Shown here: positions 1 to 44,393 of the stretch, one piece after another | How the letters are laid out: the number at the start of each line of letters is the position of its first letter | Numbering within the stretch: the stretch's first letter is position 1 | Origin: a virus | DNA length: 44,393 bases | IMG/VR virus record: IMGVR_UViG_3300023176_005896 | Coordinates: 1-44,393 of that record | Strand: one strand, 5' to 3' | Program-made: the position numbers and the translations under genes | Notes under the pieces: generated by a model | Database searches by the model: none | Told to the model about the DNA's origin: nothing | What the model saw: the letters and a program-made list of their open reading frames with translations, nothing else

Positions 1-1
1 T

Positions 2-562
2 GGTGCTGGACTAATTAATATTACGGGCACTATCAACACAACACAAACAGTTACTGCTTCGCAGTCAATGACTGCTCCTATCTTCAACGGGAGTGCAACG
101 ACAGCAAAGGCAATCGGTGGTGCTTTCGACGTTCCTCACTGGAAGGATGAGAAGAAACGTGTTCGTCACGTTATTGCTGAGGGTCCAGAAGCAGGTATCT
201 ACATTCGTGGAACCATGAAGGACACAAACATCATCAATCTTCCCGAGTATTGGGAGGGTCTTGTTGATCCAGAAACAATCACTGTCACTTTGACGCAGAT
301 TGGAACCTCTCAGGATTTGATTGTTGATGGAATTGAATGGGGTAAGAGGATCAAAGTCAAGTCTGGAAATGCTTCCACCATTCATTGTTATTATGAAGTT
401 TGGGCAGCACGTTGGATCAATCCTTGTGACCACGATGAAAAACTTCATGTGGTTTATGAGGGTGACAGTCCTGATGATTATCCAGGAAACAATGAGTTCT
501 TCCTGATTGGTGGATGGGACTATGATCGCAGAGAAACTAAGTGGAGAAAGAATGAGACCTGA
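2..562 (+). CDS. C-terminal part of a virion structural protein (5' truncated)
   Basis: The reading frame is open from the first bases of the window, so the real start lies upstream; the ATG at 68 is only internal. The visible 186 residues begin with a Thr/Ser/Gln-rich stretch and continue into a beta-rich domain with many Trp and Tyr residues near the end (WAARWINPCDHDE, then GGWDYDRRETKW). The style and position, directly before fibre genes, suggest the end of a cyanophage virion or fibre protein. I cannot name the family. The stop at 560-562 overlaps the start of the next gene at 552, so the two are translationally coupled. Confidence 0.6.
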   Translation, partial: GAGLINITGTINTTQTVTASQSMTAPIFNGSATTAKAIGGAFDVPHWKDEKKRVRHVIAEGPEAGIYIRGTMKDTNIINLPEYWEGLVDPETITVTLTQIGTSQDLIVDGIEWGKRIKVKSGNASTIHCYYEVWAARWINPCDHDEKLHVVYEGDSPDDYPGNNEFFLIGGWDYDRRETKWRKNET

Positions 563-731
563 AACAAGAAAGTCAATGGAAATGTTGTTTAAGGCAAAGT
601 GGAATGTTCCCACTGCTGCCAAGAACTGCAACTTGACAGAAAAGGAAATGAAGATTACATTTAATGAGTACTGTGTGTTTCATCCTAAGACTTACAATCC
701 CACGAAGGAAGATCAACTCTGGTTGTTTTAA
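552..731 (+). CDS. small hypothetical protein, 59 aa
   Basis: The frame is open from 507, but I choose the ATG at 552: it has GGAG at 543-546 with five-base spacing and overlaps the preceding stop by 11 bases, as is usual in this phage. The product starts MRPETRKSMEMLFKAKW and is mixed helical and basic at the N-terminus. The segment VPTAAKNCNLTEKEMKITF could be a short helix-turn-helix-like unit, but this is a weak impression. Function unknown. Confidence 0.65.
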   Translation: MRPETRKSMEMLFKAKWNVPTAAKNCNLTEKEMKITFNEYCVFHPKTYNPTKEDQLWLF

Positions 732-734
732 CTT

Positions 735-902
735 ATGAAAATCAATCTCTGGTACTGTCAACACATGGGTCAATGGAGATGGACTCTCTGTCAGGATGAG
801 AGACCCATCATTAAGATGGAATCTGGTCAAAGACCAGACCTTCGTGATGCGATGAATGATGTGGCAAACACAGTTGAATATATGCTCGAAAAAGGGTTAT
901 AA
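735..902 (+). CDS. small hypothetical protein, 55 aa
   Basis: An ATG three bases after the preceding stop opens 55 codons ending in TAA at 900-902. The product begins MKINLWYCQHMGQWRW and ends TVEYMLEKGL, giving an aromatic N-terminal half and a helical acidic C-terminal half. No signal peptide or membrane segment is visible. It is the last gene before a strong hairpin terminator, so it probably closes the upstream transcription unit. Function unknown. Confidence 0.55.
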   Translation: MKINLWYCQHMGQWRWTLCQDERPIIKMESGQRPDLRDAMNDVANTVEYMLEKGL

Positions 903-929
903 CTATAGGGTGTGAAGGAAGTCGCTAAG

Positions 930-956
930 GGGCACTCAGGAAACTGGGTGCCCTTT
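930..956 (+). terminator. Rho-independent-like terminator with GAAA tetraloop
   Basis: GGGCACTCAG, a GAAA loop, and CTGGGTGCCC form a ten-base-pair stem with one T-G pair, followed by TTT. It sits 28 bases after the stop at 902 and upstream of the late promoter motif at 964, so it separates two transcription units. Confidence 0.75.
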
Positions 957-963
957 GCTATGC

Positions 964-971
964 GATAAATA
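964..971 (+). promoter_or_regulatory. T4-type late promoter motif GATAAATA
   Basis: GATAAATA matches the NATAAATA late-promoter core reported for T4-like cyanophages and is close to T4 TATAAATA. It lies 29 bases before the giant fibre gene and just after a terminator, which is the expected arrangement for a late fibre operon. Confidence 0.65.
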
Positions 972-1000
972 ACTCATAATAGACTCACCGTGCGAAGAAG

Positions 1001-4000
1001 ATGCCATTAAGTCGTCTGGATAATTTTCTAAAGAACGTCCGTGGAAATGTTCTTTATGTTGACCCAAACGGATTGGACGCAACTGACAGTGTTGAGAACA
1101 CTGGTAACTCCCAATCTCGTCCGTTCCTCTCAATTCAGAGGGCACTACTTGAGGCAGCAAGATTTTCATATCAAGTTGGTCTTGACAATGATCGTTTTGC
1201 TCAAACCACAATTGTTCTTCAACCAGCAGATTATGTTGTAGACAACAGACCTGGTTGGATTCCTGATGGATCAATCTTCCGCCAGAGAGATGGTTCGAGC
1301 ACTTCTTCTTTCCCTGAACTGACCACGGCATCTAACTTCGATCTTCAGGATAATACGAACGTTCTCGTCAGAGCGAACAGCATTTACGGTGGTGTTATTG
1401 TTCCTCGTGGTGTCTCCATCGTTGGAATGGACCCCAGAAAGACAAGAATTAGACCAAAGTATGTTCCAGATCCAGCGAACTCAGCAATCACCACAAGTGC
1501 TGTCTTCCGTCTGACTGGTGGTTCTTACATTGAAGGTGTTTCGATTCTGGATGGTGACCCCTACGGCACGGTCTATAAGGATTACACAACCAACACTTAC
1601 GTCCCAAACTTCTCTCACCACAAACTCTCGGCATTTGAATATGCTGATGGTGTAAACTCAACGGACATTGACGACTCATTCCTCACTTTCTACACCTCCA
1701 GAACTGATCTGGACATTTATTATGAGAAGGTCGGTCTTCTTTATGGTTCGAAGTCTGGTCGCGGCATCTCACCAAATTATCCAAACGCTGGTGTTGACAT
1801 TGAACCAAAAGTTGATGAGTATCGCATCGTTGCTCCTATCTCTGGAAGAGCAGGAATCAGTACTATCACTGCTTCAGGAACAGCGGTAACCATCACTCTG
1901 ACTGATGAGATTGATGGAATCAACGTTGACACACCAATCGTTGTTAGTGGTGTAAGTGAGAGTGTTTACAATGGAACATTCATTGTTGACTCTGTTGTCA
2001 CTGTCAACGCTAATGGCACTAAGGTCTTCACTTATGCCACACCAACAGCACCAGTTGACACCTCACCCACTGTTGCTGGTACCGCAGTTGAACTGGCAAT
2101 TAACAGCACAGTCTCATCTTCACCTTATGTTGCCAAGACAACTGTAAAGTCGTCTTATGGTATGTGTGGTCTGTTTGCGGATGGCGCGAAGGTCAAAGGA
2201 TTCCAATCCGTTCTCCTCAATGAGTTTACTGGAATCTCACTTCAGAATGACAACAACGCTTTCCTGAGATACAACTCAACCACTGGAACCTTTGATGATT
2301 CGTCAACCGTTTCGAATCTGAACAGTGATCCAGATGCAGTTTACAAACCTGCTTATTACAACTACTTCGTTAAGGTTGCTAATAAGTCTTATGCACAAGT
2401 TGATTCTTGTTTCGGAATTGGTTACTCACAGCAGTATGTAACTGAGAGTGGTGGTAGTGTTAGTGTTAATGGGTCCAACTCAAACTTCGGTCAACAGTCT
2501 CTGTATTCCACAGGTTTCAGAGATGAGGCATATGCAAGAGATGACGTTGGTTACATCTCTCACATCGTTCCACCTGAGTTCAACGTTGCATCAAACATCA
2601 ATCTGGAATATGATGCCATTGATGTTGGCACAACTGTTGGTGTTGGTTCAACCTCAAGACTTTATCTCCACCAGAAGACAACTCAAACTGCTGCTCCAAG
2701 AACAATCGTTCAGGGTTACAGACTTGGAGCAAAGACAGGTGATCGTCTGAACACGACAATCAACGACACCAATTATTATGCTCGAATCGTTATGCCGAAC
2801 ACGCATAAGGATTCAAACCAAGTGACATCGGTCAAGGTTTCTAACATCGGTGTTAACGTCTCAACTGGTAACAGCATCTCCTCCAACACCATTACGTTCA
2901 AAGAGGATCACCAGTTCATTAATGGTGAGTCAATCAGAGTTCTCTCCGATAATGCTCGTCTTCCTGATGGACTTGAAAGTAATAAGGTTTATTATGCAAT
3001 CACCTCTGGTCTGAACGCTAACCAGGCACAGGTTGCGATCTCTTACAATGATGCTCTCAACGGTAATGAGTTGGTTATCAACAACTTGGGTGGTAACCTG
3101 AGAGTTGAGTCTCGTGTTAGTGACAAGAGAGCTGGTGACATCGGTCACCCAATTCAGTGGGACTCCTCACAGTCACAGTGGTATGTCAACGTTGCAACAG
3201 CAGCAACCGACAACTCACTTTATCCAACCATTAGTGCTCTCGGAACTGCTTCTCTCGGAGATGCAACACCAAGAACTTACATCACCAGAAAACCAGACAC
3301 CAGACAACTTGCTGATAAGATTTATCGTGCTCGTTATGTTGTTCCTTCTGGAAGTGGAATTACTTCAGCAAGAGAACCTCAAAAGGATTACATTCTTCAA
3401 CAGTCGAATGATGTAACAGGTGCAAACAACACTGAGGTTGCGCTTCAGTTCAACCCAAGCAGTGTCACGATGAACAACGTGACGGACCTCAGAAACTTTA
3501 GTTTCATCCGTAACGCTGATTGGTCAGCTAACGTTGCTAATTACACCACAGAACTTCCTCACCGTCTGTCAGTTGGTTCAAAGGTCAAGATTGCCAATGT
3601 CACCAGTGCTAACAACACCACTGCAATTGGTAACTCTGGTTTCAACGGAACTTTCACGGTTACTGGAATTAACAGCGCAAACCAGTTCACCGTAACTAAT
3701 GATTATGATGATCCTGGTGCGTTCTCGAATAACACTTCGGAAAGAACCACTTCTCTGCCAACTTATCAGAGAGTTGAAGCATCAAACAACTTCTATGTTT
3801 ATGATGTTCAGAACATCATTCCTTATGTAACTGGAATTCAAGATGGTGTTTATTATCTGACCATCGTTGATTCGACCAACACTCCAGCGATTGCTCCTTT
3901 CAACGACGCTGCTTCATTCTCCTTCTCTGCTCCTGTTGAGGAACTTTATCCTCAATATGACCAGGACAATCCATCTTCCGATCCATCAGCATCAACCACT

Positions 4001-6808
4001 TATGCTGACTCTAATCTTCTTGGTCGTGTTGTTGTCGATGAGCACAGAAACAGCATCACGAAACAAGCATTCAATAAGGCTTATGTTGACTTCGGAATTG
4101 GTGTTGGGATCACTGACATTGTTTCCACAGCAGCTGGAACAGCACACACCATTTACACCTCTCATGATCATGGTCTGAATGCGATTACATCACTGACAAT
4201 CACTGACGCTGGTTCTGCTTATGGTAACGGAACTGGATCTGCTGAGAACCTTTATAACGCAACTCTGACAAACTCAGCAACTGGTAAGAACGCAACGGCA
4301 AGAATCACAGTCAATGCTTCTGGTGAGATTACTGCTCTGAAGATTATGAGTGGTGGTACGAATTATGTTGTTGGTGATGTCCTGAATGTTACGGGAACAG
4401 CAACCACAACTGGATTCTCCACAGCGACTGTAACGGTTGCTGCGATCACCGATAACGTTGGTGACACAATCAGTGTTGCTGGTGTAACATCTGAAGGTTA
4501 CGCTGGTTATAACCAACTTTACAGAATCACTGGAATCTCAACAGCAGAAGCAGTTGAAGTTTCTTCTGTAAGTCCTGTTTACACTAACTCAATCACTGGA
4601 GTTGGTGCTAACGTCACAGCAAATGCTTACGCACTTCTGACTGGTCCTAAACTGGACATCTCCGACTTTGTTGTCAACACCTCAGTTGGATTGGCAACAG
4701 TTACCACTGTTCAACCACACGGCTTGAGAGTCGATAACGCAATCACTCTGGGTGGTGCTTCGAGTGATCTTTACAACGGAACATTCGTTGTTACTCAGAA
4801 CGTTGGACTTTCAACCTTCGTTGTCAACATCGGTGTCTCGACACTGAGTCCTGCAGTTTCTGGAACACAGAGAGCTTATTATCCTGGACTCACAGCACAG
4901 GATGGAACAATTAATTTCGTTAATGAGAACTTTGGTGGAAGATTCCATAATGTTTATGCTGGAATCTCAACTGTTATCTCTGCTTCTGTTGCTGACTCTT
5001 CAGTAACTGAACTTACGATTCAGAACCTCACCAACTTTGACTTCAACATCGGTGATTATCTGAGAATCGATGATGAAATTATGAGAATCAAGACGACTGT
5101 TTCGACCAACCCAGTCGCAGTCTTCAGAGGTCTCTTCGGAACGGTTGCAACATCTCACGATAGTGGATCTGTTGTTAAGAGAATTAGAGTTCAACCAGTT
5201 GAACTGAGATCTCCATCAGTAGTTACTGCTAACGCACACTCTTTTGAGTATCCTGGTTATGGTGCTGGTAATTACGCAACAGCACTCCCACGTCTCCAAC
5301 AGACACAACTGTCCTCCACTGCTGAAAGACTTGCTCAGTCAATCGAATCTGGTGGTGGTTCTAACTCTTATGCTGGTTACAACGCTAACGGTGATTACTT
5401 CATCGGTAACAGAAAGATTGACAGATCGACAGGTAAGTCTTCTGCAATTGACACACCAGTTCCAACTAACACTGGACAAGATTACTCATCACTGACGAGT
5501 CAGGTTGACCTCGATCTCGTCAATACTGATGAAATTATCACTAAGACCAGCATCAAGGTCAGTGGTGGTCTTTATAACGACAACGTTTCTGAGTTCGATG
5601 GACCAGTTGTCTTTACAAGAAAACTGACCTCAACTTCTGCTGACGGTATCGAAGCAACCTCGGTTTATCTGCAAGGAAGTGCAACAATCTCCAGAAACTA
5701 CACTGTTGGAATTGCAACTCCAACTGTTGCTGGTAACGCAGGAGACGTTGTTTTCAACGGTAACCCAGTAAGTGGCGGAATTGTTGGATGGGTTTACACC
5801 ACTGATAATTCTTGGTTCCCATTCGGTAATGTTGGAATTGACACAGGAACAACCAATGCTGTCTTCAATAAGGTCGGTGTTGCAACTGATGACCCAGGTG
5901 ATGCATCCTTCAAGGTTGGTGCTGGTTCAACTCAGTTCACCGTTGACGCTGATGGAGTTGGAATCGGAACCACAGCAAACGGTCAGAAACTGAGAGTTGA
6001 TGGTGTTGTCGTTGCGACAGCATTCACTGGTGATGGTTCGGGTCTGACTAACCTCCAGAACGACAGTCTCTGGGCAGGAATCAGCACCATTTATCCAATC
6101 AACAATAAGATTGTTGGAATTGGAACCACGTTCCCAAGCACAGAGTTCAAACTCTCAGTCGGAACTCCAGGAACAGGTGGAACTGACCTTTACGTTGCTA
6201 ACGACGCTTATCTCCAAGGAATCATCACCATCAACAGTGGTGCTGTTCTCTCGGGTGTGACGACGGCAACAGGATTCAGGTTGGATTCGTCTTCGGGTTC
6301 AATTAACGCTGGTGTCGTTACAGCAACAACACTGGATGTCAACAACAGTGGTGACAAGATTACGGTCACCTCCGATGGTGTTGGAATTGGAACCACACTC
6401 GCACGAAGTGCAGCATTGGATGTTGAAGGAGCACTGAGACTCAAGACTTATTATGAGATTCCAAAAGCAGTTACCGCAAGCGGTGGTGCCGTTACTATTG
6501 ACTTGTCTGTCGCTCAGACATTTACTCTGACCACAGATTCAGATGTCTCTTACTTCGTTCTTCAGAATGTTCCTTCGTCCTCGGCAACCACATTCACTCT
6601 TCAAATCATTCAGGATTCCTCAACAGCTTACTCAATTGACGTTGATGACTTCAGAACAACGGGTGGTTCGACAATCGGACTCCGTTGGCCTGGAGGAGTT
6701 GCTCCAACAGTCACCTCAAGTGCAGGAGCAGTTGATGTTTACTCGTTCATGACATTTGACGGAGGAACCACTCTGTACGGTGTTATCGGAGGTCAGAACT
6801 TCTCATGA
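1001..6808 (+). CDS. giant tail-fibre-like structural protein, 1935 aa
   Basis: The N-terminus (MPLSRLDNFLKNVRGN, then YVDPNG and RPFLSIQRALLEAARFS) resembles long cyanophage fibre-like proteins. Residues 1 to about 400 have the short-strand, glycine-turn pattern of a right-handed parallel beta-helix. The middle contains repeated beta modules with a YNGTF or FNGTF signature (about residues 325, 883 and 1262). About 1405-1600 looks like a fibre shaft, and about 1677 has GDGSGLTNL, common in phage fibres. The last ~107 residues look like a C-terminal cap related to the ends of the 496-aa and 346-aa fibres in this window. It follows a late promoter motif and overlaps the next gene by ATGA. It probably acts in host contact at the tail. 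Whether it is the long fibre itself cannot be told from sequence alone. Confidence 0.75.
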   Translation: MPLSRLDNFLKNVRGNVLYVDPNGLDATDSVENTGNSQSRPFLSIQRALLEAARFSYQVGLDNDRFAQTTIVLQPADYVVDNRPGWIPDGSIFRQRDGSSTSSFPELTTASNFDLQDNTNVLVRANSIYGGVIVPRGVSIVGMDPRKTRIRPKYVPDPANSAITTSAVFRLTGGSYIEGVSILDGDPYGTVYKDYTTNTYVPNFSHHKLSAFEYADGVNSTDIDDSFLTFYTSRTDLDIYYEKVGLLYGSKSGRGISPNYPNAGVDIEPKVDEYRIVAPISGRAGISTITASGTAVTITLTDEIDGINVDTPIVVSGVSESVYNGTFIVDSVVTVNANGTKVFTYATPTAPVDTSPTVAGTAVELAINSTVSSSPYVAKTTVKSSYGMCGLFADGAKVKGFQSVLLNEFTGISLQNDNNAFLRYNSTTGTFDDSSTVSNLNSDPDAVYKPAYYNYFVKVANKSYAQVDSCFGIGYSQQYVTESGGSVSVNGSNSNFGQQSLYSTGFRDEAYARDDVGYISHIVPPEFNVASNINLEYDAIDVGTTVGVGSTSRLYLHQKTTQTAAPRTIVQGYRLGAKTGDRLNTTINDTNYYARIVMPNTHKDSNQVTSVKVSNIGVNVSTGNSISSNTITFKEDHQFINGESIRVLSDNARLPDGLESNKVYYAITSGLNANQAQVAISYNDALNGNELVINNLGGNLRVESRVSDKRAGDIGHPIQWDSSQSQWYVNVATAATDNSLYPTISALGTASLGDATPRTYITRKPDTRQLADKIYRARYVVPSGSGITSAREPQKDYILQQSNDVTGANNTEVALQFNPSSVTMNNVTDLRNFSFIRNADWSANVANYTTELPHRLSVGSKVKIANVTSANNTTAIGNSGFNGTFTVTGINSANQFTVTNDYDDPGAFSNNTSERTTSLPTYQRVEASNNFYVYDVQNIIPYVTGIQDGVYYLTIVDSTNTPAIAPFNDAASFSFSAPVEELYPQYDQDNPSSDPSASTTYADSNLLGRVVVDEHRNSITKQAFNKAYVDFGIGVGITDIVSTAAGTAHTIYTSHDHGLNAITSLTITDAGSAYGNGTGSAENLYNATLTNSATGKNATARITVNASGEITALKIMSGGTNYVVGDVLNVTGTATTTGFSTATVTVAAITDNVGDTISVAGVTSEGYAGYNQLYRITGISTAEAVEVSSVSPVYTNSITGVGANVTANAYALLTGPKLDISDFVVNTSVGLATVTTVQPHGLRVDNAITLGGASSDLYNGTFVVTQNVGLSTFVVNIGVSTLSPAVSGTQRAYYPGLTAQDGTINFVNENFGGRFHNVYAGISTVISASVADSSVTELTIQNLTNFDFNIGDYLRIDDEIMRIKTTVSTNPVAVFRGLFGTVATSHDSGSVVKRIRVQPVELRSPSVVTANAHSFEYPGYGAGNYATALPRLQQTQLSSTAERLAQSIESGGGSNSYAGYNANGDYFIGNRKIDRSTGKSSAIDTPVPTNTGQDYSSLTSQVDLDLVNTDEIITKTSIKVSGGLYNDNVSEFDGPVVFTRKLTSTSADGIEATSVYLQGSATISRNYTVGIATPTVAGNAGDVVFNGNPVSGGIVGWVYTTDNSWFPFGNVGIDTGTTNAVFNKVGVATDDPGDASFKVGAGSTQFTVDADGVGIGTTANGQKLRVDGVVVATAFTGDGSGLTNLQNDSLWAGISTIYPINNKIVGIGTTFPSTEFKLSVGTPGTGGTDLYVANDAYLQGIITINSGAVLSGVTTATGFRLDSSSGSINAGVVTATTLDVNNSGDKITVTSDGVGIGTTLARSAALDVEGALRLKTYYEIPKAVTASGGAVTIDLSVAQTFTLTTDSDVSYFVLQNVPSSSATTFTLQIIQDSSTAYSIDVDDFRTTGGSTIGLRWPGGVAPTVTSSAGAVDVYSFMTFDGGTTLYGVIGGQNFS

Positions 6809-8469
6809 GTCCTTTAGCGTTTCATAACTTCAGGACCTTTCAAACTTCTCTGGATTTGAATGGTCCTATCCTTTCTTTCTCAGAAGACCCATCAGCATCC
6901 AATGCAACTCTTGCTGGAGTTGCAACCTTCATTGGAATTGCAACAGCGTCCTTTACGAACAATGAAAACGCAACAAACAGTGGGACAATCTCCTATCAGT
7001 GGTATGAAGGTTCCACTGCTCTAGAGGATGGAGCAAACATCTCTGGTTCAGGAACAACAACACTCACACTGAGTAATCTGTCCAGTCCAGATGATAATGG
7101 AAGAAGTTTTTATCTTCAGGCAACTTACAATGCTTCTGCTTATGGTGAGGCAGGAGCAGCAAAGTCAACTGGTAATGCAGTCAACTCACCTCTGAGTTCA
7201 GATTCAGCAGCAGTTACTGTCTTCCCAACCATTTCCTTTACAACACAACCAGTGGACACCACTGCTGCTGTGGAAGAACTTGCAGAGATTCGAGCAATTC
7301 CTGCTTTGTCTGACAGCACATTTGGACCCATCACTCAGAACTGGACAAGAAATGGTGAAACTCTTTCTGACCAGAGTGACCCTGTTATCAGTGGAACTGG
7401 TTCGACAACTTTGACTTTCGAGATTACAGAAGTTGGTGTTTCCACAGTTCAGTCTATTGCTTATGTGGACACTGATGCTGGAAGAGTTCAAGCGAACTCA
7501 ACTGTTGTGGATCTCACAGGTGTTGCTCCTCGTAACAGAATCAAACTGGAAGGATTCTCACCAGACAATCGTTATGCTGAAGGAATTCTTGACCTGGATG
7601 CTGGAGCACAAACAATCAACAGTGACACCTTGGGTGCTGATTATAGTCTGATTACCTTCTACGCTTTGGAGAAGGACATCAATGTCAAGATGACACTGGC
7701 AGCAACAGCAGGTGGAAGTTATGTTGTTTACTCAGCAACTGATGATAACCTTGCCCTTTACACAGCATTTGATGGTGGACAGGGTGGAACTTCGGTCATC
7801 ACCACGACGCTCGAAGAGGACACGGAATACACACTGATTGGTGTTGCTAACGATTCAGCAATCTTCCTTTATCGTGGTTCTAACCTCATTCTGGTTGTTG
7901 GATCTGGTGGTGATGCTGGAACTGAAGGTGCTGGTGGAGACGGTGGCGGAGTTAACGTTGATGGTGAGACAGGTGATGGACGAAGAGCAGGTGCAGGTGG
8001 TGAAGCACCCACGATTGGAACATTGGGTCTGAATGGAGTCTTTGGTTCTAACCTTCACGCCTCTGACATTACTCTTCAGATTGGTGACACCAGAGCATCG
8101 ATTCCTGATGCAGGAAGAACAATCTCCTGTTCGAAGGGAAGTTATTGGACTGACCTTGGAATCTCTGCTTGTTCTAACAACAGTTCTTCTAAGATTCAGT
8201 TTGTTGCTGTTGATGGAACCACCATTAGTGAAAGTGATGAGGTCATCCGTGGATTCAAACCAGGTTACACAATCTCCAACACAAGAGGTGAGGGTGTGAA
8301 CCTTGGTGGTGACGGAGGAAACGGAGCCGTTGGTGGTCAAGGTGGAACATCTGGTTCAGGTGGTGGAGGAGGAAGTGGTTACAGTGATGGTTCGGTAACC
8401 ATCGTTGAAACAAACCTGGGTGGTAACACAACACTCAATTCCTCGGTCACAATTCAACTCGATACTTAA
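6805..8469 (+). CDS. Ig-like and glycine-rich fibre or adhesin candidate, 554 aa
   Basis: The ATGA overlap with the previous gene indicates coupling. About residues 48-115 form an Ig-like sandwich (core YQWYEGSTALEDGA, then TTTLTLSNL); a second, more diverged copy spans about 147-235. Two glycine-rich blocks follow, about 365-400 and 498-528 (GGQGGTSGSGGGGGSG), separated by a Cys-containing segment. Glycine-rich tips are known from T-even gp38-type adhesins, and Ig-like domains are common on phage surfaces. I infer a receptor-binding tip or fibre decoration protein. Homology to gp38 itself is not shown; the resemblance could be compositional only. Confidence 0.6.
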   Translation: MSPLAFHNFRTFQTSLDLNGPILSFSEDPSASNATLAGVATFIGIATASFTNNENATNSGTISYQWYEGSTALEDGANISGSGTTTLTLSNLSSPDDNGRSFYLQATYNASAYGEAGAAKSTGNAVNSPLSSDSAAVTVFPTISFTTQPVDTTAAVEELAEIRAIPALSDSTFGPITQNWTRNGETLSDQSDPVISGTGSTTLTFEITEVGVSTVQSIAYVDTDAGRVQANSTVVDLTGVAPRNRIKLEGFSPDNRYAEGILDLDAGAQTINSDTLGADYSLITFYALEKDINVKMTLAATAGGSYVVYSATDDNLALYTAFDGGQGGTSVITTTLEEDTEYTLIGVANDSAIFLYRGSNLILVVGSGGDAGTEGAGGDGGGVNVDGETGDGRRAGAGGEAPTIGTLGLNGVFGSNLHASDITLQIGDTRASIPDAGRTISCSKGSYWTDLGISACSNNSSSKIQFVAVDGTTISESDEVIRGFKPGYTISNTRGEGVNLGGDGGNGAVGGQGGTSGSGGGGGSGYSDGSVTIVETNLGGNTTLNSSVTIQLDT

Positions 8470-8476
8470 CTAAATA
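8469..8476 (+). promoter_or_regulatory. weak late-promoter-like motif ACTAAATA
   Basis: ACTAAATA followed by ACTATAACTAAAA resembles the ATAAATAACTAAAA context seen before 14447, 16083 and 30861, but the core has C instead of A. It overlaps the end of the 554-aa gene and precedes the start at 8515. Confidence 0.3.
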
Positions 8477-8514
8477 ACTATAACTAAAACTAACAGGGTG
8501 GAGAGTGAAACCCG

Positions 8515-10440
8515 ATGGCAGTCAATAAGAATTTTGTCGTCAAGAACGGACTTGAGGTTGCTGATGACCTCATTGTCGCTCAGAGTAACAAAGTTGGTAT
8601 TGCGTCCACAGAACCTTCAGCGACCTTAGGTGTCAGTGGAGGAATTGCGGCAGTTGACGGTCTGTTCGTTGGTATCGTTACCACACAGAGTCGATTTGAA
8701 GTTGGAGTCGGTGGCACAGTTATCGCAGCAGACAGCGATAACGGACGAATAGGAATTAACAGTGCGACACCGACGCACCAACTGGAGATCGTTGGTTCTG
8801 GAGGAACATCACTCTTCATTCACAACGGAAGCATTAACGCAACCGCTGCTAAACTGAGTGCTAACGTTGCCATTAACACCACTGGAATCAATGTAACTGG
8901 CGTTGTCACTGCCACCTCGTTTAGTGGTGCTGGTTCAGGACTTTCAGGAGTTAGCACAAACTTTGTTTCAGCAGTTGGAATTCAATCTGGTGGAACCACG
9001 ATTGGTGTTGGAATTACTCAACTCAACTTTATCGGAGTTGGTAACACCTTCAAGACAAATGGAACCACAGTTGACATCAGCATCGAAGGTGGTGGTGGAG
9101 CAGGTGTTGGTACGGTCATTGATTATCCCAGTGGACTGACCTCACCATTCGCTTACATTGACCCCAACGTTACCGTCACAGAGAGTATGACTCTGGACGA
9201 CACGAACGCTGGTATCGACTCCTCGTTCATTGTTGTCAAAGAGCCAACACTTCTCTTCGACCCAGGTGTTACAGTTACCGTTGGTGCTGGTAAGACTCTG
9301 GTTACTGACCTCTTCAGACTTCTTGATCCACCAAGTGTTGACCTGACTCCAGAGTTCAGCACCATTACTGTCAGTGGTGTTTCAACATTCGTTGGTCTCT
9401 CAACATTCAACGACGGACTCATCGTTGTCTCTGGTGTTTCAACATTCACAGACAATATTGATGCCAACAGCAGCATCGACGTTGCTGGTGATATTAATGT
9501 CGCTGGTGTTGTCACTGCCACAACCTTCGTTGGCAATTTAACTGGAACAGCATCAACAGCGACAAGGGTTGTTGTTACTGCTGACGGTACCAACACTTCT
9601 CAATATGTTTCATTCTTCTCAGGAACTTCAGGAAATCTGAGTAATCTGGTTGATGCTGGACTGACTTACAATCCATTCACTAACATTCTGACAGTAAGTG
9701 GAAGTGTTTCCGCTAACGTAACTGGTAATGTAACTGGTAATCTAACTGGTAATGTAACGGGAACAGCGAGTTCAGCAACTAATTCTGCCAACATTCAAGT
9801 TGATGTTGATAACACAACGGCTGCCAATCATTATGTTGTGTTCTCTGGAAGTTCGAGTGGTTATAACAGACTTAACAGTGATTCCACTTTACTTTATAAC
9901 CCAAGCACCAACACACTCACATCAACCACATTTAGTGGCAGTCTCTCTGGTAATGCCACAACCGCAACAACCGCAACAACCGCAACAACAGCGACCAACG
10001 CAACTAACATCACTCTTGCTGATGAGTCATCGGATACCACTTGTTTCCCTGTGTTTGCAACAGGAGCAACGGGTAATCTACCACCTAAGACCGACTCCAG
10101 TGCACTGACTTATAATGCTTCAACTGGAACACTGGCAGCAACTAACGTCAACTCCACATCTGATGTCAACCTGAAGACAGACATTAGAAGCATTGATGAT
10201 GCGGTCACCATTATCAACCAGATAAGAGGTGTGAAGTTTAGGTGGCGAGAGTTAGACATCCCCTCTGTCGGTGTTATCGCACAAGAGGTTGAAGAAATCC
10301 TTCCAGAACTGATTTCTACCAGGTCTGATGATGGAACTAAGTCTGTCAATTACAATGGTTTGGTCGGTGTTCTGATCGAAGCGGTGAAAGAACTCTCCAC
10401 GAGAGTTGAGCATTTAGAATCACAACTCAACAATAAATAA
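8515..10440 (+). CDS. tail fibre with C-terminal peptidase S74 chaperone, 641 aa
   Basis: A GGAG Shine-Dalgarno precedes the ATG. The body is Thr/Gly/Val-rich fibre repeats (GAGSGLSGV near residue 140, several SGVSTF units near 285-315, NVTGNLTGNVTG, and a TTATTATTATN linker). The last 93 residues match the peptidase S74 intramolecular chaperone: the SDVNLK motif begins at Ser549, followed by GVIAQEVEEILPELI and a terminal coiled coil (LSTRVEHLESQL). In this family the domain helps trimer folding and releases itself by cleavage at the Ser. The mature fibre would end at residue 548. It sits in the middle of the fibre cluster. Confidence 0.85.
   Translation: MAVNKNFVVKNGLEVADDLIVAQSNKVGIASTEPSATLGVSGGIAAVDGLFVGIVTTQSRFEVGVGGTVIAADSDNGRIGINSATPTHQLEIVGSGGTSLFIHNGSINATAAKLSANVAINTTGINVTGVVTATSFSGAGSGLSGVSTNFVSAVGIQSGGTTIGVGITQLNFIGVGNTFKTNGTTVDISIEGGGGAGVGTVIDYPSGLTSPFAYIDPNVTVTESMTLDDTNAGIDSSFIVVKEPTLLFDPGVTVTVGAGKTLVTDLFRLLDPPSVDLTPEFSTITVSGVSTFVGLSTFNDGLIVVSGVSTFTDNIDANSSIDVAGDINVAGVVTATTFVGNLTGTASTATRVVVTADGTNTSQYVSFFSGTSGNLSNLVDAGLTYNPFTNILTVSGSVSANVTGNVTGNLTGNVTGTASSATNSANIQVDVDNTTAANHYVVFSGSSSGYNRLNSDSTLLYNPSTNTLTSTTFSGSLSGNATTATTATTATTATNATNITLADESSDTTCFPVFATGATGNLPPKTDSSALTYNASTGTLAATNVNSTSDVNLKTDIRSIDDAVTIINQIRGVKFRWRELDIPSVGVIAQEVEEILPELISTRSDDGTKSVNYNGLVGVLIEAVKELSTRVEHLESQLNNK
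10021..10062 (+). repeat. 42-bp direct repeat, copy 1
   Basis: These 42 bases are identical to 11416-11457 in the next gene. Both encode the DESSDTTCFPVFAT segment of a shared fibre module. The flanks differ at synonymous positions, which suggests recent recombination between the two fibre genes. Confidence 0.85.
10432..10439 (+). promoter_or_regulatory. late promoter motif AATAAATA
   Basis: AATAAATA overlaps the stop of the S74 fibre gene, 19 bases before the next ATG. It fits NATAAATA, but the short distance leaves a leader of only about ten bases that would still need to contain the GGGGAGGAG ribosome-binding site. Confidence 0.4.
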
Positions 10441-10458
10441 CGGGGAGGAGAAAGAACG

Positions 10459-11949
10459 ATGTCAGTAATTAGAGTCAATCAGATCACCAACAGAACCAAC
10501 AGTGGTGGTCCTATTATCTCTGGTCTTACAACTGTTGGTGTTGTAACGAGTGGTGTTTCGATTGGAGTCACCAACCTCTACGTTGAACAGGTAAACTTCG
10601 GTCAGACAGGAATTCTGACTGGAGCAGTTTCGGTTGGAACCACTGACCTTTATGTCTCTGGAACCATTTTTGGCAACGTCACAGGAAACGTTACTGGTGA
10701 TGTTACAGGTAACGCAGATACTGCTACGTCTGCAAACAACGTTGTTTTGGGAAGTGAAACAACAGACACACAGTGTTTTGTTGGATTTACTGTTGACCAA
10801 ACAGGCACCACTGACATTAGAACGAACGCTAACTTAACCTTTGATTCAGCAGCGGGAACACTGGTTGCTACAGCGTTCAGTGGAACTCAACTCAATGCCT
10901 CTCAAGTCAATGCCTCTGGTGTTTCGACATTTACTGGTAATGTTGATCTCAATGGTGGAATTGACATCAATGGTAACACCACGGGATTGAATGTTACTGG
11001 CGTTGCGACTTTCACTGATAATGTAAATCTTGGTGATAATGATGTATTAAACATCGGTGCTGGCAACGACCTTAGATTGTCGCACAATAGTGCTAATTCG
11101 CTCATTCAAAACTTTACTGGTGGACTATATGTCACCCAGCATACAGACGACAGCGATATTCATCTTCAAACTGATGATGGTTCTGGTGGCGTAACAACGT
11201 ATATTCAATGCGTTGGATCAACAGGATCGGTAAACCTTGCTCACTATGGTTCCACTAAATTAGCCACCACTTCTGGTGGTGTAAACATCACTGGAGTTGC
11301 AACTGCTACATCATTTGTTGGTGACCTAACTGGTGATGTAACTGGTAATGCTGATACTGCTACCAGTGCCACATCAGCAACAACTGCCACTAATGCAACC
11401 AACATTACTCTGGCAGATGAGTCATCGGATACCACTTGTTTCCCTGTGTTTGCAACATCAGCAACAGGTAACCAAGCACCCAAGACTGACTCTGACAGAC
11501 TAACTTACAATGCATCTTCAGGTCTTCTGGTTGCATCAACTCATCAAGCAACAAGCATCATTGCTGATTCCACACTGAGAGTTGGTTCAGCATCAACCAC
11601 CAGCATGGATCTTTATGTTGTTGGTAACTCTGCTTCTGGTGTTCACAACTTGGGATCTAAGAGTTCCAGTTTTGCAATCGACATGAGCACTGGAAACAAT
11701 TATAATTTCACCATCGCTGGAAACATCACTCTAAATAATCCAACGAACACTCAACCTGGTCAGTCTGGTGTCATCATGATTACTCAGGATGGAACGGGCT
11801 CTCGTACACTCGCCTATCAGAGCCACTGGAATTTTGTTGATGGAACACCACCAATCATTACAGCAGGTGCTGGAACCACCAGTGTCCTTGCTTATCATGT
11901 TCAGGATACAGATATGATTATTACAACTTCAGTTCTTGCACTTGGTTAA
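10459..11949 (+). CDS. tail-fibre protein with repeat modules and shared C-terminal cap, 496 aa
   Basis: A strong GGGGAGGAG site precedes the ATG. The N-terminus (MSVIRVNQITNRTNSGGPII) looks like an attachment segment. Two copies of a ~65-residue module follow: GNADTATSA, then ExxDTxCFxxF, then LTxxxxxGxLxA, at about residues 88-135 and 297-355. The second is shared with the S74 fibre, including a 42-bp identical stretch. Residues about 402-496 form a beta-rich cap (SSFAIDMSTGNNYNF, GQSGVIMITQDGTGSRT) homologous to the end of the collagen-like fibre at 15001. Probable fibre or fibre-associated trimer; no enzymatic motif seen. Confidence 0.75.
   Translation: MSVIRVNQITNRTNSGGPIISGLTTVGVVTSGVSIGVTNLYVEQVNFGQTGILTGAVSVGTTDLYVSGTIFGNVTGNVTGDVTGNADTATSANNVVLGSETTDTQCFVGFTVDQTGTTDIRTNANLTFDSAAGTLVATAFSGTQLNASQVNASGVSTFTGNVDLNGGIDINGNTTGLNVTGVATFTDNVNLGDNDVLNIGAGNDLRLSHNSANSLIQNFTGGLYVTQHTDDSDIHLQTDDGSGGVTTYIQCVGSTGSVNLAHYGSTKLATTSGGVNITGVATATSFVGDLTGDVTGNADTATSATSATTATNATNITLADESSDTTCFPVFATSATGNQAPKTDSDRLTYNASSGLLVASTHQATSIIADSTLRVGSASTTSMDLYVVGNSASGVHNLGSKSSSFAIDMSTGNNYNFTIAGNITLNNPTNTQPGQSGVIMITQDGTGSRTLAYQSHWNFVDGTPPIITAGAGTTSVLAYHVQDTDMIITTSVLALG
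11416..11457 (+). repeat. 42-bp direct repeat, copy 2
   Basis: Identical to 10021-10062 in the adjacent S74 fibre gene, in the same reading frame and same protein module. Confidence 0.85.
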
Positions 11950-11962
11950 GGAGAAAATATAA

Positions 11963-14422
11963 ATGGGATTACCTAATGAAGTCAATTCAGCACTTATTGG
12001 TGCAGCAAACCAAGGTGGTTATACCATTGATTATGCTTTGAGGTTTATTGCAAGTAAACCATCTCGCCTTACTTATGACAATAGTAGTGGAACAAACAAC
12101 TCCAGCAGTGCCTGGACTCTTTCATTCTGGATGAAACGTGGTGCTGATGCTCAGTATTCCACTTGGGGAAATGACCTTCATATGATGATGTGGACTCCAA
12201 GTGGGTCTTGTGCAAACACAGAATACTTTTTGATCGCAGATCCTCAACACGGAACTACTGCAATCCGAAACAGTTTTAGTTTTAACGGCGGATCTTATTC
12301 TGGTAATATAAAGGACAAGCAACGTGATGTGGCAAAATGGTATCATGTAGTTTGGCGTGGAAACACTGGATCATCCTCTAACATCATTTATATCAACAAT
12401 GAAGTGGTAACTGACTATAATCAAGGTCCAAGTGGTCAAACACCTAGTTATGTCAATGGGCAAAGTCGCTGGTCAATTGGTGACTCTTACACAGGTTGTA
12501 GTTCAAGTCCCTTTGATGGATATATCACCGAGGTTCACTTTGTTGATGGATCAACTCTTAGCCCTACAGAATTTGGGGAAACTGATAGTATAACTGGACA
12601 GTGGATCCCAAAAAAATATACTGGATCATATGGCACAAATGGGTACTATTTGAAAATGGATCCCACTGCAGCCAATGGTGTTGGGCATGACCACAGTGGA
12701 AATGGACATCATTGGAGTGCAACTAACATTACCACTTCTGGAGTAGACACTGGAGTTGTCACTGACACGCCGACCAGCAGTTTTCCCACCTTTAGTCCAT
12801 ATACAATCTGGTATGCTGGTTATGGCGAGACCTACCAGATGCAAGATGGAAACTTGGGTCTAAAACCAAGACAATCATATAGTGGTAACTGGACTGCAAC
12901 TCACGGGACGTGGGCAATTCATAGAGGTGGCAAGTGGTATTGGGAACTTAGGAATAGTGGAGGAACTAATTCAAAAATTGGTGTTTATAACATCAAAGAT
13001 GCCACCACTTCGAGTTGGAATCAAGAAACAAGTTCTCGCGTTTACATGTACAAGTCGGATGACGGGCAAAAAGTAAACACATCTGGCTCAGCATATGGAG
13101 CGAGCTGGAACTCGGCAGGAGATATAATTGGTGTTGCTTTTGATGCTGATAATGGGACAATAACTTTTTATAAGAACGGGACATCCCAGGGACAAGCCTT
13201 TAGTGGAATGGACACCACTGCAATTTGGACACCTTATTTCTTGTGTGAGGATAATGGCAGTGCAAGACTTGATGTGAACTTTGGTCAGAGAGATTTCTCA
13301 TACACTGTTCCTTCTGGTTATAAAACTTTTAGTTCTGATAATTTTAGTACTCCCGCTATTGCTGATGGTACTAATCACCAAAAGACTGCACTTTGGACTG
13401 GAAATTCCACAGGTGGAGCAGCAAACCAGGATATTGGTGGATTGAATTTTCAACCAGATCTGGTGATTCTTAAGAGTAGATTTAGTGGAAGTGCTAACTG
13501 GCATTGGTATGATAATATTCGTGGAGCAGGAAAAGCTCTGTTCTCCAATAATGAAGACACAGAACACACAAACTACTCTCGTGGTTATTTGGATGAGTTC
13601 AGATCAGATGGTTTTGGTGTAACAACAGGAAGCACAGATGGTCGTGATGCTAACGGTCTTTCGAGTGGTTCTCCACCAGACCAATATTTTGGACATTGTT
13701 GGTTGGGAGGAAATGGTACAGTTAGTAACACCGATGGAACTCTGGCATCAACTGTCTCAGCCAATACGACAGCTGGCATAAGCATCGTAACATATACTGC
13801 AGACAACACTGCTGGTAGGACCGTGGGACACGGTTTGAACTCTGCTCCACAGTTGATTTTTATTCGTAATAGGAACAGGGGAGGTACAAACATGAGAATT
13901 TATCATGAACAACTTGGCAACACCAAATGTCTCCTATTGCCAAGCACTGGTACAGAAACAGGCACAAGTTTGTTCAATAACACTTCACCAAATTCAACAA
14001 CCTTTACAATCGGAAATGGTGCAGGAACAGGTCAAGCATACAATTATGTGGCTTGGTGTTTCCATGAGGTAGAGGGATTTTCTCGCATAGGCCTCTACAC
14101 AGGTAACGGTTCAAATGATAGAGGAACGTATGTTCATTGTGGGTTTAAACCTCAGTGGATTATGACTCAGGCATACACAACTGGTCAAGAAATGTTCTTC
14201 ACAGATGGGGCAAGAAATAGTTATAATGTCTCAACAAAGTTACAACGTCCAAATCTGACAAACGCTGAAATTGATGATCCAGGGACTGGTGGAAGCTCTT
14301 TTGACATTTACTCAAATGGTTTTATGTGGTACACATCCACGCAAGGTCTAAATGGTGGTGATTATCCTTATGTGTTTGCTGCTTTTGCTGAGAAACCATT
14401 TGAATATGCAAATGCCAACTGA
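11963..14422 (+). CDS. LamG-like plus SPRY-like virion protein, 819 aa
   Basis: AAGGAG precedes the ATG. About residues 28-225 look like a concanavalin/LamG-type sandwich (SAWTLSFWMKRG, KWYHVVWRGNTG, DGYITEVHFVDGS). About 300-455 look like a SPRY domain (GKWYWELRNSGG, GDIIGVAFDADNGTITFYKNG). About 476-819 form a third beta-rich region found in marine phage proteins (ISIVTYTADNT, GFKPQWIM, AAFAEKPFEYANAN). LamG and SPRY modules bind glycans or peptides, so a role in surface recognition is likely. Placement among fibres supports this. It carries more Trp, Tyr and Cys than its neighbours, suggesting a different origin from the Thr/Gly-rich fibres. Confidence 0.75.
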   Translation: MGLPNEVNSALIGAANQGGYTIDYALRFIASKPSRLTYDNSSGTNNSSSAWTLSFWMKRGADAQYSTWGNDLHMMMWTPSGSCANTEYFLIADPQHGTTAIRNSFSFNGGSYSGNIKDKQRDVAKWYHVVWRGNTGSSSNIIYINNEVVTDYNQGPSGQTPSYVNGQSRWSIGDSYTGCSSSPFDGYITEVHFVDGSTLSPTEFGETDSITGQWIPKKYTGSYGTNGYYLKMDPTAANGVGHDHSGNGHHWSATNITTSGVDTGVVTDTPTSSFPTFSPYTIWYAGYGETYQMQDGNLGLKPRQSYSGNWTATHGTWAIHRGGKWYWELRNSGGTNSKIGVYNIKDATTSSWNQETSSRVYMYKSDDGQKVNTSGSAYGASWNSAGDIIGVAFDADNGTITFYKNGTSQGQAFSGMDTTAIWTPYFLCEDNGSARLDVNFGQRDFSYTVPSGYKTFSSDNFSTPAIADGTNHQKTALWTGNSTGGAANQDIGGLNFQPDLVILKSRFSGSANWHWYDNIRGAGKALFSNNEDTEHTNYSRGYLDEFRSDGFGVTTGSTDGRDANGLSSGSPPDQYFGHCWLGGNGTVSNTDGTLASTVSANTTAGISIVTYTADNTAGRTVGHGLNSAPQLIFIRNRNRGGTNMRIYHEQLGNTKCLLLPSTGTETGTSLFNNTSPNSTTFTIGNGAGTGQAYNYVAWCFHEVEGFSRIGLYTGNGSNDRGTYVHCGFKPQWIMTQAYTTGQEMFFTDGARNSYNVSTKLQRPNLTNAEIDDPGTGGSSFDIYSNGFMWYTSTQGLNGGDYPYVFAAFAEKPFEYANAN

Positions 14423-14428
14423 TAAATA
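14421..14428 (+). promoter_or_regulatory. T4-type late promoter motif GATAAATA
   Basis: GATAAATAACTAAAA begins at the last codon of the 819-aa gene, 18 bases before the ATG at 14447. The extended ACTAAAA tail is shared with the motifs at 16043 and 30833. Confidence 0.55.
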
Positions 14429-14446
14429 ACTAAAAACATACCTCCC

Positions 14447-14977
14447 ATGTTTGTATTAGACGGAAAACAATTAGTGGTTGGAAGACCATTTACTGGAACT
14501 GATGGAACTCAGTATCCTGCTAATTGGTTGAATCTTACAACTTTGGCAGAGAAAGAAGCAATTGGGATTACTGAGGTTGCTGATCCTGTATCATACAACA
14601 CTGTGTTTTGGGATGGTTATGATGATGATAATAATCTCAAACCAAAACTTCTTGATGATGTTGGAGTTGGAGCAGCAAAAACCACAGGACTGAAAACTCT
14701 GTTCAATAATCAACAGACGGATAATTCCTGGACGATTCTTAATGGTACTGATTGGTACATCACCAGAAATGCAGAAACTGGTGCAGTAATTCCTGTTGGT
14801 ATTACATCATTCAGAGCAGAAGTAAGATCTGTTTGTGCAGAAAGACAAGCAATGATTTCTGCTACTGTAGATGTTGGTCAACTTCAGAGTCTTGTCACAG
14901 GTGCTGGCACTTCTTCGATTGTTGGTTACACAACCACACTGCTTCCCAATTGGCCTAATCTTTCAGATTACACCTGA
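14447..14977 (+). CDS. possible fibre-assembly or tail-associated protein, 176 aa
   Basis: The N-terminus (MFVLDGKQLVVGRPFTG, then YPANWLNLTTLAEKEAIGI) and the C-terminal pattern (DWYITRNAETGAVIP, ITSFRAEVRSVCAERQAMI, LLPNWPNL) resemble small phage proteins of the DUF4376/tail-fibre-assembly type, which pair with fibre genes and often have a helix followed by a Trp-Pro-rich end. It lies between fibre genes, as such chaperones do. The family assignment is from memory of the pattern and is moderate at best. It could instead be a minor virion protein. Confidence 0.5.
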   Translation: MFVLDGKQLVVGRPFTGTDGTQYPANWLNLTTLAEKEAIGITEVADPVSYNTVFWDGYDDDNNLKPKLLDDVGVGAAKTTGLKTLFNNQQTDNSWTILNGTDWYITRNAETGAVIPVGITSFRAEVRSVCAERQAMISATVDVGQLQSLVTGAGTSSIVGYTTTLLPNWPNLSDYT

Positions 14978-15000
14978 TAAACCACTAAAGGATAGGTAAG

Positions 15001-16041
15001 ATGACCAGAGCAAGAGTACTCGCAGGTTTCGTTACAACAATCAATGCCACCAACGACATGAACGTTGGTATTGTTACAGCAACCTCTGGTACTATCAGTG
15101 GGAACCTGAATGTTGCTGGTGTTCTGACTTATGAAGATGTAACTAACATTGACTCCATTGGTATTGTTACTGCAAGAAATAACCTTGATGTTCAGGGCAG
15201 CTCTACTTTTACAGGTGCTGCTCAGTTCAATGGTGGTATCAAGGATGCTGGTGGAAGTTTAGGTGTCAGTGGTTATGTTCTAAAGACTGATGGAGCAGAT
15301 ATTGATTGGGTAGATCCTACCACTGTCAATGGACTTCAGGGTGTTCAAGGTATTCAGGGTATCCAAGGCACTCAAGGAACTCAAGGAATTACTGGCACTC
15401 AAGGAACAACTGGAACCCAAGGAACCACTGGCACTCAAGGAACTCAGGGCATTCAGGGTATTCAAGGAACTCAAGGTATTCAAGGTACAACTGGTACTCA
15501 AGGAACAACAGGTACAACAGGTGGAACTGGAACCCAAGGAACCACAGGTACTCAGGGCATTCAAGGTATCCTTGGAACACAAGGAACCACTGGTGCAACT
15601 GGTTCTGCATCACTGACAAACAATGCAGACAACAGAGTCATCACTGGTGGTTCTGGAACCAACTTGAATGGAGAATCAAACCTCACATTCAATGGATCAC
15701 ACCTTGCACTGACAGGTAAGGCATCTGCCAACATCAGTTCTTTAGGCAACAAGAGTGCAAGTTTTGCAATTGACCTTGGGACAGCAAATAACTTCTCAAT
15801 GACACTGACTGGAAGTTTGACACTGAACAATCCTTCCAACATCACAGCAGGTCAGTCTGGTGTAATTTTCATCACTCAAGATGGAACGGGTGGAAGAACC
15901 GTCGCGTTCGGCTCGTACTGGTCGTTTGTTGATGGGACTGCGCCAACCATCACAGCAACCGCAAGTGCCAAGTCTGCACTTTACTACGTTTGTAGAACAA
16001 CCACGGACATCTTTGTTACTTCCACTCTCAACGTAAGTTAG
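15001..16041 (+). CDS. collagen-like tail fibre, 346 aa
   Basis: Three parts are visible. Residues 1-110 are fibre repeats (GIVTATSGTISGNLNVAGV and relatives) ending in DGADIDWVDPTTVN. Residues 111-203 are about 31 uninterrupted G-X-Y triplets, almost all GIQ, GTQ or GTT, the hallmark of a collagen-like triple helix. Residues about 250-346 are a beta cap (SASFAIDLGTANNF, GQSGVIFITQDGTGGRT) homologous to the 496-aa fibre cap. The triplets contain no proline, so helix stability would rest on Gln/Thr rather than hydroxyproline. Expected to be a trimeric fibre or linker at the tail. Confidence 0.85.
   Translation: MTRARVLAGFVTTINATNDMNVGIVTATSGTISGNLNVAGVLTYEDVTNIDSIGIVTARNNLDVQGSSTFTGAAQFNGGIKDAGGSLGVSGYVLKTDGADIDWVDPTTVNGLQGVQGIQGIQGTQGTQGITGTQGTTGTQGTTGTQGTQGIQGIQGTQGIQGTTGTQGTTGTTGGTGTQGTTGTQGIQGILGTQGTTGATGSASLTNNADNRVITGGSGTNLNGESNLTFNGSHLALTGKASANISSLGNKSASFAIDLGTANNFSMTLTGSLTLNNPSNITAGQSGVIFITQDGTGGRTVAFGSYWSFVDGTAPTITATASAKSALYYVCRTTTDIFVTSTLNVS
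15331..15609 (+). repeat. collagen-like G-X-Y coding repeat
   Basis: Imperfect 9-bp units such as GGAACTCAA and GGTATTCAA encode about 31 tandem Gly-X-Gln/Thr triplets. Near-identical units make length change by slippage or recombination likely. The repeat also creates long spurious open frames on both strands. Confidence 0.9.
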
Positions 16042-16042
16042 A

Positions 16043-16050
16043 CATAAATA
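16043..16050 (+). promoter_or_regulatory. T4-type late promoter motif CATAAATA
   Basis: CATAAATAACTAAAAG lies just after the collagen-like fibre stop and 32 bases before the ATG at 16083, a normal late-promoter spacing. Confidence 0.6.
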
Positions 16051-16082
16051 ACTAAAAGTAAACGCCGAGTGGAAGCACGAAG

Positions 16083-16931
16083 ATGGCAATTCAGATTTCG
16101 GGAACAACCGTTATTGATAATAGTAGGAACATTACCAACACGGTAAATGTTTCTGCCTCATCTTCGGTTACCGCTAACGAGTTTTATGGTGATGGTTCAA
16201 ACCTGACGGGTGTCTCTGGAGGAGGCGGGTCAGGTGACTTTAACACAGGAATTACAACAACGGTTGCTGTAACACCGATCGGAATTGGAACCACGGTTCT
16301 GACACTTCCAGCAACAGCAGGAGAGCAATATCTCGTTTCATCAATCTTTGTGACCAACGTTGCATCAGCAACCACTGAAATTAATGTCATTGGAGCATTT
16401 GACTTTGACACTGGTTATGGTGGAGGACAGGTCAGTTACTTCGCTTATAATATTCCAGTGCCACCAGGAACTGGAATCGAATTGTTGGAACAACCACAAG
16501 TTCTTGGACCAAGTGATAAAATTCTGTTGAGAAGCACAGATTACGACAGAAATGGTGTTGATGATGGTCTGAAAGGTTTTATCACTTATGATGCAGAGAC
16601 AAGCACAGATTACTTTGGTGTTGGAGTAAGCACAGTTGGACTTGGAACAACATCCGCAGTTGGTGTTTTCACTTCCACAACTTATCCAAGTGTCATTCAG
16701 TCAATTCGTTGTGTCAACAGAACTGATGATGGATCTTATCCAGTCACAGTAAGTCTTACCAATGGAATTGTAACCACGAATCTGGTTGAAGACTTGATCA
16801 TTCCGAAATACGGAAGTGTTGAGATTATGGATAAACAAAAGAGAATGGGAGTCAACGACATCATCAAAGTGGAGGTCGGGCAGCCAGAAACGATTGCCGT
16901 TCAGTGCTCTGGCAAACAAATTACTTCGTAG
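16083..16931 (+). CDS. virion/fibre-associated beta protein, 282 aa
   Basis: The start follows GTGGAAGCACGAAG. An N-terminal fibre-type segment (MAIQISGTTVIDNSRNI, then GDGSNLTGVSGGGGSG at about 40-55) leads into a single beta-rich domain (QYLVSSIFVTNVASATTEINV, PVPPGTGIELLEQP, LVEDLIIPKYGSVEIMDKQ, GVNDIIKVEV). The domain style resembles head or tail decoration folds used in cyanophage structural proteins. GDGSNLTGV matches the GDGSGLTNL motif in the giant fibre, so the two may share a trimerisation element. No enzymatic motif is visible. It is followed after nine bases by the first propeller gene. Confidence 0.65.
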   Translation: MAIQISGTTVIDNSRNITNTVNVSASSSVTANEFYGDGSNLTGVSGGGGSGDFNTGITTTVAVTPIGIGTTVLTLPATAGEQYLVSSIFVTNVASATTEINVIGAFDFDTGYGGGQVSYFAYNIPVPPGTGIELLEQPQVLGPSDKILLRSTDYDRNGVDDGLKGFITYDAETSTDYFGVGVSTVGLGTTSAVGVFTSTTYPSVIQSIRCVNRTDDGSYPVTVSLTNGIVTTNLVEDLIIPKYGSVEIMDKQKRMGVNDIIKVEVGQPETIAVQCSGKQITS

Positions 16932-16940
16932 GTGTGACTG

Positions 16941-19898
16941 ATGGCAGATACAAGAGGCGTTTTCGGGTTATCACGAGCCTATCAAAGAATTGCAAGAGGA
17001 TCTTGGGTTGATCCTCGAACAGCATTTGCAGCTAACTTTGCTACAACTCCAAATGCTGGTTATTTTGCTGGTGGAACAACTCCATCAGAAATAAGTAGTA
17101 TTGATAAGTGTAATTTTACTGATGATACAACAGCATTACTTCCCTCTGCAGATTTGACAGGTGTCAGATCGACACATGGATCTGTAAGTTCAAATAAAGC
17201 AGGATATTATATTGGTGGAAGAACTCCTCTGATTTCATCGTGCGACAAACTTCTTTATTCAATTGAAACTATTGCCAAAACTCCAGGTCTAAACTTAACC
17301 TCAGTTATTCAAGATGCTAGAGGATTTGGAAACGACACTCATGGATACTCCACTGGTGGATATAATGGAAGTAGTTATGTCAGTGTTGTTGATAAGATCA
17401 TCTTTGGTACTGACACCAGTTTCCGTTTTCCAAGTGCTAACCTGATCACTCAAAGAAACATTCATGGAGCACTTGCGACTCAAGATGCTGGTTACGTCAC
17501 GAATGGATATGATGGTAGTGGTTATGTTAACAGTGCTGAAAAGACTGTTTTTGCAACGGATACGACAACAGCAATTCCTTCCACCTTCCCTGGTTCAAGG
17601 GGTGGTGTAACTGGAGCTTCAACGGACACAATCGGTTATATAAGTGGTGGTGTCGAACCAGGACCAATATTTTACAGCACAGTCAATAAATTCACTTTTT
17701 CCACCGAAACTCCTGGTGCTGCTCCCACTCTTCCCTCAGCAAACTCACTGCCTGCTTCACTGCAGTATAATGGTGGAGCAGCTACTTCATCTCTTGCTTA
17801 TTTTGCAGGAGGAAAAGGTTCTGGAGCTGCCATCAACACGATGTGTACGATTAATGCAGCGGATGACACCAAAACAAATGTTCCTGGTGCGAACCTGACT
17901 GCCACAAGATACAATTATTCTGCTGTTACTCCAAAAGGTCAGTCAAGAACAATTCCATCATATTTTGATGATTTCTCACAACACAATCCAAGTCAAAAAC
18001 ACGGACCAGTACACGGATATTGTCAGAACGGATATCGCTCATCACCAGGTGGACATGACACTGGGGTTACCAGAATCCAATTTTCTAATGACTCAGCATC
18101 AAGAATCCCCAGTGCTGACATTACACTCTCAACTCCAGCAGCAAATGGAAAGACTCCATTCTCAAATAATCAATTTGGTTATTTTGTGGGTGGAATCGGA
18201 CCATTGAGTGATATCATCAAACTCAATTATGCCACAGAAACAAGTGCCAACATTCCAGCTAAGATGGCTCAACCACAATCTGTTGGCAGTGGAGCAGCTT
18301 CAGATAAAACAGGTTATGTGTTGGGTGGATCAAAACCTGGTGCATATACTAACAACTGCATAAGTGTTGATTTAGCGACAGACACGTCTGAATTGCTCAC
18401 AAATAACCTCTCAATCGCTGCTGGTTTCAAGGCTGGTGTTTCCGATTCAACTGCTGCTTATGCTTGTGGTGGCGTTACTCCAGGACCCACAATTTATTCT
18501 ACTGTTGATAAATTCACTTTCTCCACTGAAAGTTCTGTAAGAGTTCCTGGTGCAAACCTGAGTGTTCCCAGAACCCAACCAGGTTCTTTGGGTGATCAGA
18601 CTGCAGGATACATTGTTGCAGGAGATGGTCCAGGTCCCAACTATTCTTCCACAGACAAACTCACTTATGCAAGTGAGACAACTCAAAGACAGACAACAGC
18701 AAACAGAACACAAACAAATATTGCATATTTTACTGGAACAGGAAACCAAACCACAGGTTATTGTTTTGGTGGGAACATTGCACCAAGTACAACTGGTTTC
18801 TCGTCAATTGATAAAATGTCCTTTGCGAGTGACACTTTCTACAGAAACACTTCTGACATGTGTTTCCCTTATTTTTCAAACTCTGCGGCTTCTGGTCGTG
18901 AACAAAACAGAACAATATTCAGACCACAAGAAACTCCAACACTGAACCAGTCACTTTCAACTTCAGGGATTCCTAATTTTGGATACATGGCTGGAGGAAG
19001 TGGTCCTGGATCAACATCACCCCTCAGTTCAATTGGTAAGTATAATTTTGAAACAGATACTAGATTGCCATTCACTGGTCAACTCAGTATTGCCCGTTAC
19101 ATTGGTGCTTCTGGGTCAAGTAGCACTGCTGGATACATTGCTATGGGACTTAGTTATGTTGCACCCACTTATTACAGACACTCAAGAGTAGATAAATTAA
19201 CATTTGCAACAGAAAATGTAGCACCTGTTCCTGGTGCTAATACACCAGTTTCTCTTCAGAATTCCTGCGGAGCAAGTAGTTCACTTGCTGCATATTTCTC
19301 TGGTGGTGCTCCTGGTCCTGTCGCAACAACACAGAAGTTGACTTTCTCAGATGAAACCACTGCTACTGTTCCTGGTGCTGCTCTAAGTGGTAATCGTGAT
19401 TCACCAAGAGCTGGAGCAAGTTCTTCTGCAATGTATATGTGTGGAGGTGTAGTACCAGGCTCTGTACCACTCAGCACTGTGGACAAATTGATATTCTCCA
19501 CTGATACAACTTCAGTAACTCCAAGTGCTGCATTGAATGGAACTCGTTATGTTGGTGCCATGGCAGGAAATGCCACACAAGGATATTATGGTGGTGGACT
19601 TCGTTATACTGGTTCATATGTTGGATTATCTGACATCAATAAAATCAATTATTCAACAGACACTACTCAACTAATTGGAGCATCTTTAAGCAGAAGTAGT
19701 TGGAATATAGGAGCAACAGGAAATGCTACAAAAGCATATTTCGCTGGTGGTGTTCCTGGTTCTGTGTCAACAGTTGACAAATTAGATTATGTAACAGAGA
19801 CGACAACACTTGCAGAACCCTTGAGTGGAACACGTTACGGTATAATTGGAGTAAGTGGAAGAGTCAATGCAGGAGCATATACTTCCAACGTCTTATAA
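16941..19898 (+). CDS. kelch-like propeller repeat protein A, 985 aa
   Basis: The N-terminus (MADTRGVFGL, then SWVDPRTAF) is shared with the proteins at 22784 and 27241. From residue ~40 I count 18 repeats of 45-54 residues with the pattern GYxxGG, then STVDKxxFxTDT, then xxPSANL, then a Gly/Ser-rich turn. They fall into three sets of six (about 40-334, 363-655, 681-976) separated by spacers of 28 and 25 residues that lack the motif. Six GYxxGG repeats suit a kelch-like beta-propeller, so I predict three propellers in one chain, ending SNVL. Genomic position beside fibres suggests an adhesin or fibre tip. No sugar-oxidase active site is visible. Confidence 0.75.
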   Translation: MADTRGVFGLSRAYQRIARGSWVDPRTAFAANFATTPNAGYFAGGTTPSEISSIDKCNFTDDTTALLPSADLTGVRSTHGSVSSNKAGYYIGGRTPLISSCDKLLYSIETIAKTPGLNLTSVIQDARGFGNDTHGYSTGGYNGSSYVSVVDKIIFGTDTSFRFPSANLITQRNIHGALATQDAGYVTNGYDGSGYVNSAEKTVFATDTTTAIPSTFPGSRGGVTGASTDTIGYISGGVEPGPIFYSTVNKFTFSTETPGAAPTLPSANSLPASLQYNGGAATSSLAYFAGGKGSGAAINTMCTINAADDTKTNVPGANLTATRYNYSAVTPKGQSRTIPSYFDDFSQHNPSQKHGPVHGYCQNGYRSSPGGHDTGVTRIQFSNDSASRIPSADITLSTPAANGKTPFSNNQFGYFVGGIGPLSDIIKLNYATETSANIPAKMAQPQSVGSGAASDKTGYVLGGSKPGAYTNNCISVDLATDTSELLTNNLSIAAGFKAGVSDSTAAYACGGVTPGPTIYSTVDKFTFSTESSVRVPGANLSVPRTQPGSLGDQTAGYIVAGDGPGPNYSSTDKLTYASETTQRQTTANRTQTNIAYFTGTGNQTTGYCFGGNIAPSTTGFSSIDKMSFASDTFYRNTSDMCFPYFSNSAASGREQNRTIFRPQETPTLNQSLSTSGIPNFGYMAGGSGPGSTSPLSSIGKYNFETDTRLPFTGQLSIARYIGASGSSSTAGYIAMGLSYVAPTYYRHSRVDKLTFATENVAPVPGANTPVSLQNSCGASSSLAAYFSGGAPGPVATTQKLTFSDETTATVPGAALSGNRDSPRAGASSSAMYMCGGVVPGSVPLSTVDKLIFSTDTTSVTPSAALNGTRYVGAMAGNATQGYYGGGLRYTGSYVGLSDINKINYSTDTTQLIGASLSRSSWNIGATGNATKAYFAGGVPGSVSTVDKLDYVTETTTLAEPLSGTRYGIIGVSGRVNAGAYTSNVL

Positions 19899-19903
19899 GT
19901 AGG

Positions 19904-19921
19904 TTATAATAAACAAAAACA
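19904..19921 (+). promoter_or_regulatory. TATAAT-containing element after propeller A
   Basis: TTATAATAAACAAAAACA recurs with small changes after propeller genes B and C. It carries TATAAT 17 bases before the next ATG, which has no Shine-Dalgarno, so it may be a -10 element giving a very short leader. No good -35 is visible. Confidence 0.45.
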
Positions 19922-19927
19922 GATATT

Positions 19928-20575
19928 ATGGGTGTGATGATTGGTCTCCCTTGTGGGGGAGGCAATATTAGTGAGAAGACCACTGTTGGTTTGTTCAATC
20001 TTGCAAAGGCATTTGTAAGAAACAACATTCCACATGGACTTCTTACGCTTTCTAATTCTTCTCTGATTGGTCACGCTCGCTCCAGAGTTGCCAACTTCTT
20101 TATCAACAACACGGATTTTGAATATCTGTTCTTTCTGGACAGTGACATCGGTTTTGATGCTCAGGATGTGATAAAATTATTGTCGTATCAGGTGCACATT
20201 GTATCTGCTGCTTATCCGATGAAAGTCTTGCCACCAAGATATTGTGTAAATTTCTCTTATCCAGAAAAAAGATACAGAAACTTAATCAAAATTGATGGCA
20301 ACGGAATGGGATTTGTTCTCATTCATCGCAGAGTTTTTACGGATATCGCACAACGTTATCCTGGTCTAAAATACACACCATCGGATTACCACTCGGAGGA
20401 TCCTCACACTGAAGGTGAAATGAATAACTCTTATCATTACTTCGCTGAAATGAAAATTGGAGATGGTTTTCTCTCGGAGGATAAAGCATTCTTCCGCAGA
20501 GCAACAGATGTTGGTTATGACACATGGTTAGACCGAGAAATTAAATTGAATCACACTGGTTATCACATTTATTAA
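19928..20575 (+). CDS. GT-A fold glycosyltransferase, 215 aa
   Basis: The N-terminus (MGVMIGLPCGGG) and a LTLSNSSLIGHARSRVANFF segment resemble GT2-like phage glycosyltransferases that bind a nucleotide sugar. The metal-binding DxD is FFLDSDIGF at Asp71-Asp73. A SEDKAFFRRA motif (183-185) sits where the catalytic ED or xED lies in this superfamily, followed by LNHTGYHIY, with the conserved late His at 209. An inverting or retaining mode cannot be told. It lies directly after propeller A and is in the same frame as the next glycosyltransferase, separated only by TAA and one codon. The likely acceptor is a virion protein or phage/host glycan; the context favours a fibre protein. Confidence 0.8.
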   Translation: MGVMIGLPCGGGNISEKTTVGLFNLAKAFVRNNIPHGLLTLSNSSLIGHARSRVANFFINNTDFEYLFFLDSDIGFDAQDVIKLLSYQVHIVSAAYPMKVLPPRYCVNFSYPEKRYRNLIKIDGNGMGFVLIHRRVFTDIAQRYPGLKYTPSDYHSEDPHTEGEMNNSYHYFAEMKIGDGFLSEDKAFFRRATDVGYDTWLDREIKLNHTGYHIY

Positions 20576-20578
20576 ATC

Positions 20579-22375
20579 ATGGCAGAACCAATTACAGGCG
20601 GAACTGAAAAGTGTTATGTTCGTTTGGCAGAACATTATCAATTCCCACCCAACGTGTTTGTTTCTCATCTCCCAGAAGAGTTGAGAAAATCAGATCATCC
20701 TTATAAGATTCTGTGGGCACATCATGCTTTTGATCAACCACTGTTTCTGAACTTTGATCACAACTTGGTGAATCACATTGTTTCACCATCTGAGTGGAAC
20801 AAAGAAATGTTTGTGAAGTTTCACAATGTTCCAGCGGATAAGATTACTGTCATTCCTGTTGGCATTTATGACATCTTCACTCACTCCGCGAATAAAACAA
20901 AGACAATGATTTACACCTCCATCCCTTACAAAGGGTTGGCAGTGTTATCACAAATCATTCCTCGCATTCTTGAGAGACATCCTGACACTAAGTTTAAGAT
21001 CTTCTCATCAATGTCTCTTTATGGACCATTGAATGATCCTTACATTGAATTGTATGAGGAACTGAAACTCAATCCAAGTGTTGAGTATTCATCTGCTGTG
21101 ACTCAGGATGAACTGGTCAAGCATTATCAGGAGTCTGCTTTCTTTGTTCATCCAAACATTTGGGAGGAAACATTCTGCCAGGCAATGTGTGAGGCAATGA
21201 GGTGTGGTGCTTATCCAATCATTACTAACATTGGAGCACTTGCAGAAGTTGCTGGTCAGGATCATGCCAGTGTGGTTCCCATTGAGGGAAAGAACACAAC
21301 AAAGGGTTGGGAGGTCACAGAAAACTTTCTAAATAACTTCACTGAGACATGTTGTAAGGCACTTGACTTTTTTGACAAGGAACGACCTTATTATGATCAA
21401 GTCTCAAAAAACATCTCTGATTATATCGTTGAAAGATATAATTGGAAGACCATCGCACACTCTTGGAAAACTTTAATTCACAACATCACTGGAGATACTA
21501 TGACTACGGATAATTCCACTGCATTGACTTATACACCAATCAATGCTCAACAAGCGGTGAATGACGAGGAGTATCTTCGTCTTGCTTTTGATAATGTTCT
21601 TCGTTGGGATGAGAGTGACAGGGAGATGGCTCAGGGTCGAACCAACTTCCAACTTGAGAAGTTCATTGGTCTGAACACTCACAACATCTCTGTTTCCTTT
21701 GAGCACATCCTCAAAGAGCGTCGTGGGATGGCAACTGGTTACATGTACAAACTCATCGAGATGAAGGAAAAGGTTCGTGAGTTTGAATACAAGTGGAATG
21801 ATAAAGATAAGTCGAAACCCATCATGTGGGAGCAAGGTGGTCCTGGTGGTGGACACCAGAAACTCTGCTGGTATGATTTGGATGAATTGTCAATGACTCA
21901 CTATCTGAAGTCTTCTGAACTTGAGATTCGTGATCGTCTGCACCAGATGGAGCACCTGGATAAGATGCTTGATGCATTGATTGAGCGTAATGGTGGTAAG
22001 ATTCCTGACAGAGAACAGTTCCTGGCAGAGAATGAGAACTATTGGGATACTCGCCTTGCTGAGCAGGCACTGGATGACCTGATGGCAGCACAAACTGGTA
22101 TCAGTGGTGGTAACCTCCAGGCAATGCGTCGTGCTTCTGGTCCTTCCATTGTTGATGGTCAGAATGAACTGAAGGAAGGTTATCTGCCAATGGATAAACT
22201 TCTCACTCAAGAAGGACGACTGGAGTTCATTCAAGACCTGCAATCCAAAGTTCTCAAAGGTTATGAGAAGATCTCTGGTAAGGACATGGGTCAAGGAACA
22301 CTGAAGGCAGCAGAAGAGCAGAAGCAACTGGGTCAAAGTTACTTCAATGCTGGTCAAGGTTTCAAGGAAGAATGA
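20579..22375 (+). CDS. GT-B glycosyltransferase fused to a helical domain, 598 aa
   Basis: Residues 1 to about 305 are a GT4-like GT-B enzyme: GGTEKCYVRLAEHY at the N-terminus, VIPVGIY, and the EX7E signature (Glu197 to Glu205 in EETFCQAMCE). The usual first beta strand before GGTE is missing, so the fold may be short or the start lies upstream. From about 308 the protein changes to a long helical, charged region (MTTDNSTALTYTPINAQQ, then coiled-coil-like segments to the end) with no enzyme motif. The junction has an internal ATG at 21500 with GGAG five bases before it, so the helical part may also be made alone (291 aa). The end overlaps the next gene by ATGA. Confidence 0.75.
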   Translation: MAEPITGGTEKCYVRLAEHYQFPPNVFVSHLPEELRKSDHPYKILWAHHAFDQPLFLNFDHNLVNHIVSPSEWNKEMFVKFHNVPADKITVIPVGIYDIFTHSANKTKTMIYTSIPYKGLAVLSQIIPRILERHPDTKFKIFSSMSLYGPLNDPYIELYEELKLNPSVEYSSAVTQDELVKHYQESAFFVHPNIWEETFCQAMCEAMRCGAYPIITNIGALAEVAGQDHASVVPIEGKNTTKGWEVTENFLNNFTETCCKALDFFDKERPYYDQVSKNISDYIVERYNWKTIAHSWKTLIHNITGDTMTTDNSTALTYTPINAQQAVNDEEYLRLAFDNVLRWDESDREMAQGRTNFQLEKFIGLNTHNISVSFEHILKERRGMATGYMYKLIEMKEKVREFEYKWNDKDKSKPIMWEQGGPGGGHQKLCWYDLDELSMTHYLKSSELEIRDRLHQMEHLDKMLDALIERNGGKIPDREQFLAENENYWDTRLAEQALDDLMAAQTGISGGNLQAMRRASGPSIVDGQNELKEGYLPMDKLLTQEGRLEFIQDLQSKVLKGYEKISGKDMGQGTLKAAEEQKQLGQSYFNAGQGFKEE

Positions 22376-22791
22376 GCGAACAGGTCATTGTAGTTGATGA
22401 CTTTTATGATATTCCTTTTCCATATCATAAAAGTTTCCTTGATAATGAGTGTCGGATTACAGAAGAGACTGGTGGTAAGATTTCACAGTTGCTGAGACAT
22501 CCAATTCAGATTGTTTCGGCAACCAATGAAGTCAATGGGACTGATGAGATTGTATCATTTCCAAACCACCAGTGGATTGCTGTCATTTATTTGACACTTC
22601 CTTTGTGTGGTTGGGGTGAACATGGACTCAAGTTCTTCACCCCAGAAGGAAAACAATATGGTAACATCACAGCAAAATACAACAGGATGGTGTTGTTTAG
22701 AGGAAATCTCCCTCATTCTTATGGTAAAGGTTATGGGGATAATCTAAATAACAGTATGCTTTTCCAGAGAATCGTTGTAAAAGATGGCTAA
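22372..22791 (+). CDS. degenerate 2OG-Fe(II) oxygenase homologue, 139 aa
   Basis: The N-terminus (VIVVDDFYDIP) and the C-terminal block (KYNRMVLFRGNLPHSYG, FGD-like YGDNLNN, FQRIV) align by eye with the 206-aa oxygenase at 25797. The distal His115 is kept. The HxD iron motif, expected just before AVIYLTLP, is replaced (VSFPNHQW), and the protein is about 65 residues shorter. I therefore predict loss of iron-dependent catalysis, with a possible binding or pseudoenzyme role. It overlaps propeller B by eight bases and the fused glycosyltransferase by four. Confidence 0.6.
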   Translation: MSEQVIVVDDFYDIPFPYHKSFLDNECRITEETGGKISQLLRHPIQIVSATNEVNGTDEIVSFPNHQWIAVIYLTLPLCGWGEHGLKFFTPEGKQYGNITAKYNRMVLFRGNLPHSYGKGYGDNLNNSMLFQRIVVKDG

Positions 22792-25777
22792 TACCCGTGG
22801 TGTTTTCAGTTTACAAGATATCCGTTTCGCCCAAGAGGACGGTGACTGGGTAGATCCTGGTGCATCTTTTGTTAAGAACTTTCCGTTCTCGGGAACTCCC
22901 AATGTTGGGTACTTTGCTGGTGGATCAACTCCGTCAGATGTAAGTAGTCTTGACAAGATGACTTTTACTGATGATACAACGGTTCTCGTTCCCAGTGCAA
23001 ATCTAACTGCCACAAACCGTACGTTGTGTGGATTTGGTAATCGATTTAATGCTTATTGGTCTGGTGGAAGATATGGTGGTCCAGCAGCTTTTTACTCTGG
23101 TGTAGAAAAACTTTCTTATCAAACAGACACCCTTACAAAAGCACCTGCATCTAATCTTCCTACAGGAACATCGGATGCGGCTGGAACTGCAATTGATGAA
23201 TATGGTTATATTTGCGCGGGCAGCACCCCGAGTAATGTCACCACTGTAAACAAATTGGTGTTTACACATGACACAGTAACACAAAGTCCATCTTCCGCTC
23301 TGAACACGGCAAGAAATGGACATGCTGCGATTGGAAATCAAACTGCTTGTTATATCTGTGGTGGAGAAACACCAATTACCAGTAATGTTGAGAAAGTAAC
23401 CTTTGCGACGGACACAAGAGAGGCAGTTAGTGCCAATGTCGCACAACTAAGAGCTGTTTATGGTGCTTCAGGTGATGCTGCTGGTTACATTGGTGGTGGT
23501 AATGATGGTGGTCCAGTCTCGACTCGACACAAGTCTACTGTTGTTAAATTTACTTTCTCAGGAGAGACAACAAGCACTCTCCCTTCAGCTAATTCTCTGA
23601 GAAACGTTGGGTCAAACATGCAAGGTGCTGGAAATTCAACTCACGGTTACTTTGGTGGTGGCAATGGACCTGCGAGTAACTTTAGTAACTTTACTAAGAT
23701 TCAATTCTCTGATGACACTGCATCGAACGTCCCCACTGGCGGCAATCTGACTGCCACGAGATATAATGGGGCTGCTGCTTGTCCAAGAGGTAAAGCATTT
23801 ACGCACTCAGGTTATATTGCGAGAGAACAAAACCTGAAGTTTGAGCAGTTTGATGAGGCTGCTTACTACATGGGAGGTTATGGTAACCTCTCACACACCA
23901 GCAGGATGGACTTCACCACGGATACTCTGGGAAGAAATCCTGGTGCTTCGCTTTACATAGGAAGAGCAGCTTGTCAGGGCATGGCAAGCTCCAAAGCAGT
24001 CTATGCAGCAATGGGGTCTGGAGCATCTGATTACAGTAGCATTGATAAACTTACTGTAGCAGATCAGACGACTGCAAGAGTTCCTGCTAACATGAACAAC
24101 GCTCAATATGACGCAGCAATCTGTACATCAGAGAATGCTGGTTATTCTGCTGGTGGTCTTCCTGGTCCAAAGTCCTCTGTTGATAAGTTCTCATTTGGTT
24201 CTGACACGGCTACTCTTCTTCCAGGAACTACTTTTGTAACTCCAGCTAAGTATCACCTGGGTTCTGTCAGTACCATGAAGTCACATGGTTATTATGCAGG
24301 AGGTATTACTCCTTCAGCAAACAGTGCTGTTGATCGAATTGATTATGCAACAGAAACAGTGGGTCGCGTTCAAAACCTTCCAGCAAATAGAGCATACATT
24401 GCTGGAATGTCTGGACCAGAATTTGGTTATTTCTCCTTGGGTTCTCCAGGTCCACTGACAAATGCTGTCAAAATTCAGTTCTCAACTGATACAGTTTCTG
24501 ACAGCATCACTGCAATTTCTTACACACCTTACCTTAACACCTATAACGTTGATCAGGCAGGAAACTCATCAACTCATGGTTACGCAGTTGGTGGATGGCA
24601 GTATAATTCCATATGTCAAAAACTAAATTACGCAACTGAACAGTATTCACTTGTTCACACAGCTAACATTGATTATGCAGGCGCTGGAGTTCCAAGTGGA
24701 ACCAATAACGCAGCATTTACTGGAACAATGGAGAACCACCGCAGTCTTCATGTTCCTAAGACCACAACTTATAACAGTTTCCTTCCCTCTGCATATTCAA
24801 GTGCACCTGATTTTGCTTTGATGAATGGAGGTGGAGCTCCAAGTGCTTCATCTTCAACAGACAAACTTACATTCTCCACAGAAACAGGATCGAGCAGTCC
24901 AGCTCGAAACACTCTTGCGAGAAGCAATTATCTTGCTGGTTTTAGTAACACAACTTATGGTTGGACTTGTGGTGGATACACTGGACCACCAGCGTACACT
25001 GCTTATTCGACCACGGACAGAGTTACTTATTCGACCGAGACGATGGTCAATGTTCCATCATCAAACATGCCTGGGACTGGTCGTTATGGTGGTGGTTATA
25101 GTTCGTCACCATCTGCTGGTTATTATGTTGCTGGTTATATTGGGAGTCAGCAATCAAGCACTCTCAAATTGCCCTTCACTCCTGGAACTTGGTCAACTCT
25201 TCCATCATCAGGCAATCTTAGCAGTGGTCGATATTATTTCCAAGGTGGTGGTGGAAAAGATAAGGGTTATTTCGGCGGTGGATCAGATTCAGGTGTTCCT
25301 GGTGTTGTCACAAAATATGATAAACTCACATATTCCACCGATACAATGCAAATTTGCAGCACTCTAAACACATCTGATCTACGACAGGTTGGTCAGATGG
25401 CTGGAATGTCTAAGGGATGTTATATTGGAACGGGACAAAACCCTGGTTCTCCAAATCCTGTTCCCCTCTCTGGTTACTTTATGGACTTTGCAACTGACAC
25501 TTCTAGGAGTATTGCTGGAGTGGTCACTTTAGGTAGGGCCTCTACACAATATGCTGCAACTGAACGTGAGGCATATTGGGTTGCTGGAATCAGTCCAGCT
25601 GGTCTTTATGGTTCTCCAGCATACAGTTCCATATCATCAACTGATAAATTCTCTTATGCAACGGAGACTGCGGAGAAACTTCCATCTGCAGATGCTCCTC
25701 AGTACAGAGCAGGTGCCTCAAGTATGAATCCTCGTGAAAATGGTGTCGTTCAACCACTCGAATCAAACGTCCTGTAA
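22784..25777 (+). CDS. kelch-like propeller repeat protein B, 997 aa
   Basis: A paralogue of propeller A: MANTRGVFSL, then DWVDPGASF, then 18 GYxxGG/DKxxFxTDT/PSANL repeats from residue ~42, again in three sets of six with motif-free spacers (ending near AFTHSGYIAREQN and AFTGTMENHRS), and a SNVL end. Sequence identity to A looks limited outside repeat consensus positions, so the copies are old or evolve fast. It starts inside the 3' end of the degenerate oxygenase gene. Predicted function is surface recognition, with repeat loops giving variation. Confidence 0.75.
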   Translation: MANTRGVFSLQDIRFAQEDGDWVDPGASFVKNFPFSGTPNVGYFAGGSTPSDVSSLDKMTFTDDTTVLVPSANLTATNRTLCGFGNRFNAYWSGGRYGGPAAFYSGVEKLSYQTDTLTKAPASNLPTGTSDAAGTAIDEYGYICAGSTPSNVTTVNKLVFTHDTVTQSPSSALNTARNGHAAIGNQTACYICGGETPITSNVEKVTFATDTREAVSANVAQLRAVYGASGDAAGYIGGGNDGGPVSTRHKSTVVKFTFSGETTSTLPSANSLRNVGSNMQGAGNSTHGYFGGGNGPASNFSNFTKIQFSDDTASNVPTGGNLTATRYNGAAACPRGKAFTHSGYIAREQNLKFEQFDEAAYYMGGYGNLSHTSRMDFTTDTLGRNPGASLYIGRAACQGMASSKAVYAAMGSGASDYSSIDKLTVADQTTARVPANMNNAQYDAAICTSENAGYSAGGLPGPKSSVDKFSFGSDTATLLPGTTFVTPAKYHLGSVSTMKSHGYYAGGITPSANSAVDRIDYATETVGRVQNLPANRAYIAGMSGPEFGYFSLGSPGPLTNAVKIQFSTDTVSDSITAISYTPYLNTYNVDQAGNSSTHGYAVGGWQYNSICQKLNYATEQYSLVHTANIDYAGAGVPSGTNNAAFTGTMENHRSLHVPKTTTYNSFLPSAYSSAPDFALMNGGGAPSASSSTDKLTFSTETGSSSPARNTLARSNYLAGFSNTTYGWTCGGYTGPPAYTAYSTTDRVTYSTETMVNVPSSNMPGTGRYGGGYSSSPSAGYYVAGYIGSQQSSTLKLPFTPGTWSTLPSSGNLSSGRYYFQGGGGKDKGYFGGGSDSGVPGVVTKYDKLTYSTDTMQICSTLNTSDLRQVGQMAGMSKGCYIGTGQNPGSPNPVPLSGYFMDFATDTSRSIAGVVTLGRASTQYAATEREAYWVAGISPAGLYGSPAYSSISSTDKFSYATETAEKLPSADAPQYRAGASSMNPRENGVVQPLESNVL

Positions 25778-25778
25778 G

Positions 25779-25797
25779 TTATAATAAACAGAAAACA
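25779..25797 (+). promoter_or_regulatory. TATAAT-containing element after propeller B
   Basis: TTATAATAAACAGAAAACA begins one base after the stop and runs into the ATG of the oxygenase gene. It is the second member of the family described at 19904. TATAAT ends 11 bases before the start codon, so transcripts from it would be nearly leaderless. Confidence 0.45.
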
Positions 25798-26417
25798 TGA
25801 AGAGAAGTATTATTATTGTGGATGATTTTCATCCCAATCCCGATGAAGTTCGTCATACAGCACTCACAGCAGATTATCCACAACCAGAGGATAGTTACAC
25901 ATATCCTGGTAGAAACTCACGTCAGAACTATTATCCACCTGAACTTCATCAGGCATTTGAAACTCTTCTGAACAGGAAACTCACTCCTGCTCCAAACAAT
26001 GGATATTTCAGAATTTCATTGGAAAATGACAGTTTCAAACAGGATGTTCATGTTGACCCCAACTGGGAGTTTGGTGCTGTTTGTTATTTGAATCCACCCG
26101 AACAATGTGTCGATGAGGGTGGCACATCATTCTGGAAACACAATAAAACTGGAATGGAATCTTGTGCCAGAACACCAGAGATTTCAAAACTGTGGGGATA
26201 TTCACAAGAAAAAGAAGCCTGGTGGACAACAGTTTATGGAGAGGGATTGGATAGATCAAAGTGGACCAGATACTTGCTGTCACCCATGAAGTATAATCGA
26301 ATGGTGGTCTTCAGGTCTGATCTGTGGCACTCACACAATTATAATTTTGGTGATCGTTTTGAGAATGGAAGACTGGTTCAATTGTTCTTCTTCAACCCAA
26401 CCGAATGGTTTGATTGA
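25797..26417 (+). CDS. 2OG-Fe(II) oxygenase-like protein (DUF6445-type), 206 aa
   Basis: The start region (MKRSIIIVDDFHPNPDEVR) and the core match small phage oxygenases. Iron ligands are visible as His85-x-Asp87 (QDVHVDPNWEFGAVCYL) and a distal His in LWHSH (178 or 180). Arg192 (GRLVQLFFF) is placed to bind the 2-oxoglutarate carboxylate. EGGTSFWKH is a typical double-stranded beta-helix segment. Members use Fe(II), O2 and 2-oxoglutarate to hydroxylate a substrate. The neighbouring propellers and the sulfotransferase, which overlaps by one base, make a fibre protein or its glycan the likely target. The substrate is unknown. Confidence 0.75.
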   Translation: MKRSIIIVDDFHPNPDEVRHTALTADYPQPEDSYTYPGRNSRQNYYPPELHQAFETLLNRKLTPAPNNGYFRISLENDSFKQDVHVDPNWEFGAVCYLNPPEQCVDEGGTSFWKHNKTGMESCARTPEISKLWGYSQEKEAWWTTVYGEGLDRSKWTRYLLSPMKYNRMVVFRSDLWHSHNYNFGDRFENGRLVQLFFFNPTEWFD

Positions 26418-27238
26418 TGAGTAAAACATATCATTTTATGGCAGGTCTTCCAAGAGCAGGAAGCACCTTATTGAAAAGCATACTCAACCAGAACCCAAAC
26501 ATTCACACAGAACCTGTCAGTCCTATTCTGGAACTGATGTATTACACTGATCAGTATTTCTTGACCAGTGAACAGTATCTTGCTTACCCAAAACCTAAGT
26601 CTGCTCACAAATTAATCTCTAATGTTATTGACAATTATTACTTTGACACTGAAGAACCTGTGGTCATTGACCATTGCAGAGCATGGGTAAATAATATTGA
26701 AAGAATTAAGACATACATTACACCAAACCCAAAGATTATCTGTCCTGTCAGAGATGTTGCGGATATTCTCACATCTTTTATTACCCTGATTCATCACAAT
26801 GGTGACGAAGTTTCATTCATTGACCAACATCTAAAAGAACATAACTGTCACATTGACGATGACAATCGTTGTAGATTTCTTATGGGTCCAGATGGTATCG
26901 TTCATCAAGCATTGTGGGCACAATCACAGGCATTTCGTCGTGGGGATCATAAGAAACACATGTTGTTTGTGGAATATGAGGATTTGATGTCCTCACCACA
27001 ACAAACAATGGACAGAATTTATGAGTTTCTTGAGATGGATTCGTTCCAGCATGATTTTGATCGAATTGACAACCCAGTTCGAGAGTCAGATCATCAATGG
27101 AATCTCAACAACATGCACCATGTGAGAAGAAAGTTAGAGAAGAAATCAAGAAAACCTGAAGAAGTATTGAGTGGGGAGATTCTAAATAACTACAAGAATC
27201 TTGAATACTGGAAGTATTCTAACCATAGGTATTTCTAA
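26417..27238 (+). CDS. PAPS-dependent sulfotransferase-like protein, 273 aa
   Basis: I choose the ATG at 26417, which overlaps the preceding stop by one base, over the in-frame TTG at 26414. Residues 9-18 (AGLPRAGSTL) match the 5'-phosphosulfate-binding loop of sulfotransferases. PVRDVADILTSF has Arg112 and Ser120 at the spacing of the 3'-phosphate motif (RxxxxxxxS). The family moves sulfate from PAPS to sugars, tyrosine or small molecules; PAPS would come from the host. Placed between two propeller genes and beside an oxygenase, it probably decorates a virion glycan or protein. It could instead modify a host lipid or lipopolysaccharide. Confidence 0.8.
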   Translation: MSKTYHFMAGLPRAGSTLLKSILNQNPNIHTEPVSPILELMYYTDQYFLTSEQYLAYPKPKSAHKLISNVIDNYYFDTEEPVVIDHCRAWVNNIERIKTYITPNPKIICPVRDVADILTSFITLIHHNGDEVSFIDQHLKEHNCHIDDDNRCRFLMGPDGIVHQALWAQSQAFRRGDHKKHMLFVEYEDLMSSPQQTMDRIYEFLEMDSFQHDFDRIDNPVRESDHQWNLNNMHHVRRKLEKKSRKPEEVLSGEILNNYKNLEYWKYSNHRYF

Positions 27239-27240
27239 AG

Positions 27241-30153
27241 ATGGCAGAGTCACGAGGCGTTTTTACTCTTAAGACAGTAAGAAATAATTTTCTCAATGGA
27301 ACTTATATAGATCCCGATGAGTCTTTTATTGACCAGGAGTTTTCGCACAACACTGGATATCACATTGCTGGATCAAACCCTGCGGGGAATGCTTATTCTC
27401 ACGTTCAGAAGTTGGATTATGCAACAGAAACTTCTACTGTTCTTGCCTCTAAAATAGACGACAATCCTGGTTCCACGGCTGCTGTAGGAAATGGAGAAGC
27501 TGCTTATCAGGCTGGTGGTTATGGTTACACCGCACCAGCAGGAGTTAGATCAACGGTTAACAAAGTAACTTATGCAACGGATGTTGTCGCAAGAATTCCT
27601 GCTCTATTGGGTCCCCAACGTTTTGGTATGGGTTCAGTAGGAAACATTGGTTTTGGTTTTTTCTGTGGTGGTTATAACACTGGAAACTTAGCCACGAGTG
27701 ACAAACTTACCTTTGCCACAGACTTAATCGCTGGTATTCCTGGTGCAAATATCAGTCCTGCAAGAAGAGTGCTCACAGGCGCAAGTAATCAAGAATATGG
27801 ATTTCTTTTTGGTGGATATGATAGTAATTATTCTGCATCTGTTGATAAAATTCAATTTACCACAGAAACCAGATCTTCTGCTCCCAGCTTGGGAACGGCA
27901 ACAGCAGATCCCTCAGCAGTAGGAAATTCCACAAAAGCTTATATTACTGGAGGCAACACTCCAGGGGGGATTACGGCTCAAACTTACGAATTGACCTTCT
28001 CTACAGGCACAACGTCAACGGCACCTGGATCAAATCTTCCAACTGCTAAAAACAGCATGACTGCATGTGGAACTGAGGAAAATGCTTTCTTCATGGGTGG
28101 ACCAGGTTCTACTCCTGTATCTGATATTGTAAAAATTAATTATACAACTGGAACTGTAACAACGATTTCTGGAGGTTTAGCAGATCCAGCATCAGGCGCT
28201 GGTGGAGCGAGTTCTCAGCAGTCAGGTCAACTGAATGGAGCAAAGAAGAGAAACATTAAAGGTAAACAGGGTGAACCTCGTGGAACATACCTGAATGGAT
28301 TTGCTGCAACTGAAGGTTACGGAACTGGATACTTTGTTGGTGGTCCACCAGCTGGATACACCGTGATGGATAGAATTAATTATGCAACCGATACGACAGT
28401 TGCTGTTCCTTCAGCTTACACAAAAAGAAACAAGTCGGCTCCAGGAAAGGGGAGCACACCAGAACATGCAAATTGGATTGGATCTACATCGGACACAACA
28501 GTTGAAAGAACATCTTATTCTGCTGATTGTACTTTTGAAGTTCCTTCAGCTGCCATTCCTCAAGCATCTGGTTATGGTGCTGGGCTTCAAAACAGCACAG
28601 CAGGTTATATGTGCGGTGGTCAGGGTCCAGGAGGTCCATATCTTTCATCAGTTCAAAAACTAACCTGGGCAACTGACACTGGATCTCAAGCACCCACGCG
28701 GTTGACGAAGACCAGGGGCATCCCTGCAGGAATGGGCAACAAGAACATTGGGTTTCTCTCGGGATCCACCAGTCCTGACAGTTCAGTCGATCGACTTGTT
28801 TATGCAACCGAAACTGTTAATCTCTCTCCGTTTGCCTTTGATCCAGTACCTCGTGCTTATGTGGGTGGAATGTCTAATGCCACTGATGGTGTCGTGCAAG
28901 GGGGAGGATCACCACGAACAAGTCAGTGTAGGAGATTGAATTTTGCTACTGAATCATTCGAACTCATTCCTTCCTCTCAGGCATTGATATCAATCCCCGC
29001 AGGAGGCCAGGCAAACGGTGCAACTGGAAACACACAAAATGGTTACAGTATGGGTGGATATAATGGTTCGTCATACACAACTAACTGTGACAAGATCAAT
29101 TACGCAACATTGACAAATTTCCGTGTTCCATCTGGCAACATGAGCACTCCTCGTCGTTATGTCACTGGATGTAGCAGTCAGGATCAAGATCTCCCAACAA
29201 AACCACTGGCAACGATTACACGAAATCGTTCAATGATTTCAAATGTACCTAATACTGGATATCTTGGTGGTAATGCCAGCCCATCAAGAGAAAAGGTTTA
29301 TAGGATTGACTTTACAACAGACACACTAACAACAACCACAGATTTAACAGAAGCTAGAGGTTATGGTGGTGGAAACTCAAGTAAAACTGCTGCTTACTTT
29401 GGTGGAGGAGCACTCTCTGGTCCTATCAATAAAGCAACAATGGATAAGTTACTGTATGCGGATGACACAGTAACGGCAGTTCCTGGTGCAGCATTGAGTC
29501 AAGCAAGATATCTCTTTGGTGGTCAAGTTGCTGGTGATTCAACAAAGGCACTCTGGGCAGGGGGGTACACAACTCCCGCTGCCCCACGAAACACAATAGA
29601 TAAACTTGTGTTCTCAACCGATTCAACAGGAGTGATTCCTGCAACACTTTCTGCTGCAAAGTACGGAATTACTGCTTGTGCAAGTCCTACTGCTGGTTAT
29701 GTTGCTGGTGGTTCAACTGGTGGTGGAAACAGAAGAACTGACATTGATAAAATCAACATGACAGATGAAACAGTGGCAAGAACACCATCTGCAGATTTGC
29801 CAGGACCTCGCACATATGCTATGGGAATGAGTAATCCTGGTGCAGGTTATTTCGTAGGTGGTTCGACTCCATCCGCGACCAGTGAAGTGATGAAACTAAT
29901 CTACAGTACGGATACACTTTTTAGAATATCAAATTATCCTGTTAATATCTTTGGAGGATTCGGCACAGGAAATAGATCGGCAGGACACTTCACTGGCGGT
30001 AACACTCCATCTTATACAACTGCTACTCAGAGGCTAGATTATTCCACAGAAACTTACTCACAAACAGCAGCGTCCCTTCCATCAGGAACGGGTTATGGTG
30101 CCTCTGCCAGCGCACAAAGTCAAGGTGGAAGGTATGATTCCAACGTCATCTAA
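27241..30153 (+). CDS. kelch-like propeller repeat protein C, 970 aa
   Basis: The third paralogue: MAESRGVFTL, then TYIDPDESF, then 18 repeats from residue ~39, in three sets of six with spacers near GAKKRNIKGKQGEPRG (basic) and PTKPLATITRNRS, ending SNVI. Several repeats deviate (NWIGSTSD, GVVQGGGSP) but keep length and the DKxxYATET core. It starts two bases after the sulfotransferase stop and is followed by the prolyl-hydroxylase-like gene. Function as for A and B is inferred from context: a large multi-propeller surface protein. Confidence 0.75.
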   Translation: MAESRGVFTLKTVRNNFLNGTYIDPDESFIDQEFSHNTGYHIAGSNPAGNAYSHVQKLDYATETSTVLASKIDDNPGSTAAVGNGEAAYQAGGYGYTAPAGVRSTVNKVTYATDVVARIPALLGPQRFGMGSVGNIGFGFFCGGYNTGNLATSDKLTFATDLIAGIPGANISPARRVLTGASNQEYGFLFGGYDSNYSASVDKIQFTTETRSSAPSLGTATADPSAVGNSTKAYITGGNTPGGITAQTYELTFSTGTTSTAPGSNLPTAKNSMTACGTEENAFFMGGPGSTPVSDIVKINYTTGTVTTISGGLADPASGAGGASSQQSGQLNGAKKRNIKGKQGEPRGTYLNGFAATEGYGTGYFVGGPPAGYTVMDRINYATDTTVAVPSAYTKRNKSAPGKGSTPEHANWIGSTSDTTVERTSYSADCTFEVPSAAIPQASGYGAGLQNSTAGYMCGGQGPGGPYLSSVQKLTWATDTGSQAPTRLTKTRGIPAGMGNKNIGFLSGSTSPDSSVDRLVYATETVNLSPFAFDPVPRAYVGGMSNATDGVVQGGGSPRTSQCRRLNFATESFELIPSSQALISIPAGGQANGATGNTQNGYSMGGYNGSSYTTNCDKINYATLTNFRVPSGNMSTPRRYVTGCSSQDQDLPTKPLATITRNRSMISNVPNTGYLGGNASPSREKVYRIDFTTDTLTTTTDLTEARGYGGGNSSKTAAYFGGGALSGPINKATMDKLLYADDTVTAVPGAALSQARYLFGGQVAGDSTKALWAGGYTTPAAPRNTIDKLVFSTDSTGVIPATLSAAKYGITACASPTAGYVAGGSTGGGNRRTDIDKINMTDETVARTPSADLPGPRTYAMGMSNPGAGYFVGGSTPSATSEVMKLIYSTDTLFRISNYPVNIFGGFGTGNRSAGHFTGGNTPSYTTATQRLDYSTETYSQTAASLPSGTGYGASASAQSQGGRYDSNVI

Positions 30154-30154
30154 A

Positions 30155-30173
30155 TTATAATAAAGAAAAACAC
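30155..30173 (+). promoter_or_regulatory. TATAAT-containing element after propeller C
   Basis: TTATAATAAAGAAAAACAC is the third copy of the element seen at 19904 and 25779. TATAAT lies 15 bases before the ATG of the hydroxylase-like gene, which has no Shine-Dalgarno. Confidence 0.45.
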
Positions 30174-30176
30174 ATT

Positions 30177-30845
30177 ATGACCATTGAAAATCCTTTGTCT
30201 CACATCCTCATTCGGAGAAATGTGATTAGTGAACTTGGTTTGAGAGAGATCAAAGATCACATGGATGCTTCTTCGAAGCACGACTTATCCGTCTTTGATC
30301 CTGATAAATCTAATGAAACTGGTGAAACTCACTGGAGAGTGGATAAGAAAGTCAGAGACACTCAGATTGTGGATCTGGGTCCACTCTTTCCTAAGATTGA
30401 AGATTTGATGAAGAACGTCGTTAAAGAGGTCATCAATCCATTTTATGAGGTTCAGGTTCATCAGAGTGAGGTTCCACAACTTCTCTCTTATAGTCCTGGT
30501 GGTCACTATCAACCACACATTGATGGTGAATCATTGTGGAGAACACCAGATGATCAACTGATTTGGAAGAAATCAGTGGACAGAGATTTATCCTTTGTTC
30601 TCTTCATCAACGATGGTTATGAAGGTGGTGACTTTGTGTTCCCTGATTTGGGTGTGAGAGTGAGACCAGAAGCAGGAATGTTAGTTGCTTTCCCATCTAA
30701 TCATCATTACAAGCATGGTGTAGAACCTGTAACCAAGGGAATCAGATACTCAATGGTCTGTTGGGCAGAGGTTCAAGGATGGCCAACGATGGCAGAAATC
30801 AATAAAGATCTTTCCCAAAAGTATGGGATTGACATAAATAACTAA
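30177..30845 (+). CDS. prolyl 4-hydroxylase-like 2OG-Fe(II) oxygenase, 222 aa
   Basis: All cofactor residues of the P4H-type fold are visible: HYQPHIDGE with His114-x-Asp116, distal His180 (YKHGVEPVTKG) and Arg190 (IRYSMVCW). DLSFVLFINDGYEGGDFVFP is the strand pair typical of the family. The length is normal for phage and bacterial members. The expected chemistry is hydroxylation of proline or another side chain using 2-oxoglutarate. The best context substrates are the propeller proteins, whose repeats keep a proline in the (V/I)P(S/G)A(N/D)L motif. The collagen-like fibre lacks proline in its triplets. The stop region carries a late promoter motif for the next gene. Confidence 0.85.
   Translation: MTIENPLSHILIRRNVISELGLREIKDHMDASSKHDLSVFDPDKSNETGETHWRVDKKVRDTQIVDLGPLFPKIEDLMKNVVKEVINPFYEVQVHQSEVPQLLSYSPGGHYQPHIDGESLWRTPDDQLIWKKSVDRDLSFVLFINDGYEGGDFVFPDLGVRVRPEAGMLVAFPSNHHYKHGVEPVTKGIRYSMVCWAEVQGWPTMAEINKDLSQKYGIDINN
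30833..30840 (+). promoter_or_regulatory. T4-type late promoter motif CATAAATA
   Basis: CATAAATAACTAAAAAACAGG overlaps the end of the hydroxylase-like gene and lies 20 bases before the ATG at 30861. The extended tail is the same as at 14421 and 16043. Confidence 0.55.
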
Positions 30846-30860
30846 AAAACAGGTGTAACG

Positions 30861-31253
30861 ATGTATCTAAAACATTACTACGTTTGCGATCAAACGGGTG
30901 CCGCAGTATGCACCTCATCTGAACCCAGATATAAGAGACATCCTTGGAAGGAAGTTGCTGGACTGGATGTAAAGTGCTGGTTGTCAGACTCAGATGGTGT
31001 TGACGCAATGCTGGCTGTTGCTGAAGATGGTGCTACCACAGATGTAACGGATGACGCTTCTGGTAAGAAAGCAAGACAAGTCCTGACTGAAGCAGAATTC
31101 AATTCTGTCTGGACTCCTTACTCGGAAGCAGAAACTCTTTATTCTGAAGCCATGACAGCAGAAGAAGGTGGAGACACTGACACCGCTGCCACCAAGAGAA
31201 CAGCAGCAGATACTAAGAGAGCAGAGGCACTGACTGCCTTTAGAGCACTCTAA
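30861..31253 (+). CDS. hypothetical protein, 130 aa
   Basis: The product begins MYLKHYYVCDQTGAAVC and holds a compact N-terminal part with three cysteines, then an Ala/Thr/Glu-rich helical C-terminus (EAMTAEEGGDTDTAATKRT, ADTKRAEALTAFRAL). I do not recognise the family. It is the last gene before the terminator at 31280 and has its own late promoter motif, so it probably belongs to the late, virion-related set. Confidence 0.65.
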   Translation: MYLKHYYVCDQTGAAVCTSSEPRYKRHPWKEVAGLDVKCWLSDSDGVDAMLAVAEDGATTDVTDDASGKKARQVLTEAEFNSVWTPYSEAETLYSEAMTAEEGGDTDTAATKRTAADTKRAEALTAFRAL

Positions 31254-31279
31254 GGACACTTTAAAAACCTCACCATTGA

Positions 31280-31309
31280 CCTCTCTGAGACCCTCAGAGG
31301 GGTTTTATT
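31280..31309 (+). terminator. strong Rho-independent terminator
   Basis: CCTCTCTGAG, an ACC loop and CTCAGAGGGG form a ten-base-pair stem with one T-G pair, followed directly by TTTTATTA. It lies 27 bases after the stop at 31253 and marks the boundary between the late fibre region and the small-gene region. Confidence 0.85.
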
Positions 31310-31355
31310 ATGTCTGTATGAGGTCTACCACCCATAAGCACATAATAACGTGTGC

Positions 31356-31384
31356 TTGACAACCTTAGAGAATCCTGATACAAT
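31356..31384 (+). promoter_or_regulatory. sigma70-type early promoter
   Basis: TTGACA at 31356-31361 and TACAAT at 31379-31384 are separated by exactly 17 bases, with TG one base before the -10 (extended -10). The predicted start is near 31391. The leader runs to AAGGAG before the ATG at 31439. A host RNA polymerase should recognise it, so the downstream block is probably expressed early. Confidence 0.85.
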
Positions 31385-31438
31385 CTGGCTTGTCCAGGTT
31401 CAGTCAGGGGCCTCTAGAGTACTTTAAGGAGCAAAGCA

Positions 31439-31780
31439 ATGTCTTGTCTCAACTATCAGAAAGTTTGGGAAGTGATGAGTGAACTGGAAGACAAGTTCAA
31501 CAACATCACCACCATCACAGGACTTGTTAAATTCATTGATGAGGCAGTGGAGAAGAACAATCAGGATGAGATTCGTTCAGGTGTAGATGCACTGAAGTCT
31601 TATATGAAAGTGTTTATCTCTGAGTACGACACTGCATCTAAGAGAGCATGGAACAACACTGTAGTTGCTCTCAAACAACACCCACATGAATCAGATTATA
31701 GTTATGAAATCAAAAAGCCAACTTACGAAGAAGTTGAAGAGTTCTTCACCAACGTGGATGAAGGAGTGGGTGTTGTATAG
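31439..31780 (+). CDS. hypothetical early protein, 113 aa
   Basis: First gene after the sigma70-type promoter, with AAGGAG nine bases before the ATG. The product (MSCLNYQKVWEVMSELEDKF, later TYEEVEEFFTNVDEGVGVV) is acidic and helical throughout, with no membrane segment. I do not recognise it. Small acidic early proteins of T4-like phages often bind host transcription or metabolic proteins, but nothing here shows that specifically. Confidence 0.7.
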   Translation: MSCLNYQKVWEVMSELEDKFNNITTITGLVKFIDEAVEKNNQDEIRSGVDALKSYMKVFISEYDTASKRAWNNTVVALKQHPHESDYSYEIKKPTYEEVEEFFTNVDEGVGVV

Positions 31781-31910
31781 AGAACAGATTATCTGTCAGA
31801 ACTGCAACAAGATTGATAAAAGAGACAATACAAACCAAGATGAGTATTGTCTCGATTGTTACAAAGCACTTTATCCAACTGGTTGGTTTGGTTGTTGGGA
31901 GGGAGATTGA
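31758..31910 (+). CDS. small zinc-ribbon-like protein, 50 aa
   Basis: Two CxxC pairs (Cys13/Cys16 in ICQNCNK and Cys31/Cys34 in YCLDCYK) separated by 14 residues form a likely zinc ribbon. The start is uncertain: the ATG at 31758 has no Shine-Dalgarno, whereas GTG 31770 or TTG 31773 follow AAGGAG at 31761-31766. It overlaps the preceding gene in a different frame. Short zinc ribbons often bind nucleic acid or protein; the function here is unknown. Confidence 0.6.
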   Translation: MKEWVLYREQIICQNCNKIDKRDNTNQDEYCLDCYKALYPTGWFGCWEGD

Positions 31911-32059
31911 TGATTACTACTATTATGGCAGGATTTGCCTTTGGTTATTGTGTGATAGACATTATCCAAAACTATCGTGCTCGTCTTAATGAGTATGAAC
32001 TACTCAAATCTACTATTGAGAAAGATAATTATGATCCTAGAATGGATGAGTGTCGATGA
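31910..32059 (+). CDS. small single-helix membrane protein, 49 aa
   Basis: The ATG overlaps the previous stop by one base and has GGGAG seven bases upstream. MITTIMAGFAFGYCVIDII is a membrane-spanning helix, followed by a charged tail (RARLNEYELLKSTIEKDNYD). It could associate with the host inner or thylakoid membrane. No family recognised. Confidence 0.6.
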   Translation: MITTIMAGFAFGYCVIDIIQNYRARLNEYELLKSTIEKDNYDPRMDECR

Positions 32060-32235
32060 CTGACACCTGGAAGAAGTGGAACATCTATACTTCAATCCAT
32101 CTCTTTGAGTATTGTGTGTATTCTTGGAGTAATTACATGTGGCCGCACATTCATGGATTTGAGAATGAAGAACGAATGAGAAACTTGTTCTGGCATTATC
32201 TAAATTACGGAAATTGTAACACCTACTATGACTGA
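32056..32235 (+). CDS. small hypothetical protein, 59 aa
   Basis: I choose the ATG at 32056 (ATGA overlap with the previous stop) over the GTG at 32050. The product is strikingly aromatic (MTDTWKKWNIYTSIHLFEY, then WSNYMWPHIHGF and LFWHYLNYGN), with many Trp, Tyr and His. No metal motif is clear. Function unknown. Confidence 0.55.
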   Translation: MTDTWKKWNIYTSIHLFEYCVYSWSNYMWPHIHGFENEERMRNLFWHYLNYGNCNTYYD

Positions 32236-32244
32236 GGAAAAACA

Positions 32245-32622
32245 ATGAGTATCCCACATTTCAAATCCCAACATGACTGGGAAGCATTTACCCAAATCTT
32301 TGATAGTCAATGGCATTGTAAGAAAGCACTTCTAGATCGTGTCAAGGATGATATGTTCCCTGGTTATGACTGGCACTCAATCACACCAAAGTCCATTGAG
32401 GTGATCAATGACATCGTGAATAATCTCCTGTACGATGTAGATCGTAAGTTCAAAGAGACGCACCAGGACTACAAGACTGAGGATGATGAACTCTTCATTC
32501 CTTATCGTTCTTTCAAAGAAAATGTTTTGGAAGCATTGAATGAAGCACTCACACCTTATGAGTTGCAATACAAGAATGAATGTGATACGCTGGCATGTGC
32601 GGACCATTTGACTGATGATTGA
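32245..32622 (+). CDS. hypothetical protein, 125 aa
   Basis: GAGGAAAAACA before the ATG is a usable ribosome-binding site. The product is soluble and acidic (DWEAFTQIFDSQWHCKKAL, later DELFIPYRSFKENVLEALNE and CDTLACADHLTDD). I do not recognise the family. It overlaps the next small gene by eight bases. Confidence 0.65.
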   Translation: MSIPHFKSQHDWEAFTQIFDSQWHCKKALLDRVKDDMFPGYDWHSITPKSIEVINDIVNNLLYDVDRKFKETHQDYKTEDDELFIPYRSFKENVLEALNEALTPYELQYKNECDTLACADHLTDD

Positions 32623-32764
32623 AGTTACTCAAGAAAGCGACAACAAATTCATTATCTCGTGGGATGAAAACGATCCCACAGAAAAGATCCTCAACGACTG
32701 GACGGAAGAGGATTTTATCAATTGCGTTCAAAATTATTTGGAGAGTTTGACTAATGGAATTTGA
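32615..32764 (+). CDS. small acidic protein, 49 aa
   Basis: The ATG at 32615 opens 49 codons ending in TGA at 32762-32764. The product (MIEVTQESDNKFIISWDEND, then PTEKILNDWTEEDFINCV) has a short strand-like start and an acidic helix, and looks like a small protein seen repeatedly in cyanophages. It overlaps both neighbours, by 8 and 11 bases. Function unknown. Confidence 0.6.
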   Translation: MIEVTQESDNKFIISWDENDPTEKILNDWTEEDFINCVQNYLESLTNGI

Positions 32765-32963
32765 TGACATGGAACTGATGCAGTTGCAATTCTGCATGAG
32801 TCAAACAAAGAAGATGATGAGCATGGGTGGAGAGATTCGCCGTCATGCGTCCATTACTCAGAAGATTGAAGAGGAAATGGAACGCCGTAAGAACGCAACT
32901 GGTGCTTACACTGTGGAGAAAGTGATTGCTGATCTTGACAAATTGCTGGGTGACGATGTATAA
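32754..32963 (+). CDS. small helical protein, 69 aa
   Basis: MEFDDMELMQLQFCMSQTKK starts an almost wholly helical, Met- and Glu-rich protein that ends LDKLLGDDV. The last codons double as the promoter at 32935-32964, with the TAA stop inside TATAAT. Function unknown. Confidence 0.6.
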   Translation: MEFDDMELMQLQFCMSQTKKMMSMGGEIRRHASITQKIEEEMERRKNATGAYTVEKVIADLDKLLGDDV

Positions 32964-32964
32964 T
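32935..32964 (+). promoter_or_regulatory. consensus sigma70-type promoter
   Basis: TTGACA at 32935-32940 and TATAAT at 32959-32964, 18 bases apart: both hexamers are perfect, and TG lies directly before the -10. The stop codon of the 69-aa gene is inside the -10. The predicted start is near 32971, giving a leader of about 17 bases without a clear Shine-Dalgarno before the ATG at 32988. Confidence 0.8.
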
Positions 32965-32987
32965 ATTTCGGTGACTTAATTATTGGT

Positions 32988-33386
32988 ATGGATTTTCAAC
33001 CAACTGAAAATGATGTTGACCGTTGGGAAATGGATGGCATCCAGTACGAACTGAACTACGACAGACTCAATCAACTTCGTCGTGATGCTGCTGAGACTTT
33101 TGATAAGCGACTCATGAAACTGAGTAAGAAAGCAGCAAAGGAACTGAAGAAAGAACGTAAGCGTAAGGGTGAGAAAGTGTCTCCTAAGGTTCTTGACACT
33201 TACAAGAACACCAAAGCATATGTTGCTGAGTGGCACATTACAGATGATGAGGGTGACATGATCACCAACTTGTTTGAGACTCGGGTTGCTGATTATGGCA
33301 TCCCATTTGAGGAGTGCACGATGCTTCTTCAGTCCTCTGGTGATGGAAAAGGTTGGACTGTCATTAACGACATTGAGGCAGATTAA
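32988..33386 (+). CDS. hypothetical protein with basic helical centre, 132 aa
   Basis: MDFQPTENDVDRWEMDGIQY leads into a strongly basic helix (KRLMKLSKKAAKELKKERKR) and then a mixed alpha/beta end (AYVAEWHITDDEGDMITNLF, VINDIEAD). The basic segment could bind nucleic acid. I do not recognise the family. It has its own consensus promoter and precedes the desaturase. Confidence 0.65.
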   Translation: MDFQPTENDVDRWEMDGIQYELNYDRLNQLRRDAAETFDKRLMKLSKKAAKELKKERKRKGEKVSPKVLDTYKNTKAYVAEWHITDDEGDMITNLFETRVADYGIPFEECTMLLQSSGDGKGWTVINDIEAD

Positions 33387-33387
33387 A

Positions 33388-33403
33388 TACCTCTTCGGAG
33401 GTA
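33388..33403 (+). promoter_or_regulatory. UUCG-tetraloop hairpin over the desaturase ribosome-binding site
   Basis: TACCTC, loop TTCG, GAGGTA form a perfect six-base-pair stem with a C(UUCG)G loop, one of the most stable RNA hairpins. The GGAGG site (33397-33401) for the ATG at 33408 lies inside it. It may restrict translation of the desaturase, or protect the end of the upstream message, as CUUCGG hairpins are thought to do in T4. Confidence 0.65.
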
Positions 33404-33407
33404 ACTT

Positions 33408-34211
33408 ATGAATCTTACAGATGTAAACTGGAGTACAACGCTGTTTATGATTGCCCTGCACGTATTGGCACTCATGGCGTTCCTGCCCCAGTTCTTTTCA
33501 TGGGGTGGTGTACTTTGGATGTTGGGTCTGTATTACATCACACTTTGTTGGGGAATCACAACTGGTTTCCACAGATTAGTTTCACACCGTTCTTTCAAGA
33601 CACCCAGATGGTTAGAGAGATTTCTGGTCACTTGTGGAACATTAGCAATGCAACACGGTCCAATCGACTGGATTGGATTACATCGTCATCATCACAAATA
33701 CTCTGACCAAGATAATGATCACCATGACAGCAATAAGGGTTTCTGGTGGTCACACATGGGTTGGATGTTATATAAAGTTCCTGCAATGGAACATGTCGAT
33801 AAGTTCACCAAGGACTTACAGAAGGACTCTTATTATGTGTGGTTGAATCAAAACTTTGTCATCCCACAGGTCATCCTTGGTGTTATACTTTATGTGTTGG
33901 GGGGTTGGTCTTATGTCATCTGGGGGATAGTTGTGAGACTTGTTCTTGCCTACCACGCAACCTGGACTATCAACTCTCTGACACACATGTTTGGTGATAA
34001 AGAATTTGATTCAGGAGATAACTCCCGAAACAATGGACCAGTCTCAATCTTTACCTTCGGGGAAGGATGGCACAACAATCACCATATGTACCCCTGGTCT
34101 GCAAAGCACGGCATCTTGCCTTATCAGTTTGATATGACTTGGTTGCACATTGTGACACTTGGGAAACTGGGTCTTGCAACTGACATCAAGGTTCCAGGTG
34201 GGTTAAGATAA
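33408..34211 (+). CDS. fatty-acid desaturase (delta-9 acyl-lipid type)
   Basis: The three His boxes of membrane desaturases are complete: HRLVSH (55-60), HRHHH (92-96) and HNNHH (222-226). Four hydrophobic segments flank them (about 11-50 and 150-185). The length, 267 aa, fits phage and compact bacterial delta-9 enzymes, close to DesC of cyanobacteria. It would add a double bond to acyl chains of host membrane lipids using ferredoxin electrons and O2, changing membrane fluidity. Desaturases are known auxiliary metabolic genes of marine cyanophages. The RBS is inside a UUCG hairpin. The position of the double bond is inferred, not shown. Confidence 0.9.
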   Translation: MNLTDVNWSTTLFMIALHVLALMAFLPQFFSWGGVLWMLGLYYITLCWGITTGFHRLVSHRSFKTPRWLERFLVTCGTLAMQHGPIDWIGLHRHHHKYSDQDNDHHDSNKGFWWSHMGWMLYKVPAMEHVDKFTKDLQKDSYYVWLNQNFVIPQVILGVILYVLGGWSYVIWGIVVRLVLAYHATWTINSLTHMFGDKEFDSGDNSRNNGPVSIFTFGEGWHNNHHMYPWSAKHGILPYQFDMTWLHIVTLGKLGLATDIKVPGGLR

Positions 34212-34220
34212 TAACATCGA

Positions 34221-34511
34221 ATGAGATTTCTTATGAAGAAACTACTTGGTTGTCTTGCTCTTGCAGCAGCATTAGTTCCATCAGCAGCACTTGCTGAGTC
34301 ACGTCTTCGTCCTGGTACCTTTGCTGACACTTACTGTGAAGCACGTTGGCGTGGTGTTGGAAATGATCGAGCAATGGAGTTGGCAATTGATGCGTCGATT
34401 GTTCTTGGTGAGAAACCAACTTATGTCAACCATTATGGTGAACGTCAAGAACGTGGCGTTGTCCTAGGTGCTGAATGGTCACGAGAACTTTGCCCCGATG
34501 TCTGGGGATAA
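34221..34511 (+). CDS. small exported protein, 96 aa
   Basis: MKKLLGCLALAAALVPSAALA is a typical signal peptide with cleavage after ALA (residue 25). The mature ~71 residues have two cysteines (39 and 91) that could form a disulfide, and a conserved-looking YCEARWRGVGNDRAMELAID segment. The start may be the ATG at 34221 or at 34233; the latter gives the more typical signal. The likely location is the host periplasm or outer surface. Function unknown. Confidence 0.65.
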   Translation: MRFLMKKLLGCLALAAALVPSAALAESRLRPGTFADTYCEARWRGVGNDRAMELAIDASIVLGEKPTYVNHYGERQERGVVLGAEWSRELCPDVWG

Positions 34512-34514
34512 ATA
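34507..34514 (+). promoter_or_regulatory. T4-type late promoter motif GATAAATA
   Basis: GATAAATAACACGACAGGAG overlaps the stop of the exported-protein gene and lies 20 bases before the ATG at 34535. Confidence 0.45.
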
Positions 34515-34534
34515 ACACGACAGGAGAAAAAACC

Positions 34535-34684
34535 ATGTCCGATCAATTCGTTCAAGATCTGCAAAAGCACATCGACGAACTCCAAGCAACAATCGAAGAA
34601 CAAAAGACTGAGATTGAGAAACTGAAGAGAGTCATCGAGTTGGTCGAAATGGAACTCGATCAGAACAAGTTCTATGATGACTGA
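34535..34684 (+). CDS. small coiled-coil protein, 49 aa
   Basis: The ATG at 34535 follows AGGAGAAAAAACC, a good ribosome-binding site, so the longer frame from 34475 is not used. MSDQFVQDLQKHIDELQATI and EKLKRVIELVEMELDQ give near-perfect heptads. It would form a dimeric or trimeric coiled coil. Function unknown. Confidence 0.65.
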   Translation: MSDQFVQDLQKHIDELQATIEEQKTEIEKLKRVIELVEMELDQNKFYDD

Positions 34685-34904
34685 TATGATCCCTTCGGAA
34701 AAAGAACAGGCAGCTCTCGATCTCTTTATCGAGAGCGTTTACAAACCCGACTTTGAACTTCGGGCAGCATCAAGAGAACAAGAATGTTTTGATGAACTGA
34801 TGGCACTTCGCCAAGAGATTCTTGATTATCTTCATAATAAGAAGGCATCAATGCAAGAACATCTTGTTAGAACTCAAGAACCTGTAGGCGACCCTTCTTT
34901 TTGA
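34674..34904 (+). CDS. small helical protein, 76 aa
   Basis: Two adjacent ATGs (34674 and 34677) overlap the end of the coiled-coil gene. The product (MIPSEKEQAALDLFIESVYK, then LRQEILDYLHNKKASMQEHL) is helical and charged. The TGA stop forms part of the first regulatory repeat (TTGAGCC). Function unknown. Confidence 0.6.
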   Translation: MMTDMIPSEKEQAALDLFIESVYKPDFELRAASREQECFDELMALRQEILDYLHNKKASMQEHLVRTQEPVGDPSF

Positions 34905-34930
34905 GCCTGCAGATTGACCCATTGTTATGA
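34901..34930 (+). repeat. start-associated repeat, copy 1 (diverged)
   Basis: TTGAGCCTGCAGATTGACCC then ATTGTTATGA: the most diverged of eight copies, lacking the AAGATTTA lead-in. The ATG at 34927 lies inside the -10-like end. Confidence 0.7.
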
Positions 34931-35214
34931 AACTTCCTGAATCGTTCCCGCATACCGCACCCAAAGGATATCACTATGAAGTTGAATCGTTCAAGAGCGG
35001 ATATCTGGCAATTTGGTTGTACCATGAGTACGATTATGTGTTTGCTGGTGGTGAATGCGTGCGTTCAATCTGGGGATTCTATCGAACCAGAGACGGGAAG
35101 TACTTTGCCCCAGTTAACGCAAAAACAATAGGTAAAGAGGTCGCTGTCGATGGCACCCGTGATTTCACCTCCATGCCCCTCAACCTCAACCCACTCGAAC
35201 GTGCTTTCATTTAA
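34927..35214 (+). CDS. hypothetical protein, 95 aa
   Basis: MKLPESFPHTAPKGYHYEVE opens a beta-rich protein (GYLAIWLYHEYDYVFAGGE, SIWGFYRTRDGKYFAPVNA, SMPLNLNPLERAF). It looks like a small cyanophage family, but I know no function. The ATG is embedded in a repeat copy and no Shine-Dalgarno is present. Confidence 0.6.
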   Translation: MKLPESFPHTAPKGYHYEVESFKSGYLAIWLYHEYDYVFAGGECVRSIWGFYRTRDGKYFAPVNAKTIGKEVAVDGTRDFTSMPLNLNPLERAFI

Positions 35215-35386
35215 CCTCAGAGATGAAGTTATCTACAAACATCACAAGGGAATCGTGTCTTTTATTGATGAGAAGTACATTGTGATCAAGGGTCGGGCAG
35301 TAAAGGGTAGGGATTACCCTCTTCTTGTAGTGTTCCCAGAATCCTACAAGGATGTTATACTAATTAGAGACCACAAGAACGATTGA
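35201..35386 (+). CDS. small beta-rich hypothetical protein, about 61 aa
   Basis: The start is uncertain. A GTG at 35201 gives a compact protein starting with FNLRDEVIYKHHKGIVSF after three residues; an in-frame ATG at 35150 would add 17 residues and overlap the previous gene by 65 bases. The content (GIVSFIDEKYIVIKGRAV, DYPLLVVFPESYKDVILI) suggests a small SH3-like barrel. Function unknown. Confidence 0.55.
   Translation: MLSFNLRDEVIYKHHKGIVSFIDEKYIVIKGRAVKGRDYPLLVVFPESYKDVILIRDHKND
35354..35361 (+). promoter_or_regulatory. possible extended -10 promoter
   Basis: TGTTATACT (TG, one base, TATACT) lies 28 bases before the ATG at 35389, whose gene has no Shine-Dalgarno. The -35 region is poor. 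This is a weak call. Confidence 0.25.
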
Positions 35387-35388
35387 TT

Positions 35389-35523
35389 ATGGCAACTAAA
35401 GAATTCAAAAAGATTGATAGCAAAGGTCACGAAGAAGTGTGGACCTGGGAAGAGACACCTGAACTGATTGCTGCACTGAAGCAACTTGAGAAGAGCACCA
35501 ATGAAGTTAATTCGCAATCCTAG
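35389..35523 (+). CDS. small hypothetical protein, 44 aa
   Basis: MATKEFKKIDSKGHEEVWTW then EETPELIAALKQLEKSTNEV: 44 codons from the ATG two bases after the previous stop to TAG at 35521-35523. A short beta hairpin and a helix are likely. It overlaps the next gene by 23 bases. Function unknown. Confidence 0.5.
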   Translation: MATKEFKKIDSKGHEEVWTWEETPELIAALKQLEKSTNEVNSQS

Positions 35524-35659
35524 ACTGGTCACAATGTGGTTCGTCATCATGAACTTTTACCTTGCTCTGATGACTTACTTTGTTGTTACAAAGGTGGATA
35601 ACATGGAGTTTGTTTGTCGTAATGTTAATGCTGACGCAATTCAATGTTACCGTCAGTGA
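35501..35659 (+). CDS. small membrane protein, 52 aa
   Basis: MKLIRNPRLVTMWFVIMNFY then LALMTYFVV: a basic start followed by a single membrane helix (about residues 9-29), with a short C-terminal part carrying two cysteines (CRN, QCYRQ). Probable inner or thylakoid membrane insertion. It overlaps the previous frame. Function unknown. Confidence 0.55.
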   Translation: MKLIRNPRLVTMWFVIMNFYLALMTYFVVTKVDNMEFVCRNVNADAIQCYRQ

Positions 35660-35688
35660 CGACAATCTAAAGACACTCTTAAGAACAG

Positions 35689-35716
35689 TTGATTTCTGTA
35701 AATAAGATGTTAGAAT
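35689..35716 (+). promoter_or_regulatory. sigma70-like promoter with extended -10
   Basis: TTGATT at 35689 and TAGAAT at 35711 are 16 bases apart, with TG one base before the -10. It lies in the 78-base gap before the ATG at 35738, whose gene has no Shine-Dalgarno. Confidence 0.5.
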
Positions 35717-35737
35717 TTCAACACATTCAAAACATCT

Positions 35738-35899
35738 ATGACAAAACAAGGGGCCAACACTACTCTTACCGAAGAAGAGTGGGAGGACATGGAAGCACTC
35801 AAAAAGGCAATCAATGATGGTCCACAGTTTGTAGTTCCAAGCAAGATGGAAGACTTTACTTCTTATCTTGTTCGTTCATTAAAAGAAAGAGGTGGGTGA
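35738..35899 (+). CDS. small acidic hypothetical protein, 53 aa
   Basis: MTKQGANTTLTEEEWEDMEA then LKKAINDGPQFVVPSKMEDF: the product is helical and acidic, ending LKERGG. It has its own predicted promoter and shares one base with the next start (TGATG). Function unknown. Confidence 0.55.
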   Translation: MTKQGANTTLTEEEWEDMEALKKAINDGPQFVVPSKMEDFTSYLVRSLKERGG

Positions 35900-36336
35900 T
35901 GGTACCCTTTATTATGGAAGTTCCCGCTGGATGGGGCGGTGGACGAGTTGAAGTTACACCTGACATTCTTAGATATTGTGATGCTGTCACATTTGATGCT
36001 GAACGTGATGACATTCGTTATCTTGATTGTTTGTGGGAGAACCATGGTTTCTATGGAACTCCCAAACACATTATGCAAGCGGTGAGGGATGAGTATTTCA
36101 ACAATCCTCTCCCTCCATTACCTGTTTATCCTGCTTTTCCTTGTGAATATTGCAATAATGATGGTCTAACTGAAAAGATTGAGGCAGAGTTGGATGAAGT
36201 CTGGCCTGATGAAAAGAAATTGCCACCATTCATGCCAAGACAGACTGTACCTCTCATCGTTCTTCCAGGCAGTATGGACCCATTTGTTCCGACAGATAAA
36301 TTACATCTGAACCTGGGAGAAGAAGAACCCCTGTGA
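35899..36336 (+). CDS. hypothetical protein, 145 aa
   Basis: The ATG at 35899, preceded by AGAGG, is preferred over the GTG at 35896. MVPFIMEVPAGWGGGRVEVT is followed by a helical part (AVTFDAERDDIRYLDCLWEN), a single CEYC pair and a proline-rich acidic end (FMPRQTVPLIVLPGSMDPF). I recognise no family. Confidence 0.6.
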   Translation: MVPFIMEVPAGWGGGRVEVTPDILRYCDAVTFDAERDDIRYLDCLWENHGFYGTPKHIMQAVRDEYFNNPLPPLPVYPAFPCEYCNNDGLTEKIEAELDEVWPDEKKLPPFMPRQTVPLIVLPGSMDPFVPTDKLHLNLGEEEPL

Positions 36337-36548
36337 GTAAGAAAAAGAAAACGATTTGGAGACTTTGGGCAAAGGCATTAGGAGAAAAGGCAGGTAAAAA
36401 TGACAAAGAGGCAGACACAGTTGCTCTCATACGCACTGTTATACTCATCACTTACTTTGTCACTAATGTGGCCATTGTTTCTAACGCAGTAAGACACTGG
36501 AACAATGTGTGGTGGATAAATAATAATCAGTGTGAACTCCAGAAATGA
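36333..36548 (+). CDS. small membrane protein with GTG start, 71 aa
   Basis: The GTG at 36333 overlaps the previous TGA and follows GGGAGAAGAAG. A very basic N-terminus (MSKKKKTIWRLWAKALGEKA) precedes one membrane helix (about 33-54, TVILITYFVTNVAIVSNAV). The positive-inside rule predicts a cytoplasmic N-terminus. It resembles a small protein seen in other cyanophages; function unknown. Confidence 0.65.
   Translation: MSKKKKTIWRLWAKALGEKAGKNDKEADTVALIRTVILITYFVTNVAIVSNAVRHWNNVWWINNNQCELQK
36515..36522 (+). promoter_or_regulatory. T4-type late promoter motif GATAAATA
   Basis: GATAAATAATAATC lies inside the end of the membrane-protein gene, 22 bases before the ATG at 36545. Confidence 0.45.
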
Positions 36549-37258
36549 AGACTCTAAATGTCTTTATCCGTGAACAAAAGGATAAAGAACGCACCCTCAA
36601 TCCTAAGTTCTGGGATGGCAAAACCCTGAAGCCTGAGGTGCGTAAGGGTCTGCTGAAGATTGGTAATTACTGGGCAGATGCTATCGGTATCCCCAAAGAA
36701 GCGATCGAAGATATGCACCTGGTAGGTGGTAATGCCTCTTATCTTTATAACTCACAGTCTGATCTTGATCTACACTTGATTGTTGACAAGTCCAAGGTCA
36801 GTGAGTGTGAGGAACTGTTGGATGATTATCTGAGAGCAAGAAAGAAGTTGTGGTCATATGAACAGGATGTCACCATCTTTGGCACTGAAGTTGAAGTTTA
36901 TGCTGAAGACGTTGATGATCCCAAACCAGCAAGACAGGGACGTTATTCGTTAGAGAAAGGTAGATGGATTACAGAACCCAGCACTGAAGCACCCAAGGGT
37001 GATGATGTAGTCATCCAGTCCAGAGTGAAAGATCTGGAAGCAGAGATTGATGAGATTATTGACACTGGTGTTGCTAATCCAGAGCAACTGAAGTGGATCA
37101 AGGAAAGAGTTTTCAAACTGAGAAGACAATCCATTCAGAAAGGTGGTGAATTTGCACAGGGTAATCTTGTGTTCAAAGGACTGAGAAACACTGGAGCCAT
37201 TGACAGATTAAATTCTTACCTGAAGGATGTAACTGATAAAAACTTGTCTGTGTACTAA
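36545..37258 (+). CDS. nucleotidyltransferase-like protein, 237 aa
   Basis: HLVGGNASYLYNSQSDLDLH contains the DNA polymerase beta-type nucleotidyltransferase signature: GG at 61-62, Ser65 and DLDLH with Asp73 and Asp75. A third acidic residue may be in TEVEVYAED further on. The N-terminus (MKTLNVFIREQKDKE) is T4-like phage style and the C-terminal half is helical. Members transfer nucleotides to RNA, proteins or small molecules, and some are minimal toxins. The substrate is unknown. The start overlaps the previous stop by four bases. Confidence 0.65.
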   Translation: MKTLNVFIREQKDKERTLNPKFWDGKTLKPEVRKGLLKIGNYWADAIGIPKEAIEDMHLVGGNASYLYNSQSDLDLHLIVDKSKVSECEELLDDYLRARKKLWSYEQDVTIFGTEVEVYAEDVDDPKPARQGRYSLEKGRWITEPSTEAPKGDDVVIQSRVKDLEAEIDEIIDTGVANPEQLKWIKERVFKLRRQSIQKGGEFAQGNLVFKGLRNTGAIDRLNSYLKDVTDKNLSVY

Positions 37259-37265
37259 ATATAAA

Positions 37266-37283
37266 GACACTATCCATAGTGTC
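37266..37283 (+). promoter_or_regulatory. perfect 8-bp hairpin in the gap before 37349
   Basis: GACACTAT, CC, ATAGTGTC is a perfect inverted repeat seven bases after the stop at 37258. No T-run follows. It may be a weak terminator, an mRNA-end protector or an operator. The rest of the 90-base gap holds nothing I recognise. Confidence 0.5.
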
Positions 37284-37348
37284 ACAAGGGGCTGGACGAC
37301 TGGCAATATTGGGGTTACAATGATTCAGTAATCACAGGAGTTCCTCTC

Positions 37349-37528
37349 ATGGGCATGACTTACCTTCCTCAGAAGACCCGTTATCGTATCACGTTGGACC
37401 TTGAAGTGTTTGATCATGAGTTTGATCCGCATCAGATTGATTGGGCAGAAGTTCTTCAACTTGAAGGTGGAGAAAGTGCTGATGCCTATGTGGAGAACCT
37501 GTCTGTCCCTGATTATTATTTCTCTTGA
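37349..37528 (+). CDS. small hypothetical protein, 59 aa
   Basis: AGGAG with eight-base spacing supports the ATG at 37349. MGMTYLPQKTRYRITLDLEV then FDPHQIDWAEVLQLEGGES: a two-strand start and an acidic end. It resembles a small cyanophage family. The stop overlaps the next gene's TTG start. Confidence 0.55.
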   Translation: MGMTYLPQKTRYRITLDLEVFDHEFDPHQIDWAEVLQLEGGESADAYVENLSVPDYYFS

Positions 37529-37755
37529 AGTTTCTACAATATGAACACCCAACGATCTTGGACGCTAAACCAGGATCGCCAGGGTTTATTATTGGTAAGA
37601 ACTGGAAAGATGAGAACATGATTGCTGCCATTCCTGTGATTGGCAGCAGACATCAACTTGCCATTATTCACCACGGTGTTGTGGTAAAGTATTGCAAGAA
37701 CTTCTCGTCTGCCAAGACATTCATCAACAAAACGATGAAGAAAAAGATTTTCTGA
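37525..37755 (+). CDS. small hypothetical protein with TTG start, 76 aa
   Basis: The TTG at 37525 overlaps the previous TGA; no in-frame ATG lies close by. MKFLQYEHPTILDAKPGSPG then FIIGKNWKDENMIAAIPVIG and a basic tail (KTMKKKIF). The compact beta content suggests a small barrel. The TGA stop is part of a regulatory repeat. Function unknown. Confidence 0.55.
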   Translation: MKFLQYEHPTILDAKPGSPGFIIGKNWKDENMIAAIPVIGSRHQLAIIHHGVVVKYCKNFSSAKTFINKTMKKKIF

Positions 37756-37783
37756 GCCTGCACATTGTCTCCTCATTGTAAGA
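37744..37783 (+). repeat. start-associated repeat, copy 2
   Basis: AAGATTTTCTGAGCC, TGCACATTGT, then CTCCTCATTGTAAGA. It has two extra bases relative to the 38-bp form. It overlaps the upstream stop and ends nine bases before the ATG at 37793. Confidence 0.75.
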
Positions 37784-37792
37784 AACAACATT

Positions 37793-37999
37793 ATGATTCA
37801 ACGCGAAACTCTCCTGGAACTTCAGCAACTGCGGAAAGACTGGCAGAAACAGAACTTCCAGTACACTCGTGAACAACAAGCACGATACAACGAACTGGTC
37901 GAACTCCGTCGTTCTCACGTCCGTCAATATTATGCTGACGGTAAGGTATGGGTTGGTCCTTCCAACGCTGGCAAAGTTATGGCAGAGACTGAGGCGTGA
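37793..37999 (+). CDS. small helical hypothetical protein, 68 aa
   Basis: MIQRETLLELQQLRKDWQKQ then FQYTREQQARYNELVELRRS: a long amphipathic helix, rich in Gln, Arg and Glu, with heptad spacing that could form a coiled coil. It ends VMAETEA. Its start lacks a Shine-Dalgarno and follows repeat copy 2. Function unknown. Confidence 0.6.
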   Translation: MIQRETLLELQQLRKDWQKQNFQYTREQQARYNELVELRRSHVRQYYADGKVWVGPSNAGKVMAETEA

Positions 38000-38036
38000 A
38001 GATTTACGGAGCCTGCACATTGTTCCCTTGATACGA
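37999..38036 (+). repeat. start-associated repeat, copy 3
   Basis: AAGATTTACGGAGCC, TGCACATTGT, TCCCTTGATACGA: 38 bp, beginning at the last base of the upstream TGA stop and ending ten bases before the ATG at 38047. Confidence 0.8.
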
Positions 38037-38046
38037 AGACTTGATT

Positions 38047-38934
38047 ATGACTAAGAACCTACATCTCGAACACCCTGAAGATCTAATCCTCACAGGTAAT
38101 CTGTGGGTTCTTGAGTCTCTCTTCGATGAAGCAGAGCACATCAGTGTAAAGATGGATGGCAGTCCTGCTATCGTTTGGGGTGTCGATCCTGCCACTGGTG
38201 ATGAGTTTGTTGGCACCAAGTCTGTGTTCAACAAGCGTAAGATCAAGATCTGTTATTCTATCGAAGACATCAAGACTTATTATGGTGAGCAACCAGAACT
38301 CGCTGCTGTTCTGACTGCTTGTTGGAAGTATCTTCCCTTCACTCAGGGTATCTATCAAGGTGACTTTATTGGTTATGGGTGTGGCATTGACACTCTAAAA
38401 CCCAACACCATTGAGTATGTCTTCCCTGAACCCATTCAGGAAAAGATTGTCGTTGCACCGCACACTTACTACGAAGGACCTACACTCAAAGATGCAGTTG
38501 CTTTCCCCATCGTTGATGACATCCCGAGCAACAAAGACTGCTTGTATGTGCAGCCATTTGTTGACAAGAAACGCCTTACCGTTGGAGCACCTAACGTTAG
38601 TAATCCTGACGTGATTGGGTTCCTTGATGATAAGGAAGCAGCAGAAGCAAAGAAGGCAATTAACGCTGTCATTCGTGACGGTCAGCATCTCAACGACCAG
38701 ATCCTGACTGACATCGTTGGTTGTCCTCATCTTGCTAATCTTTACATGCTCACGATTGACATCAAGGAGGATCTGATGAACTCTTTGATCGTCTACAATT
38801 CTCCCACTGCTTATCTTGCAGGTCGCAAAGTTCCTGCTGAAGGATATGTGTGGCACACCTTGGATGCCAGTTTCAAGTTAGTGGACAGACCTACTTTCGC
38901 CTTCCAAAACTTCAACAATGGACGCTTCCAATGA
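38047..38934 (+). CDS. ligase-like (KxDG) protein, 295 aa
   Basis: I choose the ATG at 38047 rather than the upstream TTG at 38041. HISVKMDGSPAIVWG has Lys35-x-Asp37-Gly38, as in motif I of ATP-dependent nucleic-acid ligases and capping enzymes, where the Lys is adenylylated. FVGTKSVFNK and QGDFIGYG (105-110) resemble later ligase motifs. Length and pattern fit cyanophage proteins of the DUF6267 type. An RNA- or DNA-repair role, like T4 Rnl enzymes, is possible. The last motif (KxK) is not obvious, so the activity is uncertain. It is under repeat copy 3 and has no Shine-Dalgarno. Confidence 0.55.
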   Translation: MTKNLHLEHPEDLILTGNLWVLESLFDEAEHISVKMDGSPAIVWGVDPATGDEFVGTKSVFNKRKIKICYSIEDIKTYYGEQPELAAVLTACWKYLPFTQGIYQGDFIGYGCGIDTLKPNTIEYVFPEPIQEKIVVAPHTYYEGPTLKDAVAFPIVDDIPSNKDCLYVQPFVDKKRLTVGAPNVSNPDVIGFLDDKEAAEAKKAINAVIRDGQHLNDQILTDIVGCPHLANLYMLTIDIKEDLMNSLIVYNSPTAYLAGRKVPAEGYVWHTLDASFKLVDRPTFAFQNFNNGRFQ

Positions 38935-39086
38935 ACCAACGCGAACGACTGACTAAAGCAAAGGATCACATTCAGAAGGCATGGGACTTACTTTATGGTA
39001 ATCAGTTCTCTGGTTTCTTTTCTAATCATCTGATACAGGTTAAGTTTGAGTTGGAGAGGCAGTTGGCAGCGACTAAAGATAAATAA
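38931..39086 (+). CDS. small helical protein, 51 aa
   Basis: The ATG at 38931 overlaps the previous TGA by ATGA. MNQRERLTKAKDHIQKAWDL then QVKFELERQLAATKDK: two charged helices around a GNQFSGFFSN turn. Function unknown. A late promoter motif overlaps its end. Confidence 0.55.
   Translation: MNQRERLTKAKDHIQKAWDLLYGNQFSGFFSNHLIQVKFELERQLAATKDK
39078..39085 (+). promoter_or_regulatory. T4-type late promoter motif GATAAATA
   Basis: GATAAATAATACACTGG overlaps the stop of the 51-aa gene, 22 bases before the ATG at 39108. Confidence 0.5.
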
Positions 39087-39107
39087 TACACTGGTTTATT
39101 GTGTGTC

Positions 39108-39713
39108 ATGTTAGGCAAGAAGTCTCTGGTTCAACGCATCAACGAAGTCGTCCAAGTTAAGAGACGTGGTTTAGATCCTGCTCTCCAAGGTTCTTCCTCT
39201 GTGAGACAAGCAGGTGAGGGCGGAAGAATAGGAGCAAAGCGTAGACAAGAACCAGGAACTGGTAAAAGAGTCAAGGCAATCGGTGGTGGTAAGACAGCAC
39301 CAGTCACACAGAAAGATCGTAAAGATATTGGTCAAACTCGCACAGGTAAGGCTGGTGGACCTGCCATGCCTAAGGGTGAAAGAGGTGCAGCAGCATTGTC
39401 ACCTAAAGAAGCACAACGCAAGGCATATCTTGAGAGAAAAGCAAGAGAGCGTGGCGAAAAGCAAGCAAAGAGTGCATCTGAAGTTTTGAAGAAAGATACA
39501 CCTGCCAAGGAAAAGAAACCAGTCTCTCCTGATTACAAACCTGCCAAACCCACAGGGTACAGCAGACCTGAGCAAGTTAAACTCAGAAGAGCAGGTGAAA
39601 AGAAACTGAAAGGTATCATGTCTGACCAAGAAAGAGACAAGGCAAAGAAGAAAGGCGAGACAGTTGGTCCTCAGGAGATTAAGAGAAGAGTCAACAAAAG
39701 GATGGCAAACTGA
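39108..39713 (+). CDS. highly basic, low-complexity protein, 201 aa
   Basis: The ATG at 39108 is preferred over the TTG at 39099. MLGKKSLVQRINEVVQVKRR opens a protein dominated by Lys, Arg, Gly, Ala and Pro (GKRVKAIGGGKTAPVTQKDR, KARERGEKQAKSASEVLK, EIKRRVNKRMAN) with no folded core visible. Such proteins usually bind nucleic acid or are packaged with DNA. A late promoter motif lies upstream, which would fit a virion-internal role. No family recognised. Confidence 0.6.
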   Translation: MLGKKSLVQRINEVVQVKRRGLDPALQGSSSVRQAGEGGRIGAKRRQEPGTGKRVKAIGGGKTAPVTQKDRKDIGQTRTGKAGGPAMPKGERGAAALSPKEAQRKAYLERKARERGEKQAKSASEVLKKDTPAKEKKPVSPDYKPAKPTGYSRPEQVKLRRAGEKKLKGIMSDQERDKAKKKGETVGPQEIKRRVNKRMAN

Positions 39714-39719
39714 TACAAT
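39711..39719 (+). promoter_or_regulatory. possible extended -10 promoter
   Basis: TGATACAAT at 39711-39719 continues as AAACACTG and lies 24 bases before the ATG at 39744, whose gene has no Shine-Dalgarno. TCAACA, 17 bases upstream, matches four of six -35 positions. The TACAATAAACA core resembles the element after the propeller genes. Confidence 0.4.
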
Positions 39720-39743
39720 AAACACTGTGGTTCACTCTTCGTT

Positions 39744-40808
39744 ATGGCATCATTGACACCTGAAGATGCTGTTTGGGCAGCGGACCAGTTCATCTCATAT
39801 TACACACAGTTTAACCGCATTGATGAATACTTTCGTCATGTAAAGCAGAGCAGGTTGGATAAGTCCTCGGGCACACTCTTTGGTCCTGAGGATGACATCT
39901 TCTCTGACTTTTCTGTCCATCCCAATGACATGAAGTTCTCCATTCATGTGGTGGACACGTCTAACAAACCTAAGAGTAAGTACACGCAGCAGATGTACTC
40001 TGAGGTTCTGAACTTGACTGCATCCAATGCAATCGAAGAAGCAATTCCTGGTCGCACACTGAAGTGGATTGTGACTGAAGATACTACCGATAAGGTAGTT
40101 GGTGTGGTGCGATTTGGGTCACCCACGATTAATTCCAAACCACGCAATGATTACTTCGGTAAGGTATTGTCACTGTCACAGATAAACAAAGAGTTTGTGA
40201 TGGGATTTAACATCGTTCCAGTACAACCATTTGGTTACAACTACCTGGGTGGTAAGTTATTGTGTCTGCTTGCATCTTCCAGTTACCTGAAACAACAGTT
40301 CGATGAGAAGTATGGCACTGATCTAAAGTATTTCGAGACAACATCGCTTTATGGATCTACCAAAGGTGTGTCAATGTATGATGGTCTGAAACCATTTGTT
40401 CGTCACGTTGGTGACACTGAAAGCAACTTCTTGCCCCTGTTTCATGATGATTATTTCAATGAAATGTTCTGGTGGTTCAATAACAATGCCAACGGTGGTG
40501 AAAGACTCATCTCAGCAGACAAGTCATCAAAGAAACTCAAGATCCAAACAAAGATGATCTCCATTGTGAAGAAGTCACTGCAAGATGAGGGCAAGTTGGA
40601 AGAGTTTAACGCAGCGATTGAACATGCAAAGTCACTCACAGAGCGCAAGCGTTCTTATATGGGTTTCTTTGATTATGACAAAGATGATGCAATCGAATGG
40701 TGGAGAAAGAAAGCAGCAAAAAGGTATGATAAACTTGTATCAAACAAGAACCTTAGGACTCAACTTGAGTTGTGGGGTGATAAACAAGACATCGACATCA
40801 TTAGATGA
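39744..40808 (+). CDS. DUF4338 (DruA)-like protein, 354 aa
   Basis: The central region (VVGVVRFGSPTINSKPRNDY, then NIVPVQPFGYNYLGGKLL, then YFETTSLYGSTKGVSMYDGL) follows the order of conserved blocks I associate with DUF4338, the DruA domain: a GSP block, an RD/RN, a small-residue-rich helix with KLL, then a Thr-rich ETT and YGS with G-T near the end. DruA is a component of the Druantia antiphage system, but related domains also occur alone in phages. The helical C-terminal third is not part of that pattern. Activity in this phage is unknown. The assignment is by pattern only. Confidence 0.5.
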   Translation: MASLTPEDAVWAADQFISYYTQFNRIDEYFRHVKQSRLDKSSGTLFGPEDDIFSDFSVHPNDMKFSIHVVDTSNKPKSKYTQQMYSEVLNLTASNAIEEAIPGRTLKWIVTEDTTDKVVGVVRFGSPTINSKPRNDYFGKVLSLSQINKEFVMGFNIVPVQPFGYNYLGGKLLCLLASSSYLKQQFDEKYGTDLKYFETTSLYGSTKGVSMYDGLKPFVRHVGDTESNFLPLFHDDYFNEMFWWFNNNANGGERLISADKSSKKLKIQTKMISIVKKSLQDEGKLEEFNAAIEHAKSLTERKRSYMGFFDYDKDDAIEWWRKKAAKRYDKLVSNKNLRTQLELWGDKQDIDIIR

Positions 40809-40810
40809 TT

Positions 40811-40972
40811 ATGGCAACTTACAAAGGGCACATTCACGGTGGCAACGGATACACCTCACACGACATTGAGGTGTCTGGTGTTGTAACTCAGGCAGCGGCA
40901 AAGAAACTAATGGAGGCACGCAATCCTGGTGCCAAGATTACTGCTGTTCGTTTGGTTTCTAACAAAGATTGA
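40811..40972 (+). CDS. small hypothetical protein, 53 aa
   Basis: The ATG lies two bases after the previous stop. MATYKGHIHGGNGYTSHDIE, then VVTQAAAKKLMEARNPGA and ITAVRLVSNKD: a beta-alpha-beta mini domain with a glycine-rich loop. It looks like a small recurring cyanophage protein. Its TGA stop is in repeat copy 4. Function unknown. Confidence 0.6.
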   Translation: MATYKGHIHGGNGYTSHDIEVSGVVTQAAAKKLMEARNPGAKITAVRLVSNKD

Positions 40973-40998
40973 GCCTGCACATTGTCCCATTGGTACGA
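40965..40998 (+). repeat. start-associated repeat, copy 4
   Basis: AAGATTGAGCC, TGCACATTGT, CCCATTGGTACGA. The lead-in lacks about four bases. The upstream TGA stop is inside it, and it ends ten bases before the ATG at 41009. Confidence 0.8.
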
Positions 40999-41008
40999 GA
41001 TTATCATT

Positions 41009-41344
41009 ATGACTCAAACACTTCCTGATCCCATCACTAACAATGAAGAGCGTGTGATGGTACGCCAGACTGTAACTGGTTTTGAACAAGGTATCGCAGG
41101 AATGATTGGATTATTCACTGCTGGTCCTCTCGGTGCTTTAGCATCATGGGGTGCAATCCGTGGACTCCAAGGTAAGTGGACTCCGTGGGTTATTCTTGGT
41201 ATCCCTGCCGCTCCTGTTCTACTTGTTGGTCAACTAATGGTTGCTGGCGTTGTAATGGCACCCATGATTGAAGAGTACGAAACAGACAATTCCTTCAATA
41301 AGATGGAACTGGTTCGTCCTGAAGTTCAACAAAACGGTCTCTGA
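41009..41344 (+). CDS. two-helix membrane protein, 111 aa
   Basis: I choose the ATG at 41009, after repeat copy 4, rather than the TTG at 40982 inside the repeat. Two hydrophobic spans are clear: GFEQGIAGMIGLFTAGPLG (about 28-50) and WVILGIPAAPVLLVGQLMV (about 60-85), joined by a short basic loop (RGLQGK). Gly/Ala-rich helices that pack closely are known from small phage membrane proteins such as holins, but this is only one possibility. Function unknown. Confidence 0.6.
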   Translation: MTQTLPDPITNNEERVMVRQTVTGFEQGIAGMIGLFTAGPLGALASWGAIRGLQGKWTPWVILGIPAAPVLLVGQLMVAGVVMAPMIEEYETDNSFNKMELVRPEVQQNGL

Positions 41345-41345
41345 C

Positions 41346-41383
41346 ATATTTTCTGAGCCCGCACATTGTTCCACTAACATAAG
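41346..41383 (+). repeat. start-associated repeat, copy 5
   Basis: ATATTTTCTGAGCCCGCACA, TTGTTCCACTAACATAAGA: a diverged 38-bp copy ten bases before the ATG at 41394. Confidence 0.7.
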
Positions 41384-41393
41384 ACACACTTTA

Positions 41394-41966
41394 ATGAAAA
41401 AAGTTCTCACTGGTGCCATTCTGGCACTCTCTGCTACTGCAACTCCCGCACTCGCTGGTCCAAATGGTACCTTTGAAGAACACCAAGGTTTGTGGAACGC
41501 ACTCCAAGATGTTGGTATAACGATGAAGGTCAACACACCCGACGTTTGTGATGAAGATTCACGCGGTGGTGGCGCATATTATACTTACAAAAGAAGGTTG
41601 GTTATTTGTCAAGATAACGCAAAGGTTTGGGATGGGAAACAAGTCTCCTGGACTGCAAATGATCTAGACACTCTACGTCATGAGGGTCATCATGTTGTAC
41701 AAGATTGCAACGAAGGTCGCATGGGAGATGGAAAACTTGCAAACCTTTTTCATGATGAAGATTCACTCATCTCCTTCCTCACTAAGTCTAGTTGGTCTAA
41801 AGAACAACTGATGGGTTTGATTGACGATCTGGAAGAAGATGGTTTGGATATGGCAGACATCAGGTTGGAGGTGGAAGCATACACCGTTGCTTCTGACATC
41901 TCTGCCACGAGTATCGCAAACAAGGTCACTGAGTTCTGTGGAGAACCTACCAAGTTCACCTTCTGA
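41394..41966 (+). CDS. exported HEXXH metallopeptidase-like protein, 190 aa
   Basis: MKKVLTGAILALSATATPA with ALA|G forms a signal peptide cleaved near residue 21. TLRHEGHHVVQDC contains His96-Glu97-x-x-His100, a zinc metallopeptidase signature. LEVEAYTVA about 60 residues later gives Glu159 or Glu161 as a possible third ligand, as in gluzincin-like proteases. Four cysteines (52, 72, 105, 182) fit periplasmic disulfides. It would act on host envelope or virion-related protein outside the cytoplasm. The third ligand and the family are inferred. It follows repeat copy 5 and lacks a Shine-Dalgarno. Confidence 0.65.
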   Translation: MKKVLTGAILALSATATPALAGPNGTFEEHQGLWNALQDVGITMKVNTPDVCDEDSRGGGAYYTYKRRLVICQDNAKVWDGKQVSWTANDLDTLRHEGHHVVQDCNEGRMGDGKLANLFHDEDSLISFLTKSSWSKEQLMGLIDDLEEDGLDMADIRLEVEAYTVASDISATSIANKVTEFCGEPTKFTF

Positions 41967-42003
41967 AGATTTACTGAGCCTGCACATTGTCCCTCTGATA
42001 TGA
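41966..42003 (+). repeat. start-associated repeat, copy 6
   Basis: AAGATTTACTGAGCC, TGCACATTGT, CCCTCTGATATGA: a full 38-bp copy, beginning at the last base of the upstream TGA stop. The annotated ATG at 42000 is inside its -10-like end. Confidence 0.85.
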
Positions 42004-42215
42004 ACAACACACAAACTATGGAAGTTATGGATCAGGTCAAGATTCAGCGGACTATTGATGACCTTCGTAAGGCATTTGATGTCTGTGATGGTGTAGATTA
42101 TGATGCTGACATTCAAGATTACCAAAAGCAAGCACCTTTTGCCGTTGGTTATGCCAGGTCCGCACTCTTTGCTGCGATTGATGATCTCAACCGTGTTCTT
42201 GACAACTACAAATGA
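42000..42215 (+). CDS. small helical hypothetical protein, 71 aa
   Basis: The ATG at 42000 lies in the repeat; a second in-frame ATG at 42018 (seventh codon) may be the real start if the repeat is a promoter. MNNTQTMEVMDQVKIQRTID then DDLRKAFDVCDGVDYDADI and DDLNRVLDNYK: an acidic helical protein. Function unknown. Confidence 0.6.
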   Translation: MNNTQTMEVMDQVKIQRTIDDLRKAFDVCDGVDYDADIQDYQKQAPFAVGYARSALFAAIDDLNRVLDNYK

Positions 42216-42481
42216 TCCTGTACAAAGTTATTGAATTTGGAGAAACAAACAATGAGTTTTGGAATAAACCATCCCGCCATCTTAGTCTATCTCGTGCTCA
42301 ACGACGTTATGCAGAATCTCTATCCAATTCTGAAGCAATGGGCAGTGTACTTCTCGAAGTTGGTCCTGAGAGTTGGGTTATTAGGAACAGCAGCAATTTC
42401 GACGGGTTTGGCATACATGTGTCTCCGACTGGATTCACAAGTGTCCGCAAACTTAAGTCCAATGACAGTTGGTTAGACTGA
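42212..42481 (+). CDS. hypothetical protein, 89 aa
   Basis: ATGA overlap with the previous stop. MILYKVIEFGETNNEFWNKP then SLSRAQRRYAESLSNSEAMG and GFGIHVSPTGF: alpha/beta. An overlapping frame at 42231 is considered a shadow because this one is coupled to both neighbours. Function unknown. Confidence 0.6.
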   Translation: MILYKVIEFGETNNEFWNKPSRHLSLSRAQRRYAESLSNSEAMGSVLLEVGPESWVIRNSSNFDGFGIHVSPTGFTSVRKLKSNDSWLD

Positions 42482-42600
42482 TGACTTATCGCATTTGTTG
42501 TAATCTCAAGACCCGTGAGTTAGAGTGGATTTGCAACGGTTTAGTTGCTCCTGCTTACATTCATGCTGGTATCGCTAGAAAAGCGTGTGAGAAAGAATGA
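42481..42600 (+). CDS. small cysteine-containing protein, 39 aa
   Basis: The ATG at 42481 overlaps the previous stop by one base. MTYRICCNLKTRELEWICNG then ARKACEKE: four cysteines in 39 residues (CC, WICN, ACE), which could bind a metal. The stop overlaps the next start. Function unknown. Confidence 0.5.
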   Translation: MTYRICCNLKTRELEWICNGLVAPAYIHAGIARKACEKE

Positions 42601-42710
42601 AACATGAACCCATGCCAGACTGGATCATACCCGCTGGTGTGGGTTTTATGGTCTTCACAGTTATGATCTTCTTGATCTTTACTCTCACAATGATATACTT
42701 TCCAAACTGA
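42597..42710 (+). CDS. tiny single-helix membrane protein, 37 aa
   Basis: The ATG at 42597 overlaps the previous TGA by ATGA, and its own TGA overlaps the next ATG in the same way. MKHEPMPDWIIPAGVGFMVF then TVMIFLIFTLTMIYFPN: one membrane helix of about 22 residues. Size and layout recall small photosystem or cytochrome subunits, but no sequence match is apparent to me. Confidence 0.55.
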   Translation: MKHEPMPDWIIPAGVGFMVFTVMIFLIFTLTMIYFPN

Positions 42711-43204
42711 TGAAAGAGTTCAATTATGACCTGGATTATTCCTCTATTGACTTCACAAAAGCAGAAAATCGTTATCTTTACCGCATTGGACGTGGAGAGC
42801 AGGGAGTCACGTTGGTGGCACCTTATACCAACATCATCGGACAACATTGGCGCTTCAAAGATGTAAAGACTGCCTGGAAGTCATCTCTCAAGATCTACAA
42901 CATGTTCGTGGAATACATGATCGAAGGTGACTTCATTGGCATGGACATGTGTCGCAAGTTCTTAGAGATGGGACACACAAGATCAAGGCGTTATGCTAAC
43001 CATAAGAGCGGACGGAAATATGTAACCAAACCACCTTATTATCACACGGGTGATAGAGGTGGCACTCCCATTCTCCCACAAGAGGTAGACTGCCTCACGA
43101 ATGAGAAGGCAAAGTGTGCGAAACTGTTTAAGACAATGAGAGATCTTGCTGCCACAAGTCCTCGTTACAAAGAGATGCGAAAGGCATGGAGAGAGCAGGA
43201 GTGA
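42710..43204 (+). CDS. DUF4385 family protein, 164 aa
   Basis: The DUF4385 signature is clear: FNYDLDYSSIDFTK, YRIGRGEQGVTLVAPY, QHWRFKD, and GDFIGMDMCRKFLEMGHTRS followed by RRYANHKSGRKY. The length matches the family, which is found in T4-like phages and bacteria. Its function is not known to me. It is coupled to the upstream membrane-protein gene by ATGA, and its TGA stop starts repeat copy 7. Confidence 0.85.
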   Translation: MKEFNYDLDYSSIDFTKAENRYLYRIGRGEQGVTLVAPYTNIIGQHWRFKDVKTAWKSSLKIYNMFVEYMIEGDFIGMDMCRKFLEMGHTRSRRYANHKSGRKYVTKPPYYHTGDRGGTPILPQEVDCLTNEKAKCAKLFKTMRDLAATSPRYKEMRKAWREQE

Positions 43205-43241
43205 AGATTTACTGAGCCTGCACATTGTCTCATTGATATGA
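43204..43241 (+). repeat. start-associated repeat, copy 7
   Basis: AAGATTTACTGAGCC, TGCACATTGT, CTCATTGATATGA: a full 38-bp copy beginning at the last base of the DUF4385 stop; ATG 43238 lies inside its end. Confidence 0.85.
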
Positions 43242-43513
43242 ACACCACTCAAACCATGACCCGAATCGAAATCAACCAAGAACTCGCTAAGTTGCGTGAG
43301 GAGCGCACTCGTGCGATGCGTGAGGTTGATAACATTCAAGCGTGCATGAACGCTCTAATGCAGAAGCGCAATGATCTTGACTTTCAACTAAAACTCCAAG
43401 AAGAATTGGGCAAAGATGTTGACCTCGCCACTGCAATGTACATCACAATGTTCGGTGATGATGATGGTCGGGGTCAGGACTCTGCCTTCATGGATGACAA
43501 CTTCGGAGGATAA
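43238..43513 (+). CDS. coiled-coil hypothetical protein, 91 aa
   Basis: The ATG at 43238 lies in the repeat; the in-frame ATG at 43256 (seventh codon) is an alternative start. MNTTQTMTRIEINQELAKLR then RTRAMREVDNIQACMNALMQ and NDLDFQLKLQEEL: long heptads, then an acidic tail (MFGDDDGRGQDSAFMDDNF). Function unknown. Confidence 0.6.
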   Translation: MNTTQTMTRIEINQELAKLREERTRAMREVDNIQACMNALMQKRNDLDFQLKLQEELGKDVDLATAMYITMFGDDDGRGQDSAFMDDNFGG

Positions 43514-43515
43514 TC

Positions 43516-43701
43516 ATGACTGACTTTACTACAATGAGCAACAAAGACTTCGTGGACTTTCTGTTCGATAAGATGACAGACTTGGACACGGATATGATAG
43601 ATTTGCAAGATGATGATTCTTGTGATGATCATCTTCAGTTCGAAAGATTATTCGAGCCTGCACATTGTCCCACTGATACAACCACTGAAACAAAACCATG
43701 A
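43516..43701 (+). CDS. small acidic protein ending within a repeat, 61 aa
   Basis: MTDFTTMSNKDFVDFLFDKM then DLDTDMIDLQDDDSCDD: a very acidic protein. Its last codons read through repeat copy 8 (EPAHCPTDTTTETKP) before a TGA that overlaps the next ATG. The repeat-coded tail probably has no function of its own. Confidence 0.55.
   Translation: MTDFTTMSNKDFVDFLFDKMTDLDTDMIDLQDDDSCDDHLQFERLFEPAHCPTDTTTETKP
43644..43681 (+). repeat. start-associated repeat, copy 8 (inside a gene)
   Basis: AAGATTATTCGAGCC, TGCACATTGT, CCCACTGATACAA: a full 38-bp copy lying wholly within the 3' coding end of the 61-aa gene and 16 bases before the ATG at 43698. Confidence 0.85.
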
Positions 43702-43880
43702 GACTGAATCCTAACACTCGAATCGACGTTATGTGTCCTGCTGCACCCTGGGAGGGTGGCACTTATGACGCAGATCGTGCAGTTGACCTTGCCTATTCTC
43801 TGTCTGAAGAGTACCAATGTGATGTTGACCTTCGCTACAACAGCACTGGCATGATCTTTCAAACTGTGAGCAACTACTGA
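43698..43880 (+). CDS. small hypothetical protein, 60 aa
   Basis: MRLNPNTRIDVMCPAAPWEG then GTYDADRAVDLAYSLSEEY and STGMIFQTVSNY: a small alpha/beta protein. It follows repeat copy 8 and has no Shine-Dalgarno. Function unknown. Confidence 0.6.
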   Translation: MRLNPNTRIDVMCPAAPWEGGTYDADRAVDLAYSLSEEYQCDVDLRYNSTGMIFQTVSNY

Positions 43881-44089
43881 TGCAATTTCAAGTTACTTAC
43901 ATTGACTTCGATTTTTCCTCTGATGATGATACTTGGGGAGATGTTGATTATGACACTCAACAAGAAGTAATTGAGGAAACCAAAGGTACAATCTGGGAGG
44001 CAGATGATGGAGATGATCTAATCGAAGAGATCTCATCTGCAACAGGTTGGTGTATCAATTCCATTGATTATCGTCACGTTCTGAAGTAA
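43880..44089 (+). CDS. small acidic hypothetical protein, 69 aa
   Basis: The ATG overlaps the previous stop by one base. MQFQVTYIDFDFSSDDDTWG then QQEVIEETKGTIWEADDGDD and INSIDYRHVLK: a beta-alpha-beta-like, very acidic protein. Its acidity might suit DNA mimicry, but that is speculation. Confidence 0.6.
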   Translation: MQFQVTYIDFDFSSDDDTWGDVDYDTQQEVIEETKGTIWEADDGDDLIEEISSATGWCINSIDYRHVLK

Positions 44090-44095
44090 CCACTG

Positions 44096-44275
44096 ATGCG
44101 AGTTCAACAACAATTTTCCTCTGAAGATCTTGGATGTTTCCGCAGAGGACTTCTCAAAGAAGTTGAGAAGTTCAATAAACCTTACACTAAAGATCTTCAA
44201 GACAAAGAACAACGTAAGGCAGACCATGCTCTACATCTGATGATGAACTATTACACTCACCAACAGGAGTTCTGA
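44096..44275 (+). CDS. small helical hypothetical protein, 59 aa
   Basis: MRVQQQFSSEDLGCFRRGLL then KEVEKFNKPYTKDLQDKEQ and HLMMNYYTHQQEF: 59 codons from the ATG six bases after the previous stop. Basic and helical. Function unknown. Confidence 0.55.
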   Translation: MRVQQQFSSEDLGCFRRGLLKEVEKFNKPYTKDLQDKEQRKADHALHLMMNYYTHQQEF

Positions 44276-44277
44276 TC

Positions 44278-44393
44278 ATGTTGAAAGTTAATGTACAAAG
44301 GACCATCAAAGAAACTCTTCTGGAGCATAACGAAACCAACTTCAGTCGTGATCAAAAGTTTCAAATCTTCTGCAATGTGTGTGACAATCTTCT
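44278..44393 (+). CDS. hypothetical protein, 3' end outside window
   Basis: The frame opens at the ATG two bases after the previous stop and runs off the window: MLKVNVQRTIKETLLEHNET then NFSRDQKFQIFCNVCDNLL. Too little is visible to assign a family. Confidence 0.45.
   Translation, partial: MLKVNVQRTIKETLLEHNETNFSRDQKFQIFCNVCDNL

Follow-up and report, generated by a model that had tools for sequence, protein, structure and literature searches.

The stretch of viral DNA analysed here (the window, 44,393 nucleotides) carries a tight operon in which three genes for multi-propeller kelch proteins alternate with genes for glycosyltransferases, 2-oxoglutarate (2OG)-Fe(II) oxygenases and a sulfotransferase, and across viruses the association of these enzymes with propeller genes goes far beyond chance. 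Close homologues of the enzymes go with propeller genes, and overlapping enzyme sets accompany two further propeller families. On these grounds, a system dedicated to modifying virion adhesins after translation explains the region best; we propose it from gene context and regard it as reasonably probable. The window is best explained as coming from a T4-like cyanophage of marine cyanobacteria, with the region forming a self-contained adhesin-plus-decoration cassette. The original prediction had proposed such a system for fibres; the idea survives on the strength of the conserved linkage and of the additional propeller families, while the argument it drew from conserved prolines does not.

Content of the cassette

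The operon spans 16941-30845 and adjoins tail-fibre genes. All the genes of the original prediction were found where it placed them, on the + strand, with intergenic gaps of -8 to +29 nt. The cassette and its immediate neighbours are as follows.

16083-16931, + strand: o16083, conserved gene; many of 41 clusters have it directly 5' of the cassette
16941-19898, + strand: prop1, 985 aa; 18 kelch blades, interpreted as three propellers of six blades each; tag MADTRGVFGL at the N-terminus
19928-20575, + strand: gtA, putative GT-A-type glycosyltransferase; phrog_1574; DSD motif in the sequence
20579-21496, + strand: gt4N, GT4-family glycosyltransferase domain of a fused gene (gt4); PF00534, 1e-14
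21497-22375, + strand: gt4C, helical C-terminal domain of the fused gene; AF2 pLDDT 80
22372-22791, + strand: dox, conserved pseudo-oxygenase of DUF6445 type, without HxD and the 2OG arginine but with the distal His
22784-25777, + strand: prop2, kelch propeller paralogue, 997 aa, 17 blades detected
25797-26417, + strand: ox1, DUF6445 2OG-Fe(II) oxygenase; HxD...H...R intact; PF20043, 6.6e-16
26414-27238, + strand: sulf, sulfotransferase; PAPS-type P-loop intact; PF13469, 1.3e-18
27241-30153, + strand: prop3, kelch propeller paralogue, 970 aa, 18 blades
30177-30845, + strand: ox2, prolyl-4-hydroxylase (P4H)/PKHD-like 2OG-Fe(II) oxygenase; HxD...H...R intact; PF13640, 1.8e-15
30861-31253, + strand: o30861, small conserved gene, often directly 3' of ox2

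All cassette frames are intact, likewise in a second assembly that is 99.8% identical. The two assemblies of the population differ too little to be informative.

The three paralogues of about 1000 aa, predicted to be kelch-like, are indeed kelch beta-propellers, built of 17-18 repeats of about 48 aa with a GG motif that form closed propellers. By sequence profile they match the kelch structures KLHL12 and SAKe, and the AF2 model of prop1 (pLDDT 69, pTM 0.38) resembles kelch propellers, with a TMt of about 0.85 for KLHL3; the match to phrog_19111 brings no known function. Across ORFs, blade numbers group at 6, 12, 18, 24, 30 and 36, and phage kelch proteins hold one to six propellers each, within phage tail operons, whereas the eukaryotic KEAP1/KLHL family, which has the same six-bladed fold, carries single propellers. 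In AG-345-L05, a LamG-like insertion read from the sequence takes the place of part of a propeller. The three proteins of the window are probably used to grip host cells.

The original prediction had also singled out a conserved proline of the blade motif as a source of hydroxylation sites. Its conservation is real locally (74% of the 53 window blades, the sixth most conserved column) and reaches 62% family-wide. Even so, it does not count as evidence of hydroxylation, since the residue sits in a loop where kelch repeats in general retain proline. The sign is non-specific, and between phages the share of blades with proline ranges from 17% to 100% although ox2 is nearly constant. A D/E switch at blade column 26, considered as a mark left by ox1, was rejected too: it goes with lineage, and both states occur within the window.

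Among the interleaved enzymes, the GT4, the DUF6445 oxygenase, the sulfotransferase and ox2 (2OG-FeII_Oxy_3) exceed their Pfam cut-offs, in keeping with the prediction. For gtA, which stays putative, no Pfam or NCBIfam match was obtained; it matches phrog_1574, of unknown function, and weakly phrog_34859, a glycosyltransferase. The gt4N part is a GT-B fold GT4 domain (PF00534 and PF13692 over cut-off). The gt4C part, a separate gene in many phages, has an internal ATG at 21500 with GGAG ahead of it; its helix-hairpin-helix likeness to prefoldin is weak and not significant (Z 6.8, 2.9 A over 101 residues), with a score too low to set it apart from common helical arrangements. In sulf the PAPS-binding P-loop is present, with a conserved PRAGSTLL motif, and the nearest solved relatives are protein-tyrosine sulfotransferases, a likeness that spans about 48 residues and the cofactor (P-loop) region only.

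The HxD...H triad and the 2OG-binding Arg/Lys are conserved in the ox1 of all core members, and in ox2 both in the window and in AG-345-L05. The nearest PDB relatives of ox2, a candidate prolyl hydroxylase, are the PKHD hydroxylase PiuC and P4H. As for dox, it had been described as a degenerate oxygenase. The degeneration is confirmed, since HxD is replaced and the 2OG arginine is gone, but this is no local relic: nearly all orthologues covering the region (about 26) have lost the same residues. Their conservation rules out a decaying gene, and dox is, as read from these alignments, a conserved pseudoenzyme common to about 26 phage clusters.

Linkage of the enzymes with propeller genes

The cassette occurs in reshuffled order in about 85 distinct viral contig clusters, and block-reshuffled also in AG-345-L05 and in S-SKS1. 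Starting from gt4, kelch genes were found at 59/60 loci, the exception being a 4.5-kb contig. The gt4C domain is accompanied by kelch genes in 68/68 clusters; it is present in none of the genome contigs searched, and the three records that contain it out of 50,697 phage records all bear kelch genes. The original prediction had asked whether the enzymes are equally frequent in phages lacking the propeller genes. The surveys speak against this: close enzyme homologues are tied to propeller genes and distant ones are not. Indeed, ox2 homologues of at least 55% identity have kelch genes at 38 of 44 loci, the remaining six being devoid of upstream sequence (38/38 where it is present), while those of at most 33% identity have them at 0 of 18. 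Seen from the kelch side, in a scan that used an S-SKS1 query, kelch genes lacking conserved stretches for an alignment scan, ox2 is present in 17/17 clusters of at least 10 kb. The enzymes are 52-58% identical where the propellers drop to about 27%. Some kelch cassettes lack sulf, ox1 or gtA.

The partnership is not restricted to kelch proteins. Seven-bladed RCC1 propellers are accompanied by a sulfotransferase and oxygenases in 40/48 clusters of an RCC1-side survey, the partners being sulf, ox5, ox1 or ox2, and glycosyltransferases. In one contig, FG-GAP propellers occur with sulfotransferase and oxygenase genes and bear the same N-terminal tag as the kelch proteins. A tag common to the RCC1 proteins of AG-345-E08 was also considered and is not significant. 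In other phages, RCC1 propellers have no sulfotransferase or 2OG genes nearby, and decoration is therefore not required for a propeller. Scores of aquatic viruses show the enzyme partnership, on two unrelated propeller types at least and probably on a third, which suggests that these phages chemically decorate the proteins with which they grip.

Other roles for the enzymes

Surface polysaccharides are often the substrates of GT4 and sulfotransferase families. Also, NoeE and EpsE are weak NCBIfam matches, and some clusters contain carbamoyltransferase and GT9-like genes. The enzymes could accordingly reshape the glycans of the host surface while infection proceeds, for instance to block superinfection or change a receptor. 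We consider this unlikely: the operon sits within tail genes, the enzymes depend on propeller genes, P4H-like and DUF6445 oxygenases have no obvious part in polysaccharide remodelling, and no flippase or polymerase genes were recognised in the cassette.

It is similarly improbable that the propellers are mere neighbours and that the enzymes act on other virion fibres. The candidates would be a collagen-like ORF just upstream of the cassette (15001-16041) and the frequent neighbour o16083, a probable tail-fibre component that in AG-345-L05 has its homologue at the C-terminal end of a protein of 2491 aa. L163-type contigs, in which glycosyltransferase, sulfotransferase and DUF6445 genes lie beside collagen-like fibres and no propellers, speak for such a role. 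However, collagen-like ORFs are found in only 11 of the 41 clusters with o16083 (several loci having little upstream sequence), and none is present in the 37.8 kb of AG-345-L05, where the cassette is complete. A collagen-like fibre as constant substrate is not supported by the first of these counts, and the enzyme genes stand between the propeller genes and travel with them.

In cyanomyoviruses 2OG-Fe(II) oxygenases are common and have been explained as metabolic (Sullivan 2010, PMC3037559). They share a superfamily with ox1 and ox2, which could be auxiliary metabolic genes altering host 2-oxoglutarate/NtcA signalling, as proposed there for cyanophage 2OG oxygenases in general, their placement being incidental. 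This is very unlikely here, since it leaves unexplained sulf, the glycosyltransferases, dox and gt4C, as well as the constant kelch company of close ox2 homologues; the ox1 and ox2 subfamilies are tied to propeller genes. The idea that accessory genes simply accumulated by chance in a tail region that is hypervariable, for which the modular, reshuffled layout might plead, has just as little to recommend it given the same gene set in some 85 clusters, the uneven divergence of enzymes and propellers, and the recurrence with RCC1.

Proposed adhesin decoration and known systems

Under adhesin decoration, the three multi-propeller proteins would be tail-associated host-recognition proteins, docked through their short conserved N-terminal tag, and the enzymes, probably co-transcribed with them, would act on them late in infection. 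Side chains of the propellers would be hydroxylated by ox2 (and ox1), the two glycosyltransferases would add sugar to the hydroxyl, and sulf would transfer sulfate to the sugar or to tyrosine, with possible effects on host binding or a masking of the virion; binding the propellers and presenting them to the enzymes would probably fall to gt4C and dox. More tentatively, aquatic tailed phages could share a general system in which hydroxylase, glycosyltransferase and sulfotransferase modules were assembled separately around kelch, RCC1 and FG-GAP propellers, the kelch version having gt4C as presenter and dox as adaptor, so that receptor-binding proteins are hydroxylated, glycosylated and sulfated.

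Mimivirus encodes a collagen lysyl hydroxylase/glucosyltransferase (PMC9546862). The likeness is that a virus supplies both the hydroxylase and the glycosyltransferase that act on one of its repeat proteins of structural type, but there the substrate is collagen, the chemistry that of lysine and the virus one of amoebae, with neither sulfotransferase nor propellers, and in the window the corresponding activities are predicted ones. Mycobacteriophages have glycosylated virion proteins, and we know of none of these cases that includes an oxygenase, a sulfotransferase or a propeller adhesin. Such glycosylation has been suggested for mycobacteriophage Maravista (PMC11256854), and the resemblance is that glycosyltransferases encoded by the phage are the proposed modifiers of virion proteins. 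Two cultured Synechococcus phages carry versions of the cassette: S-SKS1, whose host is Synechococcus WH7803, has kelch, sulf, ox2 and gt4C, in a record where frame breaks split the kelch and ox2 genes, and S-SRM01 has RCC1, sulf and ox5. These genes are annotated as hypothetical or as single enzymes, and the main text of the S-SRM01 paper mentions neither the sulfotransferase nor the oxygenase. We found no literature on cyanophage or phage sulfotransferases together with tail fibres.

Many cyanophage 2OG oxygenases have no known substrates and have so far been explained as metabolic. If the ox subfamilies decorate virion adhesins, the substrate question becomes testable in S-SKS1 and S-SRM01. 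In that case, too, the receptor-binding proteins of these phages would not be understandable from their sequence, or from bacterially expressed protein, alone, and hydroxylation and sulfation could join the known chemistry of phage particles.

Gene order and integrity of the propeller cassette

T4-like tail genes occupy the left end of the window, an IMG/VR contig, and 16941-30845 holds nine same-direction genes with intergenic gaps of -8 to +29 nt. As originally predicted, kelch-like paralogues alternate with enzyme genes; in the marine virus AG-345-L05 this gene set recurs with its blocks in another order.

Window, 16941-30845, in order: prop1 (kelch propeller), gtA (putative GT-A-type glycosyltransferase), gt4 (GT4 domain gt4N fused to helical domain gt4C), dox (degenerate ox1 paralogue), prop2, ox1 (DUF6445 2OG oxygenase), sulf (sulfotransferase), prop3, ox2 (P4H-like 2OG oxygenase)
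AG-345-L05: propA-ox1-sulf-propB-gtA-gt4-dox-propC-ox2
AG-345-L05, after ox2: second sulfotransferase, GT9-like gene, carbamoyltransferase

In the window cassette GT4, DUF6445, sulfotransferase and 2OG-FeII_Oxy_3 are all above curated Pfam cut-offs; of the two glycosyltransferases predicted the GT4 one stands, gtA being putative only. The window propellers match phrog_19111, a family without functional annotation. Another assembly of this population, 99.8% identical, likewise has every cassette frame intact. Most differences between the two assemblies lie outside the cassette, in 31439-34211, which suggests that this part has recombined or changes quickly.

AG-345-L05 enzymes are 59-69% identical to those of the window (dox 45%), and its propellers 25-33% in local alignments. 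Its propC (L010 28257-31007) carries a LamG-like insertion, which has apparently replaced the middle propeller. The cultured phage S-SKS1 has propellers, a sulfotransferase, ox2 and gt4C as a separate gene; in its record (L009 68-6887) ox2 and several kelch ORFs are split into overlapping or adjacent frames, either pseudogenes or sequencing errors in repeats.

Linkage of enzymes and propellers

Viral contigs were scanned with ox1, sulf, gt4 and ox2; the loci recovered collapsed to 118 clusters, 85 of them with kelch genes. Since our surveys were seeded with system members, the proportions given here hold for close relatives rather than for phages at large. The predicted co-occurrence is borne out, kelch genes accompanying 59/60 gt4 loci, 38/44 close ox2 loci and 0/18 distant ox2 homologues. 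In each of the six close exceptions ox2 lies <300 bases from the contig end. From the kelch side, ox2 is present in 17/17 clusters of at least 10 kb. gt4C occurs in 3 of 50,697 phage records, each with kelch genes, and in none of the genome contigs searched. Linkage, integrity and conservation of the cassette are direct observations, median identity to the window between clusters being 52-58% for enzymes and about 27% for propellers. Carbamoyltransferase, GT9-like and extra gtA or gt4N genes adjoin some cassettes (L050, L261, L262, L331, L343), which suggests further sugar or cap chemistry.

Contigs having sulf and ox1 without kelch genes encode RCC1 propellers. In S-SRM01, a cultured freshwater phage, three RCC1 proteins occur with a sulfotransferase and a 2OG-FeII_Oxy_5 oxygenase, neither enzyme being commented on in its published genome paper; a TPR-containing protein also lies beside them (L285 1561-10786). 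AG-345-E08 has relatives of ox2, ox5, ox1 and sulf alongside three RCC1 proteins. Scanning with the RCC1 proteins of S-SRM01 and locus L059 yielded 48 clusters, with a sulfotransferase in 36, a 2OG oxygenase of these families in 26 and either in 40; exactly seven repeats were counted in 112/130 RCC1 ORFs. No recognisable sulf or 2OG genes lie near the RCC1 proteins of Bacillus, Brevibacillus and Clostridioides phages and BUCT-ZZ01, which makes propellers a common component of tail regions, with the enzymes as an additional layer. FG-GAP is a third propeller type: two such repeat proteins in the L031 kelch cassette bear the kelch-type N-terminal tag (E 1e-4, 0.012).

Propellers, dox and gt4C

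An iterated repeat profile found 18, 17 and 18 blades in the window propellers. Across 191 propeller ORFs from distinct clusters, blade number is mostly a multiple of six (6, n=13; 12, n=87; 18, n=27; 24, n=12; 30, n=9; 36, n=4), and the unit is therefore most likely a six-bladed kelch propeller, in up to six copies per protein. The propeller profile matches designed kelch propellers as well as kelch proteins. The AlphaFold model predicted for prop1 has an unreliable overall arrangement (pLDDT 69, pTM 0.38); single kelch domains align with it at a TMt of about 0.85. A short N-terminal tag like M..RGVF.L starts 139/191 proteins, by pattern.

The predicted degeneration of dox was confirmed: nearly all of the about 26 orthologues covering the region lack the HxD pair and 2OG arginine and retain the distal histidine and its surroundings. 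As read from sequence, dox is a conserved pseudoenzyme. All 32 fused gt4 genes have an in-frame ATG at the gt4N/gt4C junction, where separate gt4C genes start, with Shine-Dalgarno-like sequences at 15/32 of these versus 42/434 other Met codons; because of both features, gt4C is probably also made as a separate protein. Predicted with a pLDDT of 80, the gt4C fold is similar to prefoldin hairpins, though below significance.

Possible substrates of the enzymes

The simplest reading is that the enzymes decorate tail propeller adhesins. In general terms, viruses are already known to encode modification of structural proteins, mycobacteriophage virion glycosylation being one case. Mimivirus collagen is another (PMC9546862). 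Modification enzymes combined with propellers and a sulfotransferase, originally described as without a known precedent, were not found in the open-access literature searched. The motif proline proposed as a hydroxylation site is present in 74% of window blades; as an argument for hydroxylation it is weak, because it varies from 17 to 100% of blades among phages and kelch repeats generally keep proline in that loop. The likeness of sulf to tyrosine sulfotransferases is confined to the cofactor region.

Action on other fibres explains less: a collagen-like fibre (window 15001-16041; G-x-Q/T triplets, proline absent from those shown) is a possible alternative substrate, but is present in only 11/41 related clusters. 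Loci L163-L167 have GT, GT9-like, sulfotransferase and DUF6445 genes with collagen-like tail fibres and without a propeller; these fibres are a possible fourth substrate type. Remodelling of host glycans also explains less, as do service of the oxygenases in 2OG metabolism, a role proposed for cyanophage 2OG oxygenases (PMC3037559), and a chance gathering of genes.

Under propeller decoration, whose chemistry and virion location we infer, ox2 and ox1 would hydroxylate the adhesins, gtA and gt4N would add sugar and sulf would sulfate them, while gt4C and dox would act as presenting partners.
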